From a virus: a DNA stretch of 64,000 nt. Under the pieces are notes generated by a model. That model saw nothing but the letters and a program-made list of their open reading frames with translations. It ran no database searches and had not been told where the DNA came from. Positions 1 through 64,000 of the stretch are shown one piece after another. Each line of letters starts with the position of its first letter. The first letter of the stretch is position 1. The DNA lies in the IMG/VR virus record IMGVR_UViG_3300025881_000006, positions 1 through 64,000 of that record; one strand, written 5' to 3'. Both the position numbers and the translations under genes were made by a program.

Positions 1-1301
1 ACAAATGCATTTCTTGCACAAACAATACCATATTTGTAGCTATTGATAACCGAGTCGGTCTCGTATAATACTTCTATGTTACCTTCAAACTCACCTAGTG
101 AAACGCCCGGAGTGAAGTCGGCTACTACAATGCCACGTTTTGTATCGTTGGCAAACGAAGGACTCTGTGTAGAGGCGAAAGCCATACGTAACGTATTAGC
201 AACATCATCGTAATACATATCCATATTCATGGCGATGTCATTTGGCTCAAAGTCAAATGCCTCACCTGTGATGGTATTATTAACCACTAAAGGACCGTGG
301 TCTATAAAGGTAGCTTGACGAGTAGCATTATCCCACTGCACCTCACCCACTCTCCATCGCCAAGTATTATCTTCCGTTGTTCTAGTGTAATGTATTACAC
401 CCTTAGCCGTACTACTGATATTAAACCAATAAGACCCAGAGGTAGAGTTAAGCGAGGTGGTGCCTAAATCAACAGTCCCTTCACCATAACTACCGTTTGT
501 ACTTAAATCCACTATAACCATTCTGTGGGTATTGGAGTCGTTCAATATCGCAACGCCACCTTCAAGTGTATCGTAATCGCTGTTAATGGTGCGATTATAG
601 GTAAAGTTGTTAGTTTGATTACTGCCAGTTTCAGTATATTGAAACTTAGCACCTTGAGTATAGTTACTACTTAAATTTGCTTTATGTAGGTAAATATCAT
701 CATTAGTAGTAGTCCAGAAGTAATCGTCGTTAAGAGGGTCGCGTATAGCTAACTGTCTGAAGTAATCCCCAGCGTCAGGGCCAGAAAATAAGTTGATGGA
801 TTGTAATAACCCATCGACATCTAAAGTAAGACCTATGTGAACTAGGCGCGCGACGGCATTTTGTTTGACATTAACAAATGCCACACGACTACCGTCAGGG
901 GTAACGTGTAATAACTTAGCGCCACTATAGAAAAAGTTATTTAACCCATTACTAGTGACATTACTATCCCTTACACTGGCTAATAGTTCACCGTCTGCAC
1001 TATATTGCATGGCCTCAAGATAATGGTAATTTAAGTCGGTATATGGTGAATATCCATACATCACAATAACACTACCGTTAGGTAACGTCGCTACTAAATA
1101 ACCAGGGGTATTATACTTAGTACTAGGATTATCATTTAAATGCATGTGATTTAGGAAGGTATCGTCTTTCAATTCGATAAGTTCTTTACCGTCAGTATAG
1201 GCACGATCGCCCACATTAACCGTAGCTTCACCAGCAATCGGAATGGTTATTACCGGGCGACTACCGCCTTCAGCATCTAATAGTTTACTAAGATTGGCCA
1301 T
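1..1301 (-). CDS. Tail fibre/appendage-like virion protein (C-terminus outside window)
   Basis: An uninterrupted reading frame of 433 codons runs on the minus strand from an ATG at 1301 to the window edge, so the C-terminus is missing. The start follows a clear AGGAG ribosome binding site. The translation starts MANLSKLLDAEGG and is rich in Asn, Thr, Gly and aromatic residues in short beta-like stretches (for example 'TPGYLVATLPNGSVIVMYG'), as in beta-propeller or receptor-binding parts of phage appendages. No catalytic motif is visible. It is the last visible member of a run of minus-strand tail-fibre-type genes, so a virion role is inferred from context. It could also be a sugar-binding or depolymerase-like tailspike; nothing seen decides this. 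Confidence 0.6.
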   Translation of the reverse strand, partial: MANLSKLLDAEGGSRPVITIPIAGEATVNVGDRAYTDGKELIELKDDTFLNHMHLNDNPSTKYNTPGYLVATLPNGSVIVMYGYSPYTDLNYHYLEAMQYSADGELLASVRDSNVTSNGLNNFFYSGAKLLHVTPDGSRVAFVNVKQNAVARLVHIGLTLDVDGLLQSINLFSGPDAGDYFRQLAIRDPLNDDYFWTTTNDDIYLHKANLSSNYTQGAKFQYTETGSNQTNNFTYNRTINSDYDTLEGGVAILNDSNTHRMVIVDLSTNGSYGEGTVDLGTTSLNSTSGSYWFNISSTAKGVIHYTRTTEDNTWRWRVGEVQWDNATRQATFIDHGPLVVNNTITGEAFDFEPNDIAMNMDMYYDDVANTLRMAFASTQSPSFANDTKRGIVVADFTPGVSLGEFEGNIEVLYETDSVINSYKYGIVCARNAF

Positions 1302-1328
1302 TAGCCAGCTCCTTTGAATTGATTAACA

Positions 1329-1928
1329 TTAACTCTGTATTACCATTACTGTCCAAAGGTCAGCAGCAGCTTTGTGAGCAATTATTTTAATAGCGTACTG
1401 GCCCTGTAGAACCATATCTACACTACTACGAGTACCGTCTACTAGCCAATCGGCACCTGATAGTGGTACGGTCACCATTCCAGCTAACCCTGATATTCTA
1501 GTGATTTCTATCTTATCACCGATGTCATAATCGGTATTTGAGATAGTATAAGTTACAGCAGGTAGTCCCCAATACTCCACCTCAGTTAATATACGACTAA
1601 CGTTTAAAGTGGTAGTAGTAGGATTGACATAATACAAAGGACGAGGGTCTACGTTGGGTACATTACCCAGACCTACATCGGCAGCGGTAGTACCATGTGG
1701 GTTACTTTCAATAAAGTGAGCAGTTAAGATAGCATCGTAGTTTTGAGCTATCTTAATTACTTCCTCAGGCGTGTTCTCATCTAACTTAAACAATGAATAC
1801 ATTGCTTTGTCAGCTAAATTAATAGCTATCTCACCTTCACTTAAACCAGTAACCGGTGGTACAGCATCTGCTATATTAGAACGGGGGAATTGGATTGGTC
1901 CTAAGACCACATTTTGAGGCAATGGCAT
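1329..1928 (-). CDS. Tail fibre-like protein with shared N-terminal module A
   Basis: A 199-residue protein. Residues about 6-45 contain the pattern G-P-I-Q-F-x-R-S ... A-V-P ... E-G-E-I-A-I-N-L-x-D-x-x-x-Y-S-L, which recurs in the genes at 3015-3545 and 3635-4624 and is probably a common attachment module. It then has 'YDAILTAHF', 'NPHGTTAADVGLGNV' (about residues 65-91): the NPHxTTxxxVGLGNV motif is typical of T4-type and other phage tail fibres. The C-terminal half looks like a small beta domain. No enzyme motif is seen. It sits 11 bp downstream of 1940-2365 and 27 bp upstream of the next fibre gene on the same strand, consistent with one transcription unit. Confidence 0.7.
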   Translation of the reverse strand: MPLPQNVVLGPIQFPRSNIADAVPPVTGLSEGEIAINLADKAMYSLFKLDENTPEEVIKIAQNYDAILTAHFIESNPHGTTAADVGLGNVPNVDPRPLYYVNPTTTTLNVSRILTEVEYWGLPAVTYTISNTDYDIGDKIEITRISGLAGMVTVPLSGADWLVDGTRSSVDMVLQGQYAIKIIAHKAAADLWTVMVIQS

Positions 1929-1939
1929 ACGTACTTACC

Positions 1940-2365
1940 TCATCGAAGGGCTATAGGGATTTCGTAATCCTCAGCAGGTGCCATAATCAAATCTACATCC
2001 GCTTCAGTATACAATCCAAGTGATTCCAATGTGGGACGCATTCGTGGGTCTTGTAAATCAATAAACTCACGTTGTCTCACGTTATCCAACGTTTTATGTA
2101 ACGTGGTATCCGGTGGGTCTGCCTTCAATCCATTTTGTTCCATGATGTAGATACTATCTAACTTATCCCCAATGTCCATCCGGTCAAAGAACGCAGCTTT
2201 GGTAATGATAAACGTATCACCATTATCTTCAGGTAATGAAATGTCAGCTGAATTAAAAACCAACTGCTCACTAGTACCATCACTGTATTCATTCAATATT
2301 TCATCACCGTCAACAGGTTCAACACCTGGATTGGTAAGGTTATCAGTGTTTACTATGGTTCTCAT
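1940..2365 (-). CDS. Small acidic protein of the tail fibre cluster, unknown
   Basis: A 141-residue acidic protein (many Asp and Glu, few Lys). Its ATG overlaps the TGA of the upstream gene (ATGA at 2362-2365), so the two are probably translationally coupled. I recognise no domain. The middle has 'DLQDPRMRPTLESLGLYTEADVDL', which could be a short helical segment. Embedded between appendage genes, it may be a small virion component or a fibre chaperone; that is inference from position only. Confidence 0.6.
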   Translation of the reverse strand: MRTIVNTDNLTNPGVEPVDGDEILNEYSDGTSEQLVFNSADISLPEDNGDTFIITKAAFFDRMDIGDKLDSIYIMEQNGLKADPPDTTLHKTLDNVRQREFIDLQDPRMRPTLESLGLYTEADVDLIMAPAEDYEIPIALR

Positions 2366-2946
2366 AATTCTATCTCCAGGATTTCAGATTCCATTAAATA
2401 ATCCATTGCTAAAGTGTGCCTTGCTCCGCTACTTTTATTTTTATATTCAATTCTTAACTGCGATTGAAACTCAACACAGCCATGAACGAAGTTAAACAAA
2501 TACTCGCGGGACAGTACACCGAAGCCACTTTGATAATAAAACCCTTCCACCTGACCACTACGTTGGGTCCAGAAGCCCCACATTAAATGATTAAACGTGG
2601 TACCTTGAGAGTAGAATGTAATACTCTGATTACCATCTATGGTTATACGTATCTCAAGATTCTTTGACATACCAAACAGATTACACAGATATCCATGGCC
2701 GTTAATCTGTCGATATAGTTGCCAAGACGATTCATTACCAGTAACGGTCTGAGCCCTTTGACGACCATTCCATTCTTTATACGTAGACCCTGCGGTAGGG
2801 AACTGTGAAGGAGAAGAGGGGTTTTGTACACCCCTAACCTTCTTCTGAGGGATGGCCGTATCTAGAGGAACAGTATTAAACTTCTCAGTAACGTCACCAC
2901 AGCATCTAGGGGATAACAATATCCTAGCGTCAAATGGATTTGGCAT
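2362..2946 (-). CDS. Unknown protein of the tail fibre cluster, possible receptor-binding beta domain
   Basis: A 194-residue protein rich in Gln, Asn, Ser, Gly and aromatic residues, with a pattern of short beta strands ('LEIRITIDGNQSITFYS', 'GFYYQSGFGVLSREYLFNF'). The N-terminus has three cysteines (about residues 15-16 and further on). It is preceded by an AGGAG-type site and couples to the next gene by ATGA. Composition and context suggest a virion appendage or tip domain. No family was recognised and no catalytic residues are apparent. Confidence 0.6.
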   Translation of the reverse strand: MPNPFDARILLSPRCCGDVTEKFNTVPLDTAIPQKKVRGVQNPSSPSQFPTAGSTYKEWNGRQRAQTVTGNESSWQLYRQINGHGYLCNLFGMSKNLEIRITIDGNQSITFYSQGTTFNHLMWGFWTQRSGQVEGFYYQSGFGVLSREYLFNFVHGCVEFQSQLRIEYKNKSSGARHTLAMDYLMESEILEIEL

Positions 2947-3014
2947 TAGTAAGCTCCTTGGTTAGATTTAAATCGCTCTTAAACCATAACCGTTACCGGT
3001 AAGTAAAAACGACT

Positions 3015-3545
3015 TTAGGTTTCTAAATTAGTCAAATAGACTTTGTTGTTAGCAACGTCAACAATCAATTCAAACTGACCTTTACCTGTTAAGGTAGCTT
3101 CAGTATCAACTGTTTCATGGTCAATAACAAATTCAGTTGCAGGGTCATCGCTGACTACTGTTACCAAACCAGCTGTTACCCACACGTTATCAATTTCAAC
3201 AATGGCATTTTGAGCCATCTTACTAACTTCAATAGTAACCGTTGCTACTGCTGTACCTACACGTTTAACCACGTAGTCGATATAATCACCATCTAATGTT
3301 TGGTCATCGTCAGATAATATCACCAACTTGGTATTGTGAGGGTCACGTTCACTAAAGTGAGCTGCCAATACTGCATCGTAAGACGTACCGATGGTAAACA
3401 TGTTACCTTCAGCATCTTTAGAAAACAATATATGGTCCGTGACGTTTACCGCTATCCCGCCTACTGCAACTAGACTAGCATCTGGCACTGCGCCAGCGTC
3501 TATTGAGTATGGGAATCCTAATGGACCTAGTATGAACTTAGCCAT
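3015..3545 (-). CDS. Tail fibre-like protein with divergent module A
   Basis: A 176-residue protein. The first about 60 residues match the module in 1329-1928: 'LGPLGFPYSIDAGAVP', then G-G-I-A-V-N-V-T-D ... F-S, then 'SYDAVLAAHFSERDPHNT', which parallels 'NYDAILTAHFIESNPHGT' in the neighbour. The rest looks like a small beta domain. The shared N-terminus with different C-termini suggests paralogous appendage subunits that dock to the same site on the tail. Its start follows 'GGAG' after a terminator-like hairpin at 3581-3615. Confidence 0.65.
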   Translation of the reverse strand: MAKFILGPLGFPYSIDAGAVPDASLVAVGGIAVNVTDHILFSKDAEGNMFTIGTSYDAVLAAHFSERDPHNTKLVILSDDDQTLDGDYIDYVVKRVGTAVATVTIEVSKMAQNAIVEIDNVWVTAGLVTVVSDDPATEFVIDHETVDTEATLTGKGQFELIVDVANNKVYLTNLET

Positions 3546-3580
3546 TATTAGTACACTCCTTCTTTATTAAAACGAACAAT

Positions 3581-3615
3581 AAGACACGACAGACCGTAAA
3601 GTCATGTCGTGTCTT
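3581..3615 (-). terminator. Hairpin downstream of fibre gene 3635-4624
   Basis: Perfect 11-bp stem AAGACACGACA/TGTCGTGTCTT with a 13-base loop, between two minus-strand fibre genes. It may end the upstream transcript or partly reduce read-through. Confidence 0.55.
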
Positions 3616-3634
3616 AGTAGGTATACTAATTAAC

Positions 3635-4624
3635 TTAGAACGTTTGACCGTAGTCTAAGTTAGCAGCTAATCCTACCACTAATGCATTAGCATGATTGAT
3701 AGCCTGTTGCTTAGCATCCGCTACAGCTTTAGAGCTAGCAACGTTTGTTTCAGACTGAGAATCAGTATCGTTAGAGATAGCTGTTTTATCAATCTTAAGC
3801 GCAAGACCAGTATCAGCATATTGCTTAGCAGCGTTAAGAGCATCAAGTACCGCTTTAGAAGACGCAACTTCAGTTTCACTACTTGAATTGATAGCGTTAG
3901 AGATAGACGTTTTGTCTACTTTAAGAGCCAGGCCATCTGTTAACGCAGTGATAGTAGCTTTAGTTGCTAAACTGTTAGTAATTGAAGTAATAGCGTCGCC
4001 GTTATTACTTAATTGAGTAGCAAGTTCAGATAACGTATCCAATGCTTCTGGTGGCGCGCCACCTAAGATGTCAGACTTAACTTGGTCAGCATACGTTTCA
4101 GCATTTGATTGAGCAGTAACTGCACGGTCGTATGCAATCTTAACAGCAGCAGAAGAGGCGTACTGTGCAGAGTTTGCTTCGTTAATCGCATCAGAGATAC
4201 CGAAGTTTTCAACGTTACCTAGACCAACGTCTTCTTTGGTAAGGTTACTAACGTTGTCATTGGCAGAAGTGATGTTTGCTTCAGCAGTCTTAAGACGGTT
4301 ACCTAGTTTAAGTAACGTATCAAGAGCTGCGTCTAGTGCACCACCTTTAAGCGCGTTGTCACCAGCAAGAGCGTATGCGTTAGATGATGCAATGGCAGCA
4401 GCTTTTGCAGTAGCAATGTCAGCAGTGTAATCGCGACCAAGTGTGATAACGGCACCGTTATGGTCAAGGGTGTAAAGCTTACGGTCAACTAAGTTGATTG
4501 CAAGTGCACCTTCGCGCATATCAGCGGCTAGTGGTACTGCACCACCAGTTACCGAGCGGTCGAACTGGATTTGACCTAAGTCAATTGATACATTTTCTTC
4601 AGCAGTTGTAATAGGGATTGGCAT
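3635..4624 (-). CDS. Tail fibre protein with module A and fibre repeats
   Basis: A 329-residue protein. Residues about 10-65 carry the module A pattern ('LGQIQFDRSVTGGAVP', 'EGALAINLVDRKLYTLD'). 'LTKEDVGLGNVENFGISDA' follows, a classical tail fibre motif. The C-terminal third has at least two repeats of about 35 residues with the core S-E-T-E/N-V-A-S-S-K-A-V followed by an Ala/Gln helix and 'LALKxDKTxIS', as in Phage_fiber_2-type repeats, which form trimeric shafts. The whole is Ala/Asn/Ser rich with no enzyme motif. Role: a fibre shaft attached through module A. A hairpin downstream at 3581-3615 probably terminates its transcript. Confidence 0.8.
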   Translation of the reverse strand: MPIPITTAEENVSIDLGQIQFDRSVTGGAVPLAADMREGALAINLVDRKLYTLDHNGAVITLGRDYTADIATAKAAAIASSNAYALAGDNALKGGALDAALDTLLKLGNRLKTAEANITSANDNVSNLTKEDVGLGNVENFGISDAINEANSAQYASSAAVKIAYDRAVTAQSNAETYADQVKSDILGGAPPEALDTLSELATQLSNNGDAITSITNSLATKATITALTDGLALKVDKTSISNAINSSSETEVASSKAVLDALNAAKQYADTGLALKIDKTAISNDTDSQSETNVASSKAVADAKQQAINHANALVVGLAANLDYGQTF

Positions 4625-4730
4625 GTAATGCTCCTGTTGGATTTAAAAATATAAGACAGCGTTAGAATACCCTATCGGCTAGAGGCCTAAGTTAGTTATT
4701 CCGTTTCACTATGGTGTCATATTATTGTAC

Positions 4731-5951
4731 TTAAAAAGTTACATCACGGTTTAACGTGATTCGAATGGTCTCTAAGATATCATCAATCTCTTCATCAACG
4801 ATAGCTTCAACCACTTCAGTACCCACTTGTTCTTGAGTGGTTTGATGTGGGTTATCTGCATCGTGTATGTGTGCATCAACAATCTCAGTCAAGTCTAAAG
4901 TGGCTTGTTTGAAAGTGCTAATCTCATCAGCAACGATATTAATCTCCGTATCTGGGGCACGGAAAGTAACATCGGTAAGGATGGGATTGATTTGCCATTC
5001 CCATGGCTCATTGTAGTCGTCTGAGTTCTCAGAAGAGGTGGTCATTCGCGTTACAACGATGTAAGCGTTCTCCCATACCCCATCAGGGTCCGTCAATCGA
5101 ATGTAGAGGTGATTTGTATCGTTACCCCTAGTAATGACATCCATTACGATAGAAACGCCACCTAAACCGGTAGAGGCGTAATGTTGCGTTTCTAGTCCAT
5201 TTTCTTTTTCTTTAGCAGTAACCGTGAATTTACCTGTACCTAACGTAGAGATAATTTCAAAGTCTAATGAGAAAAAAGCATCTTGGTTAATACTACGACC
5301 AAAAATCAATTCAACCGCACCGGTATAAGAACTTAGTAATATATCGGCATCGACTGTTAACAATTTAGTACGTCCAGATATCGTAAGCTTTCTATCGAGT
5401 TGCTCACGTATATCGGCTAACATATCACCGTTGTTAATATCAATTGCTTCTTTAATTCCCACTAGCGCTTCAGTAAGGCCACTAAGCCCCACTAGGTCAT
5501 GTGCGTCGTGCTTGTGGTCTTCAGGTGGAAAGACAACGGGTTTGTTCCGTATGTCATCCCAATGTACGGTAAGGTCAACTTGATCTAAACCTTCAACTAT
5601 CTCTAAGATAGCCGTTGCCTCAGAAGAATATTCCCCACCTACAACTTGGTAATCTAACATTAGAACATCAGCAGTAAGCGTCTCATTAATAATCGCTATA
5701 GCTGTCATTACCTCATGCCCCGTTGCCATAGTAGCAGCTTGGTATAGGTAAACAGGAATGTAATCCTGTCCTAGTATTAGATTTTGACCAGACTGTCTCC
5801 CAACAATTAATCCACTCGTATAGAACGGACCATTTTGAGGAACGATAATACGATTGTTATCTTCACTAAGATCGTGAATTTCATCGATAACAGCATTATT
5901 GGGACTGACAGCACTCGGGTCAAAGGCGTACTTGTGTACCGTCGGTAACAT
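4731..5951 (-). CDS. Tail fibre/appendage protein with shared N-terminal module B
   Basis: A 406-residue protein. Its first about 190 residues are paralogous to those of the gene at 7073-8200: Y-x-F/Y-D-P-S-x-x-S-P, 'IIVPQNGPFY', 'LILGQDYIPVY' and 'YQVVGGEY' all have equivalents there in the same order. The middle has 'DHKHDAHDLVGLSGL', a His-rich linker typical of fibres. Near the C-terminus 'HIHDADNPHQTTQEQVG' repeats the NPHxTT fibre signature. I infer a trimeric appendage protein docked through module B. It follows a UUCG-loop hairpin at 5971-5999. Confidence 0.7.
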   Translation of the reverse strand: MLPTVHKYAFDPSAVSPNNAVIDEIHDLSEDNNRIIVPQNGPFYTSGLIVGRQSGQNLILGQDYIPVYLYQAATMATGHEVMTAIAIINETLTADVLMLDYQVVGGEYSSEATAILEIVEGLDQVDLTVHWDDIRNKPVVFPPEDHKHDAHDLVGLSGLTEALVGIKEAIDINNGDMLADIREQLDRKLTISGRTKLLTVDADILLSSYTGAVELIFGRSINQDAFFSLDFEIISTLGTGKFTVTAKEKENGLETQHYASTGLGGVSIVMDVITRGNDTNHLYIRLTDPDGVWENAYIVVTRMTTSSENSDDYNEPWEWQINPILTDVTFRAPDTEINIVADEISTFKQATLDLTEIVDAHIHDADNPHQTTQEQVGTEVVEAIVDEEIDDILETIRITLNRDVTF

Positions 5952-5970
5952 GGTAAACTCCTTATAACTT

Positions 5971-5999
5971 GCATAAAGAGTAGGGGACGAATCCCCTAC
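5971..5999 (-). terminator. UUCG hairpin followed by TATGC, minus strand
   Basis: Stem GTAGGGGA/TCCCCTAC (5980-5999) has a TTCG loop on the minus strand and is followed there by TCTTTATGC. It lies between 6029-7039 and 4731-5951. Confidence 0.6.
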
Positions 6000-6028
6000 C
6001 CAAGATACATGAGATGGTCAAGGGTGGA

Positions 6029-7039
6029 TTAACTAGTGGCTATGATAAGCCATTCAATTCCGTCCCACTTAAGAGTTACCCACTGGAAGTCACCGGTAAG
6101 ACTTAACGATGTTTCACCTTCAACAGGGCCAGTTACTGTAATACTGTTATCGCCACCAGAACCGAAACGGTCACGGATTTTGATTTCAGCATTATCAGGT
6201 ACATCCACTGTAGGTAGAGTACGTGTTATAGCAGTAGTACGTGAATCAGCTACCCAGACATCATAAGGAACTAAAGGACCGGTTGGAGTTTTAGTTATTG
6301 CACCTAAGATAGCAAGTGAAGTTTGAGCTGAGTTGATAGTCGCTAATGCTTGAGCGGTAGCAGTACTTGCAGCGTCGCCAACAGCAGCCACACCAGTAGA
6401 ACGTGATAAGGCTAAAGCATTGGTACCGGCAGTCACTGCATCGTTAATTTCAGTCAACTTGTTGTTAACATTACCTTCAATCTCAGTCAAGCTAGCATTT
6501 AGTGCAGCAACAGTATCATCTACTAATGCTCCAGCGTTATCCGCTAATAAATCTTGAGTTGCTTGTAACAAAGCAGCGTCAATGTTATTGGCAGCTTCAA
6601 CAGCGGCCGCTGACTTAACAGTTACATCTTGTTGTGCAGCTAATACTTGACCAGTCTGAGTGGCAATAGTCGCAGCAACTTCATTGATGTTGTTATTTAT
6701 CGCAGTAGCCTGAGCAGTAACATCAGTTACACTTGAGTTCAACTGTTGTACCACATCAGATACTAACGCTTGGCTATTTGCTAATACTAGTGCACTGGCA
6801 GCATCTAATACAGCTTGGTCAATGTTCTCTTCAGATTGCTTAGCATCTGAAGCTGCAAGGATAGCAGTTTCTAACTGTAGAAATACTTCAGCAGTAGATA
6901 ACTGTTTAAGCGCCTGAGCAGCATAAAGCATTTCGTTGGCAGTAGTTCCGTCAGTACTTGACAGTACTTTTAGACGAGAGTATTGACTATCCAATATTTC
7001 ACGGGCCGTCGGGGCGGTGAGATTTACGGGAGTTTCCAT
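6029..7039 (-). CDS. Coiled-coil tail fibre shaft-like protein
   Basis: A 336-residue protein dominated by Ala, Gln, Asn, Thr and Val in heptad-like order from about residue 40 to 240 ('AQATAINNNINEVAATIATQ', 'LNASLTEIEGNVNNKLTEI'), predicting a long alpha-helical or mixed shaft. The last about 80 residues form a beta-rich domain ('PLVPYDVWVADSRT', 'NAEIKIRDRFG', 'FQWVTLKWDGIEWLI'), similar in style to C-terminal domains of phage structural proteins that end 'W..V.W.G..W.v'. No enzyme motif. Context and architecture support a virion fibre. Confidence 0.7.
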   Translation of the reverse strand: METPVNLTAPTAREILDSQYSRLKVLSSTDGTTANEMLYAAQALKQLSTAEVFLQLETAILAASDAKQSEENIDQAVLDAASALVLANSQALVSDVVQQLNSSVTDVTAQATAINNNINEVAATIATQTGQVLAAQQDVTVKSAAAVEAANNIDAALLQATQDLLADNAGALVDDTVAALNASLTEIEGNVNNKLTEINDAVTAGTNALALSRSTGVAAVGDAASTATAQALATINSAQTSLAILGAITKTPTGPLVPYDVWVADSRTTAITRTLPTVDVPDNAEIKIRDRFGSGGDNSITVTGPVEGETSLSLTGDFQWVTLKWDGIEWLIIATS

Positions 7040-7072
7040 TAAAGGTACCTCAATGAGTTTGATTAATAGACA

Positions 7073-8200
7073 TTAGTTGGTAGTAAATACCGCTTCTTCT
7101 GCCAATGAATTGAAAATAAGTTTGTCGATGACAATCTCTGCGAGTTCTCCTGCACCGCCTGAACGTAATACAGTAATTTCACCTGTCACATCATTCGCTA
7201 CATAAACACCCCATCCTACTGTGTAGTTTTGCGGCACTGATGTATTGATAGTGGTAGATGTGATAACAAAGTGGTTATTAACAAACTCTGTTTCATCACC
7301 AATATAAATGGTGGGGCGATTCTGACTGTCGTATGTGAAGCGTGCTACCGAACTTAACCGATGCCCTTCATAACGACCTTGTGCTTTTAACCAACTACCA
7401 CCCGGAGTCGAGTCAAACCTTGAGGCTACTCTTCCTGAGAATTCGTAATGCGTTGGTTCTTCGGTTGTACTTAACACTGTTACTTTAATAAGCACATCTG
7501 TGTCAATTTGAAATTGAGGAATCAGTATTCCTACCTCACCAACATGGTTAAGTACATTCATGCCTTTTACAGGAGCATGTTTGTGATTACCTATGTTACT
7601 CGCCACTTGGTTAAGTCTATCTTGGAGACCTATAATATCTTCAACCGTGTGTAAATGATTTGCTTGATACTCGCCAGTGATGGCAGCGCGTATATTTTGC
7701 AATTCATTAATAACGTGTGTAAGGTTAGTTAAATCTTCACCAGAGACAACATGCGCACTAGGGGGGAAGGTATCAGGTAAACCGATAACGTCTTCCATAG
7801 AACGTGTGTCTGGGAATGAAAGTAAGGTACCCAAAGCTGCTAACAGCTCTCTACCTTCAATTACATGTGGACCACCCACAACCTGATACGACTCAATCAC
7901 AACAGGGCCAGAGAGTTCTTTGTCTAAGATAGTAACACTACCATAAGGGTCAGAACCAATCATCTCTTCAAAACGAGAATAGCGGTGTGTGAATATATAA
8001 TCCGTACCAAGGACCAATACTCTATTAGTCTCTTCATGAACTAATATAAAACCATCACGATAGAAAGGAGCTTGCTCCGGTACTATCACGTGGTAGTTAT
8101 CATCGTTCAGTGGTGTGAGGGTATGTCGTTCGTCTCGCTTTATATTAGCGGGTGACTGACCCGATGGGTCATATTCGTAGAGATAGCCTTCAACTGACAT
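7073..8200 (-). CDS. Tail fibre/appendage protein with shared N-terminal module B
   Basis: A 375-residue protein. I place the start at the ATG at 8200 because it lies 4 bases after AGGAGT; the GTG at 8206 would lie inside that site. Residues about 1-110 parallel the gene at 4731-5951: 'YEYDPSGQSPAN', 'VIVPEQAPFY', 'VLVLGTDYIFTHRY', 'YQVVGGPHVIEG'. His-containing linkers such as 'HLHTVEDIIGLQDRL' and 'NHKHAPVKG' follow, then a beta-rich C-terminus. It is the first gene of the minus-strand fibre cluster and is divergent from 8314-9546, so the promoter for the cluster probably lies in 8201-8313. Confidence 0.7.
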   Translation of the reverse strand: MSVEGYLYEYDPSGQSPANIKRDERHTLTPLNDDNYHVIVPEQAPFYRDGFILVHEETNRVLVLGTDYIFTHRYSRFEEMIGSDPYGSVTILDKELSGPVVIESYQVVGGPHVIEGRELLAALGTLLSFPDTRSMEDVIGLPDTFPPSAHVVSGEDLTNLTHVINELQNIRAAITGEYQANHLHTVEDIIGLQDRLNQVASNIGNHKHAPVKGMNVLNHVGEVGILIPQFQIDTDVLIKVTVLSTTEEPTHYEFSGRVASRFDSTPGGSWLKAQGRYEGHRLSSVARFTYDSQNRPTIYIGDETEFVNNHFVITSTTINTSVPQNYTVGWGVYVANDVTGEITVLRSGGAGELAEIVIDKLIFNSLAEEAVFTTN

Positions 8201-8313
8201 ACTCACTCCTTGGACCTGTTGTGTTAATAAGTTAAAATCGTGTAAAGAATTACATATTATTGATTTTTTAGTGCCTAAACTATGTGAAACGTTACCACTA
8301 ATAAAGGAGCATA

Positions 8314-9546
8314 ATGATGCTTGTTATACAAGATGCCATGGGTAAAAAGAACCGTTCGTGGTCCCAGATTGACATCGATGGGCTGACCATTAGTGCCCTA
8401 TTAGAAATCTACGACAGTGTGGTAGTTTCCGTATTGGATAATACTGCTAATACCCTATCATCTCTTGTCATTAATAACCTACGTCTAGACCCTAGTGCCC
8501 AGTTCGTAGACGTTGCTTCCTTTTTACAATTACCTACAACGAATATTGATACCATGTTAGTACCGCATATCTCATTAGCTCAACGTAATACAGTGTACTC
8601 ACATACGTTATATGCTGAAGGATTATCAGCAGAGGTAGGCGACCATACTATCCATCCAGATAGTGAAAGTATCAATGAGTTTAGTCCAGACTTAATTGTA
8701 CGTGGTACAGACCGTACACCGGGTGTGGTGTACCATACTCATCTTTTCACTGTGAATGGTTTAATTCATCCATCGATGTATACTAATGCAGGTGTTTATA
8801 TCAAGGGTGGTAATTCCCATCTAAGAGTAGCAGATGACAGTGTATTAGGTGCTATTAACTTTAGTAACGTGGGGAACATTACACAGCACCCAGTGGATAG
8901 AACTAATATTCGTGCTTACCAAAATGGGGAGACTGAAGCGAAGTTAGCGTTAAGTGATACGTTATTGATTAACGTTCCTAACCTACAGGCTGAGTCTAAT
9001 ACTATCTTCTTGGTAATCAGTGGGTACCTATTACCATTACAGGGTTTATATTCAGTGATTGGTAATGAGGATATTAAGTTAAGCCTTAGAGACTATCCTT
9101 TACTGGAACGTCTATTAAGTGCAAACGATATCAAACCTAAAGGAACCTTCCTTTCAACTAACGGCACGGTTAGTGTACCTGATTTGTTAGGCGATGAAGG
9201 TATTCGTAAGTTGTTTGATGGTGAGCATACGTTCGTAGTATCCTTAGACGTGCCTGATTTGTGTATTGAATCTGAGTACTTAGAACGAACTGGATTACCG
9301 GGACGTTACCTTATTGCTAAATCACCAGAAGGTATTCTATTTAATAATGATGGTAAGGTATCAGAATTCGAATGGGGTGTATACGGTGAGAAGGTAGAAC
9401 TCTTTAGTCGCACTGAGGAACGTAGACCTTATAGGTTTATAACTGCGGATGAACAGCAGCTCATTATAAATGACGATAGGGATATTAACGCACCTACCGT
9501 TATCGACGATGGTAAGTTTGTCACCTACTACACGCTAGACGCATAA
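8314..9546 (+). CDS. Probable virion structural protein, unknown
   Basis: A 410-residue protein starting at tandem ATGs (8314 and 8317) after AAAGGAG. Mixed alpha/beta composition with no membrane segment. 'VVYHTHLFTVNGLIHPSMY' near residue 145 and many short beta stretches suggest a structural protein, but I recognise no family. It is transcribed away from the fibre cluster and ends with Ala-stop (GCA TAA) that is the left arm of the terminator at 9541-9581. It faces the spike-like gene at 9620-10573, so a baseplate or neck role is plausible. This is inference from position. Confidence 0.6.
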   Translation: MMLVIQDAMGKKNRSWSQIDIDGLTISALLEIYDSVVVSVLDNTANTLSSLVINNLRLDPSAQFVDVASFLQLPTTNIDTMLVPHISLAQRNTVYSHTLYAEGLSAEVGDHTIHPDSESINEFSPDLIVRGTDRTPGVVYHTHLFTVNGLIHPSMYTNAGVYIKGGNSHLRVADDSVLGAINFSNVGNITQHPVDRTNIRAYQNGETEAKLALSDTLLINVPNLQAESNTIFLVISGYLLPLQGLYSVIGNEDIKLSLRDYPLLERLLSANDIKPKGTFLSTNGTVSVPDLLGDEGIRKLFDGEHTFVVSLDVPDLCIESEYLERTGLPGRYLIAKSPEGILFNNDGKVSEFEWGVYGEKVELFSRTEERRPYRFITADEQQLIINDDRDINAPTVIDDGKFVTYYTLDA

Positions 9547-9581
9547 ATAGCAGAGGAGCATTGCTCCTCTGCTTATGCCGT
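9541..9581 (+). terminator. GCATA-hairpin-TATGCCGT terminator module
   Basis: Perfect 10-bp stem AGCAGAGGAG/CTCCTCTGCT (9549-9573), flanked by GCATA (9541) and TATGCCGT (9574). The upstream stop TAA is part of the left arm. Confidence 0.75.
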
Positions 9582-9619
9582 TTATCTATCAGTCCATGCA
9601 TCATTCATTTGTATTACTC

Positions 9620-10573
9620 CTATGGAGGGGTTAATCCATCTACACCAGATACTGTACCGCCGGAAGCTATATCGCCACCTGCTTCTACTTTATCACCTGC
9701 TTTCATCGAACCAGATGCCTCTATACCAGCACCACCTTTGATTGCAGCAGCAACATCTAAAGCACCGCCTATCTTAACATTACCTGTTATTTCAGTAGCA
9801 GGGCATGTAATGGTTGTAGTTGGGGTTTTAATCTTAACACTACCACTTGCATCGACGGTGAAGTCTGTACACTTAAAAGAGATTAACTTCTCTGCTACAA
9901 AGTTAATGGAGTCAGGAGCATATCCGTTTATGACTTCCTTATTTAACTCCCACCATGTACCAGACTGATTCTCCATTCGAATAAGTGTTTTCTCACTATC
10001 CAACAACATGAAGTTACCAACATCATCATTGATACGTAAGTTACCTGTCTTAGTATCTAACTTAATAGAATAAGCAAAGGGCTCTTCATCGTACTTATTA
10101 GTGGTGATATGGATATACTTGTCGTGAGTAGAGACGGTGACCTCATAGCTATTCTCAGCCGTTAACCCTTCCACATCCTCCTCTAGGTCAGATATGTTAC
10201 TATAACGGTGTGTGATGGTCTCTAGGCGTCTTAAACGGTCATCACGTCCCATGCTAGTATAGAAATACTTATCTTCGTCACCATATTGCCATATTAAGAC
10301 CTGTTCGCCCTTAATTAAATCTGGAGGAGTAACACGATTCGTTTCTAACGATAACCACTTAGCATCAAGTGTAGTGTCGATATCAACTTGTACAGTATAC
10401 TCTCTACCATCTGAATCTAACCCCGCACCAAAGTACGCAGTAGTATTGTCCTTTATCTCATCTTTTAGATAAGGGAATATCTCAATGGGCATGACTTTGA
10501 CTATGTCGTTATCCCGTACTTTGTTTTCCGCTACAATACCAATAGATATCACGCGTAGTTGTGTGGTTTTCAT
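9620..10573 (-). CDS. Baseplate central spike-like protein (gp5/gpV/VgrG type architecture)
   Basis: A 317-residue protein. The N-terminal about 115 residues look like an OB-fold-type domain ('LRVISIGIVAENKVRDND', 'YTVQVDIDTT', 'LIKGEQVLIWQYGD'). The middle has regular beta strands ('YEVTVSTHDKYIHITTNKYD', 'YSIKLDTKTGNLRINDD') and the C-terminus (about 235-317) a repetitive beta-helix-like run with 'GSVKIKTPTTTITCPATEI' and G-x-V/I-x-x-G-G steps. This order is that of contractile-tail membrane-piercing spikes. The HxH iron-binding tip motif is not seen, so a separate tip protein may exist. No lysozyme domain is inserted, unlike T4 gp5. Confidence 0.6.
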   Translation of the reverse strand: MKTTQLRVISIGIVAENKVRDNDIVKVMPIEIFPYLKDEIKDNTTAYFGAGLDSDGREYTVQVDIDTTLDAKWLSLETNRVTPPDLIKGEQVLIWQYGDEDKYFYTSMGRDDRLRRLETITHRYSNISDLEEDVEGLTAENSYEVTVSTHDKYIHITTNKYDEEPFAYSIKLDTKTGNLRINDDVGNFMLLDSEKTLIRMENQSGTWWELNKEVINGYAPDSINFVAEKLISFKCTDFTVDASGSVKIKTPTTTITCPATEITGNVKIGGALDVAAAIKGGAGIEASGSMKAGDKVEAGGDIASGGTVSGVDGLTPP

Positions 10574-10620
10574 AATACATCCTCTCGTTATACCATTGAC
10601 CCTCTCCCTAAAAAATACAC

Positions 10621-10633
10621 ACCTACATCATCG
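10621..10633 (+). promoter_or_regulatory. Promoter-like motif upstream of 10675
   Basis: ACCTACATCATCG lies 41 bp before the ATG at 10675, in the divergent gap with the spike-like gene. It deviates from ACCTACATTA at the ninth position. Confidence 0.35.
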
Positions 10634-10674
10634 TAATGAATGACTACAATAACATTTAGTAAGTGGAGGCTGAC

Positions 10675-11460
10675 ATGCAGCTTGAGCAAATAGCAGATAT
10701 AATTAATGCAGTGACAGAGAATGGTAAAATCAGCCTCGACGAAAGTACGGCTTTGGGTAATCTACCCGTAATGGTTATTCCCGACTTTGTACAAAATGAA
10801 GAACATGTGAAATGGAAAACCTTTATTGAGACAACGGACGAAGAGGTACGAAAGAACTTTAAGTCTAAATTGCCTGAAAAGTCGATGCTTGTTTATACTA
10901 ACAACTATCCTGATGTGGTGTGTAAGTTAGAACTCACTAAGGAAGTGTACAATGTAAAAATGACAGTGTATTTTGAAGGTCGCTTTTATGTGGCTAAGTG
11001 TATCGAAGGTGGTTGGGCTAAAACTGGTAAGTGGATAGATATTCCCCTGCTAAGTACTAAACCTGTTGACCACATTCCTGTAGAGGTAAGTAAGTTACTT
11101 GACTCACTACTGACTTATGCTGGGGTGTTGAAACTATTTGGTTTTAATAGTATCCCTAAACCTCGTAGTGTAAACCCTACCCCTAAGGTTAAGGACGGTA
11201 AGATAAGTCCTGAATCATTAGTAAGTATTGTCTATCTAGATAAACCTATTAAAGATAATAAAGACCCTGACGGTGCAGTGCGTATCCCTCATGAGTTTAA
11301 AGGTAGAAGGAGACATACGCGTACGTTAAAGCATCCTAGGTATCGCCATCACCCCATGTACTTAGTACCCAATGGTGTTGAGGTAGGAGAGTCTGTACCT
11401 GAAGACTTAAGTTTTGTACACAAGAAGGTAGTTTATACACTAAGAGGGACGTATGGGTAA
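10675..11460 (+). CDS. Unknown protein with basic His-rich C-terminal segment
   Basis: A 261-residue protein. I choose ATG 10675 because GGAGG lies 5 bases upstream; a GTG at 10663 precedes that site. The body is mixed alpha/beta. Residues about 205-240 are very basic ('KGRRRHTRTLKHPRYRHHP') followed by 'MYLVPNG', a layout seen in several uncharacterised phage proteins that could bind nucleic acid. It overlaps the next gene by 8 bp and heads the plus-strand run leading to the SbcC-like gene. A motif resembling the promoter family of this window lies at 10621-10633. Function unknown. Confidence 0.65.
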   Translation: MQLEQIADIINAVTENGKISLDESTALGNLPVMVIPDFVQNEEHVKWKTFIETTDEEVRKNFKSKLPEKSMLVYTNNYPDVVCKLELTKEVYNVKMTVYFEGRFYVAKCIEGGWAKTGKWIDIPLLSTKPVDHIPVEVSKLLDSLLTYAGVLKLFGFNSIPKPRSVNPTPKVKDGKISPESLVSIVYLDKPIKDNKDPDGAVRIPHEFKGRRRHTRTLKHPRYRHHPMYLVPNGVEVGESVPEDLSFVHKKVVYTLRGTYG

Positions 11461-11986
11461 GATAGCAGATAGGTTTACTAATCGTAAAAAGAAGATAGGG
11501 TCAGTACCCCTTGGTAACTTAGTTGTTGAACCGGAACCTCCTAGGTCTACTTCACAGAAACCCATCACCGTCTATAGGTTTGAGATACCCATTGAATGTG
11601 GTGGTAGTACTCGAACCTATGGGCCTTTCACAGCCGGTGCATACGACCGTGACTTAGAACAAGTATTGTGGAAGTACCGTGATGCTTTGCGTTATGTAAA
11701 GGAACCTGATGAGGATGGTATCAAGGTAAGTTATGGTGAGAACATGATGTGTGGTTGTGAAGCTAAAGACTTACACATGTGGATACCTAACCATTGGGTA
11801 TATAAAGACCTATGTGAAGTAGGGTTTAAACTTAACAAGTATATAGTCAAGGAATGCGACTTACGTATTGGCGGTACACAGGTAATGTGGCACGTTGATG
11901 ACGGTGAGTTGATTGAACAGGTTGACTTTAAAGAAACCATCAACAAATGGTGGAAGGAGCACCACCATGTAGAAGAGGCGTTTTAA
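11453..11986 (+). CDS. Unknown protein, His-rich C-terminus
   Basis: A 177-residue protein whose ATG overlaps the end of the previous gene by 8 bp, which implies coupling. It has a basic N-terminus ('MGKIADRFTNRKKKIG'), a middle with several cysteines ('MMCGCEAKDLHMWIPNHW', 'ECDL') and a C-terminus ending 'WWKEHHHVEEAF'. The Cys/His content could bind a metal, but no zinc-finger spacing is convincing. Function unknown. The gene is followed by a 170-bp gap with three hairpins. Confidence 0.6.
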   Translation: MGKIADRFTNRKKKIGSVPLGNLVVEPEPPRSTSQKPITVYRFEIPIECGGSTRTYGPFTAGAYDRDLEQVLWKYRDALRYVKEPDEDGIKVSYGENMMCGCEAKDLHMWIPNHWVYKDLCEVGFKLNKYIVKECDLRIGGTQVMWHVDDGELIEQVDFKETINKWWKEHHHVEEAF

Positions 11987-12156
11987 TTAACAACGTCTTA
12001 TTAAGTATGAAGAGGTAAGTCCTGAACAGCTTACCCCTTTATCGACCAAGGACTGGTCCTTTAGTTTCATGAAATAAGTTTCGCCCTACTGTAAAACGTA
12101 GGGTGCTTTTTATGCCGTAAATACAATAAACCCTTACTAGAGGATAATAATAAAAA
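11987..12156 (+). other. Intergenic segment with three successive hairpins
   Basis: This gap holds GGTAAG/CTTACC (about 12014-12035), AAGGA/TCCTT (about 12046-12060) and CCCTAC/GTAGGG followed by T4 and TATGCCGT (12083-12118). Only the third has the terminator signature used elsewhere. The first two may be extra terminators, processing sites or part of a structured leader for 12157-13161. Confidence 0.45.
12083..12118 (+). terminator. Hairpin, T-run and TATGCCGT
   Basis: CCCTAC/GTAGGG stem (12084-12103), then GCTTTT and TATGCCGT at 12111-12118. It closes the unit of 10675-11986. Confidence 0.65.
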
Positions 12157-13161
12157 ATGAAATTAACATTAAGAGAAGTATTACCAGACTTAGACCAGTC
12201 AAACGCAGGTGGGTTATATAACATCAAACCTCTATCTAGTAAACTCAAAGGGGTCATTAGTCGACGAGACTGGATACGCATCATTATGGCTGAGGGTAAG
12301 CTATACAGAAAGTTAATGGGGGTGGATAACTATCATGAGGATGATTTAGATAGTTATATCGATGCCTTTATTAGAATGGATCGCATTCACATTACCGAGG
12401 ACAAAGTAACAATAGTCAATGGTAACTACTGCGAGTCTAACAAGATTACAGTAGAGCACTTTCCTAGCCACGCTAACGAGATACTCTACGGGGACATAGA
12501 TAACCTAACACCTAAGGAGCGCACCATTACACACATCCTAGGCTGTCAACATACACCTATATTTAGCATGGAACACGTGATGTTATTTGATGAGATACAT
12601 GATGTAAACCCTGTTAAGTTAGAATCGCATTGTAGGTTACAATATCTAACTGAAGAAGCGGTAGAGTTTGCTCAAGCTAGGATGGAGAAGGTACTACACA
12701 CTAAACGTAGTTTCTTCCCCAATACTTTTAATTGGAAATTAAATACCATTAAACGATACCTATCTTCACAACGCACCCATAAGAATGCATTGATGGCAGA
12801 GTTGGAAAAGCGTTTTACTGTTAAAGTAAGTGCTAAACGACAAGACCCTGCTAAGATATATCGTAAGTCACCAGTAACCATAGAGCGGGTACTGGATGAT
12901 TCACCTGAACTATTAGACATCCCTATCATCTGTAGTAACGCCGTAGCCTCACTGGCACACGGTAGAGCTACGATACTAACCTCTAAAGAAGTAAGGGAGA
13001 AACTGGGTATACTGACACTTAACCACAGTACCTTACGACAAGGTGTATGGGGTGAGGATAAAGGGGTTGGACCCTTTAAACTTAATAGACCTACTACGAC
13101 AGCCTCCACTTACGAAGCATTGGAAGAGTCGTGCATTAAATTAATTAAGAGTATAGTGTAA
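12157..13161 (+). CDS. Unknown 334-residue protein upstream of the SbcC-like gene
   Basis: A 334-residue protein, start ATG after AGAGGA at about 12140. It is mostly helical, with 'HILGCQHTPIFSMEHVML' around residue 128 and a basic stretch near residues 200-245 ('KRYLSSQRTHKNALMAELEKR'). The DxH and GNHD motifs of an Mre11/SbcD phosphoesterase are absent, so it is not the obvious nuclease partner of the ATPase gene downstream. Co-orientation with 13181-13498 and 13579-16047 could reflect a shared DNA-related role. Function unknown. Confidence 0.6.
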   Translation: MKLTLREVLPDLDQSNAGGLYNIKPLSSKLKGVISRRDWIRIIMAEGKLYRKLMGVDNYHEDDLDSYIDAFIRMDRIHITEDKVTIVNGNYCESNKITVEHFPSHANEILYGDIDNLTPKERTITHILGCQHTPIFSMEHVMLFDEIHDVNPVKLESHCRLQYLTEEAVEFAQARMEKVLHTKRSFFPNTFNWKLNTIKRYLSSQRTHKNALMAELEKRFTVKVSAKRQDPAKIYRKSPVTIERVLDDSPELLDIPIICSNAVASLAHGRATILTSKEVREKLGILTLNHSTLRQGVWGEDKGVGPFKLNRPTTTASTYEALEESCIKLIKSIV

Positions 13162-13180
13162 TTACAATAAGGAGGACTGT

Positions 13181-13498
13181 ATGGGAGACGTAATTAGCAT
13201 AGGTGGAGGCAAGCACAGGAAAGATGACTCTAAGGTGCCCAATGTAATGGTAGTGTCTATTAATAGCGAGATAGTTACCCACATGTTCACTTCCTTGATG
13301 TGGGGTGAGTTTAAACAGCAGGCACATTTAGTTACCATGCAAGATATGATATCAGTTTGTACTGACATTATAAGATCAACACCAGAAATGCAGCACGAAA
13401 TTATAGACCCCACTAGTAACTCTCTTATACTAAACCCCAATGCAGTACTTGTGGGTGTAAGAGCAGCTATTAATGAGGTATTAAACAAGGGGACTTAG
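13181..13498 (+). CDS. Small unknown protein
   Basis: A 105-residue protein with a strong ribosome binding site (AAGGAGG, 6 bases before ATG). It has a basic N-terminus ('GGGKHRKDDSK') and helical remainder ('MQDMISVCTDIIRSTPEMQHEI'). No family recognised. It ends at the terminator hairpin 13488-13511, so it closes the transcription unit before the SbcC-like gene. Confidence 0.6.
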   Translation: MGDVISIGGGKHRKDDSKVPNVMVVSINSEIVTHMFTSLMWGEFKQQAHLVTMQDMISVCTDIIRSTPEMQHEIIDPTSNSLILNPNAVLVGVRAAINEVLNKGT

Positions 13499-13511
13499 GT
13501 CCTCTTTTTTT
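13488..13511 (+). terminator. Hairpin with T-run after 13181-13498
   Basis: AGGGGAC/GTCCTCT stem (7 bp, one G-U pair) followed by T7. Its left arm includes the end of the coding sequence. Confidence 0.7.
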
Positions 13512-13578
13512 GTCCGCGTTTCGTAAAATACATACACCTATCATCCTGTGACTATAAATAATAACAGAACGTGAGACT

Positions 13579-16047
13579 ATGAAAATACAACGCATTACGC
13601 TATCTGAATATAAACGATTCGCTCTAGGTAGTATCGTGTTCTTTGATATGCAAGTTGACTCACCTTTACAACTTATTCTAGGTACTAACGGTAGTGGTAA
13701 GTCTTCTTTACTAGCGGAGTTAACTCCCTTACCCGCCATACCTTCAGATTACCGTAAGGGTGGTTATAAAGAAATCGCCCTGACCTTTAAGGGTAACTCC
13801 TACCTACTACGCTCTGACATAGGTCGTGGTGCTAAGCATTCCTTTATCAAAGAAGGGAACGAAATGAATCCCGGTGGTACGGGCGTAGTACAGAAGGAAC
13901 TGGTAGAGCAGGAACTTGGTTTCACTACTCAGTTAAAAGAAGTGTTAACAGGTAAACTACGCTTTACTCAAATGTCACCCACACGCAGAAGAGAATGGAT
14001 TACCAGACTATGTTCTACTGACTTAACGTTTGCTAATAAAGTATTTGAACAAGTTAAAGTAAATAACCGTGACTCCCAAGGTGCCCTTAAACACATTAAA
14101 GAACGTCTAGCTAACCAGACTGTTAAGTTAATGGACGTTGATACCGTAGTGGGTATTAGAGGGCGTGTAGATAAATGTCATAAACAAATAGCGGGCTTAC
14201 TAGAAGCACGTGATTCTTCTATGCCGAATTATAAAGATACCGGTAAAGAAGTGTGGGCACTGATGGGCGAGTTAGAACGCCTTGCTAAGCGTACGTTGAA
14301 TCTATCTAACAGTGAATGGTTTAAGAAAGGATATACGCATCCTAACCAGTTTGATGAGCAGTTGACTGAACTGTCTGTGCAAATAGGTAAGATGAGCGCT
14401 AGTATCGAAAGTAAAGAAGAAGAGTTGATGAGCATTACTCAGATAGTCAACTCCATGCAAGAGATGGGCGCTGCCAGCGTAGGTGAGTTAACACAACGAC
14501 GTGATAGGTTACTAGTAGACCAACGCGAAATTAAACTATCCTCACAGTACTCATTAGACTTAGTAGACACTGAACCGATGTTGCGTGATATTAAATCTGT
14601 ATATGTCCCGTTACGTGATTGGTGTGTGGAAGTCCCTACTGACATTAAGCCTGCTGTTGATAGAGAGGGTTATCAGATTAATGCCCAGAAGATTAAACAG
14701 TACAAGGAAGAACTGAATAGACTTCATAATCGCATGGATAAGTTACGGCATCGCATTACACATATCGAAACTGCTCGTGAGAGTAAGTGTCCTAAGTGTA
14801 GTTATATCTGGCGTGATGGTATCTCTGAAACCGACCATGAGCAATGTAAGGTACAACTAGAGATACTCTCTAAGGAAGAAGAGGGTGTACAAACTTCTGT
14901 TAAAGTATTAGAAGAGTTGAATGGGGAGTTTGATAATTATAGGGCTGCGTTACGTAACCTTAATAATATCACTAGTAACTATCCAAGACTACAACCATTG
15001 TGGGCTAAAGTCATCGAAATGAAGTATTACGATACTAACCCTACGTTGATTATAGAGCAGTTCTCTACCTTTACACATGCTGTTGAATCTCAAGATAATT
15101 ATAACACCTTACAGAATCAAATAGCGCAGCTTAATGCCTCGTTAGAACAAATTACTCGTTCTACCCCTACAGGCGATACGTCTTTTGAAAGTAGACTTAG
15201 TCAGTTAGAAATAGACTTAGATAGTTTACACAAGCGACACAGTGCCAGTAAGGATGAGTTAAAGCAATTGCAGGTAGGTAAACAGGAGATATTGAATTAC
15301 TTCACAGGTGTGGATGAATGTGATACTAAGTTAAAAGAAGTAACGCGTTTACAATCTCTTTTATTCGATGGGTTCCAACAGAAGTTTATTGATGAGGCTT
15401 TGGAAGATAGACAATCTGAATTATCTACATTACAGACTACGTTGAATCAGAAGAATACATTAGAGGGGATTATACGAGACCTCAAGGCAAGTCATGAGGA
15501 AGTGGAATTAGATTCACAAGCATGGCAAGTACTTGCACAGGTACTCTCACCAACTACCGGTATCATTGCAGAGCAGTTAGAAGGATTCATGCGTTGTTTA
15601 TTAGAACAAATGAATGCCATCATTGCAAAGCTTTGGACGTATAGTTTAGAGATAATGCCTTGTGCTAACGAATCAGGTACATTAGATTATAAGTTCCCTA
15701 TCAATATTAAACATGGGGAACAGCAAACGAAAGACATCCTTGAAGGCTCTGAGGGCCAACAGGAAGTAATAGACTTTGCATTTATGATAACAGTCATGCA
15801 CTACATGGACTTACATGACTATCCGATGTACCTAGATGAGACGGGCGCTAAGTTTGACTTACAACACCGTGAGCGATTAATGGATTACATTAAGTTATTG
15901 GTTGATACAGAACAAGCTTCACAACTGTTCCTAGTTAACCATTACGCTTCTTTCTCTGGTGGTTTATCTAATGCGCAGATATGTGTACTAGATGATAGTA
16001 ATGTCACCTTACCTAGTGAGTATAATACCCACGTACAAATACGATAA
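13579..16047 (+). CDS. SbcC/Rad50/T4 gp46-like ATPase of the recombination nuclease
   Basis: An 822-residue SMC-family ATPase. Residues 35-43 are the Walker A loop (GTNGSGKSS). Long coiled-coil arms flank a zinc-hook motif C-P-K-C at about 404-407. The C-terminal ATPase half has a signature-like G-S-E-G-Q-Q near 722 and a Walker B with D753-E754 ('MYLDETGAKFD'), then 'LFLVNHYASFSGG' as the H-loop region. The length is close to that of SbcC and longer than T4 gp46. The family uses ATP to open DNA ends for an Mre11/SbcD/gp47 nuclease in recombination-dependent replication. No SbcD-like gene is visible in this window; it may lie elsewhere. The gene sits alone between two terminators. Confidence 0.85.
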   Translation: MKIQRITLSEYKRFALGSIVFFDMQVDSPLQLILGTNGSGKSSLLAELTPLPAIPSDYRKGGYKEIALTFKGNSYLLRSDIGRGAKHSFIKEGNEMNPGGTGVVQKELVEQELGFTTQLKEVLTGKLRFTQMSPTRRREWITRLCSTDLTFANKVFEQVKVNNRDSQGALKHIKERLANQTVKLMDVDTVVGIRGRVDKCHKQIAGLLEARDSSMPNYKDTGKEVWALMGELERLAKRTLNLSNSEWFKKGYTHPNQFDEQLTELSVQIGKMSASIESKEEELMSITQIVNSMQEMGAASVGELTQRRDRLLVDQREIKLSSQYSLDLVDTEPMLRDIKSVYVPLRDWCVEVPTDIKPAVDREGYQINAQKIKQYKEELNRLHNRMDKLRHRITHIETARESKCPKCSYIWRDGISETDHEQCKVQLEILSKEEEGVQTSVKVLEELNGEFDNYRAALRNLNNITSNYPRLQPLWAKVIEMKYYDTNPTLIIEQFSTFTHAVESQDNYNTLQNQIAQLNASLEQITRSTPTGDTSFESRLSQLEIDLDSLHKRHSASKDELKQLQVGKQEILNYFTGVDECDTKLKEVTRLQSLLFDGFQQKFIDEALEDRQSELSTLQTTLNQKNTLEGIIRDLKASHEEVELDSQAWQVLAQVLSPTTGIIAEQLEGFMRCLLEQMNAIIAKLWTYSLEIMPCANESGTLDYKFPINIKHGEQQTKDILEGSEGQQEVIDFAFMITVMHYMDLHDYPMYLDETGAKFDLQHRERLMDYIKLLVDTEQASQLFLVNHYASFSGGLSNAQICVLDDSNVTLPSEYNTHVQIR

Positions 16048-16083
16048 CGGCATAGAAGAGACTGGGTAATCCCCAGTCTCTTT
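16047..16083. terminator. Bidirectional terminator between convergent genes
   Basis: Perfect stem AGAGACTGGG/CCCAGTCTCT (16057-16081) with a T6 run on the plus strand; on the minus strand it is followed by TATGCCGT (16054-16047). The 25 bases equal 28332-28356. Confidence 0.75.
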
Positions 16084-16084
16084 T

Positions 16085-16723
16085 TTATGGGTTGTTTGCA
16101 CGTTCTGCTTCTAAAGCAGCCGTCTTAGCAATCAGTGCCTGTTGTAATAAAGTTACCTTTTCCTGTAACGATACCACAGCAGCATTCGCTTTATCTAATT
16201 GACCACGGGCAGTTACTACCTGTCCTAGACCTAAGGTTCTGGCCTCCTCTAGTGCAGTATGTGTATCTAGACTAACCGTTCCTTCAGTGGGTACAATAAA
16301 CTCATTAATGGTAGGCGTGATACCTACCGTCTCAGAGGTAATTGATGCAAGTTGCTCCTTTAGATAGGTTAACGGCATGGCGACAGGTATATTACCCAAC
16401 GAAACACCTAAGACCACATGTTGATAATCTACCGTATTAATTTCAGGTAGAGTCAATAGATATTGGCTAGGTAGGGTTAGTTGTGCACCACGGTCAGTAA
16501 TTAATGTAACAATAATTACATTGGCTGCAAGGTCAGTATTGTAATCTTCCTGCGTTAATCCGTTGGTTAGGTAGATATCGTTTAGAATATCTTTACCCTG
16601 TCCCACTAGAGTACGAATAGATACTGTCCCGCTAACGGTGAAGTATTTATCTTCTAATGTAGCGAATGGCTCTTTAAAGTTAAAGAGCCCTCTGACATTA
16701 ATCGGTGGAATAGCTTGAGTCAT
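16085..16723 (-). CDS. Probable virion protein with C-terminal coiled coil
   Basis: A 212-residue protein. The N-terminal about 140 residues are beta-rich; residues about 160-210 form an uncharged-to-acidic coiled coil ('ALEEARTLGLGQVV', 'VVSLQEKVTLLQQALIAKTA'). Its start overlaps the end of 16698-18020 by 26 bp, so the two are coupled. Isolated on the minus strand among plus-strand genes, the pair looks like a structural unit (tail or baseplate). No family recognised. Confidence 0.6.
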   Translation of the reverse strand: MTQAIPPINVRGLFNFKEPFATLEDKYFTVSGTVSIRTLVGQGKDILNDIYLTNGLTQEDYNTDLAANVIIVTLITDRGAQLTLPSQYLLTLPEINTVDYQHVVLGVSLGNIPVAMPLTYLKEQLASITSETVGITPTINEFIVPTEGTVSLDTHTALEEARTLGLGQVVTARGQLDKANAAVVSLQEKVTLLQQALIAKTAALEAERANNP

Positions 16724-18020
16724 TATAATAGTCCATGAAGCTGGTGCGCTGTACGACTAGGTAATTAACACCGTCATACGTCGACACAATGAAGTCCACG
16801 CCATCGCGTTTTAATCTGGAAAAGTCAGCATCCAATTGAGAGAACTCATTAGCGTTCTCTGCTTCTAGGAGCTGGCGATGCATTAGTATCATCCAGTTTT
16901 GCGTGAATGGGGAGACCTTATTAAAGTCTAACGAAGTGGTATCTACTAACATGTAGTCAGGGAAACGTTCACTGAAGTCCACTATACCGTCAACATTACC
17001 CTCACCACCAATTGCAGTCATCGCTAAACTCTTATAGATGTTAGCAGTGAATTCAAGGTGACTATCGATATGTGCTTGGTCATAGTTCTGTAATGCAGGC
17101 GCAGATAAATCTAACATTTCCTTTACATTAACAGAAGGACTATAAATACCGGGCTGTGAACTATTGGTCGGAATACTTTCACGATGCCACATAGGAACTA
17201 AGATAAACTCAGTTGGTCTAAATAGCTTAGGGTGAACATCAAACCATTCCACTTCAGTAAAGTCGCTGTTAGCAAGTATATACTCACGCAAGGCTCTATT
17301 GATAGAATCAGGGTTATTACCTGCCACACCGTACAATACTACTAACCAAGTAAGGTCTTTAATAGTAGTACCTTGTTTATCATACCACTGAACCGTTACT
17401 GGCTGTAATGAGGTATACGGAGAGTTAGCAGATATCTGATTGGCAATCCCAATCTGACGTTTAGTATCTTCTACTAAAAGATTAGAGATTTCACTGTAAG
17501 GGCGATGTAAATCATTCAACGTTTCTACTGGAGAAATGGGGATGATAGTAAACTCATCAAACTGATGACGGAATGCACCATCGGCAAACCAAATACGTAC
17601 TTCGGTACCATTCACAGTCCAAGTAACATAAGAAGGATAGAAGTGACCTTGAACACTACTTACCATAGCACCGGTTATCATAGTAGCAGCTACATCAGGA
17701 CGTTCTGCTCTAACGATGTTATTAAATACTTCTACGTTAATTGTAAATCTGCCCGCCTTAGCTCCGCTATTTATGTAGCTAGCAAACTCTAAAACCTCTT
17801 CCCCTAGTACGTCAGGCTTAGTCAACGTATAGTTAGAACCATCACTATTCTTAGTGCTGAATAGATGAAGACGAATGCCAGAAACGGAATCAGATATATA
17901 CTGACGGTTATCTGGACGGTAGTTAGCGCTGGTAGCTGAGAGTTCACCCACTGCCGAGGTAGTGGTTACTGAGTTGTCTACCAGGTCACTGATGGTGATA
18001 AACCCTTTAAGGTGTTTCAT
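16698..18020 (-). CDS. Probable virion structural protein, unknown
   Basis: A 440-residue protein. The ATG at 18020 is chosen because AGGAG lies 9 bases upstream; a TTG at 18026 would be only 3 bases from it. It is beta-rich with aromatic motifs ('PSYVTWTVNGTEVRIWFADG', 'FILVPMWHRESIPTN'), no membrane segment or enzyme motif. It is divergent from the spanin genes and coupled to 16085-16723. By composition and orientation I infer a tail or baseplate component. Confidence 0.6.
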   Translation of the reverse strand: MKHLKGFITISDLVDNSVTTTSAVGELSATSANYRPDNRQYISDSVSGIRLHLFSTKNSDGSNYTLTKPDVLGEEVLEFASYINSGAKAGRFTINVEVFNNIVRAERPDVAATMITGAMVSSVQGHFYPSYVTWTVNGTEVRIWFADGAFRHQFDEFTIIPISPVETLNDLHRPYSEISNLLVEDTKRQIGIANQISANSPYTSLQPVTVQWYDKQGTTIKDLTWLVVLYGVAGNNPDSINRALREYILANSDFTEVEWFDVHPKLFRPTEFILVPMWHRESIPTNSSQPGIYSPSVNVKEMLDLSAPALQNYDQAHIDSHLEFTANIYKSLAMTAIGGEGNVDGIVDFSERFPDYMLVDTTSLDFNKVSPFTQNWMILMHRQLLEAENANEFSQLDADFSRLKRDGVDFIVSTYDGVNYLVVQRTSFMDYYNDSSYSTD

Positions 18021-18105
18021 GAACAATGGCTCCTTTAAGCGTACCGTCTATTAGGGACACTACGTTAGTAAAATTAATACTTTTAGTTATAGGGAGGATA
18101 AATAA

Positions 18106-18645
18106 ATGTTTATTGCAGTATTGAAAGCACTACCACAGTTTTTACCCTTTCTACTCACATTATTAAGGGGCGATAAGGCCCCAATGTCAGGACAAACCTC
18201 TACCTTTGGTAAACGATTATCTAATATGGTGATGATAGGATTGGCTATTGGTACGGTAATACTGTACTTAGACTACACTAAAGAAGTAGAGACATCCTCT
18301 AGTTTAACTAAGGAAGTAGCCAAGCTTAAAAAGGAAGGTGTAGAAAGTCCTGAGGGTAAAAAGAAACTGCGGGACTTGCAAGAGAAGGTAACTAATCTTG
18401 AAATAAAACTATCGGCATTAGAGAGGGATAGGGCTAATTTAATAACAGAAAACGATGACCTTGCTGCGCAAATAAACAAGTTAAAGGTAGAGTTGGAAGC
18501 TGCACAAAGAGACTTACATAATTGCAAGACAATAGGTAATAGTTGTACCACTGATACGGTACCAAAACCAGAGACTGACAATCAAAGTATGGCTGACCTT
18601 ATTAAGCAGCTAGATAAGATTGGAAAGGATAAAGACAATGATTAG
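18106..18645 (+). CDS. i-spanin-like protein (Rz type)
   Basis: A 179-residue protein with GGGAGGA before the ATG. The N-terminus has two hydrophobic stretches (residues about 1-20 and 40-60, 'MVMIGLAIGTVILYLDY'), followed by a long periplasmic coiled coil (about 65-140, 'LQEKVTNLEIKLSALERDRANLITEND'). This is the architecture of inner-membrane spanins, which with an outer-membrane lipoprotein fuse the two membranes during lysis. It overlaps the lipoprotein gene by 8 bp, as is usual for Rz/Rz1 pairs. The extra first hydrophobic stretch is unusual. No endolysin is adjacent. Confidence 0.7.
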   Translation: MFIAVLKALPQFLPFLLTLLRGDKAPMSGQTSTFGKRLSNMVMIGLAIGTVILYLDYTKEVETSSSLTKEVAKLKKEGVESPEGKKKLRDLQEKVTNLEIKLSALERDRANLITENDDLAAQINKLKVELEAAQRDLHNCKTIGNSCTTDTVPKPETDNQSMADLIKQLDKIGKDKDND

Positions 18646-19186
18646 ATTTATCACATTTACAATCATTCTGATAGTATCGGGATGCGCATCACTTAAACCT
18701 CAACCCGTAGAGGTAAAGGCAACAGTAGTGGAAGTTAACCCTGAGGTTGAGATACCTGCAAGAGTAAACTTTAAGTTAATCAAGACCACACCGCCTAACC
18801 CATTGGTACCACCACCGATATATAGCGATTATGTAAGCGATAGCATTACTACCTATTACCCAGACCCTAAGCAGGCCTATCTTAACGACATGGTAAAATA
18901 TAACCAATACGTTAGAACCTACATAGCGGATTTGAGTACTACGTATAATATCGACAGTGAGGATTATAAACAACTGGTTGCCTGTAGTGAGGGTAGAGAG
19001 TTTCCTACGCTTGACATAGACCCTATACCTACCTCGCCTGACCTATCGTCTTACGATAAGCCTGAGGACGCCTACGGGGCATTTGTAAAGTACGCACAGG
19101 GACTTTACGACTACGCCACTAAGGTTAGTAGTGCATTTAACGATAGTATTGTTAAATTTAATAGCGAATGCCAACCTAAAGGATAA
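18638..19186 (+). CDS. o-spanin-like outer-membrane lipoprotein (Rz1 type)
   Basis: A 182-residue protein. The ATG at 18638 follows GGAAAGGA; a TTG at 18620 lacks this support. The signal peptide 'MIRFITFTIILIVSGCAS' has a good lipobox (V-S-G-C), with cleavage before Cys16. The mature part is Pro-rich near the N-terminus ('KTTPPNPLVPPPIYSDY'), as in o-spanins. At about 167 mature residues it is longer than most Rz1 proteins. It overlaps the i-spanin gene by 8 bp, which is the main support for the call. The stop lies inside the stem of the terminator at 19179-19204. Confidence 0.7.
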   Translation: MIRFITFTIILIVSGCASLKPQPVEVKATVVEVNPEVEIPARVNFKLIKTTPPNPLVPPPIYSDYVSDSITTYYPDPKQAYLNDMVKYNQYVRTYIADLSTTYNIDSEDYKQLVACSEGREFPTLDIDPIPTSPDLSSYDKPEDAYGAFVKYAQGLYDYATKVSSAFNDSIVKFNSECQPKG

Positions 19187-19204
19187 GGGGTTTCCCTTAT
19201 CCTT
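19179..19204 (+). terminator. Strong hairpin ending the spanin unit
   Basis: AAGGATAAGGG/CCCTTATCCTT, 11-bp perfect stem with a GTTT loop; contains the stop codon of the o-spanin gene. TATGC is absent here. Confidence 0.7.
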
Positions 19205-19228
19205 GTTTGTACGTAATTACATAGCCAA

Positions 19229-19236
19229 CATATTAC
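19229..19236 (+). promoter_or_regulatory. Promoter-like CATATTAC upstream of 19267
   Basis: CATATTACATG lies 30 bp before the RNase H ATG, following the spanin terminator. The same 11 bases are at 40473. Low certainty. Confidence 0.35.
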
Positions 19237-19266
19237 ATGTTAATAAGTCTATAATTGGAACTCCTC

Positions 19267-20655
19267 ATGACCCAAGAGAATAAAGCCCCTTTAAAAGAAG
19301 AAAACGTTATACCCGAAAGTATTAAAGCAACGTTCTATACGGATGGTGGCTGTCGTCCATCTAGTCGCGGTTACGGCGGTTGGGGCTACCATGGTCAGAT
19401 AGGCGATGATGCATATGACGGCTGGGGATACATTGAAGGTGAAACTACTAACAATGCAGCTGAAGTGATTGCAGCAAATAAAGCAGTTAACCTAGCCCGT
19501 GAAAAAGGTGTAGATGAACTTACCATTTACTCCGACTCCAAGTACATGCTTGAAGGAATTCAATATAACCATGTTAAGTGGAATAGAAATAATTGGAAAC
19601 GTCATGACGGTAGCGATGTGCCTAATGCTGTACATTGGAAAACCTTTATAGACGATGTCGATAGCTATAAGCAAGATGCTAATGTTAACTGGGAATGGAT
19701 TAAAGGTCACAGTGGTAACATCGGTAATGAACATGCCGATAGAAATGCAACTAAAGGTGTAATGTTATCAACCAATGGTCACGCACAGTCATTTAGTGAA
19801 GCGGTACCTATCAAGAAACATGGGAAAGTGAAAGCATCTAACTACAATAGAATGTTCTCACATAAGCACTGGTACTTCAATACCCGTACAGGTGCCCTAC
19901 TGTCTAGCCAAGGCCACACTATCTATCATTGTGGTAACCATGAGATAATTGGTAAGCCTGAGTCTGAGGCAGCACACAGTGTGTTGTTCTTAAAAGAACC
20001 GGATGAACATCTTGAGAAAGTACGTGACTTTCAAGATAACCTCATGGGTAAGGATGAACAATTACTCTTTACTGCTAAGACCGACGCTATCTTCAGTGCT
20101 AAGGTTTACCATGAATTGAGTGAGAATGGTACCATCCATATGTCTAAACGTTTCGGCCATCGTGACTTAGAGACAGTGGATAAAACTAACATCACACAAG
20201 AAGTTAATCCTCCCCGTTTAGCGTTTAACTTAATGTCTATGTTATCCACAATGGAACGTAGATTAGAGAAAGTTATTGCCAATGACTTGGATGAAGATTG
20301 GCGTCTGACCGATATCACCGATTTATTATATGACGAAGTGACTAAAGGGAAGGGTAAGCAAGAGAAAGTTGTTTACGAACTTAAACCTACACTTGACCCA
20401 GCTGTTCGTGTATTGGAACTAGAAGTAGATTATCGTAACGTTAAAGGTAAGACTGAAAAGAAAGACATTAAGTTAACCTTCGGTATAGATATCCCCACTC
20501 GCAATGCGTTAGCTGCTTTAAAGAAGGTGAAGCCTACGGTTTCAATACTAACGTGGAGTGAATCAGATTATGGGTTCAGACATGCGATTATAATTAAGGC
20601 AGATGAAGATGTAGGTATCTGGTCCTCGGGTCACGCCAACTTACGCGTTCTTTAA
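19267..20655 (+). CDS. RNase HI domain fused to a large unknown C-terminal domain
   Basis: A 462-residue protein from ATG 19267 (an upstream TTG at 19255 is less likely). Residues 20-165 are a complete RNase HI fold: D26 in 'FYTDGG', E66 in 'NNAAE', D90 in 'IYSDSKY', and 'GHSGNIGNEHAD' at 147-158 with H148 and D158. All four catalytic carboxylates are present, so it should cut RNA in RNA-DNA hybrids, for example primers or R-loops. Residues about 170-462 have no recognised domain; they contain acidic and basic helices ('VTKGKGKQEKVVYEL'). Bacterial RNase HI is about 155 residues, so this is a fusion. A promoter-like CATATTAC lies at 19229-19236. Confidence 0.85.
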   Translation: MTQENKAPLKEENVIPESIKATFYTDGGCRPSSRGYGGWGYHGQIGDDAYDGWGYIEGETTNNAAEVIAANKAVNLAREKGVDELTIYSDSKYMLEGIQYNHVKWNRNNWKRHDGSDVPNAVHWKTFIDDVDSYKQDANVNWEWIKGHSGNIGNEHADRNATKGVMLSTNGHAQSFSEAVPIKKHGKVKASNYNRMFSHKHWYFNTRTGALLSSQGHTIYHCGNHEIIGKPESEAAHSVLFLKEPDEHLEKVRDFQDNLMGKDEQLLFTAKTDAIFSAKVYHELSENGTIHMSKRFGHRDLETVDKTNITQEVNPPRLAFNLMSMLSTMERRLEKVIANDLDEDWRLTDITDLLYDEVTKGKGKQEKVVYELKPTLDPAVRVLELEVDYRNVKGKTEKKDIKLTFGIDIPTRNALAALKKVKPTVSILTWSESDYGFRHAIIIKADEDVGIWSSGHANLRVL

Positions 20656-20664
20656 GGAGAAACT

Positions 20665-21099
20665 ATGTCATGGCATAAGAAACTTTTACAGTACTTAGTA
20701 AGTATACTAATGCCTGAACGGATGAAGAGGTTGTTTTACATCACTACGTTGTTTAACTACCTCATCATTAAATGCGGATGTAGGGTTAACTACAATAGAC
20801 TTTATATACTTTGTACTGACCTTACGCCCTCCAGCGATACGTTCTCACTCCCCGCGTTATTTTGGGATAAGGTCTGGGGCAATAGTGCACTTGCTGAACT
20901 TACTAAAGAGGATATTCTAGGTAATAACTTTACATTAGATGATGTTGATATATCTACGCCCGATTGGATACGTTATGCTCCGAACACCGATTACATGAAG
21001 AACGATACACTTATGGTTTTTAAAGTAGTCCTAATGGAATATAACGATGTTAATAATCATCAGAATAAACTCAATAAGCATAATGTAGTGGTAGGTTAA
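20665..21099 (+). CDS. Unknown protein between RNase H and recombinase genes
   Basis: A 144-residue protein, ATG after AAGGAG, 9 bp behind the RNase H gene. The N-terminus is basic and hydrophobic ('KKLLQYLVSILMPERMKRLFYI'), possibly an amphipathic or membrane-associating helix. No family was recognised. The stop codon TAA lies in the loop of the terminator hairpin 21079-21118. Confidence 0.55.
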   Translation: MSWHKKLLQYLVSILMPERMKRLFYITTLFNYLIIKCGCRVNYNRLYILCTDLTPSSDTFSLPALFWDKVWGNSALAELTKEDILGNNFTLDDVDISTPDWIRYAPNTDYMKNDTLMVFKVVLMEYNDVNNHQNKLNKHNVVVG

Positions 21100-21118
21100 C
21101 ACCTACCACTTATGCCGT
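21079..21118 (+). terminator. GCATA-hairpin-TATGCCGT terminator module
   Basis: GCATA (21079-21083), perfect stem AGTGGTAGGT/ACCTACCACT (21087-21110) and TATGCCGT (21111-21118). The stop TAA is in the loop. Confidence 0.75.
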
Positions 21119-21191
21119 CAACGGTAAGTAATTACGCTAACTAGCTATCATTTGACTAACAATAATTTAACCATTTATCAAGGATTTCCCC

Positions 21192-22610
21192 ATGAGTAAC
21201 GCAACAGACTTCTTTACTAAAGTGGCTAAAATAAGACCTGCCTTAAATATAGGCTGCTTATTTGATATCCCCACAGGTGCGTACCATACAGGTAAGCATG
21301 GAGAATCTATACTGTCTGGTGGTTTAGCTCACTTTACAGGTGTAGGTGGTAAAGGTAATACGTACAAGACCACGGTGATGCATTTCTTCAATCTCAGTGC
21401 TATGAACCGATACGGTGACCCACAAGACCTAATGGGTAACCCTAGCCCGTATTTAATATACGACTCTGAAAACTCAATGAACCCTACCCGAGTAGAACAC
21501 TTAGCAGACCAATATGACTTTCTAGCAGGATTGGGATTAGACGAACTAAATCGTGTTATCATTACAGATACGACTATGTCAGGTAATAGTTACTTTGACA
21601 TGCTTAAGAAGTACGGTAAGGACAAGATTGGTGGGAAGGGTGTTTATATTACTACCCCGTTCTTAAATGACAAGGGTGAGAACATCAAAATCATTACCCC
21701 TACCTTTGTAGGTATTGATTCTTTATCCATGATGCCTATTGATTCAGTCGATGCTATTTACGATAAGCACGGTATTGGTGAGTCTGGATTAAACGTAGAG
21801 GCTATGAAGACCGCAGCAGCTAAATCACAAATGATGATGCAGATGCCTAAGGTCACCTCAGCTAACGGTCTGTACGTAACAGCAACGGCTCATTTAGGTA
21901 ATGAGATAGTAATGGACCAATACGCTCCTTCTAAGAAGCAGTTGACGTTCTTAAAGCAGGATACGAAGTTTAAACGTGTACCTGAGAACTACTCATTCCT
22001 AACTAATATTCTTTGGTGCTGTCTATCTGCCAATGTATTACAAAACAAATCTGATAAGACACCTTTATATCCAAAAGATGGTGGCGATAGAATGATAGGT
22101 GATGTTGACTTACAACTTATCACCATTCAAGCATTGCGTTCTAAAGGTGGTGCAACTGGATTGCCATTTGAACTAGTGGCATCACAGCGAGATGGTTTAC
22201 TAGTAGGATTGTCTGAATTTCATTATATCAAAACCCGTAAGTATGGTATCAATGGTAATGATAGAAGTTATGCTCTAGACCTATATCCAGACGTTGCATT
22301 ATCCCGTACTAGTGTTCGTGGTATCATCGATGCAGATGCTAAGTTAAGACGTGCGCTAGAGATTACCTCTGAGTTATGTCAGATTAGTACCCTGTGGAAA
22401 GGCTACGATGATATCATGTGTACACCTGAGACTCTTTATAAAGACATTAAAGCCTTAGGTGGTGATTGGGATATGATACTATCTGAAACACGCGGGTATT
22501 GGCAACCAACTGAAATTGAAAAGAAGAACCCATTAAAGTTCTTATCAACTATGGACTTACTTAACTGGCGCGCTGGTAAGTATACGCCATACTGGCTTAA
22601 GAAGAAGTAA
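21192..22610 (+). CDS. RecA/UvsX-like recombinase ATPase
   Basis: A 472-residue protein. A P-loop-like segment at residues 50-60 (G-V-G-G-K-G-N-T-Y-K-T), a 'YLIYDSENSMN' strand at 87-97 equivalent to the RecA 'DAEHALD' segment, and a Walker B-like 'FVGIDSLSMM' at 172-181 occur in the RecA order; 'LYVTATAHLG' near 215-225 fits the RecA L2 region. The P-loop is degenerate, as in T4 UvsX. It is longer than RecA (about 350) and UvsX (about 390), with an extra about 100 C-terminal residues. Role: strand exchange in recombination-dependent replication and repair. From memory, the position relative to the RNAP beta-C gene resembles phiKZ gp152. Confidence 0.7.
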   Translation: MSNATDFFTKVAKIRPALNIGCLFDIPTGAYHTGKHGESILSGGLAHFTGVGGKGNTYKTTVMHFFNLSAMNRYGDPQDLMGNPSPYLIYDSENSMNPTRVEHLADQYDFLAGLGLDELNRVIITDTTMSGNSYFDMLKKYGKDKIGGKGVYITTPFLNDKGENIKIITPTFVGIDSLSMMPIDSVDAIYDKHGIGESGLNVEAMKTAAAKSQMMMQMPKVTSANGLYVTATAHLGNEIVMDQYAPSKKQLTFLKQDTKFKRVPENYSFLTNILWCCLSANVLQNKSDKTPLYPKDGGDRMIGDVDLQLITIQALRSKGGATGLPFELVASQRDGLLVGLSEFHYIKTRKYGINGNDRSYALDLYPDVALSRTSVRGIIDADAKLRRALEITSELCQISTLWKGYDDIMCTPETLYKDIKALGGDWDMILSETRGYWQPTEIEKKNPLKFLSTMDLLNWRAGKYTPYWLKKK

Positions 22611-22611
22611 T

Positions 22612-23049
22612 ATGGGTAGAGATTACTTTAGATTTGTAATAGGTGGAGGTAGAAACTTTCTTAACTACAAATTACTTTGTGATGTATTAGACGATGCTAT
22701 CAAAAAGCTGTATCGTGAAAGACCACAGGGGTATCATACTGAGATTATTATAGTGTCAGGCGGTGCCCGTGGTACTGATACGTTGGCAAAGATGTATGCC
22801 GAAGAGCGAGGGTATGCATTTAAGTTACACAAAGCCCTTTGGGACCGACAAGGTAAAAAGGCAGGTGTACTTCGTAATTTGGAAATGGTTAAAGACGGAG
22901 ACTTTGCTTATTTCTTCTGGGACGGTAGAAGTCCGGGTACTAAGCACGCTATTGAATGTGCTAAGAAACATTTAACTGATGAATACGAACTAAATGGTGA
23001 GACTGTAAAGGTCCGACGCTATAGAGTCGTGTTGTACGACAACGAATAG
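22612..23049 (+). CDS. DUF2493/YspA-like SLOG-family protein
   Basis: A 145-residue protein starting 1 bp after the recombinase stop. It matches the DUF2493 (YspA-type, SLOG superfamily) layout: 'VIGGGRNF' at 9-16, 'IIVSGGARGTDTLA' at 46-59, 'RNLEMV' at 88-93 and 'FFWDGRSPGTKHAIECAKK' at 101-119. SLOG domains have a Rossmann-like fold that binds nucleotide-derived ligands; some act in DNA uptake (DprA) or in defence signalling. The true substrate of DUF2493 proteins is not known to me. Close coupling to the recombinase suggests a nucleotide- or DNA-related role, but that is inference. Confidence 0.8.
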   Translation: MGRDYFRFVIGGGRNFLNYKLLCDVLDDAIKKLYRERPQGYHTEIIIVSGGARGTDTLAKMYAEERGYAFKLHKALWDRQGKKAGVLRNLEMVKDGDFAYFFWDGRSPGTKHAIECAKKHLTDEYELNGETVKVRRYRVVLYDNE

Positions 23050-23057
23050 GAATAATC

Positions 23058-23366
23058 ATGACCACTTCATTGATTGATGCAGTACACGGTATCATTCACA
23101 AAAACAACCCTGTTATTGCAACAACCTTTATTACTATATTTCTAGCCCCACAGGGCGATGTGGATGCACAACACAAAGCCCTTAATGATTTCTGGAGACT
23201 GCACATTGGAATGCAGGATGTAGATAGCATTGAAATACGTGGATACCTAGCCGATGACATATCGGTAAATGATTGGATATTTTACTTTGAAGATAAAGTA
23301 CTACCATTCATCTTACATCACAACGTCCTTAACAATGAGATATATGAAAAGGCTGCCCCTTGGTAG
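23058..23366 (+). CDS. Small unknown protein
   Basis: A 102-residue acidic, mainly helical protein with AGGA before the ATG, 8 bp behind the SLOG gene. It has many aromatic residues ('VNDWIFYFEDKVLPFILHH') but no membrane segment long enough to be convincing. Unknown function; co-transcribed with the recombinase and SLOG genes by spacing. Confidence 0.55.
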   Translation: MTTSLIDAVHGIIHKNNPVIATTFITIFLAPQGDVDAQHKALNDFWRLHIGMQDVDSIEIRGYLADDISVNDWIFYFEDKVLPFILHHNVLNNEIYEKAAPW

Positions 23367-23387
23367 TAGTGGCGGTCAGTTTTTGAA

Positions 23388-23400
23388 ACCTACATTATTG
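23388..23400 (+). promoter_or_regulatory. Promoter-like motif upstream of 23439
   Basis: ACCTACATTATTG lies 38 bp before the ATG at 23439 in a short non-coding gap. It matches the ACCTACATTA motif found upstream of several other units in this window. Promoter role is inferred from recurrence and position. Confidence 0.45.
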
Positions 23401-23438
23401 TAACGAATATACTAATACTCTAATAAGGGGATACGAAA

Positions 23439-23912
23439 ATGGCCCACAGTACAATATGTCATTTCCTAAAGATACGTCAAGTAGCATTGAATATAATTTA
23501 CAAAACTGATTTAATAACGTCAGAAGTAAGAGAGTGGGCTCGTTACGAAGTATCCGCTAGGATATTAGAGACGATATTAGAGAACGAACATCGTCTAATA
23601 AACGGTGCAGTTGAGGTTGGCACTTCATGTGCAAGTGATGTATTGACACATTACCATAACCTTAAAACTAATCGTGGCGTACCCATGTTCTCACCTAGTG
23701 CTAACACACACACTAACATTACTGTATATCGCTTAATGGGTATATGGATAGATTTAGGTTATTGTGAAGATGTAGTTACACTAAAACAATTGGTAAAGGA
23801 TAAGTTGTTAAATCGTACTACTACTAAGCAGATGGGTGTGGTGAGTGAATTGAAATACCCATACGTGATGGTACCTTACGTAGTAGATGTATTTCTAACC
23901 CCATCGGTATGA
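23439..23912 (+). CDS. Unknown protein
   Basis: A 157-residue protein, start supported by GGGG 8 bases upstream. Mostly helical with a Ser/Thr/His-rich middle ('SANTHTNITVYRLMGIW'). No recognised family. It lies between the promoter-like motif at 23388 and the RNAP beta C-terminal fragment gene 25 bp downstream, so the two may be co-expressed. Confidence 0.55.
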   Translation: MAHSTICHFLKIRQVALNIIYKTDLITSEVREWARYEVSARILETILENEHRLINGAVEVGTSCASDVLTHYHNLKTNRGVPMFSPSANTHTNITVYRLMGIWIDLGYCEDVVTLKQLVKDKLLNRTTTKQMGVVSELKYPYVMVPYVVDVFLTPSV

Positions 23913-23937
23913 AATAGTTTAAACGTAAGGAATTGAC

Positions 23938-24606
23938 ATGGCTGGTAATCGTAAAGCAGCAGAGGCATTTATACTTAAGTATATCGCTAAGATATTGCCC
24001 GGTAGTGAGAACGTAGCTTATTACAAAGAAAAGTTTGCCAATATGACCGATAAACAGTTTGACGTCATGATGGAAAGTATTGAAACAGATGACTTTGTAT
24101 TACCACTAATCGCTCCTAATCTAGATAAGAATAAACTTGATACTTCCCGCAACATTCAAATTGCTGAAGAATTAGGACATTCCTTCTTTGAAAGACTTAA
24201 GTTAACAGATGACGCTAGTGGTGTAACCTATCTAACACCTCTACCTTACATGATAGTTGACTTACCTATACGTCGTCAAGTACAAACGTTATCTAAGAAG
24301 ATGGCAGTGCCTGAGAATAATAACGTACGGGATGAGTTAACAGACCAAGCAACTGGTCCGTCTAAAGGTAGTGGTTTATCATTCCCTGAAACTCAAGTGT
24401 TAGTAGCATTGGGTATGGATGACGTTATTGAAGAATTGATTAAAGTGCGTGGAGGAGACGAAGCGGCGTTTAACAAGATGAATAACGATATCATTCAAAA
24501 TGGGGAATCTTCATTAGCAGATATTCGTCTACTTGGCTCACGGGCTAAAGCAACGGATACGTTAAGTGCTATTCTTAAGGGGATGCATTTAGATAACAAT
24601 TTATAA
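23938..24606 (+). CDS. RNA polymerase beta subunit C-terminal fragment (virion RNAP type)
   Basis: A 222-residue protein. Residues 137-200 align in order with the conserved C-terminus of bacterial RpoB: 'ATGPSKGSGLSFPETQVLV' parallels the RpoB ARSTGP...GGQRFGEMEVWAL region, 'LGMDDVIEELIKVRGGD' parallels 'YGAAYTLQEMLTVKSDD', and 'LADIRLLG' parallels the final 'LLKEIRSLG'. This part of beta forms the switch/clamp contacts with beta'. The large beta gene at 46980-50975 stops before this region, so the two proteins probably complete one subunit. From memory, phiKZ gp149 is a comparable separate fragment of the virion RNAP near gp152. I call this from motif order, not an alignment score. Confidence 0.65.
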   Translation: MAGNRKAAEAFILKYIAKILPGSENVAYYKEKFANMTDKQFDVMMESIETDDFVLPLIAPNLDKNKLDTSRNIQIAEELGHSFFERLKLTDDASGVTYLTPLPYMIVDLPIRRQVQTLSKKMAVPENNNVRDELTDQATGPSKGSGLSFPETQVLVALGMDDVIEELIKVRGGDEAAFNKMNNDIIQNGESSLADIRLLGSRAKATDTLSAILKGMHLDNNL

Positions 24607-24621
24607 TTAAGGTGGGGTAAG

Positions 24622-25122
24622 ATGGAATCAAAAGTACCTGATGTAGACGACAGTAGTATCGTATCAGAACAACTTGCTATGGTAGAACGTATTATAGCTC
24701 GTAGGTTAACCGACCCAGACCCTAAACGTAAAGAGTCAGCACTGTCAGTTATACGCTATATGACATACAGTGTTAGAATGTCCATGTTACCCCATGGTAA
24801 TGGGATAGGTAACTTATGGAAATGGATTCGTAAGTTTGAAGATAACACTGAGTTTGTATTAGACTTCTTTACTGAATACAGATTCAGAGGACCTAAGTCT
24901 GATGACCAATTTAAACGTTTAGTGTCACAACTTGCCACTAGCTTAACTGATATCAATAGTGGTGAAAAGGGAGCGGTGGATGCTACCATTACTGACCGTA
25001 TGGATAGTCAAAGTGCGGTTAAAGATAAACTACTGGCTAATCCTTGGATAGTACCTTTGATACTTATTACTTACAGTGATATGTTGATGGAGTTACTGAA
25101 CGTGGCGAAGGATACTAAGTAA
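24622..25122 (+). CDS. Unknown helical protein
   Basis: A 166-residue protein, GGTGGGG before the ATG, 15 bp behind the RNAP fragment gene. Predicted almost all-helical ('VRMSMLPHGNGIGNLWKWIRKFED', 'WIVPLILITYSDMLMELL'). It shares one base with the next gene (TAATG at 25120-25124), implying coupling. No family recognised; conserved position beside an RNAP subunit might point to a virion role. Confidence 0.6.
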   Translation: MESKVPDVDDSSIVSEQLAMVERIIARRLTDPDPKRKESALSVIRYMTYSVRMSMLPHGNGIGNLWKWIRKFEDNTEFVLDFFTEYRFRGPKSDDQFKRLVSQLATSLTDINSGEKGAVDATITDRMDSQSAVKDKLLANPWIVPLILITYSDMLMELLNVAKDTK

Positions 25123-25850
25123 TGGCCAATCAGAGAATATGGGTAGAGATAGATGCACTGTTAGACACGCGCATTGGTACGCTATCTGTAATGGCTGAGC
25201 AGAGTATTGAGAGTATTCTTAAGGGAGACTATTATACGAGAGAGACTGACCAGTTCAGTCTCTTATCTAATATGGTAGACGACGAAGTGTATGTTAATAC
25301 GTACACTAACCGTAATAAGGACACTCTTAAGTCTTCCTATCTGACACACATGGTATTCTTTTTAAAGGAGTTTATCAGTAGGGTCAATGAAGGGATAATC
25401 AGCGCTCCTATGGCAGATAGGGTAGTGATGGATGTTAACGTTCACCCATACTCTTTCAGTAATGAGGAGCGGGAGTTACTGGATAAAGCGTTGTGTGCGC
25501 ATGTAGGTATTATTGAGATTAATATAGTTTCAGTACACCCAATGCATCAAGTGCCCAACTACTTTAAAGGTACCTATCAGGCTGTGTTTATGTATAACTA
25601 TTTGGCGTGGTTTAACCTGCACCATAATAACTTACTTAAACATCCTATTCCTGATGTGGCTATGTACATACCTAAGCTAATGGATTACGGTGAAGCGGTA
25701 GAGATTAATCGAGAAAAGCTAAAGGCGCATAAAGAAGCTACTCACCTGTCAAAGACCATTAAGGCCTTCGACGCGGCGAGTATTGCATTGACTGGTTATG
25801 TCAACCTTCAGTTTTTAGATGTAGAAACGTTTAGTTTATTAAAACCATAA
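25122..25850 (+). CDS. Unknown protein coupled to 24622-25122
   Basis: A 242-residue protein translated from the overlapping TAATG junction. Mixed helical protein with 'VHPYSFSNEERELLDKAL' and 'VPNYFKGTYQAVFMYNYLAW'. No domain recognised and no membrane segment. It ends 3 bp from the end of the convergent gene 25853-26284, leaving no room for a separate terminator. Confidence 0.6.
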   Translation: MANQRIWVEIDALLDTRIGTLSVMAEQSIESILKGDYYTRETDQFSLLSNMVDDEVYVNTYTNRNKDTLKSSYLTHMVFFLKEFISRVNEGIISAPMADRVVMDVNVHPYSFSNEERELLDKALCAHVGIIEINIVSVHPMHQVPNYFKGTYQAVFMYNYLAWFNLHHNNLLKHPIPDVAMYIPKLMDYGEAVEINREKLKAHKEATHLSKTIKAFDAASIALTGYVNLQFLDVETFSLLKP

Positions 25851-25852
25851 CG

Positions 25853-26284
25853 TTACTCGTCTTCTTCTACCATACCACCTTCTTCCATGAACTGCTCATG
25901 TGTTAACTGTGACAAACCAATGTCTAGTTCACCTTCAGCGACTTCACCTACATCAACTGTTCCTTCTGGTAAAGAAGTAAGTTCGTGTTGTACGGTAGAG
26001 TTTGTTCTTAGGAATGGGTTAGTGGATGCACCACCTTTAAGTATAGCAGCAGTCATTAATGCAACTGCATTATCTTCTGCACCTTGCTTCTTATCTTGGT
26101 CCATTCGCTTCATAGCAAGTGCTGTGGTATCTGCACCGTTAGCTAATTCTAACAAGACACGTCTGTCCCTATTACAAGTAGGAGGACCTGCTTGAGTCAT
26201 GTCATCTAACATTGCCATACGCATACGCTGGGTCTTGGCAAGTACCTCATCTTCTGAGGGATTAATAAGTAGTTGAGTAGTCAT
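25853..26284 (-). CDS. Small acidic protein, lone minus-strand gene
   Basis: A 143-residue acidic protein ending in a Glu/Asp tail ('EEGGMVEEDE'). Residues about 24-65 have the pattern M-T-Q-A-G-P-P ... R-D-R-R-V-L-L-E-L-A-N-G-A-D-T-T-A-L-A followed by a charged helix, which resembles small helical phage proteins sometimes annotated as terminase small subunit or DNA-maturation proteins. I cannot confirm that. It is a single minus-strand gene in a plus-strand run, convergent with 25122-25850 and divergent from 26374-26907. Confidence 0.55.
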   Translation of the reverse strand: MTTQLLINPSEDEVLAKTQRMRMAMLDDMTQAGPPTCNRDRRVLLELANGADTTALAMKRMDQDKKQGAEDNAVALMTAAILKGGASTNPFLRTNSTVQHELTSLPEGTVDVGEVAEGELDIGLSQLTHEQFMEEGGMVEEDE

Positions 26285-26313
26285 ACAGATTACCTCATCC
26301 TTCGAAATTACTG

Positions 26314-26325
26314 ACCTACATTACC
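26314..26325 (+). promoter_or_regulatory. Promoter-like motif upstream of 26374
   Basis: ACCTACATTACC lies 48 bp before the ATG at 26374 in the divergent gap between 26284 and 26374. It is identical to the motif at 54218-54229. Confidence 0.5.
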
Positions 26326-26373
26326 TACGTAGTGTCGCGTGATAAATAAACCCCTTACTACAAGGAGTCGTGA

Positions 26374-26907
26374 ATGTTTAAAAGTCCAACTTGGCAAAGC
26401 ATTGCCCTATGGTTTAGAATGCACGCATTCGGACATCGTTTTAAAACACATACCAGTAAGCTGGATGCAAAGTTATTGGGTGGGATTAGTGACACCTATA
26501 CGACCAATGACTTAAAGTTTTACACGAGCAAAGTCGGTGAAAGTATTAGCGTGACAATGTGGCATGTCAACGCAGAGCGGTTTATCTCGTTCATACAGAT
26601 ACTACACGATCATATATTAAAAGAGGATAACATCCCTCAGGAGTTGTTAATAAAAGAAAGGGAAAGGGTAACATTAAGTTTGGATAATTGGCTAGTTGAT
26701 GACGAGAATTACGACATTGACATCCAAGCTTTTTGGGAAACATTACTGGCGAGTACTTATGATATTTACGAGAAAATGGAAGAGTTAGAGTTATCTGACC
26801 CGGCGAAGTATGCCTACTATACTCGTAGAATGATGGTGCTGTTTCAAGATATATCGACAATTATGGGAGGGCTCAGACGAGTCGTACTACTGGACTATGG
26901 CAAATAA
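26374..26907 (+). CDS. Unknown protein
   Basis: A 177-residue protein with CAAGGAG before the ATG. Helical, with aromatic N-terminus ('WQSIALWFRMHAFGHRF'). It overlaps the next gene by 11 bp. No family was recognised. Confidence 0.55.
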   Translation: MFKSPTWQSIALWFRMHAFGHRFKTHTSKLDAKLLGGISDTYTTNDLKFYTSKVGESISVTMWHVNAERFISFIQILHDHILKEDNIPQELLIKERERVTLSLDNWLVDDENYDIDIQAFWETLLASTYDIYEKMEELELSDPAKYAYYTRRMMVLFQDISTIMGGLRRVVLLDYGK

Positions 26908-27313
26908 TAACGAAGAAGATAAAATAAGTGTCAATACCATACTGACAGATTCGTTTCGAAGTATTGTAAAAGCACGAGGACCTCTGTCTAGATTGTATCG
27001 TATAATCTTAGCAGACCTAAAAATTGGCCCCATGGTTTGGGATAGATTAATGGAGCGTTACTTAGACGACCCTAATAATCATATTCCTAAAAGTGGGAAA
27101 CAACGTTCTACCGAACGAGGTAATCTTTCAAAACAATTAACCTCTGACCCAATGAGTATCAAAGGGTTTCTAAAGGGGATGAAGTTCCTAGGCGCTACCC
27201 GTCTTAAATTTACCGTAGAAATAACACGACGTAAAGAAACTAGTATTCATAGCGTTGAGTTAGAAATGGCCTCATCTGATGTACAAGAAACAATAGATGA
27301 AGCTGACGATTGA
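26897..27313 (+). CDS. Unknown protein
   Basis: A 138-residue protein with an acidic N-terminus and a basic middle ('HIPKSGKQRSTERGNLSKQL'). Its ATG lies inside the end of 26374-26907 with no clear independent ribosome binding site, suggesting coupled translation. A hairpin with a T-run follows at 27326-27358. Function unknown. Confidence 0.6.
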   Translation: MANNNEEDKISVNTILTDSFRSIVKARGPLSRLYRIILADLKIGPMVWDRLMERYLDDPNNHIPKSGKQRSTERGNLSKQLTSDPMSIKGFLKGMKFLGATRLKFTVEITRRKETSIHSVELEMASSDVQETIDEADD

Positions 27314-27325
27314 CATAGATGATAT

Positions 27326-27358
27326 GTAGGGCCGTGTGGTCCTACGTATTCTTTTTTT
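27326..27358 (+). terminator. Hairpin with T-run
   Basis: GTAGGGCC/GGTCCTAC stem with a GTGT loop, then a T7 run at about 27352, after 26897-27313. TATGC is not present. Confidence 0.7.
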
Positions 27359-27378
27359 GCCTTAATGAGGATGAATAG

Positions 27379-28329
27379 ATGTCCAGCTTATTTAACTCTG
27401 CACAGAAACAACTACCTAAGATAGTGGATTTATTCTCCCCTCCAGAAAAGGATAGTACGTTACCTGCATTAGCAGCTTCTAGTAGTATATTAAGAAGTGC
27501 TCCTAATCCACCTAGCAGTACCTTAGATAAGATAAGTAAATCTACTAAGGCGATACCTGATACCAAAGTTACCAGCTCTTCATTATCAGATGCTACAGGT
27601 AAAGCTATATCGGTTGCAGGTATTAAACCAGAAGCCTTAACCAATATTAAAAGTATCCTAGAACAATCTAGTAGTATTGGCGTTGAGAAGGTTACGCTAC
27701 CTGATGGTACTATAATACAAAAAGCTAAAGATACACAGCTAGGTGAAGCTGCACAATTACAATCTGTTATGACTGCATTACATGGTCAGTGTGAAGTCTT
27801 ACATATACGTGATGTAAACTCAGCAGGTGCATTAAACGATAGTATTATCGACAGTGCAATGGGCTTAGGACTTTCTGGCCTATTGGACTGCTTAGCAGGT
27901 GTTGCAGATTTAAACTTTAACCCTAATAGGGCAATCGCTGCTTTAGGCAGTGTAATTGATAAGGGTGATAGTAGTACAGTTAAGTCTTTAGGAGGTATGG
28001 TAGGTGCCGGTAATATTACTGCTAAGTATCCGGATATATCCAAGCGACTTTTAAAAGGTTATAGTAGTCCTAAGGGTTTATCTAATAATGAAAAGGTTGC
28101 TGCTGCTGGAGAGTTGATTAGTAACCTAAACGTTATTGACCCTACGTGGAGAGGTACTGGTACACAGACTAGTCTCAAGTCGTACGAGAATATTAGTCCT
28201 GATGCTAAAGACGTATTGGCCACTCATCCAGATACTGCATTAGATATGCAATTGATTGATGTTTATCGTAAAGATAATGTTAGTAACTTAACTAGTAGTT
28301 TCTATCCTTTATCTAGAGCAAACGCATAA
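27379..28329 (+). CDS. Ser/Ala-rich probable virion protein
   Basis: A 316-residue protein rich in Ser, Ala, Leu and Lys, with low-complexity N-terminus (about 1-90, 'ALAASSSILRSAPNPPSSTLD') and a Gly/Ala/Leu hydrophobic middle (about 155-190, 'MGLGLSGLLDCLAGVADLNF'). Such composition is common in tail or baseplate proteins that pack helices. The gene ends with Ala-stop in the terminator 28324-28364. It faces another virion-type gene (28366-30234). No family recognised. Confidence 0.55.
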   Translation: MSSLFNSAQKQLPKIVDLFSPPEKDSTLPALAASSSILRSAPNPPSSTLDKISKSTKAIPDTKVTSSSLSDATGKAISVAGIKPEALTNIKSILEQSSSIGVEKVTLPDGTIIQKAKDTQLGEAAQLQSVMTALHGQCEVLHIRDVNSAGALNDSIIDSAMGLGLSGLLDCLAGVADLNFNPNRAIAALGSVIDKGDSSTVKSLGGMVGAGNITAKYPDISKRLLKGYSSPKGLSNNEKVAAAGELISNLNVIDPTWRGTGTQTSLKSYENISPDAKDVLATHPDTALDMQLIDVYRKDNVSNLTSSFYPLSRANA

Positions 28330-28364
28330 ATAGAGACTGGGTAATCCCCAGTCTCTTATGCCGT
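28324..28364 (+). terminator. GCATA-hairpin-TATGCCGT terminator module
   Basis: GCATA (28324), AGAGACTGGG/CCCAGTCTCT stem (28332-28356), TATGCCGT (28357-28364). The hairpin is identical to 16057-16081. Confidence 0.75.
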
Positions 28365-28365
28365 A

Positions 28366-30234
28366 TTAACTTCGACCCGTACTTCTATAAGCGGCTGATA
28401 ATACCCTACCTGGTAAACTAGCAGCAGCTTGCTGTGCGTAGAATGCAGGGGACGTGTACTTCTCAAACTCCTGTGCAGCTGTTACCCAATTACGTTTTAA
28501 CTTTTGAATAGGGTAAAACTGTTCAGCTAATCCTAAAGAACCTAATACTGCCATATAGTCAGTAAAGGCTGAATCATCATCAAAGATGCCCGTACTAGTA
28601 GATAAAGGCATGTGCATCACACTAGATAAATCTTTAACAGAGAACGTTACGTCAATGCCCAGTGGTAATGTATCTACTGACCAACCTATATTTCCCGCGC
28701 CACGAGTAATACTAATTGAATCAATAATCCCCAATCTAGTTTGGTTTCTACCTTTAGAGAATAACTCTAAGATAAACGGTGAGGTATAAGATTGCTTACC
28801 TGCCGACCTTGGTAGTGCCCCTGCCAATAACATAGCAAGTGGAACGTACAGGTTAGTAAATATACTCATCTTATTACCATACGGTGCCCGTAGCTCTAAG
28901 GTATAACTTGCACTAGGTAAGTCAGCTGTAGACGACTGCCAATGTTCAGGTATATCTACAAATGCAGAACCACCCAAAGCAGCAATACCACTTAGACCTA
29001 CTCCATCTGCAACACCTGCAACTACATCTTTAGCTCCACCGATTAATCCCTCTATAGCACTAGCAACAATACCTTCACCTAGATTACCATCTAATGTTGA
29101 GAATCTAGCAGAGGCAGCAGAGGATGACATTCCATTTATCTTACTTTGAATATCACTCTCACCGGTGCTGTTATTAAACGATTCACTCACAGTACGTTCA
29201 GGTAGTACTTTCAAAGTTATCCACTGACTACCGTCTGATAACTCACTAGATAAGTGGTCGAAGAATCCTGATTCCCAAGCACCGATAGGGTCATTCTTCT
29301 CTTTATCCCCGTCTGCACCAGTAGCCATAGTGGTAGCATGATATCTAGTCATGTACTCTTTTATAGTAGGCTTAGGGTCAGTGAAGTCAATATTATCTTC
29401 CGATAAAGAACGAGCAGCTTCTTTAAACGCTTCAGGTGTTGTAGCGTTGGATAGGGCATTTTGTTGTAACACCATCTGCCTACTACGAATCCGTTGGGCA
29501 CGGTTAGCAACTGCATAAATATCGATCCCACCATCAGAGCGAAAGATGTCAGGTAATAATTTGTTATATGCCTCTATGTCAGTAGCTGTTAAAGACTCAT
29601 CGTAATTTGGCACAGCCTTACCGTCTTTAACACTATAGCCCTGTATGTCAGAGGCGGCTATTAGACCCATGTTTACAGCGATAGTATTTACCATCGTGTT
29701 AACAGCATTCCAATATAACGGCATAGTGGGTTTCAAGTAATAGTATTTACTATACGGCTTCTCTAATAAAAACCTTAATGCTCTACCTGCAACTACAAAA
29801 GGAATCAATGGAGCAGTAAAGATAAATCCCGCTACCAATCCGATGTTGTAAAGTATACCAGTAGATTCACCAGTACGTGCTAACCTTCCTGAATCGGGGT
29901 CATAAAAGTTAGTAAAGAATTGTGTTAACGAGTTGTACTCTGGCACACCGAATCGCATATGTACTTCCACTGCGTTATCATCGATGGCTTCTGAATAATA
30001 TCTACCCATTCCCTTAGATAGAGAATGTGGTGAGTTCACTTTTAAATCTGCATGACGTGTGAACTGAGGTGAAGAGTTTATGGCGTAATTACCTCCTAAT
30101 GTAGTATCCGTGTATTTAGTTGAGGCAGTGGTATAGTTACGACGTCTGTCATCTACAGAATCGATATCACTTGCTCTTAACATAAATGCTTGACGCAACC
30201 ACAAGGTATTGTCTAAATTGTCAGTAACGGCCAT
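28366..30234 (-). CDS. Probable virion structural protein with hydrophobic segment
   Basis: A 622-residue protein from the ATG at 30234, which has AGGAG 7 bases upstream; the longer frame to 30294 has no such support. The N-terminal part has 'HMRFGVPEYNSLTQFFTNFY', then a hydrophobic stretch at about 140-165 ('LYNIGLVAGFIFTAPLIPFVV'), then a helical middle and a C-terminal part ('ITRGAGNIGWSVDTLPLGIDVTFSVKDL') that looks like a beta domain. It is directly downstream of the tape-measure-like gene (63-bp gap) and I infer a tail tip or baseplate role. No family recognised. Confidence 0.65.
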   Translation of the reverse strand: MAVTDNLDNTLWLRQAFMLRASDIDSVDDRRRNYTTASTKYTDTTLGGNYAINSSPQFTRHADLKVNSPHSLSKGMGRYYSEAIDDNAVEVHMRFGVPEYNSLTQFFTNFYDPDSGRLARTGESTGILYNIGLVAGFIFTAPLIPFVVAGRALRFLLEKPYSKYYYLKPTMPLYWNAVNTMVNTIAVNMGLIAASDIQGYSVKDGKAVPNYDESLTATDIEAYNKLLPDIFRSDGGIDIYAVANRAQRIRSRQMVLQQNALSNATTPEAFKEAARSLSEDNIDFTDPKPTIKEYMTRYHATTMATGADGDKEKNDPIGAWESGFFDHLSSELSDGSQWITLKVLPERTVSESFNNSTGESDIQSKINGMSSSAASARFSTLDGNLGEGIVASAIEGLIGGAKDVVAGVADGVGLSGIAALGGSAFVDIPEHWQSSTADLPSASYTLELRAPYGNKMSIFTNLYVPLAMLLAGALPRSAGKQSYTSPFILELFSKGRNQTRLGIIDSISITRGAGNIGWSVDTLPLGIDVTFSVKDLSSVMHMPLSTSTGIFDDDSAFTDYMAVLGSLGLAEQFYPIQKLKRNWVTAAQEFEKYTSPAFYAQQAAASLPGRVLSAAYRSTGRS

Positions 30235-30270
30235 GGTTACACTCCTAAGTTTGTCGGTACACAAAATAAG

Positions 30271-30303
30271 GCTGGGAGCGTTAGCCCCCAGCACGTATTA
30301 TGC
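30271..30303 (-). terminator. Hairpin ending the tape-measure-like gene, minus strand
   Basis: GCTGGG/CCCAGC stem (30271-30292) with inner GC pairs, preceded on the minus strand by GCATAA (Ala-stop of the gene). TATGC does not follow. Confidence 0.55.
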
Positions 30304-33300
30304 ACGTTTCTTCATATCAACCACGGGACTGGCCGGAGCCTTTCCTTGGTTAGAGGTACGTTTAAGTTGCTGTCTAAACCCTTCTAACTTGGCAGTAACT
30401 GCCTTAGGCTTTTCTTGCTCCTTTGTCGTACTCATTGACTTTAATGCATCTTCAGCTAACAGACCACGGATATCTTTCAATGTGCTATCCATAGACCTTT
30501 GTGTACCTAGACTTTCCCTAAGTATGGCATTAACCTCCTTGAGTTGTTCATTAGATACACTATCCATATATTGTTGCTGTTGAGTAATTAAAGCAGCGCT
30601 CTCTACATTACGACGACGTGTCTCATCAATTGCTTTATCCGTACTAGCTATCGGGTCTACCGAGGTAGGTAATGATGCTTGGTACTTCTGTTTCAATCTA
30701 AAGTTTGCATCGTCTATAGAGAAGTCAGCGGGCTTACGTACTATAGATTCCTTATCAGGATTGTAAGCTTCACGCGTTACCATATCAACTACATTACTAG
30801 CAGTACCAGCTGTAGCCAACCCTGCCAACATCAACTTACGCTTGTCTCCAATACGAGCATCGTTACTAGCATACTTATCGTACTGTGAAACACCCGTAGG
30901 AGGTGGAGTGGTTGGTAACTTAGGTTTAGCTTTCATGGTAGATACAGCACTTGCTGCACCGGTAGCTGTGACTATTGCTTTAGCAGTTCCTTTGGGTTTA
31001 TCACTATCCTTAGCATCAACAGCACCTACCGCCTGATTCAACGCTGACATTACCGATTCAGAGTTTACATTCTCCCCTAGGAATGGAGATACGTTACCGA
31101 TAGCTTTACTACTTTTCAGTAATTCAACTGCCTTTTGTACGTACTTCTGTTTTAGAGGGTCATCCAACTCATCATCAACATCTGTTAAATCAGCATCTTC
31201 ATCTGCTTTACGCAATAAGGTTGCATGGGTTAATAGGGTTGGTTTAAATACAGTTTCATACCAACGAATGAAGTTCTCCATTGAAGCACGGTCATTAGGG
31301 TTAACTTGGAAGTTTTCCCCATGCTCCTCAATGATATCGTTTAAGTCTATCCTTGATAACGATGCTTTACCGTCATTGTCAAAGTTCACTTCATCCATCA
31401 TGTCAGATTCTAAACGTCTTACTGCACGTAAATGGTCTGACGATTCTGTATTTATACCGTACTGGGAAAAGCGTACTTTCTCTAGCGGTTCAGTGTCTCC
31501 ACCGTCTGCTAAATACTTCGCACCTTTATACCCGTAATAAGCCGCAGTGGCTGCAAGTCCTACTGGACCTAAAGCTGCACGACCTAACATTAAGGCACCT
31601 TTCCCTAAGGTAGCTAGTAGACCACCGCCTCCTAATGAAGCTAATAATCCACCACCTGCGGTAGCCGCCCCGGCAGTAGCAGTAGTTGCACCAGCCGCTG
31701 CTGCGGTAGCACCACCCATACCTAACATACCAGCTGCACCTAATTTCAATGCAGTACCAGCACCCTTCACCTTATCAATCCCTGCTCCAATTAAGTTCTT
31801 AGCACCAGAGAATAGTCGACCAAACTTACCTCTAGGTCGTGAGGCCCTTGCTGCTTTCTTAGCAGCTCTCTTAGCTTTACGTTCTTCCTTGTTACCCAAT
31901 CGGTCTTGGATTGCATCAGCGCCCAACTCACCTGCTACTTCAGAACCCATATCGCCTAGTAGACTACCATCATCCCCTTCTGAATCTCCAGAAGAGAAAG
32001 GATTCCATCCACTTACTTTCTTACCAAAGGCCCCTAACAGACCAGTGACAGAACCAATAAGTGCAGAACCAGGACCTGATATAGCTGCCATCGCTCCTTG
32101 TTTGGTAGCTTCAGCTTTCTCTTTAGCTTTTTGACGTAGGTCTTGGAAACTACCATCCCTTACTCCATCCCCATCGGTATCGGCTTTGGTCTTTTCAACC
32201 TTAGCCATCCTGTCATCAATCAATGTAACAAGTTTATCAATACCATCTGATACCTTAGCTTGTCCTTGAGCTGATACGTCTTTTAAATTAGTAATACTGT
32301 CTGTGAATAAAATAGACGTTCGTTTATGAGCATCTGTAATCTTATCTACTGCTGTATCTTTAAAAGCGGGCATTGAGTCTTGGGTACGCTGTTTAAACAT
32401 GGATAGTTTTTCAACACCCATATCTACCGCACCGATTGCCTTATCTTTAACCTCAGGTAATCTATCCTTGACGCGGTCAGAGAGCTGGTCGAACTTATCA
32501 GTAGCCCTCTTAGCAATAACTTTAGTTTCATCAACCTTAGTCGTTACAAAGTCAGAGTCCATAACATCCTTTAGACTGTTAGGTAATGCTTTAAACTTTT
32601 CAGTTGTAAAACCACCTACTGGAGGAACTATCGGACTATCAGGGCCACCGGTATCAGAGGAACTAGAATCATCCCCAAATTGATAAGGGCCGAATATCTT
32701 AGCAAGGTCTGCATTGATGATAACTTCTTTAGCATACTTGGCTTTACCAAATTTACCATCGACACTATCACCTCCAAAAGAAGGCATTACACCTTGGAGT
32801 AAACCTGTTAGTCTACCGAAGATACTTTTAACTTCATTACCTTCTTCATCCGTACCACCTACCAATAGATTCTTATAACCTACCGCAAGCTTCTTCCCTA
32901 AGTTTAATCCTTTTCCCAGTACGCTTTTACCAAAGCCTAATACGTTATCTAGTATCGATTTAAACTCCAACTTACGACCAAAGACATCTACTAAGCCTTT
33001 CTTCATATCCGCAAGACTAAGGACTACTTCACCCTTAGAGTTTAATACATCACCGTCGATATCATCAAACGAGGAAATCACCTTACCTGTTTTAGCAGAG
33101 ATGTATTCGCCACGTTCCATCAATATCTTAAGTAGACGAGGACCTGCTTCACCACGAACGTACACGTCTTTTAGTTTACTGCCTCTATCGGTGATAAAGT
33201 CAATACCTTTACTTGCAACGTTCTTGGCAAACTTCAACCCTCCACCAATACCTCCGTAGTATGCTTGAAGGAATTTTAAAGGAGCAGACATCAGTCCCTT

Positions 33301-36090
33301 TAATCCATTAAGTACAACAGACTCACCTTTGGCACCACGTAGTCCTTTCAATGCATCTTCAGCACTTAACACTATTTGACCAGTATCAATATCCTTTACT
33401 GCACCTTTGATATCATCGAGAGATTTAATTACTTCACCCGTGACAGCGTCTACGTACTTACCCGCTTTTAACTTAGCCCCATAAAGACTAGGTAGTTGTA
33501 ATCCTTTAACATACAGGTCACCAGTGATGTCCTTAGCTTTACCCTTGAGCATGTCAAAAGCACCACCGGCTACATTCTTAGCAGTTTTAAGAGCACCTCC
33601 TCCCATGGAGAATACACCTTTATAGTAACTACCTAATGCACCCAGACCACCTTTAGCAATACCCTTAGCACGACCAAAAGACTTACCTAGAATGCCCGGT
33701 CCTTTATTAGCACTTACACCAGAACCATCACCCATTGCCATACCAGACGCTATACCTAGTAGTAACGCTTTAATTTCAGATAGCGTTTCATCACTACTAC
33801 CTGAACGTTGCTGTATTTCTTCTAGATACGGAATGTATGCTTCTGGTATAGACTCCATGGTTTCTTCGTCGACATCACGATTAGCCCACGTGTCTAGTCT
33901 AGCTATCATGCTAGTGGTTAGGTTATTACCTAACTCTAACGTGGTGTAGATAGATTGCAATATACTATCTGGTAATTCTGCATCTGTTGATTTAGAGATA
34001 GTGTTAGCAATGTTAGTAATACTACGCTGTAACTTCTCAGGAGGTAATGAGTCGTCAACGGTCACATTTACCATTGGTTCTGTGGTATCAGATTTAATAT
34101 CCTTACCCGCTATGACACTTTCCAAGTCTTGTGAAATAGTATCCCAGATGAAATCAGAATTAACCTCATCACGGATTCCATCTTTACCCTTACGGATAAT
34201 GCCTGCCTCACGTAACTGGTCTTTGTTAGCAGTAGCTACAAAACTATTAAGCGTATTCTGTACGTTTGGTAAGTCACCGGCCAATCGCTTAACAGCCGTA
34301 TTATCTTCTACCACACGTTTAGATATATCAGACCCTTTACCCACTTTACCACTTTCATCTATCTGGTAACGATTAGTAATGAGCTTTCTAATCTCATCTA
34401 TCTCGTTACTGTCATCCACTTCAGTGTAAGTAGAATAATCGGCATAACGCTCAGGAAAGAACCCTCTGCCATCGTTAAGGTCTTTTAGTATTTGCACACC
34501 AAACGACTTACGGGCTTCAGGAGATAACTGTCCTTCACTATCTAATCTATCCAATACATCCTTTGTTCTAACTGCAAGTCCTTCTCTAGACGATTCAGGT
34601 CTAACCGCTTCACGAACATCATTCGCTACTTTACCCATACGTTCAAACGATTCTGATTGAGTAGAGAAAGTTAATCTATCCGTAGTAGCATCACCGGTAT
34701 TGTTAATCTCTAGTTGCTGTAACATTCTAGACAGATAACCTGGAATGATTTCAACAATAGAACGGCGAGTCATGAGATCAAACGGAACGGCTAATAATGC
34801 ATCTTCTTGTAGATTTTGCAATACAGAACCTTCATCCTCACGGACAGTACCTACTAGGTCACGTAACGTATCGGTAAACCTACCCAACATTCCATAGTCG
34901 TCAGAACGTCCTTTACCAAACTCGTTGATAATTTCATTTTTGTTATTCAGTGCAAATTGCAGTTTGTTATTTAGGTCTTTAACGCGTTCGTTATCACCTA
35001 ACATCTTCCCGCCCACTTTAGATACCTTAGCACCTAATCGTGAAGCAATGTTACCACCAACAAATCCACCGATGCGCTGGCCAGTGGTTTTCTTCTCACC
35101 GGTCATCTCTTCCATTTCAGCCATCATATTGACAGCGTCTATTGCACCTGCACCTTGGGATAAACCTTCAGAGAAGTTACCTGCTACTTCTTTTGCCTTG
35201 TTCTTAATATTGTCAATGACTCTACCCTGAACACCGGCCATCTTACCTTGTATAAAGTCAGCGCCTTTGCCAGCTAATCTATTTCTCATCTCTTGAGTAT
35301 AACTTTCAGATAAGAGTATCTTAGCTTCGTCCGGTAGTGCAGTATTCTTAGCAACGGCTTGTAACTGACTGACTAAATCAACAAAACCTGCCTTTGAAAC
35401 ATCCAGTAAATCCCTAGCAGTAATGTACTGACGCTGATTGATCATCAACATTCGCTGCTGATACTGTGAGGTAATACTATCTTGATAGGATACTAAACGA
35501 CCAATACCCTGTTGTAATAACTGGGCCTGTTGCATGGTGGATGTATGGCGGGCTTGTTCTTTACCAGACTCAATAGTATCTTGAAGTAGTGTACGGCCAG
35601 TTTGACTATCTTGATATTCTGCTTGGGCCTGCATAAACCCTTGCATGGAAAGGGCGACTTCAGATTCCTGCATCTGTTCTCTAGTAGGACCACGGTCTAC
35701 TTCAGTTACCTTTAATTTCTCTTCTAATTTATCAGCAAGAGATTCCGGTAAGAATCTACGCATTCTTGGTAATTGAGTACGTGCTGCATTTTTAAATTCA
35801 TTTAAACCGGGACGGATTGCATCCTTAACGTCATCTACTGTGGAAGATATCTCACGGCTTAACGTATCGGCGGCATCGAGTGTACCTTTATATCCCTTTG
35901 GTAAGGAATCTTTAAGTACGTTGCCTATAAATCCTGTGTCAGTAACTCTTTCTTTAAAACCCTCCAATGCGGAGGTCGTAACAACGGAGACTGCTTTACG
36001 ATCTTCTTTAGGGCGAGTAACTCCCGCCTCAAGACCGTCAAAGTCATATCCACCGTCATCTAAATCGTCGAAATTGATATCATCAGACAT
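30298..36090 (-). CDS. Giant tape-measure-like tail protein
   Basis: A 1,930-residue protein, the longest in the window. Coiled coils fill the N-terminal 700 residues. Two tandem copies of an about 115-residue unit lie near residues 810-925 and 925-1040, each with 'D-x-Y-V-x-G', 'G-x-Y-x-x-x-x-T-G-x-V-I-x-S-x-D-D-I' and 'V-L-S-x-x-D'. 'DTDGDGVRDGS' near 1300 looks like a calcium-binding loop. Residues about 1450-1525 are Gly/Ala-rich and hydrophobic, as in tape measures that insert into the membrane. No lysozyme or transglycosylase motif was seen. From memory, its place next to the RNAP beta' gene matches phiKZ gp181. A role in setting tail length or ejecting DNA is inferred. Confidence 0.7.
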   Translation of the reverse strand: MSDDINFDDLDDGGYDFDGLEAGVTRPKEDRKAVSVVTTSALEGFKERVTDTGFIGNVLKDSLPKGYKGTLDAADTLSREISSTVDDVKDAIRPGLNEFKNAARTQLPRMRRFLPESLADKLEEKLKVTEVDRGPTREQMQESEVALSMQGFMQAQAEYQDSQTGRTLLQDTIESGKEQARHTSTMQQAQLLQQGIGRLVSYQDSITSQYQQRMLMINQRQYITARDLLDVSKAGFVDLVSQLQAVAKNTALPDEAKILLSESYTQEMRNRLAGKGADFIQGKMAGVQGRVIDNIKNKAKEVAGNFSEGLSQGAGAIDAVNMMAEMEEMTGEKKTTGQRIGGFVGGNIASRLGAKVSKVGGKMLGDNERVKDLNNKLQFALNNKNEIINEFGKGRSDDYGMLGRFTDTLRDLVGTVREDEGSVLQNLQEDALLAVPFDLMTRRSIVEIIPGYLSRMLQQLEINNTGDATTDRLTFSTQSESFERMGKVANDVREAVRPESSREGLAVRTKDVLDRLDSEGQLSPEARKSFGVQILKDLNDGRGFFPERYADYSTYTEVDDSNEIDEIRKLITNRYQIDESGKVGKGSDISKRVVEDNTAVKRLAGDLPNVQNTLNSFVATANKDQLREAGIIRKGKDGIRDEVNSDFIWDTISQDLESVIAGKDIKSDTTEPMVNVTVDDSLPPEKLQRSITNIANTISKSTDAELPDSILQSIYTTLELGNNLTTSMIARLDTWANRDVDEETMESIPEAYIPYLEEIQQRSGSSDETLSEIKALLLGIASGMAMGDGSGVSANKGPGILGKSFGRAKGIAKGGLGALGSYYKGVFSMGGGALKTAKNVAGGAFDMLKGKAKDITGDLYVKGLQLPSLYGAKLKAGKYVDAVTGEVIKSLDDIKGAVKDIDTGQIVLSAEDALKGLRGAKGESVVLNGLKGLMSAPLKFLQAYYGGIGGGLKFAKNVASKGIDFITDRGSKLKDVYVRGEAGPRLLKILMERGEYISAKTGKVISSFDDIDGDVLNSKGEVVLSLADMKKGLVDVFGRKLEFKSILDNVLGFGKSVLGKGLNLGKKLAVGYKNLLVGGTDEEGNEVKSIFGRLTGLLQGVMPSFGGDSVDGKFGKAKYAKEVIINADLAKIFGPYQFGDDSSSSDTGGPDSPIVPPVGGFTTEKFKALPNSLKDVMDSDFVTTKVDETKVIAKRATDKFDQLSDRVKDRLPEVKDKAIGAVDMGVEKLSMFKQRTQDSMPAFKDTAVDKITDAHKRTSILFTDSITNLKDVSAQGQAKVSDGIDKLVTLIDDRMAKVEKTKADTDGDGVRDGSFQDLRQKAKEKAEATKQGAMAAISGPGSALIGSVTGLLGAFGKKVSGWNPFSSGDSEGDDGSLLGDMGSEVAGELGADAIQDRLGNKEERKAKRAAKKAARASRPRGKFGRLFSGAKNLIGAGIDKVKGAGTALKLGAAGMLGMGGATAAAAGATTATAGAATAGGGLLASLGGGGLLATLGKGALMLGRAALGPVGLAATAAYYGYKGAKYLADGGDTEPLEKVRFSQYGINTESSDHLRAVRRLESDMMDEVNFDNDGKASLSRIDLNDIIEEHGENFQVNPNDRASMENFIRWYETVFKPTLLTHATLLRKADEDADLTDVDDELDDPLKQKYVQKAVELLKSSKAIGNVSPFLGENVNSESVMSALNQAVGAVDAKDSDKPKGTAKAIVTATGAASAVSTMKAKPKLPTTPPPTGVSQYDKYASNDARIGDKRKLMLAGLATAGTASNVVDMVTREAYNPDKESIVRKPADFSIDDANFRLKQKYQASLPTSVDPIASTDKAIDETRRRNVESAALITQQQQYMDSVSNEQLKEVNAILRESLGTQRSMDSTLKDIRGLLAEDALKSMSTTKEQEKPKAVTAKLEGFRQQLKRTSNQGKAPASPVVDMKKRA

Positions 36091-36169
36091 ATTTAAGATA
36101 CCTTATTTATTACCTATGCGTCATACTTTGAGTGACCTATAGCAAACAAACCATATGGGAACGACTATT

Positions 36170-37828
36170 ATGAGCTTGCCTAAATTACCCTTTAATATCA
36201 CTTTATTATCTAATAGTAAGATAAAGGCGGGACTACGCGAAATCACTACCTTGGATATATACGATGGACAAACAACTAACTTCCATCCTGAAGGTTTATT
36301 CTCTACTCAGATTTTCGGTCGGGTAGGAGAAGAGATTAGAGACAGAAACTTCGCTTTCATTGATTTAAAAGTATCTGTCATGCATCCCACTCTTTACAAA
36401 ACACTTACTAGAATGCGAGCCTTATATCAAGGTATTATGTCTGGTAAAGTGTATGCTGTTTTTGATCCTGAACAAAAAGACTTTGTCAGTTCAGATGAGC
36501 AAAGTGGTAGAACCGGTTATGCTTTCTTTATGCGTCATTATAAGGACATTGAATTTAGCCGTAATAATAGTAAGAAGCGCGACCTTTCTATTGACCTACT
36601 GACTAAACATCAAAACGATGCTATGGTCAGAAGAATGATTGTTATCCCAGCTGGCATTCGTGATATCATTATTGAAGAAAACGGTAGCGTTAAAGAAGAT
36701 GAGATTAACGCCTTGTATCGTCGTGCTATTTCTATTGCCCGTACAGTAGATGTTACTGATGGTAATATTAATAACGAGATACATGACAGTGTTAGATACA
36801 ACATGCAGTTAACCTTTAATGCCGTCTACGAGACACTGCGTAATATACTAGAAGGTAAGAAGGGATTCATTCAAGGTAAGTGGGGTAGTCGTAAAATACT
36901 CAACGGTACACGTAATGTTATCTCTGCTATGGATGTATCGTCTGCTAATGCTAATGATTTATCCATGCCTACTGTGAATGACACCATGACTGGATTATAT
37001 CAATCCATGAAAGGTTGCTTACCTGTTACTATCTATTGCGTTAAACGTTCTATCGTTTCTGATATCTTTTCAGTAGACAGTAGAAGTATTCCTTTGGTTA
37101 ATAAGAAGACCTTACAATTAGAACACGTCGACGTTAATAGCGATACGGTTGACCTATGGACATCCTCTGAGGGTATTGAGAAATTAATATCAGGATATGT
37201 GGATATAGACAAGCGACATGAACCTATTGAAATAGCCGGACATTACCTAGGTCTTATCTACGACGATGGTGAAACCTTCAAAGTCTTTAACGACATGAGT
37301 CAGTTCCCTAGTGGTGCAGGTAAGGACAAACCTATTGCTGAGGGAGAAGACCATACGTTAGACCCTAAGTATGTAAGACCATTGACGTGGTGTGAGTTCT
37401 TCTATACAGCCTGTTACGAACGTTTCAGTACGGTGAAGGTAGTAGTGACTCGTTATCCTGTTACTGGATTAGGTTCTACGTATCCTAGTAATCTTTATCT
37501 AAGAACCACCGTAAAGGGATTTAATAGGGTACCTTTAGATGAGAACTGGTTACCGGATGATACTAGACTCCCTGCCACGCAGATGCCTGATACAATAAAC
37601 AAGGGTAGTCATGTAGATACGGGTCAAGTTCACTCTTCTAGATTACAAGGTTTAGGTGGAGACTTTGATGGTGACACTGTGTCATTTAACTTTGTCTATA
37701 CTCAAGAATCTGTTGCAGCGGTAGATAAGTACTTTGATAGTAAAGAAGCTTACTTAGACCCAAGGGGTGGTTTACAACATGCCTCTAGTGATTTAATTGA
37801 ATGGACTGTACGTAACATGACAGCATAA
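36170..37828 (+). CDS. RNA polymerase beta' subunit, N-terminal part with DFDGD
   Basis: A 552-residue protein from ATG 36170 (GGGA 9 bases upstream); an in-frame ATG at 36155 has no site before it. Conserved RpoC landmarks occur in order: 'HPEGLFSTQIFGRVG' (about 38-52), 'VMHPTLYK', 'VIPAGIRDI', 'KKGFIQGKWGSRKILNGTRN' (lid/rudder region), 'VVVTRYPVTGLGS' and the catalytic magnesium site D498-F-D500-G-D502. The protein ends about 50 residues after DFDGD, so bridge helix and trigger loop must be encoded elsewhere. Role: catalytic half of a phage multisubunit RNAP. From memory, phiKZ gp180 is the counterpart. Confidence 0.85.
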   Translation: MSLPKLPFNITLLSNSKIKAGLREITTLDIYDGQTTNFHPEGLFSTQIFGRVGEEIRDRNFAFIDLKVSVMHPTLYKTLTRMRALYQGIMSGKVYAVFDPEQKDFVSSDEQSGRTGYAFFMRHYKDIEFSRNNSKKRDLSIDLLTKHQNDAMVRRMIVIPAGIRDIIIEENGSVKEDEINALYRRAISIARTVDVTDGNINNEIHDSVRYNMQLTFNAVYETLRNILEGKKGFIQGKWGSRKILNGTRNVISAMDVSSANANDLSMPTVNDTMTGLYQSMKGCLPVTIYCVKRSIVSDIFSVDSRSIPLVNKKTLQLEHVDVNSDTVDLWTSSEGIEKLISGYVDIDKRHEPIEIAGHYLGLIYDDGETFKVFNDMSQFPSGAGKDKPIAEGEDHTLDPKYVRPLTWCEFFYTACYERFSTVKVVVTRYPVTGLGSTYPSNLYLRTTVKGFNRVPLDENWLPDDTRLPATQMPDTINKGSHVDTGQVHSSRLQGLGGDFDGDTVSFNFVYTQESVAAVDKYFDSKEAYLDPRGGLQHASSDLIEWTVRNMTA

Positions 37829-37862
37829 ACAGCGGCAGGGATTACCCTGCCGACTATGCCGT
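37823..37862 (+). terminator. GCATA-hairpin-TATGCCGT terminator module
   Basis: GCATA (37823) includes the beta' gene's Ala-stop; stem CGGCAGGG/CCCTGCCG (37833-37852); TATGCCGT at 37855-37862. Confidence 0.75.
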
Positions 37863-37882
37863 ATTGGTGACTATTTCAGACA

Positions 37883-37900
37883 TATATTACCTTGGTGAAT
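37883..37900 (+). promoter_or_regulatory. Promoter-like motif, copy 1 of an exact 18-bp repeat
   Basis: TATATTACCTTGGTGAAT lies 35 bp before ATG 37936 and is repeated exactly at 40872-40889. TATATTAC resembles, as I recall, the early promoter element of phiKZ read by its virion RNAP. Confidence 0.55.
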
Positions 37901-37935
37901 ATAACTACTAACCCATTACAACGAGGGGATTTATT

Positions 37936-40407
37936 ATGGAATTTTCAAAAGAAGCATATCACAAAATACTTTTATCTGCACATGAAAGTAAAGACATTAA
38001 CACATATCAACGTTTTGCACTATGTACCATATTCACCATCGTTAACAACGTGGAGTATAAAAGCGATATTGGTATTATGGATAGAGTTTCTACCCATTGG
38101 AACGTACCTGAGTCATCTGAAACTAGTAATCTACTAACGGTTCGTTTAGTGGGTGAGTACCTAACGGTTTATGGTAGTATTGATAAAAATAAGCGAGCGC
38201 GTATTGAAATCCTTACAAACAATGGTGGGTTGAACTTTAACAGAAGTATCAGTAACGTAACCTTAGACTCTATTAAGAATCTTGAGTACGATATAGTAAC
38301 CGAACTATTAGAGACTACGGGTTTAACCATTAAAGATGTTAAACGGGAATTGAATAGTGGTAAGTACCGTATAGTTAAAAACATTGATGAGCAGTTGACT
38401 ATATTTCAATCTAAATACTGGGAGGCACAGCGGGAAGTACAGGCTGACAAAACCGTCAATTCTGAGAGTAGTCGAGAACATGAACAATTTCATACTGATT
38501 GTGAAGGTATAATTAAAGCTATACGTTCAGGTCTAACTGCACCCGAAGAGTTAGATAGGTACGTGGCTAGGTTGGCTATGCAGGCCATCCTTTCACTTCC
38601 TTCTAGAGGGATAACGTGTAAGTTTACAAGACACACGGAATCAGGGGCCTTTGCATGTCATATTTACAATAGCGACTACATTATAAATATCATTATAGGT
38701 GACGGTCAAGGATTCTTGAAGGTAAGTCATACTGCAAGTGGTATGAGATTTTCTAGAACTAAAGAACTAAACTTTGCCAGTGCTGAATATAACTTAATAG
38801 ACGGTTTGATAACTAAGGTTAAACTATCCACTAATAACTCATGGATGGTACCTTCTATTAAACTGCCAAACGTAGAAGTGACATTTACTTCTATGGTTAA
38901 TAAGTTACACCCGGGTGAGGATACTGAAGCATTATCAAAGTCCACCGATGGTGGTCAAGGAGTTAATCCAATGACTGTACAAGATAGAATAAATGAGTTT
39001 AAGACCATAGTGATGGCGGACAAGGAATGTGATTTTGGAAGTAAGAGGGATTGCTATGTTCAACGTATGGTATTTAAATTTATGGAGAATACGAATAACC
39101 ATAAACATTTAAGCGATTCGGATATTAAGGCTGGCCTTTATGTTGAAATTAAAGGGGGGTGGTTATGCGCATCTGTAGGTCTATTTAAGAGCGGTAGAAC
39201 TACTCTCGCTATTAAACATAAGGCATCCGATAGGAAAATTGATTCCAAGGTAGTGGATGCAATAGTCCGTAACGGATGGGATATCCTTACGCTACTGACT
39301 ACAACTCCTACCCTTAAAGTTAAAGATATAACTAAAGATGCTTTTAAATCGTTAGATACTATATCAAATAAATCGTGGGCAAGTACTAAAAGTAACCAAG
39401 TACAGTACTTGAGAAATGTAAGCCAGATAAAAGAGCGCTTTATCGATGAGATTATAGAGTCATCAACAGGGGAACTTAATCACTCTAATGAATTTGGTCT
39501 ACTTATACTTACACTAATAGCGTATTATAATGGCGGGGATGAGTTTAACGTATCGGTGGGTGATAGGTATATGACTTGTACATTAACGTATGATAATTAT
39601 ACGCTAGATGTAACCTATGTAAATGGTAGGGTGAAGGTGAAATTGAAAACCAATGGAGGAGAAGATCACACCGACGTATTACATCGACTGTTGAATAACA
39701 GATTCAATATAATAGATGCATTTCGTAATAATGGAAAGATATCGCCTACGGATCTTGTGGACATACTTACGTTAGGAAAAGGAGGAGGGATGGTACTGCC
39801 TATGATGTTAAGTAATAATAGATTAGTGGATATTCTCTGTGAACGTTATGGTGTAGAACCAAATACGTTGAAAGGGAAGTGTGATGTGAATACAGTGGAG
39901 TCAGTTTTACCCGATAAGGATATACCAACTGAGGGTAAGATGGTTGAGTTAAAGGTACAGTTACTCACCCACGAATATCGCGCACAGACCATACGTCAAC
40001 CCTTAAGTCTTGAGTGGTTAGCGTTCGACCGTGGATTGGTACAATGTCCACCCGAACAAGACCCCTACAAACTAGACTATCCAACATGGTCGCCGTTACC
40101 CTCCGCGTACGGTAAAGGTACGTCATACGTAAATGAGCACATTAGATATAGCGGTATGAACGTTATGCCTAACAAACTCCCTATTAAACTGGTAATACCT
40201 ACACCACTAGGCTTTATCACGTATGACAATACAGGTGAGAGTATTAGGTTAAATATGCCTGTGAATATTGCAATAGCTTTCTTCTGTAAAGATGTAAATA
40301 TGCCATTGCAATCTACTGAGGATGAAATACTGACTACATTACTAGGTACTGGTAATACGTCAAGTATTGTAGAACATCTCTGTATAATGAAGGAGGCGTT
40401 TAAGTAA
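37936..40407 (+). CDS. Orphan 823-residue protein with possible internal repeats
   Basis: An 823-residue protein of no family I recognise, headed by a promoter-like motif and GAGGGG before the ATG. It appears to contain four related units, each a helical pair followed by a beta meander and a helix: about residues 1-150 ('LTVRLVGEYLTVYGSI'), 170-310 ('ITCKFTRHTESGAFACHIY'), 350-470 ('GLYVEIKGGWLCASVGLF') and 510-640 ('FNVSVGDRYMTCTLTYD'). The C-terminal about 180 residues differ. The repeat assignment is by eye. Nothing suggests an enzyme. It ends near the hairpin 40416-40441. Confidence 0.65.
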   Translation: MEFSKEAYHKILLSAHESKDINTYQRFALCTIFTIVNNVEYKSDIGIMDRVSTHWNVPESSETSNLLTVRLVGEYLTVYGSIDKNKRARIEILTNNGGLNFNRSISNVTLDSIKNLEYDIVTELLETTGLTIKDVKRELNSGKYRIVKNIDEQLTIFQSKYWEAQREVQADKTVNSESSREHEQFHTDCEGIIKAIRSGLTAPEELDRYVARLAMQAILSLPSRGITCKFTRHTESGAFACHIYNSDYIINIIIGDGQGFLKVSHTASGMRFSRTKELNFASAEYNLIDGLITKVKLSTNNSWMVPSIKLPNVEVTFTSMVNKLHPGEDTEALSKSTDGGQGVNPMTVQDRINEFKTIVMADKECDFGSKRDCYVQRMVFKFMENTNNHKHLSDSDIKAGLYVEIKGGWLCASVGLFKSGRTTLAIKHKASDRKIDSKVVDAIVRNGWDILTLLTTTPTLKVKDITKDAFKSLDTISNKSWASTKSNQVQYLRNVSQIKERFIDEIIESSTGELNHSNEFGLLILTLIAYYNGGDEFNVSVGDRYMTCTLTYDNYTLDVTYVNGRVKVKLKTNGGEDHTDVLHRLLNNRFNIIDAFRNNGKISPTDLVDILTLGKGGGMVLPMMLSNNRLVDILCERYGVEPNTLKGKCDVNTVESVLPDKDIPTEGKMVELKVQLLTHEYRAQTIRQPLSLEWLAFDRGLVQCPPEQDPYKLDYPTWSPLPSAYGKGTSYVNEHIRYSGMNVMPNKLPIKLVIPTPLGFITYDNTGESIRLNMPVNIAIAFFCKDVNMPLQSTEDEILTTLLGTGNTSSIVEHLCIMKEAFK

Positions 40408-40415
40408 TAAATAAA

Positions 40416-40441
40416 GAGGGGGGTACTGCCCTTCTTTTTTT
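40416..40441 (+). terminator. Weak hairpin with T-run after the 823-residue gene
   Basis: GAGGGG pairs with CCCTTC (about 40416-40434, with one G-U pair), followed by a T7 run from about 40435. Confidence 0.55.
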
Positions 40442-40472
40442 GTTCCTCTGAATATGAAAATACGCGTTACGG

Positions 40473-40480
40473 CATATTAC
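40473..40480 (+). promoter_or_regulatory. Promoter-like CATATTAC upstream of 40530
   Basis: CATATTACATG lies 47 bp before the ATG at 40530, and the same 11 bases occur at 19229-19239 before the RNase H gene. It is a one-base variant of the TATATTAC element. Low certainty. Confidence 0.35.
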
Positions 40481-40529
40481 ATGAAGTATTATGTTAATTA
40501 TCATTATATCCCAATAGGACACTTTCCCC

Positions 40530-40805
40530 ATGAAATGTAAATCTTGCAACACGACAATGAAGTCACTTGTCAAACATACCTCTCCCGTTTCTGACTCTAA
40601 AGAATTTACACTCTTTCATTGTACATGTGGAACTATACTTAAAGAAGGACGTGATGCACATTTAGGTAGCACGTGGATATTAGCCAATGGTACATTAGTA
40701 ACTGATAGGGCTTGCAACATCAGTATGATAGACCCAGATGTTGACCGTTCTGATAATGGAATGGGCGATTGGCAATTTGCCGATAAGGTAGTTGCAACCG
40801 CATGA
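40530..40805 (+). CDS. Small zinc-ribbon-like protein
   Basis: A 91-residue protein. C-K-S-C at residues 3-6 and C-T-C-G near 34-37 give a CxxC...CxC arrangement typical of a zinc ribbon, followed by an acidic tail. Such small phage proteins often bind nucleic acid or RNA polymerase, but no target can be named. It ends with GCA TGA at the left arm of the terminator 40800-40843 and forms its own transcription unit. Confidence 0.6.
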   Translation: MKCKSCNTTMKSLVKHTSPVSDSKEFTLFHCTCGTILKEGRDAHLGSTWILANGTLVTDRACNISMIDPDVDRSDNGMGDWQFADKVVATA

Positions 40806-40843
40806 CGTAGAGGTGGGGGTTGTCCTACCTCTGCTTATGCCGT
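40800..40843 (+). terminator. GCATG-hairpin-TATGCCGT terminator module
   Basis: GCATGA (40800, Ala-stop), stem AGAGGTGGG/CCTACCTCT (40809-40832, one G-U pair), TATGCCGT at 40836-40843. Confidence 0.7.
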
Positions 40844-40871
40844 CAATTGACATCCTAGACATTTACACCCC

Positions 40872-40889
40872 TATATTACCTTGGTGAAT
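40872..40889 (+). promoter_or_regulatory. Promoter-like motif, copy 2 of an exact 18-bp repeat
   Basis: TATATTACCTTGGTGAAT lies 47 bp before ATG 40937, identical to 37883-37900. Both copies sit just downstream of a TATGCCGT terminator module. Confidence 0.55.
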
Positions 40890-40936
40890 GCGTACAATAA
40901 AGTACTGTTCTTTAAACTTAAAAAGGTATACTACCC

Positions 40937-41458
40937 ATGAATACATATCAATCTAAAACACAGCTTTGGACTAACGCCACCATGCCTACTATACTGGCTT
41001 TTATTAGTCAGAATAATGAAGGGCGCGTGCTGAAGTATATTAATAGTAAGTTACAACCTTACCTTTTCCAAAAGAAAACTCTACCCAACCTGTACATCTC
41101 TCACGACCCTATCCCTGATTCATGGGACGACGAGCATGAAGGATTGAAGGGAGCAATACTAGATTTAGATTTACCTAAAGACGCTATATGTATCTGTAAA
41201 GATGCTGACGATAGATTATTATTAATCCTAACCTCTACCTTTGAGAACATCATCATATCTGACCTACATGCCAGTGGAACAAGTAAAGTAGTAGTATCTA
41301 GTGTATCTGATAAATTATGTCAACTATTAACGCCGCTAGTCAAAGGTGCAATGAGTGATAATAGTTTAAACTTCATCATTGGTAACTTCGCTGATGAGCT
41401 ACCAGTCACCGTTAGGTTAAAGAATCTAATTGAATTTTACAACGAGGAAAGTATCTAA
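40937..41458 (+). CDS. Orphan protein
   Basis: A 173-residue protein, first gene after the promoter-like motif at 40872. Helical start then beta strands ('AICICKDADDRLLLILTSTFENIIIS'), similar in arrangement to its neighbours. The stop and the next start share a base (TAATG). No family recognised. Possibly an early host-takeover protein by position and small size; that is inference. Confidence 0.55.
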   Translation: MNTYQSKTQLWTNATMPTILAFISQNNEGRVLKYINSKLQPYLFQKKTLPNLYISHDPIPDSWDDEHEGLKGAILDLDLPKDAICICKDADDRLLLILTSTFENIIISDLHASGTSKVVVSSVSDKLCQLLTPLVKGAMSDNSLNFIIGNFADELPVTVRLKNLIEFYNEESI

Positions 41459-41982
41459 TGGTAAACATATCTAAACGAGCACGTTCAAGACTAATACGTA
41501 TCATGGCACTCAACACCACTAAGTATCTGTACGATACAATACTTACTGCTATACATCTATATGTTCGCAATACAGAAAAGAGCATGGTACAAAAGGAAGT
41601 GCTTTCTGTTAGGTTAGGGAACTTTAAAAGTATCATTGACCTTAGCAGTGATAGTGATGAGTCTGCTATGATACTAACGTTGACTACTAAAGAGGATAGG
41701 ATAGTTCTTACATTCAATCTTAAAGAAGGGAACGTGGGTATCGATACCACCTATGATGGTAAGGATGCTACTAAAGAAATGGAAGGCTTTAGAGAGAACC
41801 TACAGAGCGTGTTCAAGGTAGGTGGGAATGTATATGAGGGCTTCCCATTAACGGACTCACCCACTGCTAAAGATGCTATTAGGGAAACAATAGATGAAGT
41901 GGTAGGTAGCGGACACAATATTGTCAGTGCCTCATTCCAATTAGCGGTAACAATACCCTCTATTGGTTTACTAAATGATTAA
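41458..41982 (+). CDS. Orphan protein
   Basis: A 174-residue protein coupled to 40937-41458. Basic N-terminus ('KRARSRLIRIMALNTTKYLYD'), then a beta meander ('LSVRLGNFKSIIDLSSD', 'RIVLTFNLKEGNVGIDTTYD') and a helix. This helix-then-meander layout resembles the units in 37936-40407. No family recognised. Confidence 0.55.
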   Translation: MVNISKRARSRLIRIMALNTTKYLYDTILTAIHLYVRNTEKSMVQKEVLSVRLGNFKSIIDLSSDSDESAMILTLTTKEDRIVLTFNLKEGNVGIDTTYDGKDATKEMEGFRENLQSVFKVGGNVYEGFPLTDSPTAKDAIRETIDEVVGSGHNIVSASFQLAVTIPSIGLLND

Positions 41983-42012
41983 CCTGTGGTAATATAAATA
42001 ATCGACGTAGGA

Positions 42013-42047
42013 GAAGGGGGGATTAATCCTCTCTTCTTCTATGCCGC
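42013..42047 (+). terminator. Hairpin followed by TATGCCGC
   Basis: GAAGGGGGG/CCTCTCTTC stem (42013-42036, two G-U pairs) then TATGCCGC at 42040-42047, a one-base variant of the motif. Confidence 0.6.
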
Positions 42048-42090
42048 ATCGTGTGTATAGTATTTATTTTTTTATATCAGGAGGTGCGAA

Positions 42091-43014
42091 TTGATTAGTA
42101 AATCACAACTACGTGAACTAGAACGCTGTACTCGCAACCTACTAACTGTAAATCGCGGTATAGCTAGTTCAATGATTAACATTCTAAATAGAATGGAACA
42201 GAACCCATTAGATAGGTCTGTAATGGTCCTAGACGGCCCTCTGGCAGCAATACAGGTTAATAGTAACCCATTGGTACATGTAGGGATAGAAAAGTCTAAT
42301 ATAAGCGTTGTATTAAACCACGTCGATTATGAGTTAAAGGTAAGGGTAAAGCAAAACTCTTGCGGATTCTATTATCGTCAAGTTGGTGCTAAGCGAGACG
42401 CTGTGATAGAGCAATTAAGTCGTGTAGTGTCTCTAGAGGGATGGGATATTGTTGACGGTACATTACAGGCTAAAGACACTAGTGTTAGAGAAACATTAGT
42501 AGAATTTAAACATAGTACGCCTCCAACCGATAGTGATGTAATAACATTAGAAGGTAAGTTAAGAAGTGCTGTGGATAACCTAGAGGGCTCCTGTAGTGTC
42601 GACTATGCCTTTTATGGCTGTAGTAACCACAACGGTGGGAGTGATAAGGAGATATTAACGTACGCGTCGTTACAGGAACGATTAGGGATACATAGATACC
42701 GCTATGGGAATGTATTCTCAGGCATCGCAATGAATGACCTAATAGAAACCACTGTAACAGATTTAGTGTGGACTCATGAAAACGTGGGCACGGACTTTGA
42801 AGCGTTGTATGTACTTATCCCTACCATACGAGGTAGTATTGTGATAATCGTTGAGAATGGCGCAATCCTATTTGCTATCCCCGATAAGATTAAGCACTTG
42901 CTATCGTTAAACACAGGATTCATTCCAGGTATGTTACTGGCTGAGATTATACTAGGTTCATTCCCATTTGATGATATCTCTTCAAGGATGAGGACATTGA
43001 ATGTTACTATTTAA
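42091..43014 (+). CDS. Orphan protein with TTG start
   Basis: A 307-residue protein. The TTG at 42091 follows AGGAGGT at a 5-6 base spacing, the strongest ribosome binding site nearby, so a TTG start is likely. The sequence may hold two related halves, each a helix pair followed by beta strands ('LVHVGIEKSNISVVLNHVDYELKV' and 'EALYVLIPTIRGSIVIIVENGAILF'). No family recognised. The 354-bp AT-rich gap follows. Confidence 0.55.
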   Translation: MISKSQLRELERCTRNLLTVNRGIASSMINILNRMEQNPLDRSVMVLDGPLAAIQVNSNPLVHVGIEKSNISVVLNHVDYELKVRVKQNSCGFYYRQVGAKRDAVIEQLSRVVSLEGWDIVDGTLQAKDTSVRETLVEFKHSTPPTDSDVITLEGKLRSAVDNLEGSCSVDYAFYGCSNHNGGSDKEILTYASLQERLGIHRYRYGNVFSGIAMNDLIETTVTDLVWTHENVGTDFEALYVLIPTIRGSIVIIVENGAILFAIPDKIKHLLSLNTGFIPGMLLAEIILGSFPFDDISSRMRTLNVTI

Positions 43015-43368
43015 CAGATTTGTTTTATTTGCTAGATAGTAATAAGAAGATGTAGATAATTAAATACATACCCCCTATTTGTTATAATGGGGGGTTTGGG
43101 GGGTATAGACTTCAGTAAAGAATAAAGAGATAAAAAAGAAAGAATAAAACAATCAAAGAAACATTACTTGTTATTCTTTATTACCTTATTAGTTATCTTG
43201 TTATATTTAGATTAGTAGTAGTAGTAATATTGCTTTGTTATTATACTATCTAATAAACATAACCTTGAGTAGTGGGATAATTATTTGCTATGTCCTGCTG
43301 CGAACTGGAACGTATTATAGACCTACATTACTACTATGTAACGGTAACAATACAATAAGGAGATTACC
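43015..43368. other. AT-rich non-coding gap with alternative G/C-run hairpins
   Basis: The only gap over 300 bp in the window. At 43068-43106 ATACCCCC can pair perfectly with GGGGGTAT, or its C-run can pair with a nearer G6 run, giving two exclusive hairpins. A purine-rich run (about 43114-43165) follows, then a pyrimidine-rich stretch with TATTCTTTATTA that can pair with the AAAGAATA copies, then TAGTAGTAGTAG. A promoter-like motif ends the gap. No ORF or tRNA is seen; it could be a small RNA, an origin-like region or a degraded gene. Confidence 0.5.
43321..43332 (+). promoter_or_regulatory. Promoter-like motif upstream of 43369
   Basis: ACCTACATTACT lies 36 bp before the ATG at 43369, a one-base variant of the motif at 26314 and 54218. 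Confidence 0.5.
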
Positions 43369-43938
43369 ATGAATAACGAATTAAACACTGAGATAGATAA
43401 GTACCTAGGCTGGGTAGATGAAGTAGACCAAGTCGAACGAACACTAACACGTAAACTAGAAGGATTGATAATAAGCTTATCTCCTACTATCGATGCACTT
43501 AGAGTAGATTGCATTGAACTCCCTGCTACTAAATCATTTCCATTACGTGGTACTATCCATCGGTTAGCACAGGACAGTTTACTACCTGACTATGTTAAAG
43601 AGGTTATTAAGTCCACGACTAGCTTCACATCTAGACATGACGTATGCGAAGAGCCTACCATTACATTATGCACTACCAGTACGTTAACTGTATTGATAAA
43701 AGTAACAGGTAGTAGTTATAATGCTCACATTAAACGTGAGATTGATAAGTTATGGACTGAGATAGTGTCTTTACGCAACTACCTACTTCATGCACACAAG
43801 CTAACATCAAACCCTGCACTGCGTAATGTCAAGAACGCAGAGTTGGCTGAACTATTGGCAGAGATACACCGTAATGAAGGTGTACTCAATGCACTCACTG
43901 ATATAGCTAGATATCACGTGATTAAAGTGAGGCTGTAA
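43369..43938 (+). CDS. Orphan protein
   Basis: A 189-residue protein with AAGGAG before the ATG. Acidic helical N-terminus, a Ser/Thr-rich middle ('TSFTSRHDVCEEPTITLCTTSTL'), and a helical C-terminus ('RNVKNAELAELLAEIHRNEG'). First gene of the unit driven from 43321. No family recognised. Confidence 0.55.
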   Translation: MNNELNTEIDKYLGWVDEVDQVERTLTRKLEGLIISLSPTIDALRVDCIELPATKSFPLRGTIHRLAQDSLLPDYVKEVIKSTTSFTSRHDVCEEPTITLCTTSTLTVLIKVTGSSYNAHIKREIDKLWTEIVSLRNYLLHAHKLTSNPALRNVKNAELAELLAEIHRNEGVLNALTDIARYHVIKVRL

Positions 43939-43952
43939 TTTAAGGAAGTAGT

Positions 43953-44498
43953 ATGATTTCATATAAGACCACAGTCACTAATAAGAAGACTGGGGAACGT
44001 CTTAATACATTTGCTAGTAGAGGAGAGTGTACTAAACATTACTATCCTCTTAAAGACGAACGAGGTAGATTCATCCATGGGGCATTTGAAGAGGCTGAGC
44101 GTTTACGTAAGGCGTTAGAGCGTGACCATGAGTCTATCCTTGTATGGACACTAGCAGACGGTACTGAGGTACTGATACAACAACTACGAGTCAATGCACA
44201 ACCTTTACGCTTTGTCGTTTATCGTGAATCTACTGCTACTGAACATTGGTTTGGTGCTATGAGTGGTATGATTAAACGCACAGGGATACCTGAGGTGGCT
44301 ATAAACCTAGTACTGAGTCAAGAGACTTGTGTATCCATGGGAGGTTATCAGTTTCAGCGTATTGGTGAGAATAAACCATGGCTTAAACCTGATGAAGTAA
44401 AACCTACCTTAGAGTGGCTCTTGCTGTGTATTGAAAATAAAGTACCTCGTACGCTATTGGCTGAATGTTGTCAGTTACTCATAGACCAACAAGAATAA
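43953..44498 (+). CDS. Orphan protein with possible DNA-binding C-terminus
   Basis: A 181-residue protein with AGGAAG before the ATG. Basic N-terminal part. Residues about 112-145 ('GIPEVAINLVLSQETCVSMGGYQF') loosely resemble the helix-turn-helix and 'AGGY.W' pattern of NUMOD/IENR modules in homing endonucleases. No nuclease motif (GIY-YIG, HNH) is present, so at most it is a DNA-binding protein. Low certainty. Confidence 0.55.
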   Translation: MISYKTTVTNKKTGERLNTFASRGECTKHYYPLKDERGRFIHGAFEEAERLRKALERDHESILVWTLADGTEVLIQQLRVNAQPLRFVVYRESTATEHWFGAMSGMIKRTGIPEVAINLVLSQETCVSMGGYQFQRIGENKPWLKPDEVKPTLEWLLLCIENKVPRTLLAECCQLLIDQQE

Positions 44499-44510
44499 GG
44501 AAACGTCAGT

Positions 44511-44969
44511 TTGAAAAATACCTTATCGCTTCATGTGGAACATTTCATCAAAAGTAGTGATACTAAGAAAATGAAATACGTAGAAGCAGGACACCTTACT
44601 TTACGCACCGTACATGCATTTGAGTCGTCCTTTACTACGGATGATGACTTTCATTACCAATCTTACAATATCGATGGGGTATCGGTAGAGGTAGTGGTGT
44701 TTAACGAACATCCATACCCTATTGGCTTAACCATAGAAAATAATAAAGGGTTACAGGTAATGCTAGCTTACCATAAAGACGGTAAGGTTACATTCAGCTA
44801 TGTGCTAAGTACTAAACCTGAAATGGGTTATATGTCGTGGCCTGATAAAGCGCCCTATAACCTCGCCATTGAACGTATATTGGATAACCAATGTAACTTA
44901 CTAGAGTTGATGCAAAAAGAGCACCACTCATCACTGAAGAAGTTATGTGATACCATCCTATCGTCATAG
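44511..44969 (+). CDS. Orphan protein with TTG start
   Basis: A 152-residue protein. TTG at 44511 follows AAGGA; the next in-frame ATG would remove about 19 residues. Mixed alpha/beta ('HLTLRTVHAFESSFTTDDDFHY', 'KVTFSYVLSTKPEMGYMSWPDK'). No family recognised. It lies 12 bp after the previous gene in the same unit. Confidence 0.5.
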   Translation: MKNTLSLHVEHFIKSSDTKKMKYVEAGHLTLRTVHAFESSFTTDDDFHYQSYNIDGVSVEVVVFNEHPYPIGLTIENNKGLQVMLAYHKDGKVTFSYVLSTKPEMGYMSWPDKAPYNLAIERILDNQCNLLELMQKEHHSSLKKLCDTILSS

Positions 44970-44977
44970 AGGTACGT

Positions 44978-45160
44978 ATGTCTGATTATTTATCGTTACC
45001 TAGTAATAAGAAACCTACTCCTAAGGCTCCTGTGGCAAAACCTAAAAGTAAAGCCAAGCGTGTCGTTAAAAAGAAGAAACAGGAAAAGGTTGCAGAGAAA
45101 GTAGTCTATTTGGAATACCCAGAACACATGCGTAATCCAAGTAGAGTATGGTACCGATAG
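44978..45160 (+). CDS. Small Lys-rich basic protein
   Basis: A 60-residue protein with GAGG before the ATG. Residues 10-38 are Lys/Pro/Ala rich ('KKPTPKAPVAKPKSKAKRVV', 'KKKKQEK'), like histone H1-type or ribosomal tails, followed by 'EYPEHMRNPSRVWY'. It could bind nucleic acid. Size and close spacing to the upstream gene support it being real. Confidence 0.55.
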   Translation: MSDYLSLPSNKKPTPKAPVAKPKSKAKRVVKKKKQEKVAEKVVYLEYPEHMRNPSRVWYR

Positions 45161-45241
45161 TAATAGGGTACCAAGGGAGTATGAGTGAGCCTATTTAAAA
45201 GACACTCAATCGGTATATATTTATCCAAGGAGATTATTATT

Positions 45242-45625
45242 ATGCCAAGTGCAAGCAAAGCGTTACACCATAAGAAGCGTTGGGGAAACGCATATGTGAT
45301 ATTCGATGATAACGAGTTCAGTATTATCCATGGTGACTATCTAGAAGATAATGGAGATGTAGCAGCCGAAGGGGTGTTAGGTATCCGTTGGAATGGTAGT
45401 GGTTCAGACCCAGGTTATCCTAAACTATTCAATAATGCAGTATGGATGGTATTACCTAAATGGTTATCTGAGCTTATCATCAATCAAATGGAAGCACCTA
45501 TTAACGATAGAGTATCCAAACAAAGTCACAAGGCGATGTGGTTAAAACGATTAGGGTCTATTACAGGCAATGACACCTTTCTAAGATACCCTGCTAATAG
45601 TTTAGAATTAGAACCAGCAGAGTAA
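45242..45625 (+). CDS. Orphan protein
   Basis: A 127-residue protein from ATG 45242, which has AAGGAG 9 bases upstream; the in-frame GTG at 45185 lies before this site. 'WGNAYVIFDDNEFSIIHGDY' and 'GIRWNGSGSDPGYPKLFNNAVWMVLPKW' suggest a compact alpha/beta domain. No family recognised. A hairpin with a T-run ends the unit at 45637-45660. Confidence 0.6.
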   Translation: MPSASKALHHKKRWGNAYVIFDDNEFSIIHGDYLEDNGDVAAEGVLGIRWNGSGSDPGYPKLFNNAVWMVLPKWLSELIINQMEAPINDRVSKQSHKAMWLKRLGSITGNDTFLRYPANSLELEPAE

Positions 45626-45636
45626 ACGACATAGTC

Positions 45637-45660
45637 AGAGGAGCAGTAGCTCCTCTTTTT
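45637..45660 (+). terminator. Hairpin with T-run after 45242-45625
   Basis: AGAGGAGC/GCTCCTCT perfect 8-bp stem, AGTA loop, T5 run. No TATGC. Confidence 0.7.
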
Positions 45661-45685
45661 ATACCTCTCCATCAAGGAAATAAAC

Positions 45686-46285
45686 ATGAAATATCATTAT
45701 AGTTACCAACAGACAGTGGTTATTAACGAAACCATTAACCGTATGTACAGTACTGCACGTGGTGTAATGTCGTCTACCCAATCCGTTATGCTCAGTATAC
45801 TGACTAAGTTATCACCCTCTATTACCTTAATCCCTAAACAGATTGAAGAAGGTAGATTAATGCATGACATTGGTGAAGACTTTGAACTACCAAAAGGCAT
45901 GACTATCACTTCATCATTAGATAGCATCTTATTAACTCAAAAGAATCCCTATGTCATCATGGGCTATCTCAAGGGTGAGAAACGTTTAGTAGGGTATATA
46001 GACATTGATACTGGTGACCTTGAATCTGAAGAGTTAAAAGTTATCTTGACTAAACTACATGCAAGGCAGTTATATGCTGCTACGCTTACTGCCCAGCTAT
46101 TACCTTTAATAGAAGATACTGACATGAGTCATTTAAACGGCCACGGTCACTTTATGCCTAACACTATTGAGATAGATGGTGAGGTGATTAAAACTATCTG
46201 TTCATTATCTGACACTTACAGTAAACTCATTGCCGATAGCGAAGTAGATGAAACCATTAAACAGTTCATCGCAGAAGAGCCATAG
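45686..46285 (+). CDS. Orphan protein, GHxHxxP pair member 1
   Basis: A 199-residue helical protein with AAGGAA before the ATG. Near residues 150-170 it has 'LNGHGHFMPNTIEIDGEVI', which parallels 'LLGHDHLFPDIVTFTSDQLI' in the next gene, in a similar position relative to the C-terminus. The two adjacent genes may be diverged duplicates. The His residues could bind metal, but this is speculation. Confidence 0.55.
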   Translation: MKYHYSYQQTVVINETINRMYSTARGVMSSTQSVMLSILTKLSPSITLIPKQIEEGRLMHDIGEDFELPKGMTITSSLDSILLTQKNPYVIMGYLKGEKRLVGYIDIDTGDLESEELKVILTKLHARQLYAATLTAQLLPLIEDTDMSHLNGHGHFMPNTIEIDGEVIKTICSLSDTYSKLIADSEVDETIKQFIAEEP

Positions 46286-46292
46286 ATAATAG

Positions 46293-46320
46293 GGGTAGTG
46301 TAAGTACTACCCTTCTTTTT
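46293..46320 (+). terminator. Hairpin with T-run after 45686-46285
   Basis: GGGTAGT/ACTACCC stem with a 6-base loop, then CTTCTTTTTTT. No TATGC. Confidence 0.7.
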
Positions 46321-46352
46321 TTGTTTGTTAGAGTTTTTCTACAGGAAATATA

Positions 46353-46892
46353 ATGCACCAATTTACAAAAGTGAATGCTTTGACTATCTTAAAAAACACT
46401 ATGGTTCTGTCTGAAAAGGCAGAAGATGATATCCTTAAGCTCAAAGGTAAAATACACAACTTACTATTTAAAGATCATCCCAGCACGTTTAATGAAACCT
46501 TGCAAGCATCGAGACCGGCGGCGGTAGATGAAAAAACTGATATGGTTAATTTCATATGGTACATTACCAAAGGCTACGAGGATGCATATTACATTACTCT
46601 ACCAACAGTGGAGTCTAATGACCCTATCGTAACCGCCATAATACCTTTTACTACTAGCTGCAACTCTTCTGGTATTATATCGGGAAGTAGACCGGCTACG
46701 CACGATAAAGCTTGTGAGATAATGGATCGGATATCGGTTATGGAAATATTGTTGGGCAGACTGCAAATAACGTTAAAACAAATAGGTCTAATTAGACTAC
46801 TGGGACATGACCATTTATTTCCAGATATAGTAACCTTTACGTCTGACCAATTAATAACCCTACTAGATGTAGAGCAGGGTTTATCTAAGTAG
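46353..46892 (+). CDS. Orphan protein, GHxHxxP pair member 2
   Basis: A 179-residue protein with AGGAAA before the ATG. Helical N-terminus, Ser/Thr-rich middle, and a C-terminal 'LLGHDHLFPDIVTF' matching the upstream neighbour. It has its own terminator module (46905-46944) and the upstream gene ends in a separate one (46293-46320), so the two may be transcribed separately. Confidence 0.55.
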   Translation: MHQFTKVNALTILKNTMVLSEKAEDDILKLKGKIHNLLFKDHPSTFNETLQASRPAAVDEKTDMVNFIWYITKGYEDAYYITLPTVESNDPIVTAIIPFTTSCNSSGIISGSRPATHDKACEIMDRISVMEILLGRLQITLKQIGLIRLLGHDHLFPDIVTFTSDQLITLLDVEQGLSK

Positions 46893-46904
46893 AAAACTCC
46901 GTAT

Positions 46905-46944
46905 GTAGACGTGTAGGCAATTAGTCTACACGCTCATTCTATGC
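46905..46944 (+). terminator. Hairpin followed by TATGC
   Basis: CGTGTAG/CTACACG stem (46910-46932); GTAGAC/GTCTAC is an overlapping alternative. TATGC is at 46940-46944, 36 bp before the RNAP beta start. Confidence 0.5.
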
Positions 46945-46979
46945 TTATTCTTTTTTTCTTATCACCCAAGGAGGATACC

Positions 46980-49900
46980 ATGTTATTGTACAAAGACATG
47001 TATCGAAAATATGGGATTAATACATTAGCCCAGCTGGTGAATCCACGTACCTTTCCTTTAGACAGTTTAGTGCTGCCTAGAGAGAGTATCGTACATTACC
47101 TACCAGTCGATACAGTTGACATTGGTATCGAACCGAGACACCCCTTATTATTAAATTACTCTGATGATATTCTCGTAACACACGTAGAAGAGTTATCAAG
47201 TGAACTAGGTCGCCCTCGTGAATTATCAGGTGAAGTCAGACGCGGTATAAAAACATATCACAGACGCTATCGCAACCTACGGTTAATACGTCGTATGGAA
47301 ACAGCGCTTCGTGACCCTAACAACTTAATAGTGGATAACTACGCTTTATTAACATCAAGTTATCGCTACAGTCGTAATGCATTAACAAGTTATTATCAAC
47401 ACCGTAACCTGTACGATACATTATGGTCTCAGATTGAAACGTTAACCAAACAGTCCGATCGTGAACACTTTATCCCTGTTACTATCCCCACTACTATTCC
47501 TGCAATGGGTGAATTTGCACGTGCTGTGAATAAGATTAAAGACGAATCTATTCCTAAGGCACTGTTAGAGTTATTCGTAACTAGTGCTGATTTGTTTATG
47601 CTGGATTTATGGTTATTTGTAAATGACGATAATGAAGCTAGTGGTGTAAGTCGCTTATCTGGTGATATGATTGAAAAGCTTAGACGTACTAATTTAGTCT
47701 TTATTGAATCAGGTCGTTTTTGTATATTATCATTCAATCAAATCATGCAGTGGCAAGAAGAAGGTACCAGTGAGCTACAGGCTAAGTTGCGTAAACTGTT
47801 CTTGCACATGTTTGAATTACGTACTCAAAACAATGCTGTCTTAGTAGAAGGTGTTGAACCTGAAGAAGAAAGTGAGTTAATTGAACCGGTTACTATTATC
47901 CCTGCGGATGAACGTACAGATGCTATTAATAGACAAACAGCAGAACTAGCAGAAGTCGGATTACTATCATCAGCAGAACAACGCCGGATGATTACTGCTT
48001 CTACTAAGTATAAGTCTATCCCTAATCCACAAGGTGAAGGTACGTTAGAAGACTTACTTAAGATTGACAAAGAGGTTATTGAAAGTGTAGGTAAAGGTAA
48101 TATTGCCAATATCAATACCGTACCTGACAAATCGATGTTAGGTTCTACCTTATTAGACTTTGACAAGAAGTATGTCAAAGAAGTCATGTCTAAAGATATT
48201 GCTGGTATGGTTATGTCTCTACAGGCAGCCGGTGTAGCAGTAACCGATTATAAAGTAGAAAGACAAGTTGATGTGGCGAATAAGTACGATGCTTACACTA
48301 TCAAATTAGTACCCGTTCGTGGTGTACCGTCTACTATACGTTTTCGTTTACCAGTGGTGGAAGCTAATGGTACGTTTGTTGCAAATGGTGTTAAATGCCG
48401 AATGAACAAACAGCGTGGCGATTTGGTAATTAGAAAGACGGCTGCGGATAGAGTAGCGTTGACTACTTACTACGGTAAAACGTTTATCACTCGTTCACCT
48501 AAAGCAGTGAATAACTACGGTGGTTGGTTGGTTAAGCAGATTACTGCAATGGGTATCGATAATAAAGATGATAGAATATCTACTATTAACTTTACTAACG
48601 TCCATGATAAAACCAAAGACGTGCCTAGACTATACAGTACTATGGCAATGGCTATTCGTCAGTTCACTACTCCTACCTATCATTTTTACTTTGATTATAA
48701 TGGTCGTAGTAAGTTCTTTGGCGAAGAGCAGGTTGCTATTGTAGAATCTAAAGGTTCTGTAGTAGTGGGCAAACAAGGTAAGTTTCTAATCACGGTTGAT
48801 AAAGAAGACGTACTTTACTTGCACAAAGGTGAAGAGATAACACCATTGGGTGAAATGCATGAGCTGCTAAATATAGAAGCTAATCGTATCCCTGTGGATG
48901 TAGCGGATATCAAGGTGTACTCTAAACAGATATCACTTGGTTTGGTCTTAGCACATGAGGTAGGTTTATCTAAACTTATCAAAATGTTAAAGGCTGATGT
49001 AAGACAAGTCCCTCGTGGTACCCGTTTGAATCTTAATGATGATGAGTATGCAATTGTCTTTGCTGACCAGACGCTGATTGTTTCACGTCGTGATAAAGTC
49101 GCTAGTATGTTACTAGGTGGGTTAAACGTATACCGTAATAGTATCCGTAATCATAACCTGCACACGTTTGATTCTCAAGATGTGTATTTTAACATATTAA
49201 GTGATGCGGGACTATCTGTTCGTTTCGTACAAGAGATATCGTTGATGTACTTGATGTTCATTGACCCTATTTCGAAAGAGATATTGGAAACAATGAAAGA
49301 ACCCACTGAGATGGTTAAGTTAACCCTACGGTGTGTTGAGTTGTTAACAACTGATGAGTATCCTGATGAAACTGATATGCGACACATGCGTATTAAAGGC
49401 TACGAGCGTTTCTCTGGTATTATCTATCGTCAGTTAATAGATAGTCTACGTCAGTATCGTCATCGCCCAGTGATGTCCAAGGCGTCAGTGGATGTTAACC
49501 CTAAAGCTATATGGTTAGATGTTATATCAGACCAGTCTCTTAAGATTGTGGAAGATTCAAACCCTATTCACAATTTGAAAGAAAAAGAGTTAGTAACCTT
49601 TACGGGTCAAGGTGGCCGAAGTGCACAGACGATGGTTAAATCATCTCGTGTATTCCATCCAACCGATTTAGGAGTCATCTCTGAATCAACACCTGACTCT
49701 GCTAAGGTAGGTATTAATACATTCCTAACAGCCAACCCTAAACTCACTAGTTTACGAGGTACGGCCGATACGTACGTTAAAGGTCAAGACGGTAATGCGT
49801 CAGTGGTATCTACTACTACGTTAATATCACCAGCAGCAGATAGAGATGATACTAAAAGAACCAACTTAACATCTGTACAATACTCAGCAGCTATTGCATG

Positions 49901-50975
49901 TAAAGGTTATGTCACCACACCAGTTCGTACTGGATATGAGCAAGTCATCGCTCACCGTGTGGATAAGAACTTTGCATACGCAGCAGAGCAGGATGGTAAG
50001 ATAACTAAGATTGATGATGATGTCGTCGAGGTGACTTATGCAGATGGTTCGGTAGTAGCATTAGAGATAGGTGATATTTACGGGACAGTAGCTGGTGAAA
50101 CAGTGAAGCATCGTTTAGTATCTGATGTCTCTATAAACGCTAAGGTAAAGCAGTCTGATATTATCGTGTATAACTCTGGTTTCTTTGAAAGAGACTTCTT
50201 TAATCCTACACAGGTAAGTTGGAAAGGTGGGGTAATGGGTAAGGTAGCGTTGTTAGAATCCTCTGATACATTAGAAGATTCATGTGCTATCTCATCAAAC
50301 CTATCAGGTGAACTATCCTCACCCTCAACTCAGATACGTCCTATCTTAATTGACTTTGATCAAGGGATTCATAATGTTGTTAAAGTAGGGGATGAGGTCA
50401 CGACTGACTCTATTTTATGTACACTTGAAGATGGCGTCTCTGAACAGACCCAACTATTTGACGAGGAAACTCTTCTATCACTTCAAGCATTAGCGGCTAA
50501 CAATCCTAAGGCGAAGTTTAAAGGCGTCGTAGAAAGAATAGAGGTAATTTATAATGGTGATAAGTCTGACATGTCTGCTTCGTTGCAGAAGTTGGCTAAT
50601 GCGTCGGATAGACGACTGGCCGCTCGTAGCAAGCGTCTAGGCCAAGATGAAGCTACTCATGGTCGTATTACTGAGGCAACTCACATTAGTGGGAAGCTAA
50701 TTGAACATGAGAAAGCATTGATACGCATTTACGTATCGACTGAGAAAGGTGCGTACGGTGGGGATAAAGTTGTATTCTCTAACGCATTGAAATCGGTAAT
50801 AGGTAGAGTCATGTCAGGTGTGAATCAATCGGAAAGCGGTGAGGACATTGATGCTATATTTGCATACAGTTCTATAGCTAACCGTATCGTTCTATCTCCT
50901 GAGATTATCGGTACCACTAACACATTACTACGCGTGATAAGTAGAGAAGCACTTAAACGTTATCGCGAAGTTTAA
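46980..50975 (+). CDS. RNA polymerase beta subunit, large N-terminal part (virion RNAP type)
   Basis: A 1,331-residue protein. ATG 46980 follows AAGGAGG; the frame extends upstream but without a site. Beta landmarks occur in order: 'GQGGRSAQTMVKSSRVFHPTDLG' near 875-900 (RpoB LGPGGL...VHPTHYG), 'ESTPDSAKVGIN' (IETPEGPNIGLI), 'DDTKRTNLTSVQ' near 955 (HDDANRALMGANMQ), 'PVRTGYE' (PVVGTGME), 'LEDSCAISSNL' (FEDSILISE) and G-G-D1262-K1263. The canonical RHGNKG after GDK is not kept. It ends 69 residues after GDK, so the C-terminus of beta is missing and is probably the product of 23938-24606. From memory, phiKZ gp178 is the counterpart. Confidence 0.85.
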   Translation: MLLYKDMYRKYGINTLAQLVNPRTFPLDSLVLPRESIVHYLPVDTVDIGIEPRHPLLLNYSDDILVTHVEELSSELGRPRELSGEVRRGIKTYHRRYRNLRLIRRMETALRDPNNLIVDNYALLTSSYRYSRNALTSYYQHRNLYDTLWSQIETLTKQSDREHFIPVTIPTTIPAMGEFARAVNKIKDESIPKALLELFVTSADLFMLDLWLFVNDDNEASGVSRLSGDMIEKLRRTNLVFIESGRFCILSFNQIMQWQEEGTSELQAKLRKLFLHMFELRTQNNAVLVEGVEPEEESELIEPVTIIPADERTDAINRQTAELAEVGLLSSAEQRRMITASTKYKSIPNPQGEGTLEDLLKIDKEVIESVGKGNIANINTVPDKSMLGSTLLDFDKKYVKEVMSKDIAGMVMSLQAAGVAVTDYKVERQVDVANKYDAYTIKLVPVRGVPSTIRFRLPVVEANGTFVANGVKCRMNKQRGDLVIRKTAADRVALTTYYGKTFITRSPKAVNNYGGWLVKQITAMGIDNKDDRISTINFTNVHDKTKDVPRLYSTMAMAIRQFTTPTYHFYFDYNGRSKFFGEEQVAIVESKGSVVVGKQGKFLITVDKEDVLYLHKGEEITPLGEMHELLNIEANRIPVDVADIKVYSKQISLGLVLAHEVGLSKLIKMLKADVRQVPRGTRLNLNDDEYAIVFADQTLIVSRRDKVASMLLGGLNVYRNSIRNHNLHTFDSQDVYFNILSDAGLSVRFVQEISLMYLMFIDPISKEILETMKEPTEMVKLTLRCVELLTTDEYPDETDMRHMRIKGYERFSGIIYRQLIDSLRQYRHRPVMSKASVDVNPKAIWLDVISDQSLKIVEDSNPIHNLKEKELVTFTGQGGRSAQTMVKSSRVFHPTDLGVISESTPDSAKVGINTFLTANPKLTSLRGTADTYVKGQDGNASVVSTTTLISPAADRDDTKRTNLTSVQYSAAIACKGYVTTPVRTGYEQVIAHRVDKNFAYAAEQDGKITKIDDDVVEVTYADGSVVALEIGDIYGTVAGETVKHRLVSDVSINAKVKQSDIIVYNSGFFERDFFNPTQVSWKGGVMGKVALLESSDTLEDSCAISSNLSGELSSPSTQIRPILIDFDQGIHNVVKVGDEVTTDSILCTLEDGVSEQTQLFDEETLLSLQALAANNPKAKFKGVVERIEVIYNGDKSDMSASLQKLANASDRRLAARSKRLGQDEATHGRITEATHISGKLIEHEKALIRIYVSTEKGAYGGDKVVFSNALKSVIGRVMSGVNQSESGEDIDAIFAYSSIANRIVLSPEIIGTTNTLLRVISREALKRYREV

Positions 50976-51002
50976 CCAATTGTATTTTAGGTAAGGTTAC
51001 TT

Positions 51003-51200
51003 ATGAAACATAAAGAAGATTTAGGCCCACACAATGCTAAGATAATGGCTAACGCTGTTCAATTAGCATCAAACGTTTTACACGAAGTGGCGGGTAATGA
51101 CATCGCTGATAGCGTTGCTGGTGAGTCGTTAGAAAGTATGTTGGCTGACACCATGACAGCTAAAATCAATTCAAAACTTAGTGCCAAGGGAGGTGCGTAA
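51003..51200 (+). CDS. Small protein between RNAP beta and 51200-52636
   Basis: A 65-residue helical protein ('AVQLASNVLHEVAGNDIAD', 'SLESMLADTMTAKINSKL'). It is coupled to the next gene by TAATG and lies 27 bp after the beta gene. No family recognised. The acidic amphipathic helices suggest a small partner or scaffold peptide. Confidence 0.55.
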   Translation: MKHKEDLGPHNAKIMANAVQLASNVLHEVAGNDIADSVAGESLESMLADTMTAKINSKLSAKGGA

Positions 51201-52636
51201 TGTTAACTAAACGTACCGTATCGGCCATAGGCCAAGCTGTGTTAAATCACACACAATCAAACGTCTGCCTTAATGCTAAAGAAGGTACACCTTTACGTGA
51301 CCTTGTTACTGTTATGGGCGGGATTGATAATTCTGCATTAAAAGGAGCCGTTCTTTCTAGTCATGACCACGATGTATTAATTGCTAACTCGTTACACCCA
51401 GCCCCTGATGGTGAAGTGCAACATGATACCATGATGCGTCAAGCGGTTTCATTGGCAAGTGACTCAGTTCGTACTATGCTAACTGTAGCACGTACTATGG
51501 TATTACCTACGGTTAAAACCATGTATGCTCAAGTAGACCGTAACATTGCTGATATCGTAGGTACGCCTAATCGTCATGCAGTGCTTTCTGTTTACTTAGA
51601 AGACGTTTATAACTCACCTACAATGGCAGGTTTAATTGAACGTTTCTCTGAAGCGCCTGTAGAAATTCCAATGCCTAGCTCTGGCATGTATCCTGAAATG
51701 GATGGCTTAGAGTTAGAAGAAAGAATGGTAACGGGTATTGCTCGTTTTGATGGCTATCTTAAAACAGTGTTAGATGATGTTGAGCCTGACCTACCTCTAA
51801 CTATTTACAACTCAGTATTTAGAGCGTCAGGTGTTGACCTTTACTCTGGTCTGTTTAATGCAAGTCTAGCTAGACGTAAGCGCTTCGTTGCTCTTATTAC
51901 TCAGTTAGTTGCTAAGAGCTTTTTAGAAAAGCCACCTGAAACAACGAATAGTTCACTGTCTGACTTTAATGATAACTGTGCTACCTTTTTACAACAAAGT
52001 GGCCGTACCCTTTATCGCATGGTTAAAGAACGTGAACGCTTCAATGCGGAAAATCGTTTAATCACATTCTTCCCACAGCCGGGTAGTACTAATCAGGCTA
52101 TTGAAGTAGTTGGTGAAGTATACACTCGTTGGTTAGAAGAAGGTGGTTCTCCTGAGTTGTTGATGGGTGCTTGTTTATCTGGTAATCGTGAAGTGTCATA
52201 TCCCGGTTTGTTAGAAGATAAAGAAAAGTATCTTAAAGTCTATAGTCGTGCTGAACAAATGCACAAGTCTAAGGCAGCAGCTAACCGTACTAGTGCAATG
52301 GTTGATGAGACCAGACGCGTTGTATCTGAATATATTCGTAGCTTATCAACAGATGATAAAACGATTATTGATCCTAAAGACGTATTACTTAAACGTCTAG
52401 GTGAAAGTTTGGGTACCATCACGTGTGGTCAAAGTACCGATTGTTATTGTTACGTTCGTGAAGTGGTATGTAATGTATTCTACCCTCACACTAACGCTTT
52501 AACTATTCTTAAACTGATTGACGAAGCCATAGAAGAGAATCCTAAACTGTCCGTGCGTGAAGCTGGTACAGTGGCCACAATAGATATTGTTGCTACATGG
52601 GTTGCCTCTATGATTGATGTCTCTCGCTATCGTTAA
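51200..52636 (+). CDS. Conserved-context virion-type protein, unknown
   Basis: A 478-residue mostly helical protein, ATG after GGAGGTG overlapping the previous stop. Several Cys cluster in 'ITCGQSTDCYCYVREVVC' near residue 412-430. It lies in the block RNAP beta - this gene - 52653-53375 - prohead protease, which in my memory parallels phiKZ gp178-177-176-175. A head or virion role is inferred from that context. No domain recognised. Confidence 0.65.
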   Translation: MLTKRTVSAIGQAVLNHTQSNVCLNAKEGTPLRDLVTVMGGIDNSALKGAVLSSHDHDVLIANSLHPAPDGEVQHDTMMRQAVSLASDSVRTMLTVARTMVLPTVKTMYAQVDRNIADIVGTPNRHAVLSVYLEDVYNSPTMAGLIERFSEAPVEIPMPSSGMYPEMDGLELEERMVTGIARFDGYLKTVLDDVEPDLPLTIYNSVFRASGVDLYSGLFNASLARRKRFVALITQLVAKSFLEKPPETTNSSLSDFNDNCATFLQQSGRTLYRMVKERERFNAENRLITFFPQPGSTNQAIEVVGEVYTRWLEEGGSPELLMGACLSGNREVSYPGLLEDKEKYLKVYSRAEQMHKSKAAANRTSAMVDETRRVVSEYIRSLSTDDKTIIDPKDVLLKRLGESLGTITCGQSTDCYCYVREVVCNVFYPHTNALTILKLIDEAIEENPKLSVREAGTVATIDIVATWVASMIDVSRYR

Positions 52637-52652
52637 CTAAAAGGGGTGTATC

Positions 52653-53375
52653 GTGAATATATCGGGATTAAAACGCAATCCAAAGGCGATACACTCCATA
52701 TTGGTCCATCGTAATGATGGTACGGTTAAGGTAACTGCTCCGTGTAGTGTACATATACCCAAACGGTATACTACTCGCGAGTTGGCCACCGTAGGTAATG
52801 AAGTCAGTATTGTTGGTATGTTTGGAATTGTCACTGGTAATAACTATGGCGTCTGTCGTATTAATGCCATGGTAAATATCAAGCCTACCTCAATCAATAC
52901 TATTATTATCGACGATACGGAGTATTTGGAATTCCAGTTTGAAGCGGGGGATACGTTATTAACTAATGTGAACTTGGTCAAGCGGGATACGTTAGTTTAT
53001 CGTATTTATGATGAGATAGTAGCCAAAGGTAACACACCGTGGTATATGAGCTACCAAGATTTAGGGCAGTTATTTGATACAGCCTCATCTTTTGGTGGTG
53101 CTAACTTAGGTGCCAACCATGCTATCTTGGAAATGATTACAGCCTCACGTGCTAGAAATCCAAACGATAGAACTAAATACTATCGCCACACACTTAACAA
53201 AGCTACACAGTTGGATACAACGCCTCCTGTGATGATTGCATTGAAGAGTGTACAAGATGGTGCTACCAATACCACTGCTAAGTTAATCGGTGCGTATATG
53301 GATGAAGGTATTAACTCTGCCTTAGTCGACCCTTCTGAGCGTAGTGAGAAAATAGAAGAGTTGTTACGCACGTAA
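52653..53375 (+). CDS. Conserved-context protein upstream of the prohead protease (GTG start)
   Basis: A 240-residue protein. GTG 52653 follows AGGGGTG and gives 'MNISGLKRNPK'. The N-terminal about 110 residues are beta-rich ('TVKVTAPCSVHIPKRY', 'NEVSIVGMFGIVTG'), the rest helical. 16 bp behind 51200-52636 and 17 bp before the protease gene, so it belongs to the same unit. Function unknown; a head assembly role is possible. Confidence 0.65.
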   Translation: MNISGLKRNPKAIHSILVHRNDGTVKVTAPCSVHIPKRYTTRELATVGNEVSIVGMFGIVTGNNYGVCRINAMVNIKPTSINTIIIDDTEYLEFQFEAGDTLLTNVNLVKRDTLVYRIYDEIVAKGNTPWYMSYQDLGQLFDTASSFGGANLGANHAILEMITASRARNPNDRTKYYRHTLNKATQLDTTPPVMIALKSVQDGATNTTAKLIGAYMDEGINSALVDPSERSEKIEELLRT

Positions 53376-53392
53376 CTAGTTAGGAAATAAAC

Positions 53393-54151
53393 ATGAAAAA
53401 TCAAGCTACTTTAAGCTGTACTGCATTAGCCGGTACGAATAAGGTTGGTGCCCTTAAGCCCGACAGTAATGGTTATTACGAAATGGTGTTAGGTGCCTAC
53501 GATTTCTTTAACTCATCTAAAGCTATTTATCCATTTACTTCAGCTAAGCATCTTTTCGAAGAAAGCTCTATGTTGATGCGTCGGATTAACAGTGGTCAGT
53601 GTCGCAGTGAGTATGGTCATCCTAAGAAGCAACGTGGGATGACGATGTCGGATTACATACAACGTATTGTTTCTATTGAAGAAACTAACATTTGTGCCCA
53701 TATTAAGTCGATACGTATCGATACTCAATCTGTAATGGATGATAAAGGTAAGCCAGTTACTGCTGTAATTGGTATGGTTAAGCCATCTGGCCCTAGAGGT
53801 CCTGCTTTACGTGAATCGTTGGATAATCCCGATGAGAACGTAGCCTTCTCTGTACGTTCGTTAACGAATGATACGTTTGAGAATGGTGGCCATCAAAAGC
53901 ACATGAAGCAATTAATTACTTGGGATTATGTAAATGAACCCGGTATCTCTATTGCAACTAAGTATAATGCACCTTCGTTAGAAGAGTTGTCTGAAGACTT
54001 AGAGATAGTGCCGATGATGTTAGACCGTTGGGAAGCGCAAGAGCAAGGTGCTCATGTTGGGATGGAAAGTATCCTAACGTCTAAGATGGTTAGAAGTGAT
54101 TTTGGTTGGCAGAAAGTTCAATCAATACTTGTACCCTCTAGTACTTGGTAA
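53393..54151 (+). CDS. Prohead protease (T4 gp21 / S80-like)
   Basis: A 252-residue protein, AGGAAA before ATG. 'SGQCRSEYGHPKK' at 67-79 matches the G-E/S-x-x-H-P block of phage prohead proteases, with H76 as the likely catalytic histidine. 'VMDDKGKPVTAVIGMVKPSGPRG' follows and 'NVAFSVRS' at 149-156 matches the catalytic serine block (x-F-S-x-R), with S153 as the likely nucleophile. The family cuts scaffold and other head proteins during capsid maturation in contractile-tailed phages. In phiKZ the protease is, as I recall, gp175. The ATG-to-stop length is typical. It is followed by a strong terminator module. Confidence 0.75.
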   Translation: MKNQATLSCTALAGTNKVGALKPDSNGYYEMVLGAYDFFNSSKAIYPFTSAKHLFEESSMLMRRINSGQCRSEYGHPKKQRGMTMSDYIQRIVSIEETNICAHIKSIRIDTQSVMDDKGKPVTAVIGMVKPSGPRGPALRESLDNPDENVAFSVRSLTNDTFENGGHQKHMKQLITWDYVNEPGISIATKYNAPSLEELSEDLEIVPMMLDRWEAQEQGAHVGMESILTSKMVRSDFGWQKVQSILVPSSTW

Positions 54152-54153
54152 AC

Positions 54154-54200
54154 GCATAAACGAGAGTACCTCTTTACATAGAGGTACTCTTCTATGCCGT
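54154..54200 (+). terminator. GCATA-hairpin-TATGCCGT terminator module
   Basis: GCATA (54154), perfect stem AGAGTACCTC/GAGGTACTCT (54163-54190), TATGCCGT (54193-54200), after the prohead protease. Confidence 0.75.
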
Positions 54201-54217
54201 AATCTAGATTTTCACAG

Positions 54218-54229
54218 ACCTACATTACC
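54218..54229 (+). promoter_or_regulatory. Promoter-like motif upstream of 54283
   Basis: ACCTACATTACC lies 53 bp before the ATG at 54283, between the terminator 54154-54200 and the gene. Identical to 26314-26325. Confidence 0.5.
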
Positions 54230-54282
54230 TTTACGGAGTATGGCCTACTATGATTAGTTACTAACCCAAACAAGAGGTAGAT

Positions 54283-54600
54283 ATGTTTAATCCAATTAAA
54301 CGATTTAACAAGTGGAAGAGATTTAGATTCCTAAGTAAGCTGAAACCGTTGATAAAAAATACGATGTTTCACGTTAAGCAAGGGGATGTAATTTGGAGCA
54401 GAGAAGATATTTACGGTGAGGACCACTGGTTAAAATGGAATGTCCACATTGACAGTATGGTGGGGGCAGTGAGCTTTAAAAGAAATGATAGCATTCTAAC
54501 CATTGGGAATGTCCCCGGTACCAATGCGGAACGTTTACGTAGTAATCGCATCATTACTGGTTGTGGTGATGTATTAAGCCTGTACGTTGAGAAAGGATAG
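54283..54600 (+). CDS. Small basic orphan protein
   Basis: A 105-residue protein with GAGG before the ATG. Residues 1-27 are very basic and aromatic ('MFNPIKRFNKWKRFRFLSKL'), then a beta-rich part. It could bind nucleic acid or membrane. First gene of the second accessory block. No family recognised. Confidence 0.5.
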   Translation: MFNPIKRFNKWKRFRFLSKLKPLIKNTMFHVKQGDVIWSREDIYGEDHWLKWNVHIDSMVGAVSFKRNDSILTIGNVPGTNAERLRSNRIITGCGDVLSLYVEKG

Positions 54601-54607
54601 ATACAAA

Positions 54608-55147
54608 ATGAATACAATACAAGAAACGTGGGTAGACTACTCTCGGGCAGTCATTAATAAAGAAGCTTCAGCAGAACAGCGGCGTATAATGAAACATGCT
54701 TACTACAGTGGTGCTAATAATACATTACAGTTGATGTGGCAATTGGGCGATGCTCGTACTGATGAAGATAAAGCAGTAGAGATACTGGATATCTACAATA
54801 AGGAAGTAGAAGAGTTCTTTACTAACATACACCCAGAAGATTCCAAGCTTAGTGGGTCATCGAAAGAAGGTGTAGTTTACGCAACGTGGTGTGAGTATCT
54901 AATACTCAATGGGATGGTTGGATTAGACCCAGGGCCTGAACATGATATTAAAGCTTCGTACTATGCCGGTATTCACAGTGTACTTAATTTAAGCATGAAT
55001 GAATTTGTAGATATGTCACTAGATGCAGGTGCAATGATAATACAAGGTTTATCTGAAGAGGTCAGTATGTACTTCAAAGAAGACCATGAGCGTAAACAAC
55101 CTAAATCAACTAAACCCAAACGTAAGAAACGTCCTAAGCGACATTAG
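54608..55147 (+). CDS. Helical protein with two Y-A-G repeats and basic tail
   Basis: A 179-residue protein from ATG 54608 (7 bp after the previous stop; a frame from 54587 would overlap it). Two units of about 70 residues repeat the order T-W-x-x-Y ... A/S-Y-Y-x-G ... acidic helix: 'TWVDYSRAV ... AYYSG' (31-35) and 'TWCEYLIL ... SYYAG' (117-121). A lysine/arginine tail ends it ('KPKRKKRPKRH'). A third, single copy is the gene at 55669. The motif resembles short helical phage proteins with 'FYAG', whose function I do not know. Confidence 0.6.
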   Translation: MNTIQETWVDYSRAVINKEASAEQRRIMKHAYYSGANNTLQLMWQLGDARTDEDKAVEILDIYNKEVEEFFTNIHPEDSKLSGSSKEGVVYATWCEYLILNGMVGLDPGPEHDIKASYYAGIHSVLNLSMNEFVDMSLDAGAMIIQGLSEEVSMYFKEDHERKQPKSTKPKRKKRPKRH

Positions 55148-55271
55148 ACCGCAGTGAGCCCCTAGGCGTATATATGTAGTTTATTACACTAGGTTGTTAT
55201 TTAGATATAAGAAGGGCTTAGAATGGCATACTGAGCCCCTGATGGACGTTGTAGATAGATAAGGAAGATGA

Positions 55272-55652
55272 ATGGTTATTATAATAGCAGATACTAGCGC
55301 AACTATTACCTGTACTATGGAAAAGTGCGTTGCAGGTGAAGAGATAACGAGATTGTTAGACGATGATGCAAGTGTGTGTTGGGGTAGATTAGATTCGGTA
55401 GAGAATGTTACCGAGCTTACTGAAGTAATGCAACGAGATATCAACTATGACATGAAAAGGATTGAAGAGGTAAGCGGATTAAAGACTAGTAAGTATCATT
55501 ACGGTAATGTAGTCTACCTATTCTTTTTAGCAAAGCCAACTTTAATATCGATGATTACCACGGGTAAGTATGTATTTGATAAAGTCATTCCCGTATCTAA
55601 TGATAGTAAGGTTAGTATAAAGATATCCCTCACTTTTAATTTCAACAATTAA
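55272..55652 (+). CDS. Orphan protein
   Basis: A 126-residue protein starting 124 bp after 55147 with AAGGAAGA before the ATG. Helices alternate with beta strands ('YHYGNVVYLFFLAKPTLISMITTG', 'SKVSIKISLTFNF'). A helix-then-meander layout again; no family recognised. The upstream gap (55148-55271) shows no promoter-like motif or clear hairpin. Confidence 0.5.
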   Translation: MVIIIADTSATITCTMEKCVAGEEITRLLDDDASVCWGRLDSVENVTELTEVMQRDINYDMKRIEEVSGLKTSKYHYGNVVYLFFLAKPTLISMITTGKYVFDKVIPVSNDSKVSIKISLTFNFNN

Positions 55653-55668
55653 GTATTAGGAGATTACA

Positions 55669-55935
55669 ATGGACCAGTCAGTTGAAGACCATTGGGAACA
55701 GCATAAAAGAACTGCGTACCCAAAAGGTATATCGGGACTAGAGGAGATACAAGCTAGGATGTCTTTTTATGCAGGATTTCAAGCAAGTGTAGAATCTGTA
55801 ACTCGCCTACTAAAAAGTAATACTGATGAAGCTACCTTTATCACCAAGGTTCATGCAGCCTTATTAGAGTGCAGCAAGTATATCGATACTCACGTTGTAG
55901 AGTTTGCTAGAATACATTTATACGGGAAACGATGA
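55669..55935 (+). CDS. Small helical Y-A-G-type protein
   Basis: An 88-residue protein with AGGAG before the ATG. 'HWEQHK ... ARMSFYAGFQASVESVTRLL' (FYAG at 33-36) and a second helix 'ATFITKVHAALLECSKYI' match one repeat of 54608-55147. It overlaps the next gene by 4 bp (ATGA). A paralogue of that protein reduced to one unit is likely. Confidence 0.55.
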   Translation: MDQSVEDHWEQHKRTAYPKGISGLEEIQARMSFYAGFQASVESVTRLLKSNTDEATFITKVHAALLECSKYIDTHVVEFARIHLYGKR

Positions 55936-56678
55936 TGCTCTACCAGTACGTTGATGGTAAAGTCACGGAGCTGTATGATAATGGGTACGACAAAAACATT
56001 ATCTACTCTCCAAATCAGGCAGGTATGCCTCCACTAGTTGAAGCAGGAGTCCCTTTTAAAATAGTCGGTAACGATAAGTTTTGGACATTTATAATAGACC
56101 CAGCCGTTAGTGAGGGTTTACTATTAACAGTCTACCATCATCCCTTTCTACATAAACACGCCTATGCCGTTTCTGTAGATGGACCACACTTCACCCAGAT
56201 GTATGTTACACCACAACTATCCACCGTGTGTGAAACGTATTTTGATAATGAACGTACTAGCAAGATTAGCATCCCTCCTACCGCACCCAATGGTCCTATA
56301 TCTGACCTATTTAATCCTTGGGTGATTATACACTGGAATAGACAACGGGTTTGTGAGTACTATGACGCCGCCACTGGTAGACGCTGTAGTACTGAAAAGT
56401 CACTTAGGAACGCCCTACGTAGTCATAACACTACAGAGGGTATATTTAGAACTACCATCCTGCCTCACGTTGAAGAGGGGTTAGTTTTGATTAAGTGTAC
56501 ACACGACTACGTTGACCATGTGAATAATAAATTGATTAGTGATGTTAAATGGCATTTAGAAGTAGGTGTTGGCATCGTTAGTGCCATACAATCTAGAGAT
56601 AAACTATTTGTCGTAGTGAGGAAGTTCGATACATTAAACTTAGTTATTCTGGGACAAGAAGAAACAATGAAGCATTGA
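55932..56678 (+). CDS. Orphan protein
   Basis: A 248-residue protein coupled to the previous gene by ATGA. Beta-rich, with many His and Tyr ('TVYHHPFLHKHAYAVSVDG', 'HWNRQRVCEYYDAATGRRC'). No recognised family or catalytic motif. Same strand and tight spacing as its neighbours. Confidence 0.5.
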   Translation: MMLYQYVDGKVTELYDNGYDKNIIYSPNQAGMPPLVEAGVPFKIVGNDKFWTFIIDPAVSEGLLLTVYHHPFLHKHAYAVSVDGPHFTQMYVTPQLSTVCETYFDNERTSKISIPPTAPNGPISDLFNPWVIIHWNRQRVCEYYDAATGRRCSTEKSLRNALRSHNTTEGIFRTTILPHVEEGLVLIKCTHDYVDHVNNKLISDVKWHLEVGVGIVSAIQSRDKLFVVVRKFDTLNLVILGQEETMKH

Positions 56679-56726
56679 CGGTACGGAACCATTCCTATCG
56701 TCATGTATACTGATAGGAATATCCGC

Positions 56727-57554
56727 ATGAACACACCCAATTACATTGACGTATTATCAAATATTGATATCAATACACCACCTCGTGATATAGAATCATT
56801 ATCTGTTAAATGTGGTGATAATGAAACCATTGCTCATCTATTTGCCTTATGTAAAATTAACATCCCTTTATCGTACGACATACTCTCCCTCACTAATACA
56901 CGAGGGATATCTGTCTATGCTACTATGAGAGATAGTGAAGCGTTATTTGATGGTTGTATTAGATGTTTATCTGCAACGTTTAAAAACGGTGAACCTGTAG
57001 CTCACCTACTCGCTCGTCATGGGTTTAACTTCTTAGAACAACCAGACGTCATGACTCTTGTTGGTTTGAATGGTGATACGACGGCTCATGTACAGGCCAG
57101 AGTGGGCATTCATCCACCTCAGGATAGTAAGTATTTAAAGTTGGTTAACGGTGCTGGTGATAGCGTAGCGTTAATTATGGCTGCCAACGGATATCGTTTT
57201 GGAGACTTAGATAATGAAGTATCTTTAATATCTAACGATGCAGGTTGGAAGGTTATCCATGAGGAAGTAAGTGGAGGTCGTAGAGTCCACGGTAGTAACC
57301 CGATACTATTAGAGTCTTCACATAACGGCACTACCGTAGCTCACCTCGTTGCTTATAACGGCCACGGTAAAGACTTTGGAGATAACCTATATAAACTTAA
57401 AGACCTTCAGGGATTAACTGTAGCGCACTGTGCAGCACTTAGTGGTACAGATACAGTTTTCTCTGATGAGGTATTACAATTAAAGACTAATGATGGAATA
57501 TCAGTACAGGACGTATTGAATGACCCATGTTGTCTAAAGCCAATACTTTGTTAG
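56727..57554 (+). CDS. Ankyrin-repeat-like protein
   Basis: A 275-residue protein from ATG 56727, which has AGGAA upstream; ATG 56703 is also in frame but lacks a site. At least six copies of the core T/P-V-A-H/L-x-x-A-x-x-G occur: 34-43, 90-99, 118-127, 146-155, 203-212 and 231-240 ('TVAHLVAYNG', 'TVAHCAALSG', 'PVAHLLARHG'), roughly 28-57 apart, with 'L..L.N..G' between them. This is the ankyrin pattern in the degenerate form common in bacteria. Ankyrin proteins bind other proteins, so a host-target or anti-defence role is possible. No catalytic domain is fused. Confidence 0.7.
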   Translation: MNTPNYIDVLSNIDINTPPRDIESLSVKCGDNETIAHLFALCKINIPLSYDILSLTNTRGISVYATMRDSEALFDGCIRCLSATFKNGEPVAHLLARHGFNFLEQPDVMTLVGLNGDTTAHVQARVGIHPPQDSKYLKLVNGAGDSVALIMAANGYRFGDLDNEVSLISNDAGWKVIHEEVSGGRRVHGSNPILLESSHNGTTVAHLVAYNGHGKDFGDNLYKLKDLQGLTVAHCAALSGTDTVFSDEVLQLKTNDGISVQDVLNDPCCLKPILC

Positions 57555-57562
57555 GAGTATGA

Positions 57563-58210
57563 ATGAATAAGTTCACTGATAAGTTTCTCAACACGGTTGG
57601 TATTCCTACTGATACCATATCGTTACTAAGAGAATGTTGGGACGAAACTCCTTTTTATAGTAATCTACAATTACCAATAGGGGAGATAGTTAGTGCTATT
57701 TGTGTAAAGTGGTATGACGACGTTGAAGAGTCAAAGCGTGCTATGAATGTAATATTAGATACACTGCCTAAGGTAGCGTTAATACGTGATATTAAAGTAT
57801 CCATTAACGAACCACCACACCCTTGGGCTATATTTGCATTTGATATCGATAACGATAGTTTGCACGTTGCCACTACTGTAGGTCTAACTAAGATTATACA
57901 GGCTGAGCTTATCATGGTACACGCACTACCCATGACGACCATTTGTACAATCTTAAACACCATGGGTACACGCTCCCTACCTTCACGGGTAGACTTTAAT
58001 GTAGTGGATAATATTCTTCCGGGAATGGATACCAAAGCGAAGTTAATAGAGGTACCTGCTATAGCGGTAAAGTCTTATGTTGATATACATGACTTTATGT
58101 ACAAGGGTGAGACTAAGAAATACTATCAGGTAGTACTATCTGACGTGTACGGTATCTTTCCAGATGAAGCTGGATATAGCGGAGCTTACAAGCAGGTTGT
58201 AATTCAATAG
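57563..58210 (+). CDS. Orphan protein
   Basis: A 215-residue protein with TTAGGAG before the ATG, 8 bp after the ankyrin gene. Mixed alpha/beta ('HPWAIFAFDIDNDSLHVATT', 'SYVDIHDFMYKGETKKYYQVV'). No family recognised. The pair with the ankyrin gene may form a functional unit; inference only. Confidence 0.5.
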   Translation: MNKFTDKFLNTVGIPTDTISLLRECWDETPFYSNLQLPIGEIVSAICVKWYDDVEESKRAMNVILDTLPKVALIRDIKVSINEPPHPWAIFAFDIDNDSLHVATTVGLTKIIQAELIMVHALPMTTICTILNTMGTRSLPSRVDFNVVDNILPGMDTKAKLIEVPAIAVKSYVDIHDFMYKGETKKYYQVVLSDVYGIFPDEAGYSGAYKQVVIQ

Positions 58211-58238
58211 TACGTAACGTATCCTAAAACGTTACACC

Positions 58239-58249
58239 CCTACATTATT
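58239..58249 (+). promoter_or_regulatory. Promoter-like motif upstream of 58306
   Basis: CCTACATTATT lies 56 bp before the ATG at 58306, matching the motif at 23388. No clear terminator separates it from the gene before. Confidence 0.4.
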
Positions 58250-58305
58250 CATGTGGTAGTACTCACTACTTAAACCCTTAAAACAAAATACTAAAGGAAC
58301 ATTCA

Positions 58306-58737
58306 ATGTCTAAAGAAAAAACAATTACATTCGCTGAAGCGCTAGGTAAAAAGGTTACTCAGGTAAATGAAGGCATCGTCCAATTCCATGAGAATACATT
58401 CAAAGATACTCTTCCAGAAGACTTAACGGTTGAGACGGTACAGAAAGTACAAGACCACTTGAAAGACTTTACTGGGCAGTTTGCTAAGACTGTAGGTATC
58501 GAAGGTGCCAAGGCCATGTCTGAAGATAAAGAACTAAACTCAGTAAGCGCTGGTTTAGTAGTAGGTCGTGACCGTGTCGAAGTGAATGTTCAACGTGAAC
58601 AAGTAGTTAATGATGAAACTCATCTTGGCTATACTGACCTGAAATACACTATGGATTTTGGTGAAGGTGATACTAGCATTGCCAATCAAGTTCGTGAACA
58701 TAATGCCAAATTGTTCAAAGACCTTGTAGGTAATTAA
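58306..58737 (+). CDS. Small acidic protein
   Basis: A 143-residue acidic protein with AAAGGAA before the ATG. Helical N-terminal half ('TVQKVQDHLKDFTGQFAKTV') and beta-rich C-terminal half ('GRDRVEVNVQREQVV', 'LGYTDLKYTMDFGEG'). It forms a single-gene unit between a promoter-like motif and the hairpin 58745-58771, suggesting abundant expression. No family recognised. Confidence 0.6.
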   Translation: MSKEKTITFAEALGKKVTQVNEGIVQFHENTFKDTLPEDLTVETVQKVQDHLKDFTGQFAKTVGIEGAKAMSEDKELNSVSAGLVVGRDRVEVNVQREQVVNDETHLGYTDLKYTMDFGEGDTSIANQVREHNAKLFKDLVGN

Positions 58738-58744
58738 CAAGTTT

Positions 58745-58771
58745 AGAGTGTGGGCGTTGCCTGCACTCTTT
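58745..58771 (+). terminator. Long hairpin after 58306-58737
   Basis: AGAGTGTGGGC/GCCTGCACTCT stem (11 bp with two G-U pairs) and a GTT loop, followed by TTTCTT. Confidence 0.6.
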
Positions 58772-58801
58772 CTTACTGTTTATTTTTTTAGGTAGATTAT
58801 T

Positions 58802-59326
58802 ATGGATATTAAAATGGAGGACGTATTAGCAGAGATACGTGAGGCGTTACAAGATCGTGTTAAACAACTGATGGAAGATGTAAAGTGGATGACAGGCGAG
58901 GATGCATTACTATTCCTAAATACTTTAGCTGTGTACAACATCAATTTAAAGTTCGATGGTAAGGAAGAGTTAAAGGGCGATGGGATTGGTTTATATACAC
59001 TTAACTGCGTAGAAGCTATTTTAAATGCACTAACTGCAAGTGGTACACTACAACCTGGTAGAAAGGTTAGTGAGATATATGGCATTGCCCCTATAGCTCA
59101 TGCCATGTACTGTTTCTTATTTGTAGAGCACTTACCTACGATCGGTTTAAGAAATACTCTAAAATCAATACCTAGTAACGATGTCCATACGCTTATCAAA
59201 CACTACGGTATTAACCCAGACCTAATCCCAATAGAATCCTTTATTGGTGTAATTAGGTTTATATCTCCACAGCCCTCGTCCCCACTACCTGACAATGTTA
59301 AATGCTTAATACCACTGCTTAGATAG
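58802..59326 (+). CDS. Orphan protein
   Basis: A 174-residue helical protein, weak AGGTAG before the ATG. 'REALQDRVKQLMEDVKWMTGEDALLF' and 'VVRTLIKHYG'-like helices with a hydrophobic patch ('IAHAMYCFLFVEHL'). The stop codon sits in the hairpin 59310-59334. No family recognised. Confidence 0.5.
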   Translation: MDIKMEDVLAEIREALQDRVKQLMEDVKWMTGEDALLFLNTLAVYNINLKFDGKEELKGDGIGLYTLNCVEAILNALTASGTLQPGRKVSEIYGIAPIAHAMYCFLFVEHLPTIGLRNTLKSIPSNDVHTLIKHYGINPDLIPIESFIGVIRFISPQPSSPLPDNVKCLIPLLR

Positions 59327-59344
59327 TAGTGGTAATTATGCCAT
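59310..59344 (+). terminator. Hairpin around a stop codon, followed by TATGCCAT
   Basis: TACCACTGCT/AGTAGTGGTA (59310-59334, one G-U) encloses the TAG of the gene; TATGCCAT follows at 59337-59344. Confidence 0.55.
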
Positions 59345-59421
59345 ATATGTCTTATTTTTTTGTTGCTTTTTGGTAGACTAAACGGTATTGCTCATTGTAT
59401 GACATAACTATGCTGGCAGGG

Positions 59422-59432
59422 CTTACATTACC
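59422..59432 (+). promoter_or_regulatory. Promoter-like motif upstream of 59459
   Basis: CTTACATTACC lies 26 bp before the ATG at 59459, closer than the other copies and with one mismatch. Confidence 0.35.
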
Positions 59433-59458
59433 ATTTTCGATATTATTAGGGAGGTGTT

Positions 59459-59869
59459 ATGAACACCAAAAGACTACATCTTGTATTAAGTGACCACTTT
59501 ATACAAACAGCCCTAGAGTCTAATGTCAATGTGTTAGGAGATACGTTTAATCATGTTTGTAAGGGCATGAATGTAGAACCTATCAATAACGTTGACTATC
59601 AACGAGCCCAAGCAATATATAACGCAACTGCAATGAAGGCGGAAGCCTGTACGTTTGACGCTCCTGCGTATGTGTATTACTGGTTAAGAGAATACTCATT
59701 AGGTCACAAAGGACAGGGTGACTGTTTCGACATGTTAGTAGAGACTATCATTAATACAAACGTATCCTATTTATTTCTAGATGCTCATTACTACTTTGAT
59801 ATAGATAACGTTGAATCGCTATTTAATCAATGCCTTGAGCTTTTTACACCGATGAGTGGGGTCTATTAG
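59459..59869 (+). CDS. Orphan protein
   Basis: A 136-residue protein with GGGAGG before the ATG. Helical, with several Cys and many Tyr ('FDAPAYVYYWLREYS', 'SYLFLDAHYYFDIDN'). No family recognised. Confidence 0.5.
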   Translation: MNTKRLHLVLSDHFIQTALESNVNVLGDTFNHVCKGMNVEPINNVDYQRAQAIYNATAMKAEACTFDAPAYVYYWLREYSLGHKGQGDCFDMLVETIINTNVSYLFLDAHYYFDIDNVESLFNQCLELFTPMSGVY

Positions 59870-59981
59870 TAAGGCCCAACCTTAATTATATTATGACTTA
59901 GCGTAATGTTGCTATCGATATTGGATAGAGATACTCGCATTAATTCACCTTTTTTATTTATATCAACCAGGAGCAACCATT

Positions 59982-60293
59982 ATGGGCAAAAAAGCAAACT
60001 TCTTAGCCGCAGCTGACCAGTTCTTTGATAGTATCCCACTACCTAAAGTAGAATCTGACAGAGAACGTCTTATTGTTGAGAACTTAGCATCTCAAGACGT
60101 GTTTCTAACTGAAACAAACGAGCAGTTGGCTAGTCGTATTAAGATATACGTCCAGATGACAATGTGGAAATGTTATCGTCTTATGGACATTAACAGTCGT
60201 TGGGACCGTGAAGATATGGCGCAGATGATAATTGATAAGCAAAACAAAGCTATCTCTACATACGCTGCACTTGAAGCACAACCTGCCGAGTAG
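59982..60293 (+). CDS. Small helical protein
   Basis: A 103-residue protein with AGGAG before the ATG. Mostly helical, charged ('ETNEQLASRIKIYVQMTMWKCYRLMDI'). It ends 20 bp before a UUCG-loop terminator and is the last plus-strand gene before the tail genes. No family recognised. Confidence 0.55.
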   Translation: MGKKANFLAAADQFFDSIPLPKVESDRERLIVENLASQDVFLTETNEQLASRIKIYVQMTMWKCYRLMDINSRWDREDMAQMIIDKQNKAISTYAALEAQPAE

Positions 60294-60313
60294 GTCTGTA
60301 CGAATGTTTTACT

Positions 60314-60350
60314 GAAAGGAAGTCTTCGGGCTTCCTTTCTTTTATGCCGT
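60314..60350 (+). terminator. UUCG hairpin with TATGCCGT, plus strand
   Basis: GAAAGGAAGTC-TTCG-GGCTTCCTTTC stem-loop (60314-60339, 11 bp), T-run, TATGCCGT (60343-60350). Confidence 0.75.
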
Positions 60351-60354
60351 TAAC

Positions 60355-60388
60355 GCATAAAAAGACAAGAGACGAATCTCTTGTCTTT
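60355..60388 (-). terminator. UUCG hairpin with TATGC, minus strand, for the tail tube gene
   Basis: AAAGACAAGAGA/TCTCTTGTCTTT (60361-60388, 12 bp) has a TTCG loop on the minus strand, followed there by TTTATGC. Back to back with 60314-60350. Confidence 0.75.
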
Positions 60389-60405
60389 AGATATTACGAT
60401 GTTAC

Positions 60406-61260
60406 TTAGGTAGAGCTAGCACGCTGAACTAATTCAGCATAACCATTTTCTACAGCAGATACATCAGCCGTTAACTCTTCAACGAATGGAGCACGATTAT
60501 TAGGGTTTACACCCGTCAAGCTCATTGCATCTAAGAAGCGCTGTGCTGTTGCTTCAACTGTGGCACCTACTTGAGTAATTGCAGTAAACTCAATCGCTTG
60601 CTGCACGTTCTCACCGGGAGCGTTAAGGTCACGACGACCAATGTTCTCACCACCTGTCTTAGGCATCATGTTAGTACATAACCATGCACCCACTACTTTC
60701 GTATGGGTAGGATCAGGTTCAATGAACAACATAGTCATGCCGACGTAGTCAGGTAACAAGTCAGTTGGAGGTGTATCCGCTAGGTTAACCACACGTGGCA
60801 CCTTAGTCTCAGGGTCCATTAGTAGGTTGAGTATCCAACCATCTAAGAACTTATTGACTGCACGACCGTACTTCTCAGGCCAAGTAAAGACAGGTACTGA
60901 ACGTTCACGAGTAACGTTAGCAATATCTTCTTGGAATTCACCACCACCACTAACTGCGTTTTCAGCAAACTCAGCAGTAAGAGTAGATGTTAACCCTTCG
61001 ATAGTTACAGCTTGTAATTCAACAAGACTCTTCAACGTTGCAATCCATGCACCTGAGTCAGGTAAATCACTGAAGCCACGAGGCGCTTCTAACAGAATAG
61101 GTATCATGTTGCGCTTTACATACGCCGCATTAGATACTATTGACTGATAGTCTGCCAAGAAACCATTTTGACCACCTTTAGTTAAATCAACCAAAGGAGC
61201 GTTTGAACCAGCACCGTGAGCCCGACCAGATTCTAGTATTGTATTAGTGACTCTAGCCAT
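60406..61260 (-). CDS. Tail tube protein (phiKZ gp30-like)
   Basis: A 284-residue protein whose ATG overlaps the stop of the sheath gene by one base (TAATG). Length and position directly downstream of the sheath gene match the tail tube of phiKZ-like phages. The sequence is acidic with beta-rich segments ('DYVGMTMLFIEPDPTHTKVV', 'AIEFTAITQVGATVEATAQ') and a long N-terminal part with helices. I assign it from gene order and size more than from a diagnostic motif. It would form the inner tube along which DNA passes. Confidence 0.75.
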   Translation of the reverse strand: MARVTNTILESGRAHGAGSNAPLVDLTKGGQNGFLADYQSIVSNAAYVKRNMIPILLEAPRGFSDLPDSGAWIATLKSLVELQAVTIEGLTSTLTAEFAENAVSGGGEFQEDIANVTRERSVPVFTWPEKYGRAVNKFLDGWILNLLMDPETKVPRVVNLADTPPTDLLPDYVGMTMLFIEPDPTHTKVVGAWLCTNMMPKTGGENIGRRDLNAPGENVQQAIEFTAITQVGATVEATAQRFLDAMSLTGVNPNNRAPFVEELTADVSAVENGYAELVQRASST

Positions 61261-63305
61261 TATTCAAGCTCCTCTCTACGACGCGCTACGACAGTAAATG
61301 TACCTACTGTTTTCATGTTGTTGGCGTACATGTTAATGTTACAACTCCAACTGTAGCCACGAACTGCATCATCAGCCGTGTAATACGTTTCAGGAACGAT
61401 TACTACACGTTGGTCAAAACGACCACTGGTACGCTGTTCAATCAAACGGTTACTACGTTCAATGAACTGTTCATTAGTCAAACTAGAGTTACCCGTAAGG
61501 TCACGCCAAACACGTTGACAAACCTTTTCAAGTTCTACAGCAATCTGCATGGTCAAAGCTGAATTCAATACTGAAGTATCGTCATCGTAAACCGTTTGGA
61601 AAGCAGGATAGAAGAGTGAACGTCTATCGTAGTTCTGTGCCCAAACTAAACCAGCAGCCCAATCTTTGTTCCGTACGCGATCAGATTTGTAGGTATTGTT
61701 TACATTCTTCAACATGGTGATTTGATTAAGTGGAGATTGGTCGTAACCAAAACCAGCTCTTGCAATACCGTTACCGGCACCCATGAAGTTAGCCACTTTA
61801 TCAGCGAAGTCAACTGTTGCAGGTACAAGACCGTTATAGTTAGACCCGGCAAGTTCACCAGCGTGTCCAATGATGACTGCACGACAGGTACTAGTACCGT
61901 ATAGTGAAGACTCAGGATACAAACGCGCAGCAGAACGTAAAGCTATGGCTACAGAAGAATCTTCTTCGATAGTGTTAGCAGGTTCAGAGGCATCTTGCGT
62001 ACCAAGTACAACGTAAAGGTCTTTACGTAATCCAATCGGCGTCAATAACTTCTTCTTAGTTTCTATAGAGAAACCAGAATCGTAAATAGCTGAGAAAGGA
62101 TAAACCGCATCGTCCATCAAGTTATATTCAGAGTTAGCAAAGTTCATTGCCTGCTCGCCGACCAATTGATCAAATGAATCAAATGACATATCGCCATTAC
62201 TACCACCTGACAAATAATGCGTAGCACTATCTGTAAGTAGTATGCCGCCTTCAGAAGGTCCGACTACTTCGAATGATTGGTAAGGAGCACCATCGTAATC
62301 TACTCCGCCGAACATGTTGATTGCGTGAGCACCCAATTCAAGTCCGCCAGTTGCTGTATCTTCAGCAGCATGTAGTAAATCCACAATAGCCTGTACGTAA
62401 TCGCCGTACATGTTAATACTACCAAAGCTACCATACACGGGACCGAAGCCACCTGTGGTATCTGTGTCAGTATAAGCCGCATCTACGACCTTGTTGAAAG
62501 ATAGCTCAGTATCAACTTTCTTATTGATAACGCCTTCTTTAAATGCAAACTCAACATATTGACCACCGTTAAGTGTCTGTTGAACTAACGCACTTGAATT
62601 AGCATCTGCTCTTTCAACTACTTGTAAGCGATATAAATACGCTTCGGTTGTTTCGATGACTTCTTCATCCACAGGCACGGCAGAGCGTGTAGTAGGTGCA
62701 GAAAGTCTAAAGCCTAGGTTATTACCATACGCACCAAAGTGATGTGCAGGAATTTCCATGATAGGGTAAACAGTAGAAACAGAACCATCACGTCCAACAA
62801 GTGAACCAGCTTTAGGAGTAGCCGCATTGAATGCTTCACCTTCTGCCATGGCTTCAGTTAACCAACGCACTTTATAACCAGGAACCGTATCACCAGTTGC
62901 TACTTTAAGACCATTGACATCTAGACGGTAAGTGCCGTCTCCATTTCTTTCATACTCAGGTACATCTGCTTCAACAACTTCACATACAAGACGTACTTTA
63001 GCTTGACTTGCGTCAGTCGGAATTATCCGCTGTACGAAAATCGCATTACCACGGGCATTAACAGTATTTGCCAATACAGTAGCATGATTCGCGAAAGGTT
63101 GTCTGTAATCGAATGACTTGGCACCGTACATTGTAGTCATATCTGAACCACTAACTAGTTGTGGTGCAGCAGGACCGCGTTCGGTAATCAAGTAAACGAA
63201 AGGAAGGTGCATCGGCAAGGCTTCTGCGACCGGTGGTGGAACTCGACGACTTAAATCGTTTATACCGGTCAGATTAGCACGTGGAGCTGCGCTCGTAATT
63301 GTCAT
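61260..63305 (-). CDS. Contractile tail sheath protein (phiKZ gp29-like)
   Basis: A 681-residue protein, GGAG before the ATG at 63305. The length fits the phiKZ sheath (about 695 residues, from memory). The C-terminal 110 residues have the conserved sheath handshake region style: 'WAQNYDRRSLFYPAFQTVYDDDTSVLNS', 'VCQRVWRDLTG' and 'RFDQRVVIVPETYYTADD' followed by 'YSWSCNINMYANNMKTVGTFTVVARR'. The middle includes a strand-rich insertion. It forms the contractile sheath around the tube encoded by the next gene. The divergent region 63306-63513 must hold its promoter. Confidence 0.85.
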   Translation of the reverse strand: MTITSAAPRANLTGINDLSRRVPPPVAEALPMHLPFVYLITERGPAAPQLVSGSDMTTMYGAKSFDYRQPFANHATVLANTVNARGNAIFVQRIIPTDASQAKVRLVCEVVEADVPEYERNGDGTYRLDVNGLKVATGDTVPGYKVRWLTEAMAEGEAFNAATPKAGSLVGRDGSVSTVYPIMEIPAHHFGAYGNNLGFRLSAPTTRSAVPVDEEVIETTEAYLYRLQVVERADANSSALVQQTLNGGQYVEFAFKEGVINKKVDTELSFNKVVDAAYTDTDTTGGFGPVYGSFGSINMYGDYVQAIVDLLHAAEDTATGGLELGAHAINMFGGVDYDGAPYQSFEVVGPSEGGILLTDSATHYLSGGSNGDMSFDSFDQLVGEQAMNFANSEYNLMDDAVYPFSAIYDSGFSIETKKKLLTPIGLRKDLYVVLGTQDASEPANTIEEDSSVAIALRSAARLYPESSLYGTSTCRAVIIGHAGELAGSNYNGLVPATVDFADKVANFMGAGNGIARAGFGYDQSPLNQITMLKNVNNTYKSDRVRNKDWAAGLVWAQNYDRRSLFYPAFQTVYDDDTSVLNSALTMQIAVELEKVCQRVWRDLTGNSSLTNEQFIERSNRLIEQRTSGRFDQRVVIVPETYYTADDAVRGYSWSCNINMYANNMKTVGTFTVVARRREELE

Positions 63306-63513
63306 TTCCGACTCCTTGTTTATCCTAATTGTTATTTCAATCAGGGCTATACAAATAAAATTAATTTAGCTAAGTTAATTTTTAATGGTGAAGTAATATC
63401 TAATATTAAATCATTATACCTAATGACCAAGGCCAATTCTATATAACGACAATGTTAAACGTACATCATACAGATTAGTAAATAATTACCGCTCTTACCA
63501 CAAGGAACTCCCC
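63306..63513. promoter_or_regulatory. AT-rich divergent region between sheath gene and 63514
   Basis: This 208-bp gap separates the minus-strand sheath gene from the plus-strand gene at 63514. It is very AT-rich ('AATTAATTTAGC', 'TAATTTTTAATGG') with no ORF and no copy of the ACCTACATTA motif. It must carry promoters for both, presumably late ones, but I cannot define them. Confidence 0.3.
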
Positions 63514-64000
63514 ATGATTAAAAATCCCTACAGTGCCTTTGTCACTCAACACTACCGTATGGACAAGATATATAGCGCTATCGAACCCGCTTTTATCAAA
63601 GGTGAACTGTCGTCGTTTAACGAAGTTCCAGATGGCCAAGATGTCATATATTTGATAACGAGCCGTAATGAAGATATTCCTTCCTTTGCGCACCCCATAC
63701 AGGTTCCTATCTCAGTGCGTGATGATAAGATAGTGACGGTTATAGATGCTCGTCCATTTACCCGTGTTAACAGAGATGACCCTAGTGATTACTCAGTTAC
63801 ACAATCTATGGACTTCTTCATGTCAACCCTGCGTGTTATATTAGAACGTAGTTACGATGAAGGTGAGGGCTATAAAGAACTTTACTTAGCCGGTGATGTT
63901 GCCATGTGGACTTATGTCCGTTGGATATCAACGCAGTTATCAACCCGATTAGCTTTAGACCCCGACAGCGAAATAAAGTTAAGTATGATAGTAGCGTTAC
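63514..64000 (+). CDS. Unknown protein, C-terminus outside window
   Basis: An open frame from ATG 63514 (AAGGA 8 bases upstream) continues past the window end; at least 162 residues. It begins 'MIKNPYSAFVTQHYRMDKIY' and includes 'PIQVPISVRDDKIVTVIDARPFTRV' and a helical stretch 'MDFFMSTLRVILERSYDEGEG'. No family recognised. Beside the sheath gene, it may be a virion or packaging protein. Confidence 0.6.
   Translation, partial: MIKNPYSAFVTQHYRMDKIYSAIEPAFIKGELSSFNEVPDGQDVIYLITSRNEDIPSFAHPIQVPISVRDDKIVTVIDARPFTRVNRDDPSDYSVTQSMDFFMSTLRVILERSYDEGEGYKELYLAGDVAMWTYVRWISTQLSTRLALDPDSEIKLSMIVAL

Follow-up and report, generated by a model that had tools for sequence, protein, structure and literature searches.

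A predicted short-ankyrin solenoid of a nucleus-forming jumbo phage and its probable role as a protein-binding module

In DARPins, target contacts are made by randomised positions, six per repeat, on the concave face, and the residue numbers given for them match the DxxGxT and AAxxG positions (PMC3602593). Ankyrin proteins are said to be scarce in phages, with the sponge ankyphages and phage WO as the known cases (PMC7064744). Among the open-access papers searched, none dealt with ankyrin repeats in nucleus-forming phages, which is not proof of novelty, and none combined the TVAH motif with the words 'repeat' and 'phage', or a '27-residue repeat' with ankyrin. A shortened ankyrin that kept its contact face, multiplied in clusters of phage genes and changed fastest at that face would be a natural counterpart of the engineered ankyrin binders, and such a module would point to fast-evolving conflicts between phages and their hosts.

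The repeat gene and its surroundings

The window analysed here, a stretch of 64,000 nucleotides, forms the start of a possibly incomplete IMG/VR virus record of 194,866 bases (IMGVR_UViG_3300025881_000006). Its gene content marks the record as a nucleus-forming jumbo phage: it has the nuclear shell protein (phrog_4795, 4.8e-108) and PhuZ tubulin (3e-94), along with a major head protein (phrog_3231) and RNA polymerase. The closest named phages in the phage collection are only approximately 54% identical in a structural protein.

The repeat gene is located in a block of small ORFs, most of which match no known family; the block is bounded on one side by the head maturation protease (53393) and on the other by an opposite-strand structural gene (60406). 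The reading frame at 56703-57554 (+), counted from its first ATG, is complete and open. We preferred the ATG at 56727 to that at 56703 because AGGA lies 8 nt upstream of it, as it does in most of the phage's further repeat genes, and because residues 1-12 of the long form were disordered in the AlphaFold2 model. The 275-aa gene proposed by an earlier, sequence-only reading of this DNA is therefore a real ORF with the preferred start. Its NH2-terminus, MNTPNYIDVLSNIDINTPPRD..., contains no signal-like hydrophobic stretch as judged by eye. The features of the gene and of its downstream neighbour are as follows.

56727..57554, + strand: short-ankyrin repeat protein, 275 aa from the preferred ATG (283 aa from ATG 56703)
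56727..56798, + strand: N-terminal cap segment (NYIDVLSNI..., one helix)
56799..56882, + strand: repeat 1, core ETIAH
56883..56966, + strand: repeat 2, degenerate, ISVYA
56967..57050, + strand: repeat 3, EPVAH
57051..57134, + strand: repeat 4, DTTAH
57135..57221, + strand: repeat 5, DSVAL, 29 residues
57222..57305, + strand: repeat 6, degenerate, WKVIH
57306..57389, + strand: repeat 7, TTVAH, with a weak Pfam Ank_4 match
57390..57473, + strand: repeat 8, LTVAH
57474..57551, + strand: C-terminal cap repeat, GISVQDV
57563..58210, + strand: DUF4262-domain protein, 215 aa, beginning 8 nt after the repeat gene

The sequence-only reading had counted six core copies with ankyrin spacing. We found nine units, spaced 28, 28, 28, 28, 29, 28, 28 and 28 residues apart rather than the 33 of ankyrin, and the AH core is kept in five of them (TIAH, PVAH, TTAH, TVAH and TVAH), the cores of the other four being degenerate (SVYA, SVAL, KVIH and SVQD). 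An HMM built solely on units from other genomes scored the protein at 50.7 bits, whereas the best of 2,000 shuffled versions of it reached 11.2 bits. A GxSVxDV-like form is the last unit in all six repeat genes of the phage genome, and segments of the form [YF]xxAxxxIxL that resemble the N-terminal cap stand, by eye, before the repeats of the paralogues in this phage as well as in phage and bacterial relatives.

Promoter-like control of the block, also part of the sequence-only reading, was not borne out, with 14 sigma-70-like sites compared with 23.2 expected from shuffles; a search for the phiKZ-type TATRTTAC motif yielded no site directly upstream of the repeat gene. No + strand terminator separates the repeat gene from the DUF4262 gene, the first strong one being at 58745, and the two genes are probably co-transcribed. 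Strong terminator-like hairpins, each with 11 pairs and a T-rich tail, are located at 58745-58769 and 60314-60339 (+) and could bound transcription units of the accessory block. The DUF4262 protein has distant relatives in Goslar and LucasX and a weak one in phiKZ gp273.

Fold and relation to ankyrin

To obtain a structure model we applied AlphaFold2 to the 275-aa protein together with 25 relatives. The model was a solenoid (pLDDT of 85.6) in which each unit has a first helix of 7-8 residues and a second of approximately 4, with a turn between them and a bridge or beta-turn after the second. All of the top 50 PDB matches were ankyrin or DARPin structures, with a best E of 1.7e-9 and a probability of 1.00. 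TM-scores against PDB ankyrins were approximately 0.5, and the predicted overall superhelix is therefore unlike that of any solved ankyrin. A relative from a 159-kb phage contig, IMGVR_UViG_3300005573_000054, was modelled as the same solenoid, with a pLDDT of approximately 97 over the repeats and with ankyrin matches in the PDB; both models depend on alignments from within the short-ankyrin family.

Profile comparison with hhalign aligned consensus ankyrin with the short unit at 97% and E 9e-11, with a single deletion of 6 residues in the helix-2 region. On the basis of this deletion and of the fold matches, we interpret the unit as an ankyrin repeat whose helix 2 is truncated. The Ank_4 score of the 275-aa protein (18.2 bits) falls below the Pfam cut-off (22.7), and bacterial relatives exceed Pfam cut-offs (117.7 bits for Ank_4). 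By a strict definition of 33 residues, two full helices and a score above the Pfam cut-off, the protein is a short ankyrin variant and not a canonical ankyrin. The sequence-only reading had staked its ankyrin-repeat-like assignment on a helix-turn-helix solenoid; a solenoid is what the prediction returned, and the assignment is upheld by the model, the PDB matches and the profile comparison.

Relatives and variation at the contact positions

The HMM of external units picked exactly six ORFs from the phage record, the gene at 56727 with 7.6e-15 and the weakest with 1.7e-4, the next ORF being at 0.61. The six genes are dispersed across 130 kb of the record, and the paralogues of the 275-aa protein are only approximately 30-45% identical. 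Coordinates of the further repeat genes in the record are given below.

92356-92595: repeat gene
112232-112792: repeat gene, units behind an unrelated N-terminal region
126053-126550: repeat gene
127614-127949: repeat gene
184463-185059: repeat gene, units behind an unrelated N-terminal region

The N-terminal region of the gene at 112232-112792 comprises 120 aa with GGFKRGELITILGSS, which recalls the Walker-A strand of DnaB/RecA without GKT, and had no database relative. Two genes past it, at 113416-113904, the record encodes a NADAR-domain protein (Pfam 2.4e-28), which possibly acts against an ADP-ribosylating defence. A predicted secreted matrixin-type metallopeptidase (Pfam Peptidase_M10, 2.3e-24) at 181448-182221 carries a C-terminal PEP-CTERM-like motif scoring 18.2 bits, under the cut-off of 20.7; such a tag would imply an exosortase-bearing host.

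The same profile search found the repeat in none of nine related jumbo phages (pEa_SNUABM_54, LucasX, Eowyn, FLC9, PCH45, Goslar, DT01, Totoro and phiKZ). Searches with tblastn of the 275-aa protein, a consensus tandem and single repeats yielded nothing among 50,697 phage records, a related-locus search with the protein or with a 2-row alignment gave no relatives, and relatives were reached only by profile and motif searches. Neighbouring protein P0002 and the two fused N-terminal regions likewise had no tblastn relatives, and the 275-aa protein had no NCBIfam, PADLOC or PHROGs match, counter-defence families being thinly covered in PADLOC and PHROGs. Given that relatives were reached via NGWT and DGWT[IV]AH motifs, the arrays seen are biased accordingly, with one matching unit per locus having sufficed.

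In the 159-kb phage contig, which has RNA polymerase genes of its own, 76 profile matches lie together as a gene cluster; a 27-kb contig contains 25 profile matches together with a terminase. Approximately 13 tandem short-ankyrin genes with approximately 100 units, an extreme expansion of a gene family, occupy positions ~40500-59700 of the 159-kb contig. On the megaplasmid pDF308 of Deferribacter desulfuricans we found a cluster of eight short-ankyrin ORFs (118110-148823), all annotated as hypothetical with the exception of one labelled 'histidine triad'. Two pDF308 proteins are nearer to the unit style of the jumbo phage (GxxFxxxxILxLxDNNGxTVAH) than to the WELAD style, and the plasmid also bears RtcB, TnpB elements and a sigma factor. 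Proteins in Deltaproteobacteria and Desulfovibrio MAGs have up to 34 units each. DNA-motif scans and profiles gave a repeat period of 27 in the relatives. Occurrence of the repeat is patchy: at E 1e-15, 5 of 150 genomes in the order of one Desulfovibrio MAG, that MAG included, contained it, and at the same threshold none of 274 gammaproteobacterial genomes did, in a set without a positive control.

The positions randomised in DARPins were transferred to the short unit as positions 2, 4, 5, 7, 15 and 16, and this set was drawn from the DARPin design before substitution rates were computed; the sixth is a further position randomised in DARPins. When tested against all sets of six positions, entropy at these positions was unusually high in each of three groups: 101 units of the 159-kb phage (P of 2e-5), 34 units of the 27-kb contig (1.8e-4) and 357 other units (1e-3). 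We estimated pN/pS from near-identical units, each counted once (27, 14 and 41 pairs, respectively), and obtained 0.84, 1.49 and 1.15 at the contact positions compared with 0.12, 0.39 and 0.29 elsewhere. The trend was similar for pDF308, with 7 pairs. These values were measured in the arrays of relatives, the paralogues of the 275-aa protein itself being too diverged. In the relatives, structural positions are strongly constrained, and the rate of change at the contact face is about that of silent sites or above it. Such rapid change supports the view that these arrays are a diversifying protein-binding scaffold; on a weaker reading, pN/pS values near 1 can also reflect relaxed constraint on the contact face alone. 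The sequence-only reading had taken protein binding from the ankyrin assignment; binding gains indirect support from the fast amino-acid change at the putative contact positions of the related arrays.

Proposed function and comparison with known systems

We consider it fairly probable that the 275-aa protein is a nine-repeat intracellular binding solenoid of a spreading short-ankyrin family, whose concave face captures one protein, most likely of the host. The phage would produce the solenoid in the cytoplasm of its host. There the concave face would bind one particular protein, most likely one from the host, either a takeover target or part of a defence, and the captured protein would then be blocked, sequestered or redirected. 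The family would spread among phages, megaplasmids and some bacteria and multiply in gene clusters, its members varying mainly at the contact positions of the concave face. The protein likely binds a partner. We infer that this partner belongs to the host, perhaps to one of its defences, because of the accessory position of the gene, the lineage-specific multiplication of the repeat and the fast-changing face; any role in host takeover or counter-defence is likewise putative. Absence of the repeat from the nine related phages and its six-fold presence here are as expected of an accessory interaction module.

The solenoid might instead be an adaptor that joins two phage proteins, for example by bringing cargo to the nuclear shell or PhuZ machinery or by connecting assembly factors, and would then have no host target. 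Both the shell protein and PhuZ are encoded in the genome, and fusion of units behind two unrelated N-terminal regions (184463-185059 and 112232-112792) is common in adaptor modules. The repeat is nevertheless missing from all nine related phages, including the nucleus-forming phiKZ, PCH45 and Goslar, and the fast-changing contact positions in the gene families of other phages better fit an external, changing partner, so that we regard an adaptor as rather unlikely. Closer to the gene itself, the solenoid might bind or target the enzyme-like DUF4262 neighbour, with which it shares a strand across an 8-nt gap that lacks a + strand terminator. Close packing of genes is normal in phages, however, and the jumbo phage has its five further repeat genes elsewhere. 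A joint function is not needed, because the genomes of Goslar, LucasX and phiKZ hold DUF4262 relatives but not the repeat; a two-gene unit of this kind appears improbable.

Secreted ankyrins of the ankyphage or phage WO type, acting on a eukaryote that carries the infected bacterium, are known to be encoded by phages (PMC7064744), and Deltaproteobacteria and Desulfovibrio MAGs are the source of many of the repeat's bacterial relatives. Against such a role stand the NH2-terminus without, by eye, a hydrophobic signal, the nature of nucleus-forming jumbo phages, a type known as lytic rather than as symbiont prophages, and the presence of relatives on a Deferribacter megaplasmid as well, and we consider it very improbable that the 275-aa protein acts in this way. 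Beyond capture of a single host protein by the intracellular solenoid, a broader proposal is that large phages keep a natural 'DARPin-like' repertoire, in which a mobile short-ankyrin module, multiplied and diversified at its contact face, would track changing host proteins, most likely defence components. We offer this tentatively, as a possibility that is more doubtful than not; the six-gene set might, with the same reserve, be an example of such a repertoire in a nucleus-forming phage.

The short unit shares with canonical ankyrin (Pfam clan Ank: Ank_2, Ank_3 and Ank_4) and with DARPins the half-repeat GxTxxHxxAxxG in the same register, as well as, according to the model, a stacked helix-turn-helix-beta-turn solenoid. 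The variable positions of its relatives coincide with those randomised in DARPins. It differs from canonical ankyrin in its length of 27-28 rather than 33 residues with a second helix of approximately 4 residues, in having [TPS][VIT]AH in place of TPLH, and in its predicted helices, which are 7-8 and 4 residues long whereas a unit of ankyrin has two antiparallel helices of similar length together with a beta-hairpin or turn. The ANKp proteins of ankyphages and the ankyrins of phage WO are also phage-encoded ankyrin-type proteins (PMC7064744). They are described as secreted or directed at eukaryotes and belong to symbiont phages, whereas the 275-aa protein, without an evident signal sequence and with short repeats, belongs to a nucleus-forming jumbo phage. 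Multiplied viral ankyrin genes are likewise found in giant viruses and poxviruses, whose ankyrins made up most of the named BFVD fold matches (the best being from Hokovirus, Megavirus, Klosneuvirus and avipox); the match is one of fold only, at approximately 8-16% identity, and those are viruses of eukaryotes. The clusters in IMGVR_UViG_3300005573_000054, on pDF308 and in the Desulfovibrio and Deltaproteobacteria MAGs have the same short unit and caps and are homologous by profile, but their period is 27, their arrays reach 34 units and their genes stand in tandem, whereas the genes of the jumbo phage are dispersed.
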